Part shown: positions 1-64,000 of the stretch, piece after piece
Numbering within the stretch: position 1 is the stretch's first letter
Layout of the letters: every line of letters begins with the position of its first letter
Assembly (NCBI RefSeq): GCF_040054535.1
Contig: NC_090783.1
Location: 2,085,001-2,149,000 of the forward strand
Direction: 5' to 3'
Length of the DNA: 64,000 bases
From: Antennarius striatus
Taxonomy: Eukaryota; Chordata; Actinopteri; Lophiiformes; Antennariidae
Position numbers and translations under genes: made by a program
Notes under the pieces: generated by a model
Database searches by the model: none
The model's input: the letters and a program-made list of their open reading frames with translations, nothing else
Told to the model about the DNA's origin: nothing

Positions 1-3000
1 CACCTTCGTCGCAGCGCCGGAGCCTCTCCTCCAGCTCCACGCCCTTCTTCTCCAACTCGTTCAGAACGTTCTCGATGTCCTGCAGCTCCTTCATGATGTC
101 CTCCTTACGGATGTAGTCGGGTTTCGTCTGCACAACACACACACACGTCAACACACACACGTAGAAAATTTTAGATTCATGTAGAAACTACTCGTCACGC
201 ACATGGAAAGCATTTTAATTTCAAGTTAGGATACAGATCATTAATGTTAATTTTCAATAGTGTCATCCTCTAAAAGTTTATTATTATGAGTTTAACTTAA
301 AAATTATTTCAAAATTTAATTCAATTGAATGATAAAATGGAAATGAAGATAAATTGTGAGGTTCAGGACCTTGGCAATCTTTGGTTCATCTTTGGTTCCG
401 TTTGCAGCTCGTTCTCCCTGACCGTTCACGAATCCTGGAATTAAAGAAAGGAAACGCAAAAATATAAAGAAACAAACAAAAAAGAAGTTAAATCATTGCA
501 TATTTGAAAGTTCATCTCAACAATGCTTGTCTGATGTCCCAGAAACTAATATGAGCCAAATCCCACACATAAAATGAGCCTAAATGCAACCTGTAACCAT
601 GGAAACCAAAAAACACAACAAGACAAAAATGACTACGGAGTGAACGGAACGATTCTAAATGACGACCACGTTACCTGCTGGGGCTGGTGGGGTGACAGAG
701 ATGGTGGGTTTGGAGATGGGATGGGGGGGCGTGGGTCCGACAGAAGGTTCTGGTGTTTGGGGTTTCCCATCTCTGTAAGCCCAGGGGTTGGGTGGGGGCG
801 CAGAAGGACGGGGCGGCCTGAAAACGACAATGAGTTTCATCAGGTTTGCTTGTCAGCGGTGTCTTACCCCCCCCCCCCCCCCCGCCCCGCCCCCCAGTGA
901 TGAAGGAAGTCAACAAATTAATTTGCAAAGCTTTGTGTTGGACAGTGAAGGCAACACCTCCCATCATCCCCTGCTTCATTTCCTAGAACTCTCTTTTGTT
1001 GGTTGTTTTTGCTTCTTCCGGCCCCCTAGTGGCCGAAACGAGCAACTGCACCCAACAGACAGAAGACCCCTTCCTCTTTTCTAATGTGATTCATGATGGC
1101 AGGAGGAGGAGGAAGAGGAGGAGGAGGAGACAACTGAGGAAGGAGAGCATATGTTGCACGGAGGAAGAGAACGAAAGCTCTGACGACAAATGATGGCCGA
1201 GACATTTGGAGGAGCAGCAGGTAGAGGCTTCCTGAGGTAGAAGGGGGGATAGACGGATGAACGGCGGGTTCGGGGGATGGAGGGGTGGATGGATGGGTGC
1301 GGTATTCGGAGCGTGTAATGAAACTACATACTAATAGAATCGTTTCTTACTTGGATTCTTTGGAGATGGGTTTCAGTTTCGACCTCCAATCTGCAGGAGA
1401 CTCGTTTTCCGAAGATGCTGAGAACAAAAAGAATGAAACGTTCACGAAATTGTGGATGCAAACCGCCGGATAGAAATGTGTAGCCCAAGCGTCCTCCATG
1501 TTGTGACTTCTACCTGGGGTGTTGGGTGAAGCATCGCCGGGTTTTGCTACCCCTCGGTCAGGGGTCCTGGTTCTGAGTCCGCTCCTGAGGGCCGGGCTGG
1601 GGGGTGATCTTTTCCTCTCTGGAGTCTGCAGGTCGGTGATCAGCGACGGGTCGGCTTTCAGCCTCACCCGCCCTCTGACACCCTCCATCTCTTTCTTTGG
1701 AGTGTCACTTGGAGAAGATCTGGATGGAGATGAAGTTTGTTACCGTGTAAATGTATATATATATCTCCAGTAGAGGTCAGGCTAGAGTAAAGCACCCCAT
1801 GAGGTGGGGTTACTTACTTCTCAGTCTTCTTCAGGACCACCGTCGTCCACGCTGGCTTGTCGTTGGTCTCCTCGGCCAGCTTCTTGGAGATGAAGGCCGC
1901 CGCTTTGGCTTTAGGGTCACTTGTCTTTCCTGTTTCTCCGCCTGTTACCCCAGCTGCTTTAGCTTTATCCCCACCCGGGTTGGCGCTGACGTTCACTTCC
2001 TGTCTGCCGGTGCCTCCCACATTCACCACAATATTCACAGTTTGACCTACTGAGGCCTGCTGGACCCCCCCAGCCACCTTCAGACCTTTATTCATGCCGA
2101 TGTTGGGAGTCTTTTCCTCTTCATTGCTCGTTGTGTTGTCCGATTCGAAGAACTTGAGTTTGGATTCCAGTGTTTTTGCAACCGTGACGGAGTGGCGAGG
2201 CGCTGGAGTTGGCCTGGGGGGGACAGAGGGAGTTGTGGTGAAGGTGGACTCACCAGGAGTCCAGGAAGTCGTGGTTTTAGCTACCGAAGGTGTCTGAACG
2301 GATTTAGCAGCAGGAGACGGACTCGGAGCTGGTCGGGAAGGTGACGAGGAGAAGAAGCTGGGAGGGGTGTTGGGTTTGTCTTTCAGCCAGGTCGGTCCTG
2401 GCCTAGGGGGGGTATGCAGTGGAGTATTTGTAGTGGTTTTGTTAGAGTCTGCTAGAGATGTAAATTTGGAAACAGGGGTGTTTGTGGGTAAATCTCTGAG
2501 AGGGGCAGGGATGTTTGTGGGCGACAGCAGCCTGTAGGGGAGAAACATCAGGTTGTCAGTGACGAAGTTGTCATTTTGAGGTAACTAAACCAGTTCAGAC
2601 GGGGGTTGCGAGGCCTCTACCTCATGCAGCTCCTGTGATACAGCCTCCCATCCACTAGGTGTCGCTGCACCAGGTGAACATGCTTGTTACAGGACACACA
2701 CTTGTTACTCAGGGTGCCTGTCTGATGGGGCTTCTCAACCTTAACATCCTGGTTGGAAATCTGTGGCGAAATGAAACAGAAAGCATCCAGAACAATCAAT
2801 GAACACCAAAGTTCCTCCAACTGATCCGACGATCCGACGCTCTTCCTACCTGTTTGGCGTTCCTGGTTGGTTTTGGGGAACCAAACGGCCTGGTGATCTT
2901 GGGGGACCGAGGAGGGGTGTTGTCTCCGGCAGGTTTCAAAGAAGAAAACTCCCTTGATGTCACCGGCTGGTTCTTCTTCCCGGGCCGTTCCACAGCGGGG

Positions 3001-5740
3001 CTTTCCGCCGGGCGTTTCATGCCCCCCATTCCACCGACTGTAACCGACACGCCGATGAGGCACAGGTCAAGGAGGCGGGACCAAAAACAGGAACGAACCC
3101 GGAGAGACGCCGGTACTCACTCGGGGAGCGTCCGTGGAAGTAGTTGTAGTACTGGGAGACGTAGGTCAGGATGCTGAGGCGGTCAGGAACCTTGAGGGCC
3201 ACCATGTCTTCTGCGTCCAACAGAGCAGGAATTCCCAGCTCCTCCTCCGCGACCTTGAACGCCTGCGAATAAGATCGACTCGATCCGTCAGAGCAGAAGA
3301 ATCTGAGGGCGGACTTTCAGGCACGAGAGCCAAAATGGACTAATAAATCAGAGAAAACACAGTTTGGATGAAAGACTTGGAGACGTTCTTGAGGAGAACT
3401 CTCCTGCTTGATGTTCTAGATTTTAAACAGTCTTCTTTCATTCAGAATCAACATGTTCAGACATTAAGGGAAGAAAGAGAACCTTCATTAGCTATTTGAG
3501 TGTCGATCATTAGATTTTAGATGCTCATTCCTGCATTCTCAATGGTAGAAAAGACTACAGACTAAAGGCCCAACGTTATCAGTTAAGGGGCCGGTTTTTG
3601 GAGGCAGGAATTTCCAAACTAGTTTCACATCAGCGACTCCATAGAAGGAGCAAAAAACAACAAGCAGAGGCAGGCCGACGTTCAGAGTGTAATCAGCTAT
3701 CAGACGATCGAAAGTAAAAAAGAAAAAATTACAAGCCACAGCTAGATAGGAAGTCGGTTACCCAACATGCAGCTGAAGCAATGTCCAAAACCGGCCCCTG
3801 ATTTCATTTTCAATGAAGCAACAACTTCATAAGCTTTATGATTCGTGATTTAAGATACAAGATATTTAACTTACTATGAAATAAATGTCATTATTAAAGA
3901 ATTTCAATTGACTTTTTAGCATTTCTGCCTTTCACTAACGTCCATTAAACACTTTTTACCATGCATCTCATGCAAAAAGGCAACAAATAATTTGTTTGCA
4001 ATTACTCTCGTACCACTTTTCTGCTTTCGTGGGTCACGAGGGTTGCCAGAGTAATCAATTGTTTACAGTCACAATATTCACAAAAGGAGTGAAACTCGTT
4101 TTCGGTTCAGATTCCATGTCCACAGTCAGGCTACGGTCCAGATTAGCACTGAGCTAAATGGTGTCGCTAACATGCTAAGTAGCGTGATAACATGCTCAGT
4201 GTTTACCACAATCACCGCCTTTGTTTGTCATTTGCTTTGAGCTGTGAAAGTTATTTGGTCACAAAACAAATAACTGATAATCATTTTAACAGGTCAACAG
4301 ATCATTAAAGGGAAAACAAATAAACATTAAAGCACTTTGAGTCTCTAGAATTAAGCACCATATAAATTAAAATCCATTATTATTATTATCATTATTATTA
4401 CCATTATTATTATTATCATCATTATTATATTATAATTATTATAACATCCGCAAAGATGTTTTACCAAATGTTTTATGTTGGTACCTTTGCGCCATGAAAC
4501 TGTTCATCCTCTGCACGGCTACATTAGCATGTTAGCTAACTGATCAATACCACTAGAGTAAATATGTACAAACTCTTTTATTGACACAAAACATAAAATA
4601 AATAAGTTGTGTGTTTTTAAATCCCTGGATTGGAAACATTCTGCAGGATTAAAAAACAACCCCAACCAATCCCCACGCAGAGCAGAAACGCGTCTTACCA
4701 GTTTGTTGTTCTCGTAAACATTCTCCTTCTTCAGTGAATCAAAGTCGCTGCAACAGAAATGGAAAATAAAAAATAAAAACATGTGCCCACACTTCCTTTC
4801 CAAACACGCTACACACCAACAAACACACACATTAGCCAATCCTGATGACTCAGCGTCACATGTCTGCAGCCACTGCTGGGAATTTTAAACTTTCCCAGAG
4901 CTGCGTTCGTCACAAACACGAGTGTTTATAGTGACTAAACGAATCCGGTGGTGATTATTTTGTACGTGTAAACACGTGGAGCCACACTGGTCCAGTGGGC
5001 TGTGGCTAAACGCTGGAGGGGAAGTCAACTAGAGAAGTTACAGTGGAGGAGAAGAGGTTACTCCCTCTGGGGAGGTGCCACCCATGGTGGCCCCTAAGGG
5101 TTTATGGGTGACAGGCTCGGGCCTGCAGCCTGTAGAGGGTCAGATGGACCCCATGAAGGGTCAGGAGATCCTGGATGAAGACATCTTCATCTGTGAGGAA
5201 GATGAAGCTCCAACGTCATTGGATGAAGATCCCAAGTGGATCTCAGAGTCCACCAGGATCCGGTTCGTGGATCGTTCCAGAGACGTCACAGTGGCCTGAC
5301 TGGGACCCATAGAACCCAGCACACTCCTATGGGGTCTGGGTCTCCGTCCTTTTTGAAGTTCGGGTCTCCCCTGACCCCCTGGGGGCCACAGTGGGTCCAT
5401 TATTTCCTGGAGCTCCACCTCCCAGCTGCACTCCTGCTCCTGTTTTTCCCGCAGACCAATGGGAGCAGAAGTTTGCTCCGTTCCACCAGAGAACTTCTCA
5501 AACTCTCCCTAAATAACGGAAGTTAAAAAACAAACCCACTCCTCGTGTCGGTAACACCGGCTGTGTGCCGTCCGGTGCCCCCGGTGTCGGTACTCACATG
5601 AGATCCGGTCGGTGTCTGTGGATGAGGGCGCAGAACGCCAGCCCGTCTCTGAAGGACGTGGTCATGTTGGTGATGGACACGTCCCGGTAGCCGTCACAGC
5701 GGACCTTACACCACTGCTGCAGCGCCTTCACGGCCGCCAT
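1..5740 (-). CDS. micall2: MICAL-like protein 2 (partial, 3' end outside window)
   Basis: Rab8/Rab13 effector that links membrane traffic to actin at cell junctions (family knowledge). Exons, minus strand: 5598-5740, 4699-4747, 3121-3262, 2850-3037, 2621-2760, 1818-2531, 1514-1719, 1351-1417, 675-817, 370-434 and <1-127; all phases agree. The start ATG is 5738-5740 ([15 protein letters not shown]). The first three exons give an intact calponin-homology domain ([19 protein letters not shown], then [14 protein letters not shown]) and the MICALL2-type continuation [14 protein letters not shown]. Exon 5 carries the first zinc site of a LIM domain (CVSC...HRSC, about residues 195-219). The second zinc site is absent: the next intron is only 89 nt and exon 6 starts directly with Pro/Ser/Thr-rich sequence. 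Exon 1351-1417 matches the WRSKLKP segment of MICALL2. The last exon in the window opens the C-terminal bMERB coiled coil ([19 protein letters not shown]). The donor of exon 370-434 (GTCCTG) is weak. Confidence 0.9.
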
Positions 5741-5865
5741 CCCGGGGCTCCGGTCCCGAACTGATCCGCGTCCGAGCGCAGCAGCGCCGCCGGCGGCCGA
5801 GCGAGAAGGGAAGGTTCCACCGCGGCTCCGACGCGCCGGTGCGGGAAGGGACAGTCAGCTGGACG

Positions 5866-5867
<2 letters not shown>

Positions 5868-5922
<55 letters not shown>

Positions 5923-5928
5923 CGTGGG
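5868..5928. repeat. (GT)n microsatellite
   Basis: Dinucleotide GT tract with one GA interruption, about 60 bases, lying just upstream of the micall2 CpG-rich promoter region. Both strands give spurious Cys-Val or Thr-His reading frames. Confidence 0.9.
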
Positions 5929-6059
5929 GGAGGGATTCACCTTTCCCTAACTGGTGAAAAGTTGAGACGCGCACGTGACACCTGTGACAGGACGGGAGTG
6001 ACGCGCGCCGTGGGTGGGGTCCGACCCATCAAGACTCACCTTCTGTGTGCGCAAAAGAG

Positions 6060-6113
<54 letters not shown>

Positions 6114-6118
6114 ACACA
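6060..6118. repeat. (CA)n microsatellite
   Basis: CA dinucleotide tract of about 58 bases with one CTCA interruption near its right end. Confidence 0.92.
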
Positions 6119-6893
6119 CGGAAACACAACTCACACACACTTATGTTTATTTTTGTTTTGTTTTTTTAATGTCAAAATAAAACCAGAGAATAAAAGTCCA
6201 CAACCCCCCCCCCCTCAGCCCCACCCCCTCGTGGATTTCTATTTCACTTTGGTGTTTTTATGTGGTTTCGGTGCGTAAAGTGTGAAACCTGCGCACCAGG
6301 TGTGACTCAGCGCGTCCTGTTCTGTCCTGTCCTGCTGGGTGTGTTACAGGAGGGGGGGGGGGGCGGGGGATGTGTTACCTGGTTACCTGACACCTGAAGG
6401 GCGGGGTCTGTTACCTGGTTACCCGACACTCGCAGAGTAACGCCCCTTTGGGCGTTAGTGACCCGCCCCCCCGCCCCCCAGCAGATTGGTTCCTGACTGG
6501 ATCCTGGAAGGTTTGTGGTTGTTGGAGCATCATGAGGCCGTTGCGTTGTTGTTGTTGTTGTTTGTTGTTTAGATTGTTGTCTCGCTCAATATTTCCCACA
6601 AAATGAATTTCGATCAATCCCAGAATGCAGCTGTGAACCAATCAGAATCCACCTGACATGCATAACTGAATAAAAATCCATTGACAACTCAACCTGATAA
6701 GAACTCAGCTAATCCTGCTAACACAAAAAAAAAAAACTATTGGTAACGTTAGCATGTTAGCATTAGCCCTGGGGGGCGTGGCTTCAGGCTGCTGTTAGCA
6801 TGTAGCCTTTACAACTATGAAGTCTAGTTTTACATTGTTTGTTGGGTCGTCGGCAGGAAGGTCGAGAATCAGGCCTGAACGGACAAAAGAGGT

Positions 6894-6894
<1 letters not shown>

Positions 6895-6983
<89 letters not shown>
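6895..6983. repeat. (CA)n microsatellite, long
   Basis: Uninterrupted CA tract of about 88 bases, the longest pure microsatellite in the window. Confidence 0.95.
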
Positions 6984-6984
<1 letters not shown>

Positions 6985-7418
6985 TGTTAGACATTTTTCT
7001 ACAAGAATTAAAAAAAAAACCCACCTACGCAGAATGAAGTAGACAATAAAGCTGCTGTTTGCACATTTGTAATGCCTTCCAGGACCCTCATTGGGGGAAT
7101 CTGTGTGTGAAAAGAAGGTTATGGAGCTTCTGGTGTTAAATAAGATGAATAAATACGACTACATTTAAACGAAAACATTGTTTTTTCCTCAAAAACATCC
7201 GAACCCTGACAAAGGCTCTATTTTTTTGCTTTGATATACGTTTCATTCCAACAAAAATTCACTTTTCAACCCCCCCCACCCCACCCCCCAGAAAGACTTC
7301 TGTCCCTGTCCCTCCACCACCGTGTATAAATACTTAATCCTCCCAAATCCAGACAGGAAATGCCCTCGTCAGCTTTTTACTGAATGCTTTTCAGAGACCA
7401 CCCCCCCCCCCCACGCAT

Positions 7419-7419
<1 letters not shown>

Positions 7420-7467
<48 letters not shown>
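7420..7467. repeat. (CA)n microsatellite
   Basis: CA tract of about 46 bases preceded by a poly-C run at about 7387-7402. Confidence 0.92.
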
Positions 7468-7468
<1 letters not shown>

Positions 7469-9351
7469 CATCTGGAACCCGTTAGCCTGTGAACGTTTGC
7501 TCAGGGCCAATAACAATATGTCTATCGTGTCCATCAGCAGTGGAGCCAGGGGGGGGGGGTGTGTTTAGGATGGGAGTGGGGTGGGGGTGGGGGGGTTCTG
7601 CTGCTGGCCATCGCTCCGTCACTGATGGGAGCCTGTTTGGAGTCACGGCTCATGAAAGTCAAAGTTCTGTAGTTTTTTCTTTGCCTTTTTCTGGTGAAGT
7701 CTAGAAATAGTTGGGTGTCACTCTGAACAGAGGGGCCCCCGCCCCCCCCCCCGCTCCCCGGATCCTCAGATGACCCCTACCCCCCTGCATATCTCCACCA
7801 ACAGACCTCCTCTATCTGCTTGACATCCGGGGAGAGAAACCACGGACGGGCTGCAGGGAGACGGAGGAAATGATGGGATGGAAGAGAGAGGAGGAAGAGG
7901 AAGAGGAGGCGATGATGAAGTCTGACTTCCTGCTGATTGGGGGCGTCAAGAGGGATCCAAGAGTTAATGTCACATGATGCTGTTAGAGGTCTATCGATAT
8001 AAAAATAGCATAAACTTTTATTGAGCATAACTTTTTAACATTACTTTTTTGATTAATTTTCTGATTACTTAAGTCTGTTGTGGATTAAATATTAAATTTA
8101 AATACGTTCTGATGAGACTTTAAGAGTCAAGGAAAACAATAGATGTTATACATTTATCAAAAAAGTTTTCATTTTGAGTTAAAAACCCTGGAAAAAGATT
8201 TCAACAACAGAATCCAAGATATTCCAGGATGATCTCAGGGTGGATAAACTGCGCCCCCCAGTGGCCGAAGAGCCTCAACACAGCCAATGAGAATTAAAGT
8301 ACTAATAGCGATCAGATTTCATCAAGATAACATTTATTTACTTTGTCGTGAATCCATAAGGTGCAATCATCAGTTTGGTTTTCATCAAATTCTCTTCATT
8401 TTTTGCTGCAACAAAATATTTTTATCATGAAATAGAAAATAGATTCTGCACAATTTAAGCAGTTCCTAAAATTTAAATGTAAGCAACTACACACAATAAC
8501 CAAACACAAGAATTCATCGTAAAATATCACAAATGCTAAATCTGAATTTCTGTTGCCTTTACGCTGTGTAACTTTACCCTTAATCAGCGTCTTTGCATGC
8601 TTTAAAAGTAGTTTTTTTGCGTCATTTGGTTTGCAGCAGACGTGCGTCGACTAGAAGGTGCGTCGTTGTCACAGTTGATGTTCTGTTAAAGAAACTAAAA
8701 ATTCACAGCATCCAGTGCAAACATACAGAGAATTATTATTTAATTCCTCTATCCGAGGCGCTGGAACATCGTAGTAAAATGTTTGCAGAACATTTATAGC
8801 TGGTTAATTATGCGAGAAATGCTCATGCGTATAGCAGGACGGTTGGCGTTCAGTAGAGAAAACGGATTCGGGATACGAAGCTGAACAAATGGAGCGAACC
8901 CAGAAAGGAAACAAAGAGGAATCATAAGGCACCTGATTCAACTATACAACAGTGCAAAATCAAAACCAGGTCGTCAGCAGCATTCCAGAATAATATTTAA
9001 CACACAAACTATTTGAAGAAAACAGATTTGAGACATGAAATTAAAGTTTTTTTTAAAAAAGGAAACTGAAGAAGTCGAGCGTTTTGTTATGGAGGCAGAA
9101 GATGAATATTTTAAGCAGCGTTCAGAACTGTGTGTTCTCACCTTCATGTGTGTTTATCTACATTTTTAATCACTTCTCTGTAAATATGAACACCCAGCGC
9201 GAACGCTAACATTCTGTCTTAATGTTCCGTGTCTGTACTCTTTAATTCCATTCTTTTCTGTTCTCTTTAAGCCGAGCGCCGGCGTTTAGGAGTACGGATC
9301 CAAACCGCTGGGGCGTCTGTCCCATTACTTATGGCCCACACGTCCCGTTCT

Positions 9352-14799
<5,448 letters not shown>

Positions 14800-17267
14800 C
14801 CTGAAGACTGAACACAGACAGCAGAAAAAAAGGTCAGCAGGAGGACCGGTCTCACTTCCTGTTGTTCAGAGTTGTTTAGAGAAGTGCACACAAATATGAA
14901 ATAATTCACTGTTAAATTTAACGGTTTCATTTGAAGAGGGAATGTGTCAGAGAGATTTCCTATTTGAATAAAGTATGTTGGGAATAATCATTTCAGGCAG
15001 CAAAAAAAGGAGCCCTTCTTTACTACCACACCTCAGATGGGCAGGTATTGGACCCCCAATATTTTTCAGTTTATGAATCAATAAAATCTGTGAAGCATTT
15101 AAAATATTACAGGATGAGACTAAAATCCATATGTTCTCCACATGCTTAAAATAGTTGCAGAAGTTATGATCTGAATTGTTAAAAACAAATACCTTGAATT
15201 AGAATAAAACTGTATTGATGTTATTTGGTCGTCAAAAAAGGGAAAATCAAGTGAAATATTGAGAAGAGTTTTAGCATCTAAATCTTTCAGGATCATAATT
15301 GATTAAAAAAAATCAACAGAAGAGACAAATATGTAAATCTATTATTGTTCTTAAGAAAGAAAAGCGTGCATGTACTAATCAATACTTAATCTTTCTATGG
15401 ATTCCAGAATAGGGCAATAAGATCAAACGTGTTTCAGGATCATAAATGAATAACAGAACCATGCTGCTTAATGAACTTTGGTATTCCTGTTGTACTTTAA
15501 ATAATACATAATCTTCACATGGTGAACATCCACAACGCTGTAGTGACATTTTACGTTATTATCATGAAAATTTGCGTGTTTTTGCGAACCACCACGACAA
15601 CATTAAGTGTTCCACGTGATTTCCAAATAATAACAGTATAATATAAGATAAAATAATAGAATAACAATAATATTTTAGTACACTTTAGCAAGCTAGCTCT
15701 GCATGAAATCCATGTTAACGTTAGCTAGCCCAAACGTCTCAAACGACTTTAGCTCAAATGCGATTACGTCGGCTGAGAAAGGCGTTAGTTTACAGTCTTC
15801 TTACCTTAACACACCGGGTTTTGTAAAGCTGGGCATATATAGAACAATATTCTTTAGTTTATTTTATATGTTAGCTAACGGATCCGTAGCCTCCGCCGTC
15901 TACATGCTGCGCGTCTGTTTACATTCGTGTCACATTCAATGACGTCGGAATTTTCATAATCTTCCGGTTCGCGTCATTTTCTCGATTTGACAAGTAAGAT
16001 TTAAACGTCATGTCAGGCTAATGCAAACGACGTCATGCCAGAATAAAAGAAAATAAAGACATTGTTTCAATTAATACCGGGTTGATCCGTTATTGTTAAG
16101 ATTTCAACAATAATTACAATCAAGACAGTCTGAATGTTCAAACTTCCATGCGGTAACTAAATGCTCAGTTGTGAGCTGATTACCAGTAAAGGTTCGTCTA
16201 ATGTTAACAGTTCTACAAAAGGAAATTTAATATATAAACAGAAATGTCAAATACTTTAATAGAAAATTCAAATGGTCAATTAAAAGTTAGTAGAATAAAA
16301 TATACAGTATTTATGGCACATCAAATGGACAACATACCGCATTATTTGGCTGCATCCACATTACTTTGCGTTTGTGCCTACCAGTCTTGCCAAAACCTTT
16401 TCCTTGCAAAGTAAGATCTGCATTTACCTTCACCTTAAATCATACACTCAGTCTTTGACATTTTCATTTTTATTGTTCAGTATAACATCGTCCCATACAT
16501 GTACACAGATGCAGCTCTTTGCTGTTGTATCACAGCCTCAGAGGATCATTTTATTCACAATGGTTACTTGGCCTTTAAGAGTTGTGTCTAAACCAGGTGA
16601 ACCTGATCTACTTAGTGGTTGAACAGCTGCTGTACAAAAACAGATTAAAAATTTTTAAAAACAATAAGGCAAAAATACTTTTGGCAAACAAAAGACATAA
16701 AACAAACCTAATGACTATCATAATCCCACAGATTCATGAATATCTTTTTCAGTCACTCAAACTTACTGTATGAATTCCAGTTTCACCTGATTCCTAAACT
16801 CCTCATTGGCCACTGCAACACTAATGACAGAATCATTTTTATCCAGTTTCCACATACACAATTAGTTAAAATGACAAATACTGCATGGAGAAAGAGAAAT
16901 CACAGGTCTTAAATAAGTACGGTATAATACCATAAGTTCTAATGTGAGTGCTATTATTTAAGGCGACTAACGGAGACTGATAAACACGAGTAAATATGAG
17001 ATATGAATGAATGAATGTGATATGAATCATCTAAGCAGTTTCCAAGAATTTAGGAAGGTTGTTTGTGTAGTAAATATATTTTTAGTTGATTTATCCGACA
17101 GTGTGGTGTGTTTTGTTTTTCACTGACTTGCCTGCACCAATCTTGATGTGAATGAGTCGATTCAACGAGGTAGTCTCTTACGATTCACATTTTACTGCCT
17201 GAAAACTTGAATTATAATACTCTTACAGGTACATATCCATATATATCAGGTTTCTATAAATACATCA
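14800..17267. other. Intergenic: gaa2 5' region and 3' flank of zinc-finger gene A
   Basis: AT-rich, no supported coding sequence. A non-coding first exon of gaa2 may lie just above 15804: on the minus strand the sequence GTGTGTTAAG is followed by a good donor GTAAGAAG (15797-15804), with TATATATG a little upstream and a more CpG-rich stretch at 15880-15960. The stretch 16000-17267 holds the minus-strand 3' UTR of the zinc-finger gene; an AATAAA occurs on the minus strand at 16468-16473. Nothing else was recognised. Confidence 0.45.
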
Positions 17268-20200
17268 TCAGCCATTCTTGTTTGTTATACACATATTAAC
17301 TGGAGAGTTGTCATCGCTCGGCGATAAATCCTCGATCTTCACACTGAACGCCGACTCGTCCTCGGTCTGCAGCTGCTCGTGTTTGCGCCGGTGGAGCCTC
17401 AGGCTCTGGGAGCGGCTGAACCCCCTCCCACAGATGTCGCAGCCGTACGGCCTCTCGCCGGTGTGGAGCCTGAAATGGTTCTTGAGGCTTGACGATCGGG
17501 TGAAACTCTTATCGCACTCCGGACAGTCATACTTCTCCCCTAAATGGATTTTTTCGTGTTCCCTCAGACGTCCCGACTGGTTGAAGCTGCGGTCGCAGAG
17601 CGAGCAGTGGTAGGGCCTCTCCCCGGTGTGGGTGAGCCGGTGTCTGTTCATGGCCCCCGAGTGGGCGAAGCTCTTCCCACAGTCGGGACAGGAGAAGGGT
17701 TTCTCTCCCGTGTGGACCTTCTGGTGACCTTTGAGTTGACCTTTCTGGGTGAACTGCTTCCCGCACAGGTTGCACTGGTAGGGTTTCTCCCCTGAGTGAA
17801 TTCTCATGTGAATCTGGAGTGCTGACATCTTGTGGCAGTCTCGTCCGCAGAGCCCGCAGCAGTAGGAGCTCTTTGTCATTTTGTCATTTTGCGGTTCTCG
17901 CACCGGTAAGGCAGCAGGAGTGGCTTTGTGACTGTTGGCAACATGATCAGGATCGTTTTCAGTGCCTGTGGAGAAATAAACGCCAAGTTTAAAATGCAGT
18001 TTAAAAGACAAATGTGATCAAATGTGAGGATAACACGATCCTCACATCCACTCATTTGTGTCAAAACATTATCTAGCAAAGGAGAAGAATGACGTAAATT
18101 CACATTTTAAATTCAATTCAATTCAAAAACTTTATTTGTACCCAATTGAAGGCATATAAAGCAGCAGTATTGGTGAAAAAGACAGGATTGGAGCAGGAAC
18201 AGGAAATGCAGAATGCAAAGAGCAAAAACCAGACTCAACACACAGAACACTAACATTAACACCAAAATACACAATAAACACAAATGTACAATGTAAACAG
18301 GTTAATGCAATGAGGTAATAAATATATAAAGACCGTGGAAATTTTAGAACTATAAAGATATCCGTCAGACCCTTCATATTGTGGCAACATTATGTGTGTT
18401 AGCTATTAAAACACTTAATGATGAAGGGAATGTTCTGCTGCATTTTGTCACATTTAAAACAAACTATGAAGGAAAACTGGTGGATTAAAAACAATGTAAA
18501 AACCCCACAATAACACAAAAACAGTTGTTAAGGAAACCCGATCCAGAGGTATTCCATAAAAACAGTATTTTGCTTACTGTCGACGAGTTCCTCTTGTTCT
18601 TCCTCTTTTACTGTAATCCTAAATTCTGAGGGGCTTTCCTCTTGATGCTTTTCGTTTTCTTCTGGAGGCACACGACTCTCACTTCCACACATCTGGACAG
18701 GAGGTATTTCTAGCGATGAAAACACGAGCAAAATATACACGACTGAGAAAAATCATCAAACGCTATCACAAAGTAAAGAAGCTCTGGAATCTCATGGTTT
18801 TGTACCACATAAAGGTTCTTCACTTGGTTCCTCCTTCACTGATTCTGGACCACATAGAGGTTCTTCATTCTCTTCCTCCTTCACTGCTTCTGCACCACAC
18901 AGAGGTTCTTCATTCGCTTCCTCCTTCACGACTACATTCATGGGTGGACTGGAGGAGACGTCCGTGCGTTCGGAGTCTGATTCTTCTGCTCTGTTCTCGC
19001 CCTGAGCTGCTGTGTCACCGTCTGAGGTGTGAGGCTCGTCTGCACCGGATAAACTCTGATAGTCAAACACACAAAAACAGTATCTTAACAAAAGTGGGGG
19101 CAGAAACGGTGTTATATGAACACAGGAGCTGCAAAAAACCAGAAAATTTCAAACCATTTTCCACAAAAAAACACACACGCTGCTCTAGAGATGCTGTGGG
19201 TTGTCCCTACCTCGGAGCGGATGCTGTCGATCGGTTCTTGATAAGATGAATCACCAGCTGCTGCTGCTGGAACCGGGTCCGAGGCGGCGCCAGGGGCCGG
19301 TCCGTTCTTGCTGTTCGTACACGATCTTCTGTGGTTTCTGAGGGTTCCTGCCAGCGAGAAATGTTTCCCGCAATCTTCGCAGGTGTACGGCTTTTCTCCT
19401 GTGTGAATCCGGGTGTGTCTGCGCAGCTCTCCCGGCGCCACGAACGATTTGTCGCACTGCGTGCAGCTGTAGGGTTTCTCTCCCGTGTGCGTCCGCATGT
19501 GCGTGGTCAGAGTCCACTGCTGGGCGAACGTCTTCCCGCAGTCAGAGCAGTGGTACGGCGTGATGCCGGTGTGGAGGCGCTCGTGCCTCACCAGTGTACC
19601 CGACAAGGCAAACTTTTTGTCGCAGAAAGAACATTGGTAGGGCCTCTCTCCGGTGTGAGTCCTCTGATGATCCCGGAGCTCCGCTGCAGAGTTACAGCTC
19701 TTGTCGCAATCCGAACACGGGAACTTCTTCCTCGAAAAGCCCGCGACAATCTCCGAATGCAACGCCTCCAAGTGCGTTTTAAGATGCCAGTGACGAGAGA
19801 AGCTCTTCAGGCAGATGGAGCAGTGGTACGGCCTCTCGCCGGTGTGCGTTCGCCGGTGCAACCTGAGCTCCCCCTGACTGGCAAATCTCTTCTCGCAAAA
19901 AGTGCAGGGGAACGGTTTTTCCCCAGTGTGGACCCTTTCGTGTATCATCAGCAACCCCTTTTCTGGAAATCTCTTCTCGCACATGGTGCAGGGGAAGGGC
20001 CTCTCCCCCGAGTGAGTACGTAAGTGGCGTTGGAGTTTAGAGGCATAAGGGAAGTCTTTGCCGCACACCGAGCAGCTGTGAAGAGACGGCGGCTTCTCGT
20101 TCTCGCTTTGATGGAACATCTTGGAGGGAGATACTACCGGTAGAGGACCAGGGATCGCGTTCTCTCCTGCGTGAACGGAAACACAGCGAGAAATTCAATT

Positions 20201-20746
20201 TAGGAAAAGAATAGAAGGTTGTAGAAATATTTTCAACACAGGTAGTTCCCAAGAACAATGAAAGAAAGAAAGAAAGAAAGAAAGAAAGAACGATGCTGAA
20301 GGTGGTTAGACGTGTAAATATTAGAGTCCCATTAGAGTCCTATCCTATATCCTGGAGGTCTGTATAATAATGCCATGTTTCCTATAATTCATATTCGTGT
20401 AGCTAGCTGTCAGTTACACATGTATGACACTAGTAAATGTAAAAAAAAAAAAGGGCAATAATCTACAGAAAATAGGAAAAGAAGTGAGTGTGTCTACTGC
20501 CTGTTAGTTTTAAAGGAAGGTTAGACAATCACTGTAAAACGAGTTGACAGGGTTAGAAACCTGGTATTAATGGTTATTAAAGGGCTTTGAGTTTGACAGC
20601 TATACTGCATTGAGATTGATTTGCTCACTGAGATCTGCAAAATCCACTTCTTCTCCATCCGAGTTAATCAGGCCTCCAATTTCTTGCTGATCACCTTCAG
20701 GGAGGATCAGAGTGGGTCCAAAGTCCTCAGGGTTTTCAGAACCCAT
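17268..20746 (-). CDS. C2H2 zinc-finger protein A, 15 fingers in two arrays
   Basis: Probable nuclear DNA-binding regulator; no specific orthologue recognised. Five exons join to 2,154 nt (717 residues) with matching phases: 20629-20746, 19211-20166, 18806-19055, 18578-18709, 17268-17965. Exon 1 is short and acidic ([18 protein letters not shown]). Exon 2 carries fingers 1-9 (about residues 60-340), mostly with TGE(K/R)P linkers; finger 9 ends in Cys instead of His (LRNHRRSC). Exons 3-4 are an acidic, Ser/Glu-rich linker of about 127 residues with three copies of a 15-residue repeat, each containing VKEE, plus a fourth TVKEE. Exon 5 carries fingers 10-15 and an acidic tail ([12 protein letters not shown]). 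Linkers differing from consensus are HTGITPY before finger 7 and HLGEKY before finger 14. Having fingers on both sides of the linker could suggest two genes, but the phases fit one reading frame without stops. Confidence 0.88.
18109..18152 (-). repeat. RTE-like LINE 3' end (ATTCA tail)
   Basis: On the minus strand GGGTACAAATAAAGTTTTTG is followed by repeated AATTG units. This is the typical end (…ACAAATAAA + ATTGAATTG) of fish non-LTR elements. It lies in the intron upstream of the last exon of zinc-finger gene A. Confidence 0.5.
20258..20291. repeat. (GAAA)n microsatellite
   Basis: About eight tandem GAAA units in intron 1 of zinc-finger gene A. Confidence 0.9.
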
Positions 20747-21267
20747 CTCTCATATAACCTTGAAAAGTGAACTCTCGTGAGTCAGTAAACAAGTAAACAA
20801 TGATTTACAAAAAGAGTCAAAACATGACCAAAAGCTTGACATTAGAGGCAGAGAGCTGACTAACAACCCTGGCTGCTCTAGGAACCATAATGACATTACA
20901 GGGACACCAAGTGAAAATTAGCATTTGATGCATTTAAAACATCAATTATTTAAAGTAGTAGACAACAACAACAACCACAAATCCATATTCACTGGTTGTA
21001 TCCGGCCCCACTTGTACTGTGAAATGTAAAACATTTTCCAGCTTGGAGACAGCTGTGATTGATTAGGACAACTTAAAAACTGGGAAATCACTGTTAACAG
21101 AGACGTCAATATAAAGGTCCTCATTACACGCCTGCATAAAATGACATGAGGTATGTTAACATGTCAAAGACTGACAACCAATATGATAAAATTAGACTGA
21201 ATCCATTAACACGTCTCCTACAGTATATTCAGAGTTCTTGTGAATGGGATTAGAGGCATGTCAGTTA

Positions 21268-21625
21268 CGTGTGACACTGTTGGCTGAGCTGGCAGAGCGG
21301 GTCGTCCAACGATCGCAGGATTGGCGGTTCAATTCCTGCTCCTGCCCACTAACCTCGGAGTGTGAGCTGAGAGTGGGAGGTGTCAGATCACACTCCAAAG
21401 CGAGCACTGCCGAGGCACCCTGGAGCAAGACGCCGACCCCTTTATAAGCTGGTCGCCACTCTGCCTCCCCCTCTACTGCAGGCCTACAGGCCCCTAAAGT
21501 GTGTGTGTTAGAGCCTGTATGCACTACACATGCATGACAAAGAACTAACAGTGTGACCTAGAGTGTGCAACTAACTAATTTCCCTTTGGGGCTCAATATT
21601 ATATATGAAATAAAAAATGAATTAG
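21268..21625 (+). mobile_element. tRNA-derived SINE
   Basis: The head resembles a tRNA: an A-box-like stretch (GGCTGAGCTGGCAGAGCGGG) and a B-box-like GGTTCAATTCC about 45 bases on. The body has the GAGTGTGAGCTGAGAGTGGG and GAGCACTGCCGAGG...CTGGAGCAAG motifs common in percomorph SINEs. It ends in a TTTCCC-type AT-rich tail. It is not a functional tRNA gene, because no complete cloverleaf can be drawn. A degraded relative lies at 31310-31510. Confidence 0.7.
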
Positions 21626-21702
21626 CTGCTCATTAGGGGCGCACCATAAATGGAGCCACCCGCCAATCCACCCCCACACTCTGCTGCATGCCTACAGGCC
21701 CC

Positions 21703-21786
<84 letters not shown>

Positions 21787-21885
21787 GGGGCCTGTACACA
21801 CTATATATGGATGCGATCGGACTAGCAAGTGTGATCTAGTGTGCTAATAATTTCCCTATGGAGATAATGTATACAGTACATCTTA
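21626..21885 (+). repeat. Partial duplicate of the SINE tail with expanded (GT)n
   Basis: This stretch repeats the last part of the adjacent SINE: CACCCC(C)ACTCTGC, CTACAGGCCCC, a GT run, TTAG..GCCTGTA.ACACTA, GTGTGA.CTAG.GTG and AATTTCCCT.TGG. The left copy (about 21455-21580) has only four to five GT units at the matching place. This copy has about 40 (21703-21784). Confidence 0.7.
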
Positions 21886-24306
21886 TCTTCTCTCTTATAG
21901 AATAATACTGCTTCTCAGATGGTTTTAAAATACATAATGAACCACACTTGTATGTAACTCCTATTAATAAACACAAATATGTTTTCTATCTCACTGCAGT
22001 CATCTAATAAGGTTTCCTGTTGTGATTGTTTTCCCCTTCTATTCCCATTCAATCCATACTGAAATACAGAACTTATAATGTTTAGGTTCCAAACAGGGAA
22101 AAGGTATTGTATTGTAATAATTTGCCACCCTTTATAGCTGGATCATAAAGGGTGGTTGGATCAGCCCAACAACAATCCGGTGAAGACATGAACTGTCCTG
22201 CTCAAGATCACCTCAGCAGGGGGGATGCTTTGTTGTCATGGGGTGGGGGGGGGGCTTGAACCTGTCTTGGCCTGATGAAATCTATAAAATATTGATAGAT
22301 GCAATATTTTTGAATAACTAACGAGATATTCAACATTATTTTTTATTATATTATTGGTGGTTTAAGGAGAAGCAACTCGTTCATCTGCAATAAGTAACCC
22401 AGTTAGCCCAGTTAGCATTAGCTTGATGGGACTCGTTTTTGCTCCATCAATTTAAGACTCCCACCGACTGTAATTTAAGGGATAACCCTAATTGACTAAC
22501 CTGTTGGTATTAAGTGTCATATTATTCTTTCCTCAAACACACGCTGCTGAACACACACCAGTATCTGACCTCTGGATGAGATGAAGCCGCCGTGACGCGG
22601 CGGTGACCACCGATCCGGTCAACGACCACTTTCCCCTCTGAGCGAACTGTTATTAGCCAGCTAGCCACCGACATGGCGTTCACTAGTTTGTTGATATTAG
22701 CAATTAGCAAACGATTAGCCCCTTATGATAGTTAAGCTTTTCAACAATAACACTTCTACCAGTTAAACTAATTTCACAATGAGCCCAGAGTGAAATTAAT
22801 CCCTTATTCTTCCTGTAAATGTCACATCCGTTCGGTAACACTTGCTAACCAAGCTAGCTAAGCTTTTACAAGACAATAGACATTTTGACCAACCTCCGCA
22901 TAGATTTTCCCTCAGGTAAAAGTAGCTCCACAGAAGTTTATCGAAACGACGTGAGGATATTTTATCTCCCTTTCGTTTTCATGGTTAATATGTTAAAACA
23001 ATGCGCAATTTGCGCAAAATAACGCTATCTAATGACTTGTTAAATCAGCGTTTAGGTCTGATAACCTTTCTAGCTTCAGCTGCTAGCTACTCAAAGCGGT
23101 GTCAGAACTTCCTGTTCGAATTTCAAAATAAAAGCCCAGTAATAGCATTAATGTCCCAGATTATTTCTGCTGTGTCTCTAAACATATAAAATAAAATAAA
23201 ACAACAAAATACGCAAATAAATGTCCATTATCAATCAAACCTGTGAGTTAGGTTTCGGGTTACCATATAACAGGACTGAACACCCCCAAAACAAACAAAA
23301 AAACACTCAAAAAAATAACTGCTAAATATTAAAGAACTGATGCCTGAACTAAATTTTAAATATAATTGTGGGACTAACAGTATGAAATGTTTTCATCCAC
23401 CTGGAATGGAAGCTACGTTTGTTTACCGTTGTCAAATTGGACACATTTCAAATGTAGAGAAACACCAGACATGTTTCTATAAAATTCTGTATTTTCCGTC
23501 ATTAGGATTAAAAATAACAAAGGTATTGTGCATATTTTTTAACATTAAATATTAGCATTTGGCATGCATGATACAAAGGCACTGAAATTGTACAGATGAG
23601 ATACAAGAGAGGAGTAAACTTAAAAACACAGGTACAAAACATGAATACAAGAAAGACAACATAGTGAGCTCTTGGCAGTCCACACGGACTTTGTAGCGCC
23701 TATTTTCAGACACATTAACAGTCTCTGTAGGTAGGGATGGGTCCCAGGAACTGGTAATAAATAAAAAAAATAAAAAGCTCAACAAAACATGACTGACGTA
23801 TTAATAAGCTTCTGGAGAAACGCTGCTGTCGGCATTCATGCAACGTTTATTTAACGGCATTTTCAAAAGGGCTAGTGCGAAATCGAATCAACAGGGAGCG
23901 TAAGGGTGGTCAGGTCAACAAAGGGTCAATTTTACTAGATGTGCAATGAGTATTTTAGAAAAACAAGCATGTGCAAATTTTGCGTTTCTGAATAAAGCAG
24001 CCAAAGGTTTGCTCACATGAGCTCTGCAGCTTCTAGAGCGATCGTAAGCGAAAACTCAATTTAGTTGTGGTTCCAGGAGGTTTGAACTTTGTAAGGAGGG
24101 GATCGGAGCGCTTACCTCTATATCCCAGCAATCACACACTGAAACGAAAAATCTCTTAGCGGGTTGATAAGTATTGGTATTGATAAGCAATATCAGCCTA
24201 AACAGAACCCTAAAGCGACCCATCTCTATCTGCAGATGGCAGGAATGGAAGGAAGATTGGTGAAGAAGTGCTTTTTACTGTCAGACTTCCAAACGCAGAC
24301 CAACTG

Positions 24307-27300
24307 CTAGATGTCCAGCCTGGTGTCCTGCTTGGGTCGGCCCAGCTGCCTGGTCGGTCCGATCCGTCTCCCGGCGTGCGTGCGTTGATGTTGCCGCAGA
24401 CCCTGGCGGTAAATGAAGCTCTTCCCACACTGCCCACACTCGTAGGGTCTCTCCCCGGTGTGGAGCCTGTGGTGCACCTTCAGCTCCTCGGCTCTGGAGT
24501 AGCCTTTGCCGCAGACGCTGCAGATGAAGGGTCTGTCTTTAATGTGGGTCTGGTAATGCGCCGTCAGGTACGAGTTAATCCGAAAAGTCTTTCCGCAGAT
24601 GGAGCAAGCAAACGGCCTCTCCCCAGAGTGTTGCATCTCGTGCAGCTTGAGCGACGAGGCCGTGTGGAAACTTCTGCCGCACTGGGAGCAGAGGAACGGC
24701 TTCTCGCCGGTGTGGATGCGCTGGTGGATCTGGATGTAGCTCTCGTTGATGAACCTCTTGCCACAGTCGGGACACGAGTAGGGCTTCTCCTTGACGTGGG
24801 TTTTCATGTGCTCCTCCAGCTTCTCCTTATCGTCGAACTGAACGCCGCAGCGGCGGCAGAATAAAAGCTGCGAGGCGCCGTGCTGGACGGCGTCTGGCTC
24901 GTCGGACGTTTCCGTGTGTGTCGTGATGTGGTGTGCTTGTAAAGAGGAGTGGCTGTCACATTTTTTGCCGCATTCCATGCAGTGGAGGGACGATCTGATC
25001 CTGGACTCCCCCGGCAGAGACTTCAAGTATTCAGAGAGTTCTGATTCTTTAGGGTTCACTTCATCGTCAAAATCCACGGCACCCTTACGACCTGCATGAG
25101 AAAAATCACCTTTAGCTTTTTATGTAAAACAGTACGAACTTCCTTTCCACCACGCTCACCGTAGTGGACTTTGTAGTGCGTTTTGAGGTTCCCCTTCTGG
25201 TTGAACCCGCGCCCACAGATGGAGCAGCAGTAGGGTTTCTCTCCGGTGTGGATCAACTCGTGCCGCTCCAGTTTGTAGGCATGAGGGAACTCTTTGCCGC
25301 ACACGGAGCAGTGGTACTGGATCTTTTCTTTGGGCTTTTTCAGGAGCTCAGGAGGGATTTCAATGGGAACGCAAACCATTTTTCTGCCGGGGCGCTTCTT
25401 CCCTGAAAAACCAAGGTATAAAATGAAGGAGTTCATTTCACAAAATGAGCTTAAATATCTATTAGAATGCTTGAATTTGTTTGTAGCTGTAATTCTTGTC
25501 AACTAATTTTTTTTAACACTGGTTTTGTCACTTTATTTTGTTGAGTAAAGATGCAGACGGGTCCGTTTATATTCAGAACAGCTGCCAAACTTCAATGAGA
25601 CAAGAAAAATATTTGCATCAGTTTAGACAGAGCTGCAGTTTCTAACGTCACCACCAGCAAGACAGAAAAATATATTTCTAAAGTTGATACACACTGGATT
25701 TCACGTTTATTATTATATCTAGATAAATAAAAAAAGTTTTTGATTATTTGACATGGCCTTACCAGCAGAAGCTCCTGTGTGTTCTTCATCTTCCTCAGCA
25801 GAAGGTTTGATGTCTTTTCTCCTCCTGTAAGGTCGCTTTGCTGGTTACAGATAAAAAGAAGGGTGTTGTTTTCTAAATCCTGAAACTGATGATTTGAATA
25901 TTAACAGAGTATTTACAAAAAAAGTGTAAGGAAAGACAGTTGACCAACAAAATAGCTGAAATGTCTGTGCTTTCCTTAAAACTGAATCTTTTTTCTATGG
26001 TAGTGATACGAAATAAAGAGATTACAAAGTTTTCTTGCCTTACCGGCCACACGGTGGACAGTTTTTGAGTTGAATTCTTCTGATTCCACGATGGGAGGGA
26101 CGTTTCTCTTTCGTCGGGTGCGTCTTAGCACTGAAAGATAAAGCAGTCTGTCATGAACAAAACAACACGTGCTTAATAATTAGCATCACAAAAGTGTAGG
26201 TGGTACAAATCAAGAGGAGCACTCACTTCCTGACTCGGCCTCAGTGTTTTCACTGGACGGTCGTGGAGCTTCGGAAATCTTTCTTCTGCCTCTTCTTTTT
26301 ACTTTGTGACAAAGTAAAACCATAAACAGAGAAATAATATTAATACACTGATGTTGAATGCTGAATGCAAAATTAAAAATAGAACTTGTACCACTTTCCT
26401 TGTTTGAAACACTCCCACTTAACACTTCCAGGCTGATGCTAATAAAGTTGTATTTCCATCACTCACCAGGATTTGCAAGAACTTTCTCTGTGTCTGAAAC
26501 GTCTGATGATAACACGGTTATTTCTGTAGCCCTCTTCTTTCTTCTCTGTCTCCTTCCTGGAAACGATACATGTAAGACGATAACATCAGAGTGAAAACCA
26601 CCTTCCATAACCTGTGAAATTTTCATCTCGTTCTTACCACGATTTAAGGATGAAACGGCTTTCGTTTTTACGGCTCTCTCTTGTTTCTCTTCTTTTTCCC
26701 TTTCTTCATCTCCCCCCACAGACACAACTTCCATGATGAGGGTTGGACTGCTGCTGCCTTGCTGGTTCTGACCTTGTAGCTGAGACTCAGAGGAGATGCC
26801 ACCCTGTGGTCAGAATCATCTCAGAACAATCACACACACGACCCCATAATATTCCATCACAGCAGAGGTAAATGTTTTGTCCTGGTGATAGTTATACCAT
26901 ATAATAGAAACTATACAATAGCAGTTTGTCTTAAAAACAAAGATAGACTTCCTGTTGCAGACAACTTGTATCGTCCATTTGTAGTCCTGCCGGTTTATCA
27001 GACTCTGATTACTTAACTCCGGCTCCCCGTCTTTTGTTGTTGAAATGTAAAGAAAAGACAAAACCGGAGAGGCAGGAATCTGAGGGAGTATCTCCAGACT
27101 CAGTCGTTGTTTAGGAGAATTTCAGTACAAAGCATTCATTTCAGTAGCCTCAGGGTCTGGCTCAACTGTTCTTATCTACATGTTAACATCTTTAAAAAAC
27201 CTATAAAAGTGTCTTAAAATAAATTACCTTGCTGGACTGAGGACTTTCTGTGCAATCAGAGCCTTGATCAGGACTGTCTCCTGTAAAAAACAGGATGTTA

Positions 27301-30300
27301 GCTCAGGTTCAAAGACACCTGGCATCCCTGACAACGGCAACCCAAAATCCTCAACGATATTTTGAAACTGTTGCTCACACAGGTTGTATTTTAGGAATGC
27401 TCTGTGTTACGACCACCAGCGGCGTTAACATGAACAAAATAACAGCAAAACCAAATAAACAGTGCTCAGCACAAATCATCTTAGTTTAAAGTCAAGTAAA
27501 TCATGTTGCTGATGCACCGTGAGCAACTTACTGGCTTCCCATTCAACCACCTCTCCATCAGAGTTGATTAAACCACCGATCACTTCCTCCTGCTCCTCCT
27601 CTGGTTCCTCCTCTTCCCCTGCCTGAAGTCTGACGGTCAGACGGAGCGTCTGGTTCTCTACGTGTGTCGATGTCATCTGGACTCCATGTGACTCCAGCAC
27701 CTTGTGTTCAGGAGAACCCTGAAGACAGAATAGCATGTGTTCATTTATTTACCCACAAAAGACATCTGAGAAGTAGTGACATCAAATTGGAACAATCTCA
27801 CATTTTATAAAAGGTACCGCATAATTCTCAGATGTGTCACCCAAATTCTGTTAAAGCCAAACTTTGGGAGTTGTGAAAATTTTTCACATGAACCTAAATG
27901 TCTTATTTTTAAGTGTAGCCCTTTCATTGTTTACCACATAAAACAAGTAACACATAGAAGAGTTACTATTATAATTACTATTGTGTAAAGTTAAATAAGG
28001 ACAAGTCTGGTTCCAGTAGAAGTTAATTTCTAAAACACAGATTAATTTGAATGTGAGCATCTTCAAATACTTCTTGATTCACACTTAACAGTACAGAGAA
28101 AATACACTAAAAGGTTTTCATCATTCTCATTGCTTTTCTTTATTACATTCTTAATCTTGAGTAATATTTTTCAGGAAAAGACTAGAACAAAACCAGCAAC
28201 AGCAGTAAATCTGTGAAGTGCTCAAAAAAAACCCCCCATCCATTTAAATGGATGAGCTTGTCACAGCTGATAGTGTGATCAGTTAAGGGTTAAAGGACAA
28301 TAACCAAACTGGCTAACAGTGTTTGTTTGTCTGCTTTACTTGTGTGAATTGTTTTTTTTACATACTGTTTGGAGCGGCGCTGATCCTTTGGTCCGGTGCA
28401 GTTCTGCCTCTGTCGGCAGCGATGTGCTTTGTTTTGCATCCAGCCTCTGTTCTTTACCCGGACACTCGTCCGCCGCATTCGTTCTCTGATTTGGTTTCAC
28501 GTTACTTTGGTGACTCGGGGCTTTCTCATGTACCGCATTGTTGCAATTATGCACAGTCACATTTCCTGGTGTTTTTCCACAAATACAGGAAACCTTTGGT
28601 TTTTCATCAGAGTCCGTGAGCATCTCTTTCTGCCTCTCCTCTCTGGCAGAGGAGCTCTGCCCACAGACAGCAGGGCCACAAGACTCCTCTGAGCATTTTT
28701 CCACTAAATATATTCTCTTGTGTCCCTTAATTCTGTATGAAAAAGTGCTGTCTTTCTCCAATTCTTTGAGGTGGGGATGAGTAGGATGGGTGGAAGTATC
28801 CTTTTTCTCTGCCTCTGAGCTGAAGCTCTCATCTGCATCTAAAAAAAAAGCAAAACAAACACATGAAGCATCAAGAATGTAAACGGCATCTAGTGAAGGA
28901 TCGTTCATATCTGAGAGTTTTCACTCACGATTTTCACTCACAGTCCAGCCCTCCTCTTCCTCTTTTATGATTACTTTAATCTCTGGTATTTCACAGTTGT
29001 ACTCAGGGCTGGCTGCTGCTTTTTTTGAATGGTGATCTGGTGAATTCTGACTATCATAGTTTTCATTTAAACTCAGTGACAATGGATCTTGGAGGTCAGG
29101 ATCCTGTAAAGAAATAAACACAGTTACAACAATTTTCTATTACAAACATCTCCGATGAATCGAGTAACAAAAGCTGGAAACTTTAAGTAATGTTTGAGCT
29201 GCAATTAAAGGAAAAAAGTTTCTCCACAATCATACATGCGTCTATTGAAACAATTCCGAAAACTTACTTACAAAAATCTGCCTGTGCAGAAAATTTCACC
29301 AAAACGACTCCTGACGGTTTAATATTTTGACACTTTTGGCTTAAAAAATTTACCATTAGACAGATAATGACACGCTTATGAGAGAAACATGACAAAAGTC
29401 CCATTGTTACAGCATGGGTACATGAATGCACTGATTCAAAAAGGCTACCAGCACAGGCAGTCCTGCTTTAGCCTCACATGAATATCACACACAGCTGAAA
29501 TAAAGCAAAAGAAGGTAGTGAACTCCAGATCACTGTCACCAGGTGGATTTATAAGGTAGCCATAAATTGATTCATGGGGTATTAAGTTTAGAAAATGGAG
29601 AAATAACACCTTTATATTACATGCTATTAGTAAATCAAAGAATGCTAAAAAAAAAACAACCCCCAGAACAAACCAAAAGTGAAAATGAGCAGGTCATACT
29701 ACTCTTACCATCATAGATGTTAACATTCTTCAGTTTCTTCCTTCTTTTGCCCAAAAAGCAGTCTCATAGGAAAAGTATTTTCCTCCACTAGTGCTATCAA
29801 CTGTTCAGGAAAATCATTATGCACACAAAAGCGAAGCTTATAGTAGAAAATATTACATTTAGCACAATCTACAAGAGCCTAAATGTTCCCATTATAATAA
29901 AATATATAAAAATTTGTGTAGACTTTCTACAATCCTTTTGAATGACTTTTTGCACCTAAAAAAATTGATATTATGATACACTGTAGGTTCCATTAACATG
30001 CCAAACTGTTCAGTTTAAGTAAGAAATGTATTAAACAAACTGGGTTATTATGATCAGAAAGTAAATGTTTTGAGTGTACATGACTAACTAAGCAATTATT
30101 AAATACAGCTTACTGTCAGGTTAATGGATAATCAGTCAATGATTAGTTTCAGTAAGTCAACATTTGCTCTGCTCGTTTAGTAAATGGATTAACATCCAGC
30201 ATAATGCTCAAACTCACATTTAGAACGCAGTGACAGTCTTCATCACATATCTGACATGGTGACACACGACTGACAACAACCATTAATGCCTGAAAGCAAT

Positions 30301-30781
30301 AAATCCACAATAGCCTGTTTTCCTTAAAAGAAAAAAAGACTAAACTTCTTTTGCTAAACTAGCTGCAATTTCCTGACATCAAGCCCTGATTGTCCGAAAT
30401 GAATTACTGACACCCCATGAAAGAGACCCAAGTATCACCAGACCGGAAACAACCATCTAACTGAACAACTACATAAATAAATGCATCACTAGTTCAACAA
30501 CAAAACGTCATAAGCTAACAAACTAGCCCTCAAGCTATTCTGATTATATTACTAATAAATGTTAAACGTTTAAGCAAAAGGGCGTTAATATTCAGACAAA
30601 TATCCGTCGTTTCGACCCACATCTTTTTTATTTTCCTGCTTACCAGGTTAGCAGGAATGAAGTCCAAATGTTAGCCTGTTCACTACAGCAGTTTAGCTAG
30701 AGCCAAAATCACAGCAAATGACAGCGAGGTGGACGATATGAGCGCAAACAGCAGCTAAACTGTCTACATTACCTCAAACAT
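24307..30781 (-). CDS. C2H2 zinc-finger protein B, 9 fingers, multi-exon
   Basis: Probable nuclear DNA-binding regulator; no named orthologue recognised. Twelve exons join to 2,421 nt (806 residues): 30773-30781 (M-F-E only), 28929-29103, 28366-28838, 27532-27718, 27228-27280, 26638-26803, 26467-26556, 26227-26301, 26044-26130, 25763-25840, 25160-25402, 24307-25091. All phases agree. Residues 1-300 are acidic, Ser-rich and low in structure, with [11 protein letters not shown] and the [19 protein letters not shown] module shared with gene A. Exons 7-11 each open with a basic patch ([37 protein letters not shown]) followed by acidic or Ser-rich sequence, and all are in phase 1-1. Fingers 1-2 lie in exon 11 ([19 protein letters not shown] onward) and fingers 3-9 in exon 12 (about residues 568-790). 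Fingers 3 and 4 are spaced by a long linker and have a longer HX4H or atypical form. The start is predicted only from a nine-base coding exon and is the least certain part. Confidence 0.85.
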
Positions 30782-32040
30782 AGTGCTCCGGGTTGGGAGG
30801 ATGTCATATGAAAAGCAGACTGATGATAAATGAGGTTAACGCAGCGTTATTATGGACGGCGGCAGCTGTCAGGAACAGTCTGCTAGCTTATTGCGCCACC
30901 ACTTCTTCCTCTTTCATTCTTTTTTTCTCCAAGTAGCGGAGCGCCTTACAGTCAGACATAGCGGGAGCTGTGGGCGCCTACCGCCACCTGCTGGACAATA
31001 TAAGACACTGCACGTAGATAAATCCAAACATTCAAGCCACGTTTCATTCATTTCATGCAAGTGTTTTCATCTTTCCTTTTTTTCCAGTTCACTTAGAGAA
31101 TATCAAACTTTAAAAATTACTTAAATTTACCGCCATTTGAGTCTGACACCTACACCAGAAAAAAAATCTAGTTAGAAGCACAGTAATCTCATTTCATTTC
31201 ATCTTTGATTCATAAAAGAGGTGTATTTTCCATCTAAATGTGTTACAACTCTTCAGGTTTGTTAGATTCTATTCCTCAAAATTTAAAATATGCTGATTTT
31301 TCACAATTTTCCACTGGGAGAATCAAGCACAGATCTCACAGAGTATTGGATTCAAGACCCCTGTGGACCAAATTATTTGAATTGTGAACTGGCAGTGGGA
31401 GTGTTAGTTCACCTCCTGAGCACTGCCGACGTGCCCTTCAGCAAGGCACCATCCCCTTGCAAGTTTCTCATGATGTGCCCCATGTGAGAGCTGCCCGGGG
31501 ATTATTTATTTATTCATTTATTCATTTATTTACAATATTCATCTCATGAATATTTCACAGGAATATTACCTTTACAACATGGGTACAATGATTTCTGATC
31601 TGTTTGATAGAACACCTTGGCCACCTTGTGTAACATCACCGCTTATTATTTACAAATAAAATCTTTTCCAGTTTATTATGGACGAAAGTGTTGGAATAGG
31701 AAATACGTTGTTTGTGAATATTTAAATTATTCTGGCTTCTTTTGATTATTCTTAAATAGTACATGTATAAACCAACAAGCATATTCTCTGTTTTTATTCT
31801 CCCCTAGTGGGTTGGGATGTTTCATTAGCTCTAACGTCAGTGAGTTAATGTGTCACCGCTTTATTAGCAGTGCGGCCGGGAATACCTCCACAATCTGGGT
31901 CACAACCGAACTTTGACCTCGAGCAGCTTCCTCCAGCTGCACCACTTCAGACAGCTGAGCTGGCGACCAATGACAACACCCGCGTGACACTTTGACGCGC
32001 GCGTGCGAGTAGGCGTGGAGCTGGAGCTGTCCCCTCTCCC
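30782..32040. other. Intergenic between zinc-finger gene B and bfar
   Basis: Divergent gene starts about 1.3 kb apart. The first 100 bases probably hold the zinc-finger gene promoter. A degraded SINE relative lies at 31310-31510 and the remainder is AT-rich. No coding sequence is supported. Confidence 0.5.
31310..31510 (+). mobile_element. Degraded SINE copy
   Basis: Shares with the SINE at 21268 the motifs GTGAACTG(A)CAGTGGGAG, TTCACCTCC, GAGCACTGCCGA.GTGCCCTTCAGCAAGGCACC and a terminal CCCCA. The tRNA-like head is largely eroded. Confidence 0.55.
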
Positions 32041-32220
32041 TTCCGCGCAGCAGCAGCAGCAGCAGCAGCAGCCATGGCGACAATTACTCCAGCAGAAATA
32101 TGTATCCGCTCCGTTAGCTGACTGAGTGTTGGTTTTGGACGTAACTTCTCGAACCGGTTCGTTATGTCATCCTCCGGCTTTTCGCCCGTCAGAAGCCGAA
32201 CCTGAGGCGCGTTAGCAGCG
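32041..32220 (+). promoter_or_regulatory. Predicted bfar 5' UTR exon with CAG repeat and short uORF
   Basis: GC-rich stretch with about eight CAG units (32048-32071), then an ATG in good context (GCCATGG, 32074) opening a 15-codon frame that stops at 32119-32121. A donor-like GTGAGTCC follows at about 32221, and the acceptor of the exon with the bfar start is at 33481-33482. Transcription start not determined. Confidence 0.5.
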
Positions 32221-33109
32221 AGTGAGTCCCTCCAATGACGCCGTCTACCTGCAGCTGTGTGACTAATTTAGCTTAAGGTAACGTTACTTCAGTATGTTAG
32301 CTAGCTAGCTAGCTTGCTAACTAGCATAACAATCCTGTAGCTAACGATATTACCTCATTGCAGTTGGAACGTTAAAGTGTTGTTTTTGCCTTTTAGCGGA
32401 GTCGTAAGTGAAGTAGCTGTCCTAGCTAACCGGTTATTGGTGAGTTGGTTAAAATAGCTAAAACAGTCACGTCATAAGTTATTATTTACCTGGCTAAAAT
32501 ATCATCGCGTATTTCTTTCCGTTTCACTTTCATTGTGTTTAGCTGGAAAGCTCATGTGAATTTAATAGCTGTAGTTACTCGACTTAGTTGTTTCTCACTC
32601 CAGTTGTTTGAATGTACGGTACTCGGTGCAAATTTTAAGATTATCAAGTGTTAATTCAACAGTTTAATGTGTTCCATACAAAAGAAAAACTGTAATCCCC
32701 ACTGGGAATTTCCGTTTTACAGAAAATTAGTTTTCACATCATCAACTCAAGAGATTAATGTGGATGTTTTGGTTATTGGTTATGTCAGGATCCCTGATCA
32801 TAACCGCTTGGAATTTCCCAACTTTTTAATTTGTCTTGAGCACCACATCAGTTAGCCCTTGGAATTTCCATGTGTTCACGAAAGTGAGTCATTGACACAC
32901 CGTCACTAGCATTGAAAAGCAAAACCCAACTGAGGATTGATTATAACAAAGCGAAGTGGTCAAACGTGAATAGCAAACAATGGACTAACTGTGCGACTCA
33001 ACTTCCAGTTGAGTCTTTTTACAGGTATGTGACCAAGGTTAGGGGTGCAAAGATAGCAGTTGCACAATACAGAACACATACATTATCTGTGGAATGAATT
33101 ATTTTAAGA

Positions 33110-33156
33110 CAAAACTATGTTATTTAACAAATAAAGATTGGATTGGATTGGATTTA
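33110..33156 (+). repeat. RTE-like LINE 3' end (ATTGG tail)
   Basis: AACAAATAAAG followed by three ATTGG units, the end signature of fish non-LTR elements, in the 5' UTR intron of bfar. Confidence 0.45.
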
Positions 33157-33507
33157 ACACTGATTTCTATTTATAAATGCATTTATTTCTATATCTTTGA
33201 TGCTCCACACGTCAGTTTGAGACTTTTCCAAGCATTTAAATCTTTAAACAAGCAGAGCATGGTGTGATTTTGAGTATTTTAATATTCTATCCTTACAGAA
33301 TTTAGTCCCAAGTTTTGAAATAAATCACTGCATTAATTCTTTTGAAGCATGTAGAGGAGATCTGCACTGGATTGGATTGATTCAACAAATCTTTGTTTGG
33401 ATAAGCAGATATTTGTGATTACCTGTCATCAGTCCAAATGGTAAATACTTTGGCCATTAACCTTGATCTTCCTCTTTTTCAGACTTATATACAGTAGGTT
33501 GCACCAG

Positions 33508-36500
33508 ATGGAGAGGGAATCATCAGAGGATGCTCTGGGAGCATCAGCGGACAACCCTACCCACATAGAAGCCCTTGAGTTGAAGCCGTCCACCACCAAC
33601 ATCTCAGAACATGAATTCTCCTGTCACTGTTGCTATGATATCCTGGTGAACCCCACCACTCTCACCTGTGGCCACAACTTTTGCCGCCATTGTCTGGCCC
33701 TGTGGTGGGAATCCTCTCACAAGAATGAGTGTCCAGAGTGCCGGGAAAAATGGGAAGGGTTTCCCAAAATCAACATACTTCTGAGGTAGGATTTTTATTG
33801 CCAGACCATAGTAAAAAATGAATGTTTTTTTCACCCCAGTATTTATATTTCACATTCCCTGTGAGGTCAGGTGTGCCCATTTCGAAGACACATTATTTGT
33901 ATCAGCCACATAGACGACATTAAAAACCATCAGGCAGCCCTGTTTTATGACAAACCATCTTTCCATTGGTGAAATACTTTTTTAAAGACTATTGTGCCAT
34001 AAAATTTGGACCTAAGAGGTGAATTCTTTGGAACCATGGTCAGAATTTCCAGACTCAGTGGCTGTGGAGGAACTTAATTCATTCCATGTGCAAACTAATC
34101 AGTTAATTCAAATCATGTTGAGTCCTGTTAGATGATGCTTTAGGAAACTCAAATATAACCAGCGTATCTTCACTGCTTTTGTTCCTTCTGTTGTTGTGCT
34201 TGTTGCTTTCCGTCACTGATTGGATTTATTAACACAAAGCTCTTGCATTTAGGGATGCAATGGACAAACTGTTCAGTGACGTCATTCAGCGGAGGCTCAC
34301 AGAGATCCAAGCTAACCCCAAAATTTCTCGGAGCTTGCTAGCCTTCCAGAGGTAATGCAGTACAAGTGGATTTAGCGTGCATCTTTTGTCACAGCATCAT
34401 CTCAGCTGTTGTGCATTCACTTGTATTTGAAATCCTTTGTGATATTAAAAAAGAGGCATCTATCAAATGTCTTCCATTTTTTAGATATGGTGATAACTTG
34501 GGTAGATCCAGAACAACCCAGAATAAAGGAACAGGCTTCTTCTTTTCTGGAGTCCTAACTGCACTCACGTTTGTGACTGTAAGTATTTAACAGCAGGGGG
34601 AAAAAAACACCCAACATGGCACTAAATGAAGAGGTCAGTTGTTCTTGTCATGTCAAAAGACCATGTTTATTTTGTCCATGTGGCATCTGGGACAAACGTC
34701 TGTGTGTTTTTACACGTGGCAGTGAATGTTGGCATGTTTGTAGGAATCGATTATGACTGCTTTTGACCAGAGTTCAGCAAATTGCATCACTAATGTGGGT
34801 TTCACAAGGCTATCATCGTTTTCTGTGGTTCACACGAATCATACAAGAAAACATTCCCTGCAAATGTGAATGTTTTTGGAACTGAGTGAGTAAAGAAGGA
34901 TGTTTCAGAACTGATCAAGTCCAGGATGAAATACATTTAATATTTAATGAGTTCAAATTTAATACTTAAATTCCCTTGCTAGTAAAATCTTCTAAACCTT
35001 TTTCTTCCGACTTCAGTTAAGTATTTGTCACCTTTTGACTTCCAAAACTAAAAATATATGTTTCTCCTCTACAGACTTGTAGAGTTTGCTTTAAAATCAA
35101 ACCATAAGGAATTTAGCACAAGTATATTTCGTGTGAGGAGAAAATATTATTTTTTTCCTAAAATGGAGCAACTGTGAAGGGAAACCTGTCAACCCACACG
35201 TGGGGTCGCACAACAGCCGCTTGGACGTCTGTCATCACGCTGGCTCTGTACCTGATAAAATATGAATACCCCTAAATGTATGAGAGTGAATAACTTATTA
35301 ACTGTTTCTATAAATGTGCAAAAAAAATTTCTTTACATCAGTCGTAGTTTTATGCAATTAGACAAATATAAGGCAGGATTTATTTTATTCAGACTCTGAT
35401 GTGTCCAGGTTTAAGACATAGTGACCTCTACTGTTAATGATTGATTAATGCAGCCAGCAATATCCTTTTTAAACTAAATATTCATTTACCTCCTCATAGA
35501 TAAAGTTCCCCAGTGTGCCATCGCCAGTGTGAGCTCAAAAGAGTTCTGCTTGCCCTTTTCCAGGTGGTGGTGCTGGTGTATCACTGGAGCAGTGGTGCGG
35601 CTGACCATCGTGACCCGCTGATCAGTAAACCTGTGGCTCGCTGGACGCCGGAGGAAGTCGTGTCTTGGCTGGATCAGCTGGGCGCGTGGGCTCAGCTTTA
35701 CAGAGTGCCCTTCCAGCAGGAGAACGTCAATGGAAGGTAGATGGATCACATTGATTATGTCAATGAAATCCAGGCACGTTATTGTTTTAATTCTTTAATT
35801 GAAACTGATTTGAGTAATATATTTGAACTGTGAAGCTTTCCTCGTTGCATAAATCATCAAAGTGTGTTAAAGCTCACACACATGCCACGTGGTTGTGTCT
35901 TTGCTTCAGGCTGCTGCTTATGCTGGGGGACGAGGAGTTATCGAATCCTCCTTACAGCATCAAAAATCAGGCTCACCGCCGGGCCGTCCTGGCTGAACTG
36001 GATAGACTAAAAACTCTGGGGGTCAAACCTCCACAGAACCTCTGGGAATACAAGGTAAAGAGCCCGCTCTGCCCCAGACATCAGATTATACCATCAACAC
36101 ACTGATAATCAGCTGACTGTATGTCTGAGTCATCGTTCTAAATACTCTAAGGATATGACATGTTCTTTCTGGGTTGCATTTAATCCACCATGATTGAGAT
36201 TTTATGAACTGAGTGTCCTGTTTGTTTTTTCTTTCATGTATAATAACCCAACGGCTCCACTCACTCTGGATACTTATTTCTATCACTTTCTGCCAGGATG
36301 CTAATGCAGGGAAGTCTCTGTTCTTGCTGTATGCACTGAAGCGCTCCCCTCGTCTCACACTCTTCTATTTGTATTTATTTGACTACTCGGAAACCTTCCT
36401 GCCCTTCCTGCACACTTGCTGCCCGTCTGTCGCACACATCGACCCCTCAGTTGAGAACAGCTTTTTCAACACACAGGTGACCCTCCCATCCAATGCAATG

Positions 36501-37522
36501 TCACTAAATCTGTATCAAGATGTCCGATTGAGTCGTCGTCATCGTGTGAATGTGTGGATCGTATTTTTAGGATGACTTCTGATCATCCGCCTCATTTTAA
36601 TCGTTTGCCTCAAACTTTTCATTATATTTTTTGGTGACGTTGTTTGTTCAGTTGGAGCCCAGTTGGGGACAGTGGGCTGAGTTTCTGGTCAAGTACCTCC
36701 TGCTGCCGTACCAGCTGATAGCAGAGTTTGCTTGGGACTGGCTGTCCGTCCACTACTGGACGTCTCGCTTCATTATCGTTAACACCATGCTGCTGTCGGT
36801 GCTGGAAGGCTGCACCCTCTGGAGACTCTGGACAAGAGCCACAATCAGGTAAGACACACACATTCACACAAAGCTCTGGCAGCTGAAAGGAAAGACGGAT
36901 TGCAGCTGTCTAGTTCCAAGACGATTGATGCGTTGCAGCTTTTATACATCCTGTTCAAAGTTCAACTGTTGCACCTTTTATTGCACCTTGCTGTTCCGTT
37001 CTGATAGATGTCTTCAGCAGCAGAGAACAGACAGATCAATGAAAAGACAAAGTATGTCTGCATCTCCTGCTTGTGGGTCCCATTATCCAGTCTGGGACAG
37101 CAAACGATGGTGATGCTGCTCAGCAGAACCAGTCAGATTTACAAATAGAAGTTTAAAATGAAACACAACCATCCTCTCACCGAGGATGCAGAGCAGTGCT
37201 TTCCTTTTTCTAGCTTTTTTTGTAATATATGTATTTGAAAATACCCACACTCCCTGGTTGTTGCAGTTGTGTGATTGTTAATCTGTGATTTGACTGCTCA
37301 CACTAACCTTGATCCTCTTCTTACGTTAGGTCTCTGCCAAACAAGATGTGGAGCCATTTGTGGAAGATGTTATCTCAGGGGTTTGTCTTCGCCCTCGTAT
37401 GGCCTTTCATCCCTCAGTTTGTGTGCAACTGCCTGTTCTACTGGGCTCTCTACTTCAGTCCCATCATTAACATCGACATGGTGGTACAGCAGCTGATGCA
37501 CCCAGAAACTCAGGCACCGTAA
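33508..37522 (+). CDS. bfar: Bifunctional apoptosis regulator (RING-SAM-TM)
   Basis: ER-membrane E3 ubiquitin ligase that restrains apoptosis and is involved in ER stress (family knowledge). Eight coding exons join to 1,359 nt (452 residues; human 450): 33508-33785, 34253-34351, 34485-34578, 35564-35736, 35910-36054, 36297-36476, 36652-36848, 37330-37522. The order is a C3HC4 RING (about residues 39-79: CHCC, CGHNFCRHC, CPEC), a first membrane segment (GVLTALTFVTVVVLVYHW, split by an intron), a SAM domain (about 182-250: WTPEEVVSWLDQLG), then a hydrophobic C-terminal region with further membrane segments (LPYQLIAEFAWDWL; FIPQFVCNCLFYWALYF). The start is the first in-frame ATG after the 33482 acceptor. 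No domain is missing and phases are consistent throughout. Confidence 0.96.
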
Positions 37523-37994
37523 CAAACTGCATGTCGCTCAGTGCCCAGTTAACGCTGTACAGAACACAACAGAAAAATGCAGTTGTCAAAGAGAGAAAGT
37601 GTCTTTGTCACAGTGAGCTCTCGCTACTCTGACTGATTTGCTGTGGGAAGGAAAGTCTCTCTCTGCTGGTTTGTTGTGGAACAAAAGAGGCATTGAAGGA
37701 GAAATGGAACTCAGAAGACGGGGAAGCACAGGAATCTTGAACGTTTTTGATAAGGAGACCTTGTTCTGCATTAAATTTTGTTACGTTCTTGAGGTTTTTA
37801 ATGCAGAGCCAGTTTTGACGATATACCGAGCTGTCGGGAATTTCCCTCCAAAATATTCGAAGTGTGAAAGATTAAGGCTGGTCGTTTATGGGAATGTTGG
37901 GGTTAACTTTGATTCAAAGAAAACAGAAACATCGCATCATACACATGACACTTGGGTTTGATCTGTAATGTATGGTCTTAATTTTGTTTGCCAG

Positions 37995-38000
37995 AATAAA
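37995..38000 (+). terminator. Poly(A) signal candidate, bfar (proximal)
   Basis: AATAAA 470 bases after the bfar stop codon, followed by T-rich sequence. Confidence 0.5.
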
Positions 38001-38229
38001 CATTTTCTAACTTTTAGGTTTTTATGGAGAAATTGTATGTAGCAGATTTTTTTTCCTTCTGCTGACAAATACTGCGTTGCACACTTTTGTTGTTAACCTC
38101 TTTTTTGTGCTGTATATATTTCAATGTGATGGATGGGTAGAGCTAATCAAAGAATTATTTTTTACATAGTTTATTTGCACTTAAGAATTCTACACTGTGA
38201 TTTTGTTCTGAGTTGAATAACAGTGGAAA

Positions 38230-38235
38230 AATAAA
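38230..38235 (+). terminator. Poly(A) signal candidate, bfar (distal)
   Basis: AATAAA followed within 40 bases by a GT/T-rich stretch (TGTCTTGTTCTGTGTTGTTTT), a good downstream element. Confidence 0.6.
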
Positions 38236-39022
38236 AACTACAATTTTTTTTACATCATGTCTTGTTCTGTGTTGTTTTATGACCTACTTACTGTCTAACG
38301 ACTGCAAAGAACGATGATTAAGGATGTTAGAAGCAGAATATGAGGATGATGATGAAATTCAGAAATTATTGTGAGCTTCTGAAACTTAAAGGTTCTGGAT
38401 GCTATCAGCAAAAGTACTTCACACAAGATATATTTTAAGATGATTTTTTAAAAATGCTCATTGTAAGATGAATATTTTTATTTTAACCCAGGAATGTATA
38501 GTATTCCACTTTTAAAAGTGATTTATTTGAACCTGTCCAGGATCAGTCCAATACCGCCCCCTAGAGTCCAGTTGGTGCCACTGCTGCCTCCGTAACAGTT
38601 AGGGACTGTCTGAAAAGAGCACACTGGACGTTACACACGAAAATTACTACACACGTATTTACCGCAGACAAACCAGAACTTAATCATTCACAGTAGTTTA
38701 TTTACTCATAATATGAGATTATATGAATTTTAACTGTGATATTTTAATGTTTTCTTGTGACACCATTAAACGTCTAGTGCTCGACAACACTTTACCCTCT
38801 CTCCCTTACGTCATTGTTGCGGAAGTGAAAAGTCTACGTGGGGAAGAAAGGTTGGTCCGGCAGCGTTTGAATCCCCTCCACACCGAAAACACTGATGTCC
38901 AATCCAGGTTAGCTCAGTCCTCCCGTCAAACCGGTCCTCCTCCCCGCCCCCGTCAGGCAAATGGAGTCGGTGAGCGGCAGCCGGGGCTTATAAATGGGAC
39001 GGAGAGGCGACGACAGGCGGTA

Positions 39023-42000
39023 ATGCTGCGCCGGGTGCGACAGTCTCTCCGGCAGGTGCTGTTCCTAATGGCCCGGCGACCGGGGCTCCTATGCGGGGCG
39101 ATCCTGCTCGGCGTGCTGCTCGTATTAGCCGTCAAATTCACATGCAGGTAGGAGTCAGCAGCCCCGAAAACAGCTCCAGTTAGTATTCTACATTTTTAAT
39201 CAGGCATGCATGAAACCTCCTAAACAACACCGGATGTATTATGGCCTGAATTAGTGAGAGGTTGGTTGTCATTCCCTGCACTGGTGACACAGCTGATGTG
39301 GACCTGACGTGTCGGTTCACCATAAGACGATTAACCGACACTGTAAACCGATTACACAGCGTGTAGATCCCTTAAACGTCGCCATTTAACGTGTTTAAAA
39401 AATGTCCCTGAACGCAACACGTTCACCTCCCTGAGATCAAGACATGCAGAGCTGAAATAACCTCCATAAAGTCAGTAGTTGGTTGATAAATGGCAGAAAA
39501 GTCAATCATTAATGCCGATTCCATGTTTTCACAGGAAAGGATTGGTTTTTCTTCTTCCTTCAGGAATCGTGTTAGTCAAAACATTGCATATTATTGTGTT
39601 TTCTACTTGGCAGATTCTTTTTATTTCCCATCCTGAGGCTGAAGAACACTGAAGAACACGCTGACCTCAGTTTGCATTTGAATTCAAATTGCAGTCAAAT
39701 GATCTGGGTCACGCCTCGCCACCTAACTGTCCACCTGGGTCTGTTTGACCTCACCTCTTGTCTTCCTGCAGCCGTGCTAAGAACGTGGTGGCAGCGGCTC
39801 GGCCTCCGGTCCGATTCTTCTCCTCCGAGGCGCCGGTGGTGGACTTCTACTTTGGTCAGCTCGACCAGGTGAGATTCAAAGACGTGGATATGTGAAACAC
39901 GCAGCTGCAAGTGTAGTGATCTATAACAGATAACGCTGCCGCAACACTTTTCCCTCCAGGTGGACCGTATCCGGAGCATGGCGGAGGTGTCCCTCATCTT
40001 CTTCTACGCGCCGTGGTGCGCTCATTCGATGGCGGCGCGGCAGGAATTGCAGCAGGTTGCTAAGAGGCTGGCCAAGCAGGTACAGAATGTCTGAGGACGC
40101 AAATTGAGTCATGACATCGATCTAAATGTTTTTCAACCTGAGAAACTCTCCCAAGATAAGAGATAATTTCTTCATGTGGGAACATCTCTCTCCCTCTCTT
40201 TTTCTGACACATGATGAAGAACGATAACCCGTATTTCCTCTCTCACCCACTCAAACTCAGGTACGGTTCTTGGCGGTGAACTGCTGGTGGAATCAGGGGA
40301 AATGTAGAAAGCAATACCGCTTTTTCCACTTCCCCATCATCCACATGTTTTATCGGAGGTGAGGCATCTCATTTCTGCAAAGTTTCTGCAAAGAAACCCG
40401 GAAATGATTCCATGCATTTTCTTTCCTATGTGCTTTTGTGCTGCAGGTTCGGGCCGATAGAGTACAGAGGTCCAATCGTGGCTCCGTATGTGGAGAGTTT
40501 TATCCTCAGAGTCATCACACCTCTCATTTACCTCCCATCTCCATCCAGCCTCAAAGAGTTCCTCTCCTATCACGAGGTATGAACGTCTCCAGGCCGTCTG
40601 ACTGGGAGCTGTTGTTTGCCGTCTTCCTTTTAATAAGACATCGTCTACATGTGATGTTGGCTCTCATTTTTAGCCTCGAGTGGTGGGTTTCTTCCAGTTT
40701 AACTCCTCTCCTCAGCCTCCGGGGTACATCACGTATCTGTCCTCTGCCCTGCAGGCGCTAAGAAGGGGTAAAATCTTAACTCCAATGTAAAGGTGGTTAA
40801 GAAATGGCTATTTTTTATCATATTTTTTATATTAACTTATATATTCCGGTGCAGATTTTCAAGGTGTTGTACGTTTCGGGGTTGTAACCAACAAACATGT
40901 AGCAGAAGCCATTTCACTCCAAGACGAATCGGTTTACCTCCACAGAAGATTTAACAGGTCTTTGGTAGGTGAAGTCGTGGTGTCACAGACAGATGCTACA
41001 GAAAATACCGCTCTACAAGATGTAAGAACATGCTGAATCTTTTCTTCCGTCAGATTTTCCCTCGAAGGGAGCTCAACTTCACATCGGAAGCCATCTGTCG
41101 CTGGGTGTTTGAACACAGCGAGACTGTCCTCAGATGGCTTCAGCCTCCGGGGACAAAGTCCCACCTCCTGGAGCAGGAGCTGACCAAAGGCCCGGCGCTG
41201 CTCCTGTTCCTGCCACACAATCCCCTCGGATCCGGTCCCAGTCCCCTCCTGCAGCAGGTGAGCAGCAACGGACGCGTCGACTAGATCCAGTATCCTCAGC
41301 GCGTACATTTTAGCTAAGTATCTTATTTGCTAGCATCTCCTGGATGCTAATCATACACCAACCATGAAGCAGTGCAATACTGTGGATAATGATTCTAGAC
41401 CACATGTTTCAAACTCAAGGCATGGGGGCTAAATGTGGCCCACGAGAGCATGAAAGGTCAAGAGTGTCTAAAAATAAATAGGTCAAAAGTGTGCTTTGAC
41501 CAAAAACTACATTTCCCACAATGCAGTAATTCAGCCCATTTTAACTCTGACTAAAACATTTTTGAACAAAGTTAACGTCCTAACTTGTGTTTGATGTTAT
41601 TTTTCTTTTATTCATTGATAGTTTGATCCTTGATTGATGGATTTCTGTGGGTTTAATAAACTGATAAAAGGATTTATGTTATGAGTAACATACTGTTTGT
41701 AACTTGAATAAGTCATAAATTCAGTTATTTAACATTAAGGAGTAGTAACATTTATTTTACATTACATTGAGTTACATTTAGTTACATTTATTAGTTACAT
41801 CTGGCCCTCTGAGGACAGACGTTATGCTGATGTGGCCCCTCGGTGAAGATGAGTTTGACACTTTGACCCTTGAGCCTGTGACACTTGTGGTGTACCACAG
41901 GGTTCACATCCAGGTCCACTGGTTTTTGCTTTCATATTAATGAATTCTGTTCATTACTGAACTTTATATTTTTGTGGGTGTTGATGGAACTACTTCAGAC

Positions 42001-45000
42001 TGACAGAGTACACATTAGATTTTATCCAGCTTTAATAAAGTGTGCATCGTAAACCCAGTTTGGCTGCTCACAGGTATTCAAACATCATGCTCCTTTTGAA
42101 ACAAAGCATGTTTTATATCATACATTTCCTTTTGGTGTGTTTTCTTCACTTCTTTTTAAATTAGAATCACAATTCAATATAAAATACCAGAAATAAAAAG
42201 GCTGATTTGGGAATTCCAGCTAATATTGGTACATAAGTCACGGCTCCCCAACCCTATTGGCCACATTATTCATAAATAAGATCTTAAGTGTGTATGCTGA
42301 TGACACCTCACTAGTGTTGTGATGATTATTAGTGATTTTCTTTCGTCTTCCAGGTTGCTGACGTTGCTGTGCGTTATCACTCCTGTGACAACACCGACCG
42401 CTTGAGCTCGGACGACGGCGCCGCCTCCCGTTCGCTCTGCTGCCAGTCGGTTCCTCTCCCAGACTCCAGCACCAGGATGTGTGAAGTCTGCCTCAAGACG
42501 TCTCCCACAATCCCTGGCAGCTCGTCGTCGTGCTGCTGGTTCCCCTCCGTGGCTCAGGAAGGCGACGTGTTGCAGCCTTACGTCAGAGACTGTTGCCTCA
42601 AGCGAGAATCTGCCTCTGCCTCCGTAAACAACTCCACTTTGTCGAGTTGCGGCAACTTTCTGAGCAACTACAGCCCGTTTGGTCAATACAGCGCCTGCTG
42701 TCGACAAAAACGACCTCATCTCGACGAATCGCATGCGGACACGCGAGAGGTCCCCCTTCCTCCGTCGTCCGGCGCTCAGCAGCGGGAAGACGACAGCATC
42801 ACGGGGCTCCAGTGTCAGACCAACCGCACGCTCAGGTTTTACCTGCTGGACGTCGCTCTCAACTGGGCTCTGGCGGTGAGGCTGGGCGCCGGGGGCAACG
42901 CCAGCGCTCCTCTTCACCAGAACGCCGGTTCGAACGACGACCGGAGCGGCGACGGCTCTTTTGCAACCATCGTGAACCTGAAGGATGAGGTTCACTACGT
43001 TCTCCACCGCAGCCCAGCAGCCACACTGACCGAGTCTCTGGGTAAGGCGGCAGGACGGTGGGTCAAACACTCACCGGGGGACGATTGAACACGTTGAACA
43101 CAGAACGGTGCTTTTGTTTGAGTAATTCTTCTCCTAATTCTGTTTTTTCACTCCGTTTCCCATCAAAGAGACCTTTATCAGGAACTTTAGCGCCCCCTAC
43201 AGCCTGCTGCACAGACACCTGGTGGGAGAGGAAGTCAGGAAAGGAGTGGAAGAGGAAACCAGGCATGAAGACGATCGCCAGCAGTCGCCGCCGCCGCGCC
43301 TCCTCGTCACGGAGGTGACCACCTCCTCTTTCCTACCGATTGTCATGGACATCCACAAGGTGAGTCGTGCAGCCAAGCGACTATTTTCACAAGAGGAAAC
43401 GTGTGTGTGTGACGTGTGTGTGTGTGTGTGTGTCTGTTCTCCTGCAGGACGTCCTGTTGTTCTACTACACCCAGTGGTGCGGCTTTTGTTCCGTTCTCAA
43501 CCACATCATCCTCCAGCTGGCCAGACTGTTACAGGCCAACGGCACCGTCACTGTGGCCAGGTGTCGTGTGTGTGTGTGTGTGTGTGTGTGCAGCAAACTG
43601 ACAGAAATAAAACGTCACCTGACTGGAACAGTGTTCTAACACAAACAGACTTTTTCCTGCAGGGTGAACGTCGCACGTAACGACCTTCCGTGGGAGTTCA
43701 TGGTGGATCACGTCCCCTCCATTCTTCTCTTTCCCAAGTACAGGTGAGAGGAACCGATGAAACGTTTTCTGAACCCTGAAGCTGGATGTGATTTTGAGAA
43801 TTTTCTGTAATTTAAAGCTTTTAAATGGAGGAGGATTTACTGATTTGCTTCATCTAATATGAAAGTAGACTTCAGGGTTTAATCTGATGGTCACACAGAA
43901 CAATTTGAAGACGTCACATGTGTCAAACTCAAGGCCCGGGGGCCAAATGTGGCCCATCTCAGCATTTAATGTGGCCCGAATGAGCATAAAAGGTCAGAGT
44001 AAAAATAAATAGGTCAAAAGTGTGCTTTGACCAAAACTACATTTCCCACAATGCAGTATTCAAGCCCATTTTAACATTTACAACAACATTTTGAACAAAG
44101 TTAATGTCCTAACTTGTGTTTGATGTTATTTTTCTTTATTGATTGATAGTTTGATCCTTGATTGATGGAGTTCTGTGGGTTTAATAACCTGACAAATTAA
44201 AAGGAGTTAAGTTAGAACAGAGACACAAGAAAACATAGTTTTTCTGTGTAACTGTAATGTTTGTAACTTGAATAAGTAATAAATTCAGAGTTTATTTAAC
44301 ATTAAGGAGTAGTTACATTTATTTTACATTAAATTGAGTTACATTTAGTTACATTTATAAGTTACATCTGGTCCTCTCAGTGAAACCTTTCTCACCTTTT
44401 TATGGACAAAAAAATAACAACCTCAATGCTTTTTTATAAATTTATTTTGTATTTCAACACAATATTGTCAAAGAATTTTTGTCAGAATTGTTTTAATTCC
44501 CTTTTTTCCTGCTTCTCATCAAGAAAACATTTCAGCGTGAAGTTTCCTGACCAGCTGCCCATCACATTACCCAACCTCCTTCGCTTCATCCTGCAGCACG
44601 CCGGCTCGGTGCAATACACCGACAAACCGGTGCCGGCTGAGACAGAGGCTCCGGGACCCGGCGCCGTCTTCCGTGCTGAGTTCCTGGAGCTCCAGCATGA
44701 GGTTCAAACGTTGCGTCAGGCCCGGGAACGCCTCTCCCAACAGTTGGCGCAGCTGTGGCGAGACAACAGGCGTCTGAACTTTGACGCACGCATCTTAGAG
44801 GCCCAGAATGCCGAGCTGCGTCAGGAGAGGCAGAACCTGGAGGAGCAGCATCGCGAGAAGAGCCGACAGCTCGGGGAGGCGGTGAGGCGGCTGCAGGAGC
44901 TGGCGGACGCATCGGAGGACCTGCTGAATGAGAACACGCTCCTCAGGGCCCTGCTGGTGGCGCTCAAGGACAGGGCGGAGACTAAAGACCAGGCGGAGGC

Positions 45001-45046
45001 GGAGCTACAGGTGGAGGAGGAAGAACGAAGCCACATGGCCTCCTGA
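39023..45046 (+). CDS. txndc11: Thioredoxin domain-containing protein 11
   Basis: ER-membrane thioredoxin-fold protein; in mammals it binds DUOX and EDEM proteins. Thirteen exons join to 2,574 nt (857 residues) from the ATG at 39023: 39023-39147, 39772-39868, 39960-40079, 40261-40358, 40447-40576, 40674-40767, 40855-40964, 41054-41257, 42354-43041, 43169-43359, 43448-43560, 43663-43743, 44524-45046. The order is a basic N-tail and signal anchor ([18 protein letters not shown]), a thioredoxin-like domain with degenerate centre WCAHS (Cys94), a Cys-rich central region, a second thioredoxin domain with intact centre WCGFC (Cys630/Cys633), and a C-terminal coiled coil ending RSHMAS. Human TXNDC11 is longer (985), mainly at the N-terminus and in the middle. 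An upstream in-frame start cannot be excluded, as the frame is open to 38723. Confidence 0.93.
41401..41861 (+). mobile_element. hAT-like miniature element, copy 1
   Basis: Starts near CATGTTTCAAACTCAAGG and ends AAGATGAGTTTGACAC, so the ends are inverted copies (TCAAACTCA / TGAGTTTGA). The body (AAATAGGTCAAAAGTGTGCTT, ACTACATTTCCCACAATGCAG and so on) is shared over about 440 bases with 43920-44381. It has no coding capacity. Located in txndc11 intron 8. Confidence 0.6.
41880..42325 (+). mobile_element. Non-LTR retrotransposon reverse-transcriptase fragments
   Basis: Two relic pieces in the same intron. At about 41886-41935 the translation reads [16 protein letters not shown], the GVPQGS motif of LINE reverse transcriptase. 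At about 42287-42322 it reads [11 protein letters not shown], the YADD catalytic motif, followed by a stop. The intervening 350 bases are not recognisably coding. The fragments are dead and only a few dozen codons survive. Confidence 0.65.
43402..43434. repeat. (GT)n microsatellite in txndc11 intron 10
   Basis: Short GT runs just upstream of the acceptor of the exon that carries WCGFC. A second GT tract (43567-43592) lies just after that exon's donor. Confidence 0.85.
43920..44381 (+). mobile_element. hAT-like miniature element, copy 2 (right end lost)
   Basis: Begins TGTCAAACTCAAGGCCCGGG and matches copy 1 at 41401 along most of its length, including AAATAGGTCAAAAGTGTGCTT and GGAGTAGT(T)ACATTTATTTTACATTA. 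The match stops near TACATCTGG, and the terminal inverted repeat is missing. Located in txndc11 intron 12. Confidence 0.6.
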
Positions 45047-45091
45047 GGAGAATCCTGAGAAGAGGAGGTGGAATTGTTGCAGAGAAAATGA

Positions 45092-45097
45092 AATAAA
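45092..45097 (+). terminator. Poly(A) signal candidate, txndc11
   Basis: AATAAATAA lies 46 bases after the txndc11 stop codon. A used signal this close would make a very short 3' UTR, so a more distal signal is also possible. Confidence 0.4.
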
Positions 45098-47149
45098 TAA
45101 GAAGAGGTCACGTTGACCTCATGAGGATGAAGTGACGGTTTTAACCGGGCAGAAAAAAACAAACTTCAACTGCTGATAAGGGAGGAAAAATAGAAAGGAA
45201 TCACACTAAAGAGTGGCTTTCAATGCGTTCAAGTGCTGTGAGGACTGTGGGATTATCCACTCTTGTGAACACTAGATTGGAAATTCAGTGCCAACTGTCC
45301 ACTTTAAACTACTCAGTTCTGATGCTGCGTTTACATAAATGTTTTTTTTTTTGTGTTGAAGAATTAAGACGTAACCTGAGTTAAACGTGACACACACACC
45401 CTGCAGCCAAATTCTCAACCTTTCCTGTGCAAAGAAATTTAAACACAACTTCATTAAAAAAAATTAATTCACAGCTTGTTTTATTCACAAATTTGCTCAA
45501 TTATTTTTTTTTAATTGAGATTTTTGCACATTTAACACATTTTAATCCCACTTTTCATGTGAAACCACCTGATATGAACCCCACTCTACGTGGTGTTTTT
45601 CAACATAAAAGTCTTCCGACAAAAGGAAGCATAATGAAGGATGCTAAATACCCCTTGTGGGGCAAGAAGAGGAAGTGGAATTCCTAACTTTTGTGGAATT
45701 TTAAAAAAAGCTTTTTATTTATTAGAAGAAAGGGAACACAGGAGTGTGAATTTATGAGGAAACAAAGGAATATTGGAAAAGCAGAATTTGGCTGCAGGGA
45801 GAAAAATAGGGCTACTAATGCAGCTGACGTGGCGTCTGCTCACGTCTGAAGCTGAGGATCGGAGAAGAGTCGATTCTCCGACGCGGATCTATTTTTTCAG
45901 GAATCGCTGACTCACTAAAATATTTTTATGTAACTATTCAGGTATTAAAAATGAGATGCTGCAATTATTTACATGTGAAATCTTTCACCTGTTTTTACTG
46001 ATTAAAAATCTTCCCTCTTCTTTGTTCTCTGGTGTTTTATTCTAGTCTTGGGATGTGGTGGCAAAAATATACAAATCTTAAAATGCTAAAATAAACATAC
46101 AGTCAACACCCTGGACATTATAACAGAATGAGATGGACACAGCTGCTTTATTCATTGGTCGTTTGACTGTTCAGTGGCTTTTGCGCCAACATAACGCTAT
46201 TAATTTTATTTAAAAAATCAGTATATTCTTGTTACAGAAACAGTTGACAAGAAGAATTTTCAAAGCCATGCGTATACCTTTATTGAGAACTGAAATCAAG
46301 AGCTGACGTCTATCTCTTTTGCATGGTTTCATTGATAATAACCAAAACTGATTTAGTTCTTGCTGCTTACAACAGCTTTTAGGCATTCCAAGTTTTATTT
46401 TCTGTCTGTTTTAATCACATTATGCACATGTGTTGTTCTCCTCTAATGGAGGCAACACTATGAATAACAACACAATTCAAGGACAAACCCTCTCAGGGGT
46501 CATCCTGAGGTGACGCCGGCACCAGAAAGGAGACCTGTGGTCATCTCCACCCAGACTCTCGTCCTGCGGGGAGCCCAGTTGAAGTTCTGTTGGGAGGCCT
46601 GGTTCAGTATCAGGGGTCAGCAGCCTCGGTTGCCATGGGTAACCCCTGTCCTCCAGCAAAAAGCTATCAAAGTCTCAGACATCAAAGTGTCAATTGATGT
46701 GTAGTGGATATATTAGAGTGGATTTAAGGATGGAAACGGGCGAGTTATTGCAATTCTCTAGGCTACCGACCACGTTACAGTCTATCGTTCAGGTGAGACT
46801 CGTCTCACATCTGTGAGTCAGGAACCGACATCAGAAATGTAGTCTGTAGCATCACACCTGATCTGGATAGATGTTAGTTTATCTCTGATTCAGTCTTTAA
46901 CATGTTGAAACAGTCAATCTACATGTAGCTGCACATTTAAGTCGCGATTGGACTTCCTGTTCACATCATCAGCCTCATTATGTGAGGGAGCCTTGATGGG
47001 AATGTGGGTGCATCAATGCAGATCACATTTCCACATCATTCACCTGCAATCCTGTGGAACTCCTTGACGATTTTGAGGCGCACTGAGCATCTCCCACATT
47101 GTATAGAACACTAGAATGCTACAGATTTGAGGACGGATGAGGTCGTGCA

Positions 47150-47151
<2 letters not shown>

Positions 47152-47199
<48 letters not shown>
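47152..47199. repeat. (GT)n microsatellite
   Basis: About 46 bases of GT repeat upstream of the LITAF-domain gene. Confidence 0.92.
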
Positions 47200-47201
<2 letters not shown>

Positions 47202-47221
47202 ATAATCCTGAACCATGGTAA

Positions 47222-47455
47222 AACGCCGGGTTTCTGGAATAAACCCTGCACTAGACCAGGTTAGCTTAAGAGTCTGTTACTATGGTAACAAACCCAGAGG
47301 TTCTGTTACCTCACTTCCTGAAACAGGTCAGGGTTACTCCTCTGACTCTGGGTTAAATTACCTCCCTTTGTGAAACCGGTAATCCTGGGTTTCTCTCATT
47401 TGAGGATTAATTTACCCAGGATTTAACTAAACCTGCATTGTGAAACGGACCCACT
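47222..47455. repeat. Possible miniature DNA element
   Basis: The right end read in reverse is GGGTCCGTTTCACAATGCAG, resembling the ends of fish Harbinger-type miniature elements. The stretch also contains several inverted GGTTT/AAACC and CCCAGG/CCTGGG words. The left boundary is not clear. Confidence 0.3.
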
Positions 47456-47699
47456 ATCTCTCACTTGATGCGTACGTTTAAACATTAAACCTCATCTTCC
47501 TCCTCACAGAACCAGAACCACCTCATTTAAATTACAATTATTATATTTAATACCCATATTTTGTCTTCTTTAATCCAAACTCATCAACTCAGTTAACTTT
47601 ACGATCATATTCTATTTACTTATGTCGTTATTATGTATAAAAAAAAACACATTTTATAACCTATATATTTATCTTTGCTGTGAAATGTTTACAGGAATA

Positions 47700-48399
47700 A
47701 TGGCATTTCCACAAGTACAACTTGGTGAGTCTGTATTATTTGTACACATTTAATATAATGCATTTGTATTTCCTATAATGAGAGATATTCACCTTCTCTA
47801 ACCCCCTCCCTGCTCTTCCTTTCAGCGCCCCCCCCGTTGGAAGACAGCCCCGCCCAGATCTTCTGTCCTAAGTGTCGACAGACGGTCCTGTCCGAGGTGG
47901 AGTACTCCTCCGGTTTGCTCACCTTCCTGGTCTGCTCAGGACTCTGCATCTTTGGGTGAGAAGCATCATTTCCTCCATGCAACAGGAATCTGCTGTCATG
48001 CTAATGTGATCATGTGAAACATATGATTAAGATTAAAAGAAACACACATTTGACTGATATTCACTCAGAAACTCTTTGGATGAATCTTTTTCCCAGGTTT
48101 TTAAAAAAAAACAAAACATACACAATCTTTCATTTTTAAAAAAAATAAAAAATTCAGTTCTATTCAGACTAACATGCACCACGTTGTATAAATAATAAAA
48201 ACTCCTGTCTGCTACTTTCCTCTCCAGCTTCGGTTGTGGTTGCTGTCTGATCCCGTTCTGTGTGAACCAACTGAAAGACGTCATTCACACCTGTCCTACC
48301 TGCAAGACTCAACTTGGGTCCCACAATCGTTTATTCAACGGCACCAGACCTTTTCAGTTTGGTTGGATGGCTACAAGACACCTCGCACCCCTTCCATAA
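47700..48399 (+). CDS. LITAF-domain (SIMPLE-like) membrane protein
   Basis: LITAF-family zinc-binding membrane protein of late endosomes/lysosomes (family knowledge). Three exons (47700-47724, 47826-47955, 48228-48399) join to 327 nt (108 residues). The LITAF domain fills it: CPKC at 22-25, a hydrophobic membrane-inserting segment at about 38-63 ([18 protein letters not shown]...IPFC), then HTCPTC at 72-77 and LGSHNRL. The Pro-rich N-terminus of LITAF with PPxY and PTAP-type motifs is absent; only [19 protein letters not shown] precedes the domain. The C-terminus extends about 21 residues beyond the domain. The exon before the ATG is preceded by an acceptor (TTACAG, 47689-47694), so an upstream coding exon could add residues. 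I could not tell whether this is litaf itself or a paralogue. Confidence 0.82.
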
Positions 48400-48615
48400 C
48401 TGAGGATTCTGATTGAAGGAGTCTTGTCCTCCAATTATAAGTTAGCAGCTCTTAAAACTGGAAGGAAATTAATGTCAAAATGAACGGAATTTAAATTTAT
48501 TTCATGATCAAAATCCAGATTCATGCTTTGTATTTGTACAAAATTGTAATGATTTTTAAGATTAATTTGGAGTTTTGGTTCTACTTTTTGATCCTCTGTC
48601 AAAACCTTTAATGTG

Positions 48616-48621
48616 AATAAA
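48616..48621 (+). terminator. Poly(A) signal candidate, LITAF-domain gene
   Basis: AATAAA 217 bases after the stop codon, followed by T-rich sequence. Confidence 0.6.
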
Positions 48622-49109
48622 CTGTGACCATGCAAGTGATGATTTCTGATAATTCACTTTTATTTAATATTGTTTTTTATTGTCTATTTTCCTCACATCT
48701 TTTCACGTTTTTTTTAAAGTTTTTTTTTTTTTTTTTGGTAAAAAGTACCTGAAAAAAAGTGCTTTTTCAAAAATGTTTTTCAAAAACAAGAACATTCATC
48801 AACAGCAGAAACTCACCTTCATTTTGACAGTAAATCATCATCTCAATGATTAATTTAAAATGATTAAAATTTAAAATAGCAATCTAACACGTTTGTTTGA
48901 AAATGCACCAGAGCATACATAAATGCTATTAAAGTGTTAATCAAAATCCAATCAGCATAATCACAAATACATTACAATTACATTGTAATTTGACATTAAA
49001 TATTTAGTTACAGTTTAGCTTACAACATATGGATTTATTGTCACCAGTGATTTGATAAACCCTGAATGTCTACATCCTGACAGGATTTCGTCCCATTATC
49101 GAAAATAAA

Positions 49110-49115
49110 TTTATT
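49110..49115 (-). terminator. Poly(A) signal candidate, mesothelin-like gene
   Basis: AATAAA on the minus strand 25 bases after the stop codon of the mesothelin-like gene. Another lies a little further on near 49036. Confidence 0.45.
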
Positions 49116-49139
49116 GCATTTATCAGCTGATGTGTTTCT

Positions 49140-52100
49140 TCAAGTCAGAAAGAGTTGAAACGTGATGAGCAGTGCGAGTATGGTGAAGCCAGGATGGATG
49201 TGGACGCTGTCGCAGCCTGAAACAGACACAAACACTCACGTCAGACGTCGCAAATTGTTCCAGAATTGCGTGTTGAATTATACGATCGATTAAAACCGAT
49301 CTGATTTTGCTGTATTTGCTCCTTACCATAAAGAACTAGCTAGCCGTAAATCCTAATTCTTGCTGCTTGTATTCAAGTTAATTTAAAAAACAAAATCTGT
49401 TTGTGGCACTTTTTTTCTTGTTTTATTGTGTTTTTAATCTTAGTTGGGGGGTTTTTCCTTTAAAAAAAAAATCACCACCCTCCAAATATTTTGCAACTGG
49501 GGGCATTTCTGCTTCTACCACCCTAATGAAAAGCTTTACAATCAGGTGTCCATTGAAATTTGAGTGTTTTACGGTCTTTGTGATTGTGGTTATCTGAATT
49601 TATTTGTGCTGGATTAACAGCACTGGATTAAAAAAAAATGTTGAGCTAACCTGAAAAATCTTCTTTATGCTAAATAAATACTTTTGCATTTCCCGTACTC
49701 ACCACTAGGGGTTGTGCTTCCTGTTGACATTGTTGCCACGGTCGTCCCAGTCGTCACCGGTGGCGTGGCGGTGGTGGGGGCCGTCGTTGGGTCACTCCGG
49801 CCTCCTTGGAGACCGATTCCAAGCGTGTTGAGTTGCGACTGTAACTGCCTCCCGATCCATTCGTTTATCACTGGATGGTTTTGATAAAGGATCAGATCTC
49901 GCACGTTGTCACCAAGAAGAGCTGCGACTTCTCCAACCGACAAGGTCTGGAGACAAACAGGAAGAGGAAACATCAGACATCAGTGTAAAAGATTTGTTCT
50001 TGATGGGTCGTTTTGATGACGCCTTGCATATCCCCAGTATACAGTGGTTCCTCTACTTACAAACGTCTCGTCATATGAAATTTTCAAGTTACGAAATGCC
50101 TCAACAAGAAAATATTGCCTCTAGTTACGAAAGAAATTTTGAGTTACGAAAGGTAAAAATACAGTATGGACTGATACTCGCAGCTGCCAAAGGTTCCTGA
50201 ACACAACATTCTTATAGCTGCTCTGCCATTGGCTCTTACCTAGCCTCCTGGCATCCCATTGGCTCGGAGGGACCCCTGTGTGGAGCTAGATAGGTGTCTA
50301 TACAGCGTCCTCGTCATTCGGCCCTCGACCCGTGAGGTGTTCTGATAGTTTTACATAAATATATTAACTTTTAGAGTATTCACTATGGACCCCAAGAAAG
50401 TGACGGAGAAAAGAGGAAAAGAAAAGACGAAGAAAATAGTTTTTTGTCCGTACAAACAAAGCAAGAGATGATAGAAAAGCGTGAAAAAGGGTTGATCTCA
50501 CCAAAGAATATGGCCATAATGCACCTACAATCACCACATTATTAAAACAAAAGGAAGTTTAAGGAGTTTAAGGCGTCGCGTGGGTTGTTGGAGAAGTTCA
50601 GAAGGAGGACTGGAATTCACTCTGTTGTTCATGGTGGGGCAAGAGGGCATGAACCAAAGAGGGCAAAAAACAATGAGGACAGCAGTTAAAGGGTAAATGA
50701 CCATCATTATTATTCTTTACTCTATTCCTTGTTTTTACGTTATGCACAACTCTCATTTATTGTGTAATAATCTAATCGTAACATGTATTTGTTACATGTT
50801 TTGATGCATTTTTATGCTTTATAAAACATTTATGTCTGAATTTTGGGGGGCTTGGAACGGATTAGGGCATTTGCATGGAAAACGCGTCTCTACTTACGAA
50901 ATTTTCTACTTACATTTCTTCCAGAACCAGTTAATTTCGTAAGTAGAGGTACCACTGTATTTCCTTTCCCACCCAACAGGTCAAGGCGGATGACCGGCCT
51001 CTAGAGTCTGGGTCCTGCCCGGGGGTTTCTTCCTCAATGAGTTTTTCCCCGCCGCTGTCGCTTATCCTCGCTCTGGAGGGTTCTGTTGGGTTTCTCTGTT
51101 AAAGTGCTTCGTAATGTCTGATGATGTGATTAAGCGCTATACAAATAAAGGTTGATTGATTGATGTACACTTTAGAAGGTACAGTCTTGTTCATATTGGA
51201 CTGTTTCTAGTTACGATGCCCTCTTAGCACCAAGAGTTACGTCACATCAAGACTGTTCAAATATAACAAATCCACAATTACACACTACCAAACAGACACA
51301 CAAATACACCACTGACCAGTAAAATGCTGTCGTTCACTCTGGTTAAGGTTTCCCCGTCCATGTTGACGTCAGAAGCAAGCAACTGTCTGACAAAAGCATC
51401 ATCTGCGCCGCCTGCATCGACACAAAAGCAACAGACGTTTGTCTTCAGACAAAGTTTTTCTCAATGCAATACGACTGTAATGTGTGTATTTGTGTACCGA
51501 TGTAAGGTTGGAGCTGCTGGTAGACGGAACTAGAGATCATTTCAGTTCTGGCGTTTGAGGCAAACGCGGTTCTGGCAATGTTGAACAGAACGACGATTTT
51601 TTCGTAAGAGCAGCTGGAGACGTTGAGGACGGCAGCGTCTCTGCAGGACAAACAAGGAAGATCTTTACCACAGAAACGTTCCCTTTAACCGAGCATTGTT
51701 ATGATTTCATTACACACACACACATTCGGGCCTCTTACCTGAGGCTTTGTGGGGAAATTCTCTCCAACACCTCCACGTCCAGAGAGCAGAGGTTGATTCC
51801 TCTGATGGCGGTGAGCTCAGCGCCTCCCAGTTCGTTCCCGTCGTTTCTCAGATACTTTGAGATGATGGCTCGAGCCTGGGCGCAAAGAACACACATATTT
51901 CATGAGAACACACACGTGTAAACAGAAGCTCGATGAACATTTGCTTATTTGTTGTCTGACCAGAGACTGATTCCAAGGCCCGTCCTCTGGTCGGAACAAA
52001 GCGGCGAGCGTGTCGACCCGGGTGATGTTCCACAACTCCACGTCGATTTCAGAGGCTTGACGGGACGTCAAGCTCAAGAGCTGAACCTGATCTTCTGGGA

Positions 52101-53696
52101 TGGAGCCGTTGGGGTAAGCCTGCGTGACAATCAGACAAAACTCACTTTGACTTGAATTCGGTCTGTTTAGTTCCTAGTTACTTTAAAGGTAATCAATTTT
52201 TTTTTTTTTTCTAATAAAACGAGGTTTCCGGCTCCTGTCGCCTACCTCTCTCAGCCTGACGAGGATGACTTCCTGGTATTCTGGCTCGTCCACCTTCTCC
52301 GTCAGGGCAGCCAGGTTGTTTCTGACCGTGGTGGCACTGAGGCAACTCCTGAACTGGTTAATGTTGTAGTCAAATGGGAATGCTTCGTTGCTGATGGTCA
52401 CCGCAGTGATATTCCCCACGGTGCACCCTACCAATCACCAAAACCAGACTTAAAATGATGCGTGAATGAAGAATAAAGGTAGCAGAGTGGCGATCTACTC
52501 ACCTGTAGATCGCTTTGAGATGGTTTGAAGGGACCTTCTTATTTCTTCCTTTACCCTCACCCTCCTTTGTCTGTCTACTCCAATGTTCACAAGATAGTCC
52601 AGGAAGAACATCAGGAAGCTCCGCTTTGTTTCCTTGATTGCATAAATAAAAAAAAATGAAACAAGAAGTTGTGTTTCTTCTGCAAATTTCCTGTTGAAGG
52701 CATTGATGGATGCGATGCTTACCGTGTCAAAGTATCCATAGAAGGTTGAATTCAGATACAGAGGCAGGATCCCCAGGTCCCTCAGCGTCTCTTCAGTCCA
52801 ATTTGATGGATTTCTGACAATCAAAATAAGAATTCAAATCAAAATCGATCCGATTCTGACAAGGAAGGAGGCTTTGCCATTTTAAAAATGACATTTTATC
52901 CATTGCTTCTGCACAAACATACCCGAATTGTGTATTCCCGCTCTGCAGCTGAGCAAAAACTGCAACCACTTGAGCATCGTCGAGTTCCGGGCAGTTTCTG
53001 ACTATTTCCAAAATGATGGGGTCAGAGTTCTGGATGTAGCTGCTGTTTAGCGTGCAGGCCATGTTCCCCAGCACCATTATGTCATCTGCAGTCAAACTGG
53101 TGCTTGTTATGCCCTTAAAAATAAAATGAGTGAGATTTAAATCCACAAATTTGACTTGGGCATGTGGGGAAATGGTCTTGGATGCAAATTTAATCCAAAG
53201 GAATAAATGTTTTAATCTTTTTTAGGTGTTCTTGTTGGTGAAGTTTGGTGTCTTTATTTAAAAATGTTCAGACCTGGAGTAATTTTACCCTTCTGGAAGC
53301 ATGTAGGAAATCTCCACATAGGATGCTTAAAGTTATTCAATAAAGCTTTAATTAAGCTCACCAGGCAGGTCCTGGCATTGCTGAGCAGTTCCGTCCATAT
53401 GAATCTGAGGGTGGGGGAGACGATGAAGAAGTTTGCCGACCCCAGCTCTTGAAAATAGGATCTGCAGCTGCTTGGCGCCACCAAGGAGTACCTGAGTTCA
53501 AAAACACCAACAGAAGGTTAACTAATGTGAGACCTCTCATGAACTAACAGTTAAACACGCCATCAACTCACTCGTAGTACAGCAGCAAATCCGGAGGATA
53601 TGAGGTGAAGCTGGTGGCGTCGGGTTGTCTGATGTGGTTGTACATGCAGGTCAGCTGTTGGAGAAAGCCGCAAAACATTTAGACAGTGTAATATGA

Positions 53697-53770
<74 letters not shown>

Positions 53771-56700
53771 GTGTCTCCACCAGCATGACCTTTCTCTCGC
53801 CTTCCCTCCGGGAGGCTTGCACCAATCCCCTGATCAGCTCCGGGTCGCTGTTCCTCACGCCGGTACAAGTGAACCCTTGCAGCACGAAGGACGACAAACT
53901 ACACACACAAACACACATTGTAAGGACTGGTATGGTTTTACTTTCCTCTTTTATTTTGAAAGTCGATCCGACTTCCTTCCCCTGATTGGTGTCACCTGTG
54001 TCTCATTATCCTGTTAGCTCTGCCTCCATTCATCTAGAGGTGTCCTAGACGTGAATAGGGTTTTGGATAACCGGAATATTGACTATATCAGGACCAGCTG
54101 TAATTCTCCTACAGGTCAGTGAATGGAGTTTTCCACCTCCAGACTAAACCCTTGGTTTATTTGAAATCCTATCAAATGAATCTCTAATAGATACTCAGAT
54201 ATTTTAGATATTTTGTGTGAACTCTTCCTTCTCTAAAACTCACTTGTTCACACCTCCCACCACATTGATTGCGAACGGCGTCACCATCAAGTCAAAGATG
54301 ACCTCTGCCTGTAAAAAAACAGAGGAATTATTGTCCATTCTGTGCGTTCAGAAGAAAGCGATGTGTTTCAGCGTCCGGTCCACAAACCTGCCGTCGGTTC
54401 CACTGCTGTTGGTTGATCTGGATGATGATGTCGCTGTTGTTGGAGAAGGACAGCAGCAGAACTCGAGGGATCTCCGAGGCCACCTCAGCAGGAACGTTCC
54501 CTATAATGTTGTCACTGTTGGCGTTCACTGATATGATCTATGGGAGGCGAGATGGAATTCGATTGTGTTCAATCTTCACTTGGATTAAAAGAATTATCTC
54601 TAAACTATCTTGAACTTTTCAAGTTTTTACCTGTTGGACGAAGAGCCGCCGGGTGATCCGTGGCGATCTCCTCAGGTTCGCCACAAATGAAGGATCTCTG
54701 GATGCAGCAATGACCTGGGAGCCATTTATTCCTCTGATCATTGACGACTGTATCCCCGCGACAAGAGAGCCCAGCCTCACCAGCGACGCTGAGCTATTGG
54801 TCTGGTGGGATGGATGAAGATGGCAGCTTTAACGCGGCTGAGCATCTCAAGGAAAAGAATGATTCTGATAACTCGTGCGGAGAGTACCTGTATCAACCCT
54901 GCAGAGATCAGAACCCGGACGATGGCGTTGACCTGACCTTGGTTCCAGTTGGTCACGTTGCTGAGAACACCAACTGTCCCGGCTAAGTCCTGAGGGTCAA
55001 TGTTCTCCAGTTGCCCGGTGGAGATACCAGAACTTTCTGTGCCGAGGGCCTCGATGGCAGAGGCATCAATGGTCTCAAAGTTACCCGCCAAAGCTGCAGA
55101 AATCTGCAGAGAAGAAAGACTTTTAAATGACATGAAACAAGCAGCGTTTGCAAAAATAATTTACTCTAACTAGAGGAATTTAATCAAAACACAGGATTAA
55201 AGAGGATAAAACTCATTGAAATGACTTCTTCAGGCTAAATCTTCTTCAGAAATACCATTCATAGCTTTATTAAATCATGCATGAGTGTTTCTGTGTAAAC
55301 CACACCTGTGGGTCCAGGTCTGTGCAGACCATCATGAGGTCGCTCAAAACAGTCATAGTTTGACTTGCGGTCAGTTGGGTGAAGGCCGGACCGGGAGCGA
55401 CGCACCGGCATAAGGTTGGAATACTGGAGAGAGCAAGAGAGGAGAGTCACGATGACGTGATTCGTCACATTCTAAGAGATTGTCGAGTTTTAAGCTACAG
55501 TCCCGTCAGAACCACGTTTGGAGGCTTTAAAATCCTTCATTTCTAGACTTCCTGTTCACTTAAAATGTACTTTTTCGTGGGTTTTAGAACTCACTTTAAG
55601 GGATTGAAGTTGCTGTCCTGCCTATAAATTAGCTCCGTGTAGAAGTTGGTGAGGTTGACGGGTAAGACCGAGTGGTTGAGGAGCGCAATGTTCTCACGAT
55701 TCACTGCAAACACCTGGATGACCTGCAGGGGAGGAGGACGAGGGAGCACATGGGAAAATTAGTCCATCTTTATCTTTTACACCAAAAATTGGTGAGTTCA
55801 TTTTGGTGAATTCCTATAGTTAGACTTATTACATCTGTAGATCCAAACATCTGGAGATCCTCCAGGGTGAGGAAGGCCATGAAGGGGCCGATGTACTCCG
55901 CAAACCAGGCTGTGGAATTCAGCTCCGGGTTGTTGGGGTCGTAACACCTGGGCACGCCGTCTGAAAAGACGGACGAGTAACGTTAACGTTAACGTCAACG
56001 GGGAGGATTTTACCGAAGGAGGCTAGGGGGATAGAAAGACGGAACTTGTCTGGAGGTGAAATGTACGATTGTTAGCGTTTGCTACCACTGCACATGCTAA
56101 CAATAGCAAAGGCTGAGGTCTTAGTTGTGATACTAGAAAAGAAACACAAAAAATTTAGTTTTCATAACTAGAAATATTATTGGAGGGTTGTGTGTTTTTT
56201 TTTATCTTAAATTTTTGGTAATATTTTTAGCATGGCGCATTAGCGGTAACTACCATGGCTAACACTTTTTATTTTTTGATAGTTATCATTCACTCTTCAG
56301 TGTGCTATTAAAACACATTATTGTTGAGTTTGGTTGTTGCAGCCCTCTCTTACGGCTAGTAGCATGAATGCTAATGTTAGCAAATTTTAGCAAATTTGCT
56401 GAGAAATTCCTGAGTCAGGGTGGACGATAATGTCCGGTCATCAAATTAAGGGATTCTAGCATTTTAAAAAGTCAATAAGATAATACAGGAGGTGATCCTC
56501 ATTGATGACCATTTGTGGTTTAGTCAAGCTTCTATCTGGTTGCTGATTGGTTCCCTGAAACCAAAGCGACATATTGGTTAAAGAAAAGTTATTGTCCGGT
56601 GAAATTTGTTTGTAAAAGCCTCTTGAAGGCTTACGGATCTCTCCATTAAAACACTGCTACCACCCTCGGTCCATGCGATGTTGAAGACTAACCTGAGGTG

Positions 56701-59700
56701 AGGAATTCCCTGACGGTGTTGAACACATCCCGCCTCATGAAGTCTCCGGCTGTGTAGTTGAATTCACCAAGAGCTGAAACGCTGAAAAACCAAACCAAAA
56801 CAAGCACAAATTACATTTTATGCATAAAAAAAGTCCACATTAGCACAGTGTTAGCATACGTACAAGTCCTGGAAGGCCGGGCAGGTGGGGTTGTACGTGT
56901 TTGTGCGGTCGATTAGACTCCTAGTGAGGAAGGGCAGGTAGTCTCGGAGGCGACGATTAAACCAGGCGTTAGCCTCTGACCTGTTGGGACTTCTGAGAGC
57001 GACCGGCCAAACGCAAGGCAGCGTGGGCCGCCGCACCGCCTCTGGGAGGGACTCCTGTAGAAAATACACACTCGTTAATGTTCATTTATCATCGGTATGT
57101 TTGACTTTTCTGGTGTGGGCGTGCGTGACATACAGTCTCCAGGAATATGGGCGTGTTGTTGTAGTGGTCGTAGATCGTACAGAGCAGTGCATCGTTGTCG
57201 ACGGCACCAGGGAGACTGAGGAACCGCCTGAGATCCGATGGAGGCATGGAGTTCAACACCTGAAGGAGTGTCAGACAAAGTGAGTCCTCTTCCTCCTCCC
57301 TCAAACTCTGATTTTACTCTTGAACACAAACCTCTTGTAATTTGCCGGGGGGTATGACGGACAAGAAGGAGGTCAGGTTGGGGAACTGGAACCCCTGGAA
57401 TCTGTTCCTTAAGAAAACGTAGAAGCTCTGTCTGCCGTCGAAGCAGCGAAGACTCTCTTTGTGATCGACAAAGAATGTAAGCAAGATTGATCAGATCAGA
57501 GTTTCCCTTGGGTTTAGTTTGAATGGGGTAACTCAAATGTTATGCACTTGTAAAATACCTTAAAAAGGGACAATTACTGGACAATTAATGTTTAAAAATG
57601 AATACCCCTCTAGACTTCAGTTTACAATGAAACAAACAATACCACTACAGGTATAACCAAACTGTTCAACGTTGGATACCTCCTTTGGCAAAATCCAGAA
57701 AATTTTTAATTCCTCAGGATGTAAATGGTGAAGTCATTTTGCCGAGAGATTTAAAAACTGACAACCGAAAACACACAGCTATTAAAACACTAGTCTTTGA
57801 TTCTAAATGGCTTTCGTGTCATGCAGTTGAAGACAGAAAATATTTACAGCCATCTTTAGGAGTACAGGTAGTACTCAACATACGAACATTCAACTTACGA
57901 ACATTCGGAGATATGAACGAACACGCTTCACCATATCTGACTATCGTCCTGCAGTTCCACTTTCTGCCACAACCCCTGGTCAGTCTTAGGGAATAGTACT
58001 TTAGTATTTAGAGTAATAATGACATTTTATAGACCTCAAATGGCGATTATAGGTTGAAATTTAATAAATAATGACTTACAAATAATTAAACTTACGAACG
58101 ACCTCTCGGAACCAGTTGTGTTTGTATGTTGAGGACTACCTGTATAACCAAAAAGTAAAATCTGTTTTCTTAAATCGTACCTCTGAGGGACAGAATGACG
58201 TGTCTGTGGATTTCTTGCTGACTGACTTCGCTGAGCGAAGAAATGGTTGAATTCAGGTGGGCGACACTGAAACAATCCCAACAAGGAAATCAATCGTGGT
58301 AGCTCCTCCGATGAGAATGCATTCACTGACATTTGTTCAGATCTCATTCAGGCGTCTTTAGAGCTCCATCTGATGCAGTAAAACGAACTATTTTTTGGTT
58401 AATTTCATCATCTTACCCTTCTTCCTGGATGATGCAGTTCCTTCCCTGCAGGATTCCGAAATACGGTCCCACATGGTCGGCCGACAGGTTGAACAGCAGG
58501 GGGGGCAGTCGTCGATTGATCCACGGCGTCAAAACGGAATCGCTGACAGAGGCGTTGGAGAGGTTTGCACGATCAAACACAACTTGCAGCAGAGCTGATG
58601 TTACTTCAGGGGGGAACATTTGCTGATGTCCCTGTAGAAAAAGATTAGAGGCAATATAAGAAAAAAAGCAACCATAAAGGTTTTAAACACAAACCAACAA
58701 CAACAAAAAAATGATGGCAAGATTCTTAAATTATATGCTTCACATTCTAAAAGTGGATAAATATGTGCAGATTTAAGTATTTTCCTGATACTGAAGACAA
58801 TTACTTACTTAATTTGTGTTCAATGCACACTCACCATGACAGCAGGAGATACGTCATCAAAGAAGGCTGCGAGCTGCTGGTTGGGGATGTGATCCGTCAC
58901 CATGACAACCTGGTCAGCAGAGGTGAGCTGGCCGGGCGTGGCCGTCACCTCTGCCAGCTGTCTGGCCGTCAGCAGCGGTAAGGCCTCCAACTGCACACAC
59001 ACATAAACCATTAAAACGTACAGGAAGTAGAGACAAGAAATATAGACGGACGCGATGCGACGGGTCGTACCGGCATGAACTCGGGATAGACCATCAGCAG
59101 CTCATGGAAAGACGGGAAGATGGAGAAATTTCCCAAGTTCCTCTGCAGCCAATCGTCACTGTTGTTGGTGTTGGAGCTGCAGCTGGGGTCTAAAACACAA
59201 AAACACACGACGAATTCTATATCGATGAATTTAGCGTGCTAGATGGAGTACATTTATAAAGTGAGATAGGGGCTGTATCTCAAGAAAAAGACCCACAACC
59301 CAGCTTGGTTGCTGTGGTCCTCAAGGGAAGGTATCTCAAATAGCATACCTGAGGTGTTGTTGGTGAGGAAGACTCTCATGAAGTTCTTGTAGACGGATAT
59401 CTGCGTGGAGAGTTCCATGCGTGGCTGTAGCTCGTTAAAGAGCCGCACACTGATTTGAGAGATGGCAACTTGCAGTTAAAACAATATCAATAGCAGGTTG
59501 TTCAAAAGGCGACGGTGAATGTTTGAGCTCACAAGCGCTGGTAGACGCTGCAGTTGAAGTCCTTCGTGGCAAGACATGACAGGAAGTCAGCACTAACGGC
59601 AGGCAAGAGTGGACGCAGGCTGGCTTCGAAAGTCAAACTCATGAAAGTTGGAACATTGTAGACGACCGTGCCAAAGACGTCCAGTCGGATTTCTCGGAAA

Positions 59701-62700
59701 ACGTCTAAAATGATTGTCAGTGCTGGATCTCTGGGGTTTGGATTCTTGCTGGCAAAAAAAAACAGACCGTTTTTCAGCGTAATTCCGGCTTTGGAGAGGA
59801 AAAGCTTCCAAACGGGTCTTGTACTGCTGGGGTCAGAGGTGTGATCGCACGCCATAAACTCAGCCAGATCCATAGAACTCAGTTGTGTAATCTGTGTGAT
59901 GAGAGAGTATTCTGATATCACATTACATTGTTTCACAAAACAGTCGAGGACAAGCACCGATTTAAGGTGTTTGGGTGTCTCACATTGGCACAGGCGAATT
60001 CTTTGACAGTAAAGTCACAAAGACTTCCCTTGACCAATTTGTGATGGAGGTAGAGGTCCAACGTTGTGCTGTAGTTTCAAAGTTAATAAGATCAAACATT
60101 AACTGACAAGACATTAAAACACCAAGTTTAAAAAAAAAAAATCATATATCCCACCTGTTTACCCCAGTGCAAATCTCTGTTTCTGTGTAGGAAAAATACA
60201 GTAATAAAAGTTTCCATTATGATAATGAACAGTCAAATAAAAAGTCATTTGAGAAGTGAACTTACCATTTATTATGGTGACATTACACTTAAAGGACAGA
60301 AAGATCAAAATGGTTAGGAGACCTCTTTAATAAACATTAGGGATATATTTAGGAAATCAAAGGTGGAAGTCAGAATTAATTACCTCTCCACTGTTTATGA
60401 TGCATCCTGTAATAAAGGAACAGTAATTTGACAATAAATTTACAGTGTGACTCAGAAATCTCAATCACAATATTCAATCAGATGATAAAGCTGCATAAGC
60501 TGCTCTTAAATGCCCCTTAAATGTAATAATTACCTCTATAAATGACACACAAACATTTTTTAAGTGGTGTATTGCTTGCTTCTCACCTGGTGGGATGGAC
60601 CAAGAGATGGATCTCAGGGCTAAGCCGATATTCAAAGACTGATACGGATTCATGTGTATTCTGTTGAATCTAGAAGAGCAAAGTAGGTTTAACATTACAA
60701 TTTTATGCTTTAAAAATATTCATAAATGAACAATATAGAATTTCTGATAGATAGATATATATCTGAATGAACTTACAAGATTTTGAATGTTGAACAATTA
60801 AATGGGTTCTTTAAATACAAAGGCAAATTATTATTAGTAGATGTTGGAATATTATACAAAAAATAAAGAACAAATTTTCTCTTTTTACCATCACGAGCGC
60901 TTTAGAGAGGTAGGACAAGAAGCGGTCATATTTTATCTCATTAGAAGGTTCGGCCAGGTGGTCAAAAACCGCGTTAATGATGAACTCTCTGGTTGGCAAA
61001 CCAGGAAAATCAAGCACCAGCAGATCAGCAAGCTGTCTCGCCGCCAGCATGACTAGAGCCTCCAGCTAAACGGCAAAGAGGGAACAAAATAAAGGTTGCT
61101 GGAAATGAAAAACACAAAAATGGTGAGCATTTTCTCAAAACGTCTTTTGGTTTTGCAGGAATTAAACCTTACAGGGTTGAAGGTTGGGTTGTAACGAAGA
61201 AGGTCTGACAGGAGCACCATGTCTGAAAATGGTCCCAGAGTCCTCAGGAGCCAATCGACGCTGCCATTGGTGATGACCAAACATTCTGGCCCTGGACCGA
61301 GTCGGGAAGACAAACAAAGACAACAACCTTTTACCTCTGGAGTCCTTACAAGATTAGAAATGCATCCATTCAATCAAAAGATGAAGCCGTACCGAAGTGG
61401 GACAAGTAAGGGTTGATGAAATCTCTGACGACCATATACCGCTGAAAAAACTCTGTAAAATGTGGGGAAAGGACCCGGAGTCTGGTGGACAAAGTGAAAA
61501 GGAAAAAGCACTGTTTTTCTTCACAGTCTCCAACTGCATTATAGAAAATCAAAATATCATAAGAAATAAATCAAGAGATATATTGATACTAAAGCAATGC
61601 CAGTTATATTTACATTTGCTGGTAGGAGGAACAGCTGATGTTCCTCCTGGCAACGCAGCGCAAAAACTTTCCTGACGCCGACGGTAGAAGCCTGCTCAGA
61701 CGGACGGAGAACCATTTTGTGATGACGCTGCTGTTCCTCAGCTCTTCATCAGTCAGAGGAATCACTCTGAGTTTTCCAACCACACTCAAAACCTCCCGCG
61801 CTGATGGAATGACCGTAGTGTTTGGCTGCGGGTGGGAGAAATTAGAGATAAATAAGATAGATTTTTTTTTTTTTTCAAGATTTGTTGAGGTTGTGAATGA
61901 TTATGATTAGCTAACCATGCTAGCCAAGATGTCCAAAGCTGGGTCCAAGACCATGGACAGTTTACTCAGCAGTATATTCCACAGGATGAGGCTGTGGCTA
62001 CTGTTTCCAGTCAGATTACACTTCAGGAGAGACACCAGCTGATTGGCTGTGAAGTTCATGAGCTGGAAGAGAGAGACAGCAATTACACAACACTTTGCCA
62101 AACAGGCAGCTTGGGGCGCGGAGACCAGACACGTTCACTTTAAAGGTGATGTTTACCTTTGCACATGCGTATGTCTCCAAGGTAAAACTACAAGAAACAT
62201 TGCCGTGCATGTTCAAGGAAGATTCCAGGGCAGTGCTGCAAATGCATTTAAAGCATGTTAGCCTGAAGGTTAATGACGTTCAAGCGGCTTTGCGTTTAAA
62301 TCACAACAAATCGGATACCTGTTAACGTGTCTGCAGGTGAGAGTACCTGCCAGAAAGTAGAGAAAGGATTTCAGACCGACTGAAATGAAGGTGATCTTTA
62401 CTAAAATGGTTAAATAAAGACGGACTTACTGTTGAACTGGATTACAGGGCACTGAGAACAATAAGGTTTGTGTGATGTTAGAAGAATGTAAAATATTTTT
62501 AACTTGAAATATGAGGAAGAAAAATGAAAGGAAACTCACCGAGATGTTATCTGACAAACACTCTGTGAAAACACATGGAAACAAATATTCAGTCATCTAC
62601 TCTAGTACGATTGAAGACTCCAAAGCCTTCCATTTACATTAATATGCAAACCTCCCCAGTGAATATTCATTCTTTGGACTCAGGTGTGTATTTTCCTGTG

Positions 62701-63980
62701 TGTGTGTATCTGTATGAGTAAGAGACTGACCCTGTGGCGTGTTGCCAACCAGGTTATCGAGTGCAGACAAGAAGTCAGGTTGAATCCCAAAGGACAGAGA
62801 CGGCGTGGCTTTGTACAATCTGCTAATACTAACACATGAGAGAGGAAAGAAATCTCTTAAAACGTTTATGCATTCGTGTTTTTTCAGACTTCATATCCCA
62901 GCTTCCAGATCTGCATTTAGAATCAATCTTGTTTAGATACAATAATCATCAATAAGTCTCTGTTTCCAGGCAGAATCTTCCATCGACTTTTCGTCTTATC
63001 CCACTTTGGAAGATCAGTTTTGGGTTCTTGTAATATTTTCCTTCTTTAGTAATTGATTTATATAGATAGATAAATCAATAAATAGACAATCTAAACTGAA
63101 GATTAAGATGTTATCAAGTCCTTAATGCATTTGACAAGAGAAAGGTTAATAAGTTAAAAAGCCATGCTTACATTTGCTGGTAGTCACGGCAGGTTAAAGT
63201 GGTCTGTAAATTGGAATATTTTACAATTAATCATCCACAAGCGATAAACATTTTCTTGCCATGTTCAAAGTTACAATCATATATAAACCGTTGTGTGTTG
63301 GGATGTATAAGCCAAAATACGCAGGAAAAACACAAGACGTCTCTCATCAACGGACTCCAAGTAGTAGTCAAGCATGCCGTCAATGAGGACGGCCTTCTCA
63401 GGCGGGGTAAGAAGAGACGTTAGCAGCAACTCTGTCGTCATGTCTATCGTCAAGATGGGAAGTACTTCCAGCTGGACGGGAGACAAAAGAGGACAAAAGG
63501 TGTCAAATAAAATAAAAACTTCAAGTAGAGTAACTACAGAGGAAGTATTTCGGCCTGTTGGGTTTTCCGGACTCACTCCAGAGAAGTTTGGGTTGAGAGA
63601 GTAGAAGTCATTCACTCGAGCAAATCTGGCGAAGTAACCGAAGTTCTTCATCAGCCATTCTGTGCTGTTCCTGGCTGAGGAGACGCACTGTGGGTCTGGA
63701 ACATACATAAAAAGTTAACGCAAAACACAAAGGTTTAAGTTCTGTTCATATATAAGGTACCTGAAATGTAATATTTCACATAAAAACCTGAAATACCACC
63801 CCCAGACATTTTATAAAACAAAAATGGCTTCATGGAATGTGGCTTTGTCTGTTTCCTGTAGTTTACTCACCGCCTGTGTTATGATGCCTCAAGAAGTTAT
63901 AGATGAAGAACTGATAGATGTCTGACCCAGTTCTCCAATTCGAACCCATTGAGGTAAAATGAGAGCTGAGCTCTGCCACA
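49140..63980 (-). CDS. msln: Giant mesothelin-family GPI-anchored protein (partial, 5' end outside window)
   Basis: Fifty exons with matching phases join to 5,995 nt (about 1,997 residues plus stop). Terminal exons are 49140-49216, 49703-49946, 51317-51411, 51498-51640, 51739-51875, 51961-52119, 52246-52427, 52503-52632 and 52723-52813. Above 52813 come 41 more, up to 63871-63980. The C-terminus matches human mesothelin: LSVGEVAALLGDNVRDL...NTLGIGLQGG against LTVAEVQKLLGPHVEGL...DTLGLGLQGG, with INLCSLD equivalent to YLCSLSPEE. It ends in a Thr/Pro stalk, then SGCDSVHIHPGFTILALL and a hydrophobic tail, a GPI-attachment signal. A furin-type RQRR (52561-52572) sits about 370 residues from the end, as in mesothelin precursor. 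The N-terminal two thirds is built of repeated modules, each with NS(T/D)xWL...LGxF and LE.L..L..(Q/R)L. Family assignment is confident; the exact orthologue is not. Confidence 0.85.
50042..50957 (+). mobile_element. Tigger/pogo-type DNA transposon relic
   Basis: Terminal inverted repeats CAGTGGTTCCTCTACTTAC and, at the right end reversed, CAGTGGTACCTCTACTTACG, flanked by TA on both sides (the target duplication of Tc1/mariner elements). Inside, from about 50384, is a decayed frame beginning MDPKKVTEKRGKEKTKK, followed after a stop by MIEKREKG and a LLKQKE segment. That is the pattern of the CENP-B/pogo N-terminal helix-turn-helix. The catalytic part of a transposase is missing. Inserted in the mesothelin-like gene intron 49947-51316. 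Confidence 0.75.
50978..51174 (+). repeat. Dispersed LINE 3'-end repeat
   Basis: GGGTCCTGCCCGGGGGTTTCTTCCT, GAGTTTTTCC..GCC.CTGTCGC, TGTTGGGTTTCTCT and GCGCTATACAAATAAAGG followed by TTGATTGATTG form the well-known 3' end shared by fish non-LTR retroelements. It has no coding content. Confidence 0.65.
53698..53768. repeat. (CA)n microsatellite abutting a splice donor
   Basis: About 70 bases of CA repeat (GT on the gene strand). The donor of mesothelin-like exon 53769-53898 (ACACAG/GTGTGTGT) is the first repeat unit itself. Confidence 0.93.
57865..58142. mobile_element. Miniature inverted-repeat element (Tigger-like ends)
   Basis: Left end CAGGTAGTACTCAACATACG, right end reversed CAGGTAGTCCTCAACATACA; the inverted ends continue with ACGAAC...TTACGAAC words. 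Flanked by TA on each side. At 278 bases and with no frame of its own, it is non-autonomous. It lies in the mesothelin-like gene intron 57457-58180. Confidence 0.7.
60155..60808 (-). other. Micro-exon cassette 1 of the mesothelin-like gene
   Basis: Successive predicted exons of 32 nt (60777-60808), 83 nt (60587-60669), 23 nt (60384-60406), 22 nt (60266-60287) and 22 nt (60155-60176). The four micro-exons each contribute one cysteine (NPFNCSTFKI; GCIINSGE; CNVTIIN; EICTGVNS). All have GT-AG borders and matching phases. Each is very short, so single calls are weaker than the pattern. Confidence 0.65.
62319..63203 (-). other. Micro-exon cassette 2 of the mesothelin-like gene
   Basis: Successive predicted exons of 32 nt (63172-63203), 98 nt (62731-62828), 23 nt (62540-62562), 22 nt (62430-62451) and 28 nt (62319-62346), with peptides TTLTCRDYQQ, ECLSDNIS, CPVIQFN and STLTCRHVNS. 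Sizes, order, phases and the single cysteine per micro-exon copy those of the cassette at 60155-60808. Confidence 0.65.
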
Positions 63981-64000
63981 CTGCAAATAAAGACAAAGAC

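Follow-up and report, generated by a model that had tools for sequence, protein, structure and literature searches.

The window analysed here, a stretch of 64,000 nucleotides of Antennarius striatus DNA (contig NC_090783.1, positions 2,085,001 to 2,149,000), carries a long mesothelin-type gene model on its minus strand, at 49140..63980; all features described below lie on that strand. The curated model consists of 50 phase-consistent coding exons, running from 63980 to 49140, and comprises 6,037 nt and 2,011 complete residues. An earlier sequence-only reading had claimed fifty such exons, 1,997 residues and a gene leaving the window, and save for the residue count this was confirmed. The stop codon ends at 49140, inside the window. 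Since exon 1 is entered in phase 2 at 63980, the gene extends further upstream, and its 5′ end lies beyond the window. The five exons that had been assigned coordinates were recovered on the minus strand, each flanked by AG and GT. The mean donor score was 2.11 in the model vs −3.01 over all GT sites of the region, and the mean acceptor score 2.84 vs −3.21 over all AG sites. With the sole exception of intron 48 (1,370 nt), the introns (48 of 49; median 98 nt) do not exceed 732 nt. The donor of exon 3 is weak (54th percentile among all GT sites) and was picked partly for giving the same length as the counterpart exons, and the 3′ end of this exon is uncertain. Two exons proposed by the gene finder, 51095-50973 (or 50978) and 50275-50240, were left out, because they fall within the repeat-looking intron 48 and have no counterpart in the human mesothelin alignment. 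In line with a secreted protein, the predicted sequence carries 48 N-glycosylation sequons where shuffles average 21.6, and none of 1000 shuffles reached 48.

The last 17 exons (34-50) clearly match the mesothelin precursor. When they were used as query, the Pfam Mesothelin profile (PF06060) scored 196.2 bits against a gathering cut-off of 25.8 (E=1e-57); the match starts at the end of exon 37 and spans profile positions 56-583 of 624. The solved structure of human mesothelin (PDB 7ued) matched residues 1692-1956 with E=1.9e-27, in a numbering one above that used here for the cysteines and the RQRR motif. The earlier assignment to the mesothelin family was thus borne out by both searches. Exons 34-37 (54244..55103) encode 200 amino acids without cysteine, between the repeated front part and the mesothelin match. 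Exons 38-43 (52503..53898) correspond by Pfam to the MPF-like half of the precursor, and exons 44-50 (49140..52427) cover mesothelin proper (by the 7ued match), a Thr/Pro-rich stalk and a GPI-like hydrophobic tail. The tail, as read from the model, has small residues followed by a hydrophobic end. A furin-type RQRR motif (residues 1644-1647, exon 43, 52561..52572) is the sole R-x-[KR]-R motif in the protein and ends 21 positions before Cys 1668. In human mesothelin, C302/C326 and C442/C468 form disulphides, according to the available part of PMC10035497. Cysteines 1668/1695 and 1810/1836, spaced by 27 and 26 residues vs 24 and 26 in the human pairs, fit these positions; 1695, 1810 and 1836 align with human mesothelin cysteines, and 1668 lies outside the 7ued alignment. 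The likeness to the human precursor comprises about 600 C-terminal residues, both cysteine pairs, the furin-type site and a candidate GPI-like tail. The fish protein differs in the Thr/Pro-rich stalk ahead of the tail, and in about 1,400 or more extra front residues, mostly repeated exon groups. The expectation of at least three times the usual length held, as the human precursor has 622 residues (PMC2628672, available part).

The basic element of the front 33 exons appears to be a group of four exons with phases 2-1-0-0, present five times, perhaps seven. Unit A (exons 1-11, 347 amino acids, 61614..63980), recognised by BLASTP and profile, comprises a module in exons 1-4, to which exon 11 belongs as the class-d type, and possibly a second, degenerate one in exons 5-11. 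Unit B (exons 12-21, 339 amino acids, 59533..61481) aligns with unit A end to end. Seven of the 10 exon borders of unit A coincide exactly with those of unit B, with identical phase; both units contain tiny exons measuring 32, 23, 22 and 28 nt, and the 359 nt of exon 21 in unit B equal the summed lengths of exons 10 and 11 in unit A (147+212 nt). Three modules follow: M3 (exons 22-25, 58417..59449) and M4 (exons 26-29, 56864..58266), both with phases 2-1-0-0, and the diverged M5 (exons 30-33, 55306..56781), with phases 2-1-0-2, which includes the 128-nt exon at 55833-55960. The modules listed in the sequence-only reading are real, but that at exons 26-29 (58266-56864) had been overlooked. The 119-nt exons of class b, exon 2 (63577..63695), exon 13 (61173..61291) and exon 23 (59071..59189), are 2,404 and 2,102 nt apart, in line with the 2.1-2.4 kb given before. 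The phase run 2-1-0 was seen 8 times, a count reached in 0 of 100,000 permutations; with unit B excluded it was seen 6 times, which 22 of 100,000 permutations reached.

The repeats among the front exons are beyond chance. With the database size set to 1e6 for unit comparisons, BLASTP gave 26% identity between units A and B over 352 amino acids (E=5.8e-33), and both units matched the start of the third unit (E=3.1e-9 and 3.4e-9). The global alignment of units A and B scored 318.5, against a maximum of −9.0 among 200 shuffles. A diverged fourth unit, proposed earlier, matched the others weakly in pairwise searches (BLASTP E=2.2, phmmer 0.02-1.4) and better by profile, where none of 400 shuffles did as well. 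For M4, 2 of 400 shuffles were as good by profile. In the comparison of module profiles that had been proposed as a check, the main modules do align with one another, and the failure to align that had been named as the contrary outcome was absent among these.

Exon classes a-d of the four-exon group were tested by leave-one-out profiles against shuffles. Class d was recovered in four of four exons (at most 1 of 1000 shuffles as good) and class b in four of five (0 of 1000), the class-b profile failing to recover exon 27 of M4 (93 of 1000); the class-c and class-d exons of M4 gave 4 and 1 of 1000, respectively. Class c was recovered in only three of five exons, and class a in none of five at 10 of 1000 or better. 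Two 89-nt exons described as alike do agree in length, phase and position; in sequence they do not, since 98 and 217 of 1000 shuffles did as well with the class-a profile. A four-module profile found the second halves of units A and B, with 1 and 3 of 400 shuffles equally good; a three-module profile missed them (58 and 36 of 400). The 2-1-0 phase run in these halves favours a second module inside each unit. Against a second full module, the class-c profile has its best outside match in exon 39 (21 of 5000 shuffles), not in exon 10 (190 of 1000).

These results make it probable that the locus is one gene for a giant mesothelin precursor, the front of which was built by in-frame duplication of a four-exon group. 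The tandem duplication of exon groups, already proposed in the sequence-only reading, is well supported as the source of the front part by the unit alignments, the profiles and the intron phases. A group with phases 2-1-0-0 begins and ends in the same phase, so that copying it leaves the reading frame intact. The protein is thus a larger version of a familiar type, with an ordinary mesothelin end and a very long repeated front. In the proposed history, the 3′ third would be an orthologue-like mesothelin precursor, with MPF-like half, furin site and GPI-anchored mesothelin half; the 5′ part, with 1,214 residues or more and others upstream, would have been enlarged by repeated duplication of the four-exon group, and a larger block would have been duplicated later to give units A and B. 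A signal peptide encoded upstream of the window would direct the protein, presumably heavily N-glycosylated, into the secretory path. Furin may then cut at RQRR, so that a short mesothelin remains GPI-anchored to the cell and the long modular part is released or held non-covalently. Cleavage at this site, as happens in human mesothelin, would keep just the ∼340-360 C-terminal residues anchored and free the giant front. RQRR lies between the modules and the GPI-like tail, and the long cell-surface superhelix proposed in the sequence-only reading is unproven. The modular part may serve as an extended rod that binds surface-matrix glycoproteins. Its rod shape is inferred from the protein family and from a weak helical periodicity (z 0.5 to 2.0 over the seven regions examined). 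Human mesothelin is described in PMC10035497 (available part) as combining ARM and HEAT repeats; the modules here, of ∼140-200 amino acids, are larger than one ARM repeat, and a profile built from five modules had no convincing PDB match (best E=0.8).

A variant history, which we regard as doubtful, is that the modules were copied forward repeatedly from mesothelin exons 47-49, with cleavage at RQRR releasing a modular, secreted protein over 1,640 residues long. Exons 47-49 likewise run 2-1-0, and when the class-d profile was compared with the other exons of at least 15 residues, exon 49 ranked first (0 of 100, then 1 of 5000 shuffles as good; 0 to 10 of 1000 with any one member dropped); against the whole core, this profile gave 14 of 2000. 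The value of 1 in 5000 needs discounting, because four classes were scanned against those exons. The human mesothelin chain gave no class-d match, nor did the reversed core. Whole-module profiles gave 28, 33 and 118 of 400 shuffles as good against the core and 15 and 58 of 400 against exons 47-49, and hhalign gave 7 to 43 of 100. The likeness to exon 49 is no more than suggestive of a common origin of the modules and the last exons of mesothelin, and the comparisons as a whole do not establish that the modules are linked to the mesothelin core.

It is improbable that the gene is of stereocilin or otoancorin type instead. Stereocilin and otoancorin, members of the mesothelin superfamily with 1,775 and 1,153 residues, are long, GPI-anchored and predicted to form helical repeats (PMC2628672, available part), and zebrafish has stereocilin-like genes (PMC10299642, available part). 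With superfamily members of up to 1,775 residues, length by itself is not new. The length of the protein and its long N-terminal extension recall stereocilin, and the Pfam Stereocilin profile (PF21058) matched the core weakly (19.8 bits, E=4.9e-4). However, this score is below the cut-off of 26.6 and far under the 196.2 bits of Mesothelin, the Pfam search listed no Stereocilin match to the modules, and the protein has both the mesothelin cysteines and a furin-type site. The comparison with stereocilin is drawn at the level of Pfam profiles.

Separate genes, a pseudogene or an assembly duplication are all less likely than tandem duplication within one gene. Two neighbouring genes, an upstream one formed by the modules (exons 1-33) and a separate mesothelin gene of the usual kind starting at exon 34 or exon 38, are improbable. 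The Mesothelin match does not start until the end of exon 37, at profile position 56, no Pfam family matched the front 33 exons above its cut-off, and exons 38-50 could hold a mesothelin of mammalian size. Against a border at this point, introns 31-37 (110, 171, 202, 86, 93, 79 and 345 nt) are short for a 3′ end, a promoter and a signal-peptide exon, and the reading phases continue across it. A scan for signal-peptide-like first exons (ATG, mean hydrophobicity of at least 2.2 over 10 residues, donor score of at least 3, in phase with the next exon) found none at the border and one candidate, at 62596. The first-pass gene finder, having read through the exon 47 donor to a stop, did divide the region into 51445-63980 and 49140-51361; this split into two genes was set aside since its break falls inside the mesothelin part and a single gene was predicted in four later runs restricted to this region under different settings. 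A decayed gene or an assembly duplication, to which the weak exon 3 donor, the tiny exons and the large exon number might point, is very unlikely given 2,011 open codons over 50 exons with mostly good splice sites, and units A and B, with merely 26% of residues in common, are old copies rather than assembly repeats.

Automatic annotations of fish genomes may already contain such long models, for example under the name 'mesothelin-like'. Among the titles and abstract openings listed in the literature search, a modular fish mesothelin was not described. Mesothelin is a tumour antigen and therapy target whose normal function is little known, according to the available parts of PMC2628672 and PMC10035497. 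If the modules did arise from the last mesothelin exons and are freed at RQRR, the released protein would be a giant counterpart of megakaryocyte potentiating factor, and the growth would have served a shed matrix or mucus component, not an anchored receptor. The gene illustrates how an exon group of symmetric phase allows a repeat protein to grow, and a mesothelin with more than 1,200 extra residues, copied in matching phase, is a natural test of the role of the N-terminal (MPF) side.

The mesothelin-type gene was modelled with a home-made splice-aware search, which was refined and followed by a check of each exon border. The model occupies positions 63980 to 49140 of the reverse strand and has 50 coding exons (6,037 nt) that encode 2,011 complete residues; the reading frame enters exon 1 in phase 2, and the gene therefore extends beyond the window. 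All internal exon borders carry AG/GT, and the stop codon at 49140 is followed shortly downstream by an AATAAA, as read from the sequence. The mean donor score was 2.11, versus -3.01 over all GT sites in the region, and the mean acceptor score 2.84, versus -3.21 over all AG sites; the lowest donors were those of exons 3 and 47 (54th and 65th percentile). The median length of the 49 introns is 98 nt, with 48 of them at or below 732 nt and intron 48 at 1,370 nt. By eye, introns 48 (49947-51316) and 26 (57457-58180), the longest and third-longest of the model, contain dispersed-repeat-like sequence. The exon 38 donor directly adjoins a long GT repeat (about 53700-53768, reverse strand), and a change in repeat length could affect splicing there.

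Other coding sequences were observed in the window, whose gene content and repeats suggest a bony fish. Two open stretches on the forward strand (47759-47956 and 48199-48396), facing the mesothelin gene from its 3′ side, when joined presumably resemble a LITAF-domain protein. On the reverse strand lie a calponin-homology gene (423-5740), assumed to be MICAL-like, and a gene with trefoil and glycoside hydrolase 31 domains (6307-15836), which we take to be acid alpha-glucosidase-like. A SAM-domain membrane-type protein (26091-37522), presumably BFAR-like, and a thioredoxin-domain protein (38747 onward), in our view TXNDC11-like, are encoded on the forward strand.

The assignment of the gene to the mesothelin family, made in the sequence-only reading, was confirmed. 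Exons 34-50 matched Pfam Mesothelin with E=1e-57 (profile positions 56-583 of 624, from the end of exon 37 onward), and the match to Pfam Stereocilin was below its cut-off. Against the PDB, the joined protein found human mesothelin (E=1.9e-27, residues 1692-1956 in the numbering of that search). A furin-type RQRR motif (residues 1644-1647) is followed by cysteines 1668, 1695, 1810 and 1836, the last three of which align with human cysteines in the PDB alignment. The human disulphides described in PMC10035497 (C302/C326 and C442/C468) lie past the furin site. The C-terminus has a Thr/Pro-rich stretch and then a hydrophobic tail, a candidate GPI signal. By sequence, the 3′ part is mesothelin. 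A good-looking alternative donor, AGG/GTGAGG (52555-52566, reverse strand), lies precisely where the RQRR codons end, and its phase is incompatible with exon 44.

A two-gene split was returned by the first-pass search because exon 47 was read through to a stop at 51445; region-only reruns gave one gene in all four runs. The modules and the mesothelin part are taken as probably one gene, since introns 33 to 37 at their border are short (79-345 nt), the reading frame is unbroken across it, and a thresholded scan of the region found no signal-peptide-like in-phase first exon there. The single candidate in the whole region, a weak one, was at 62596.

The front part is repetitive. Unit A (exons 1-11, 347 aa, 61614..63980) aligned over its full length with unit B (exons 12-21, 339 aa, 59533..61481), with 26% identity and E=5.8e-33, and each also matched unit C (exons 22-29) across the latter's initial ~105 residues (E=3.1e-9 and 3.4e-9). 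The similarity of exons 30-33 to the other units was weak (BLASTP E=2.2; phmmer 0.02 to 1.4). In the global A-B alignment, 7 of the 10 exon borders of unit A fell exactly on a unit B border in identical phase. One of the others lies in a gap, one a few residues off next to a gap, and one is absent in B because exon 21 (359 nt) is as long as A's exons 10 and 11 combined (147 + 212 nt), an intron having been lost or gained.

From exon position, phase and sequence, the basic element reads as a group of four exon types: a, in phase 2; b, in phase 1, which is the 119-nt exon; c, in phase 0 and of the LE-L type; and d, also in phase 0, which carries a W-F/I-x-R-R-L type motif together with a closing cysteine. 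It was placed at exons 1-3 plus 11, 12-14 plus 21, 22-25, 26-29 and 30-33. A three-module profile built from exons 1-4, 12-15 and 22-25 found exons 26-29 and 30-33 (2 and 0 of 400 shuffles as good). Leave-one-out profiles (1000 shuffles each) recovered 4/5 class b exons, missing exon 27 (93 shuffles as good), all four of class d, and 3/5 of class c, missing exons 3 and 32; none of the five class a exons was recovered at ≤10/1000. The outcome named as refuting in the sequence-only reading, modules that do not align in a profile search, did not arise for the main modules. The phase run 2-1-0 occurs eight times, matched by 0 of 100,000 permutations (six times without unit B, matched by 22); the permutations assume independent exons, and these values therefore measure duplication rather than a separate fact. 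Because the group starts and ends in phase 2, it could presumably be copied in tandem with the frame kept.

The second halves of A (exons 5-11) and B (exons 16-21) may be degenerate module copies. They repeat the phase run, and 1/400 and 3/400 shuffles were as good with a four-module profile, versus 58/400 and 36/400 with the three-module profile; exon 10 was not recognized by the class-c profile (190/1000). The final mesothelin exons 47-49 likewise show the run 2-1-0. Comparison of modules with mesothelin by profile gave a divided answer: with class d, exon 49 ranked first among exons of ≥15 residues outside its own set (1/5000 shuffles as good), and the other tests were not significant (15 to 118 of 400; 7 to 43 of 100). 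In the human mesothelin chain, the class-d profile reported no hit.

Proteins of the superfamily with lengths of 1,775 and 1,153 residues are described in PMC2628672, and great length is therefore not in itself novel. Among the titles and abstract openings listed by literature searches, none described serial exon-group duplication ahead of a complete mesothelin. The protein has 48 N-glycosylation sequons (shuffle mean 21.6; 0/1000 shuffles as high), present in all seven regions counted, an excess consistent with secretion or display on the cell surface. Cleavage at the furin-type site, if it occurs as in human mesothelin, would leave an anchored product of roughly normal size and release the long front part as a giant protein resembling megakaryocyte potentiating factor, which would alter the earlier picture of a long superhelical cell-surface rod. 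Sathyanarayana and colleagues (PMC2628672) suggest that the superfamily are superhelical lectins binding extracellular glycoproteins. A putative role in matrix or mucus binding is taken here as the most likely.
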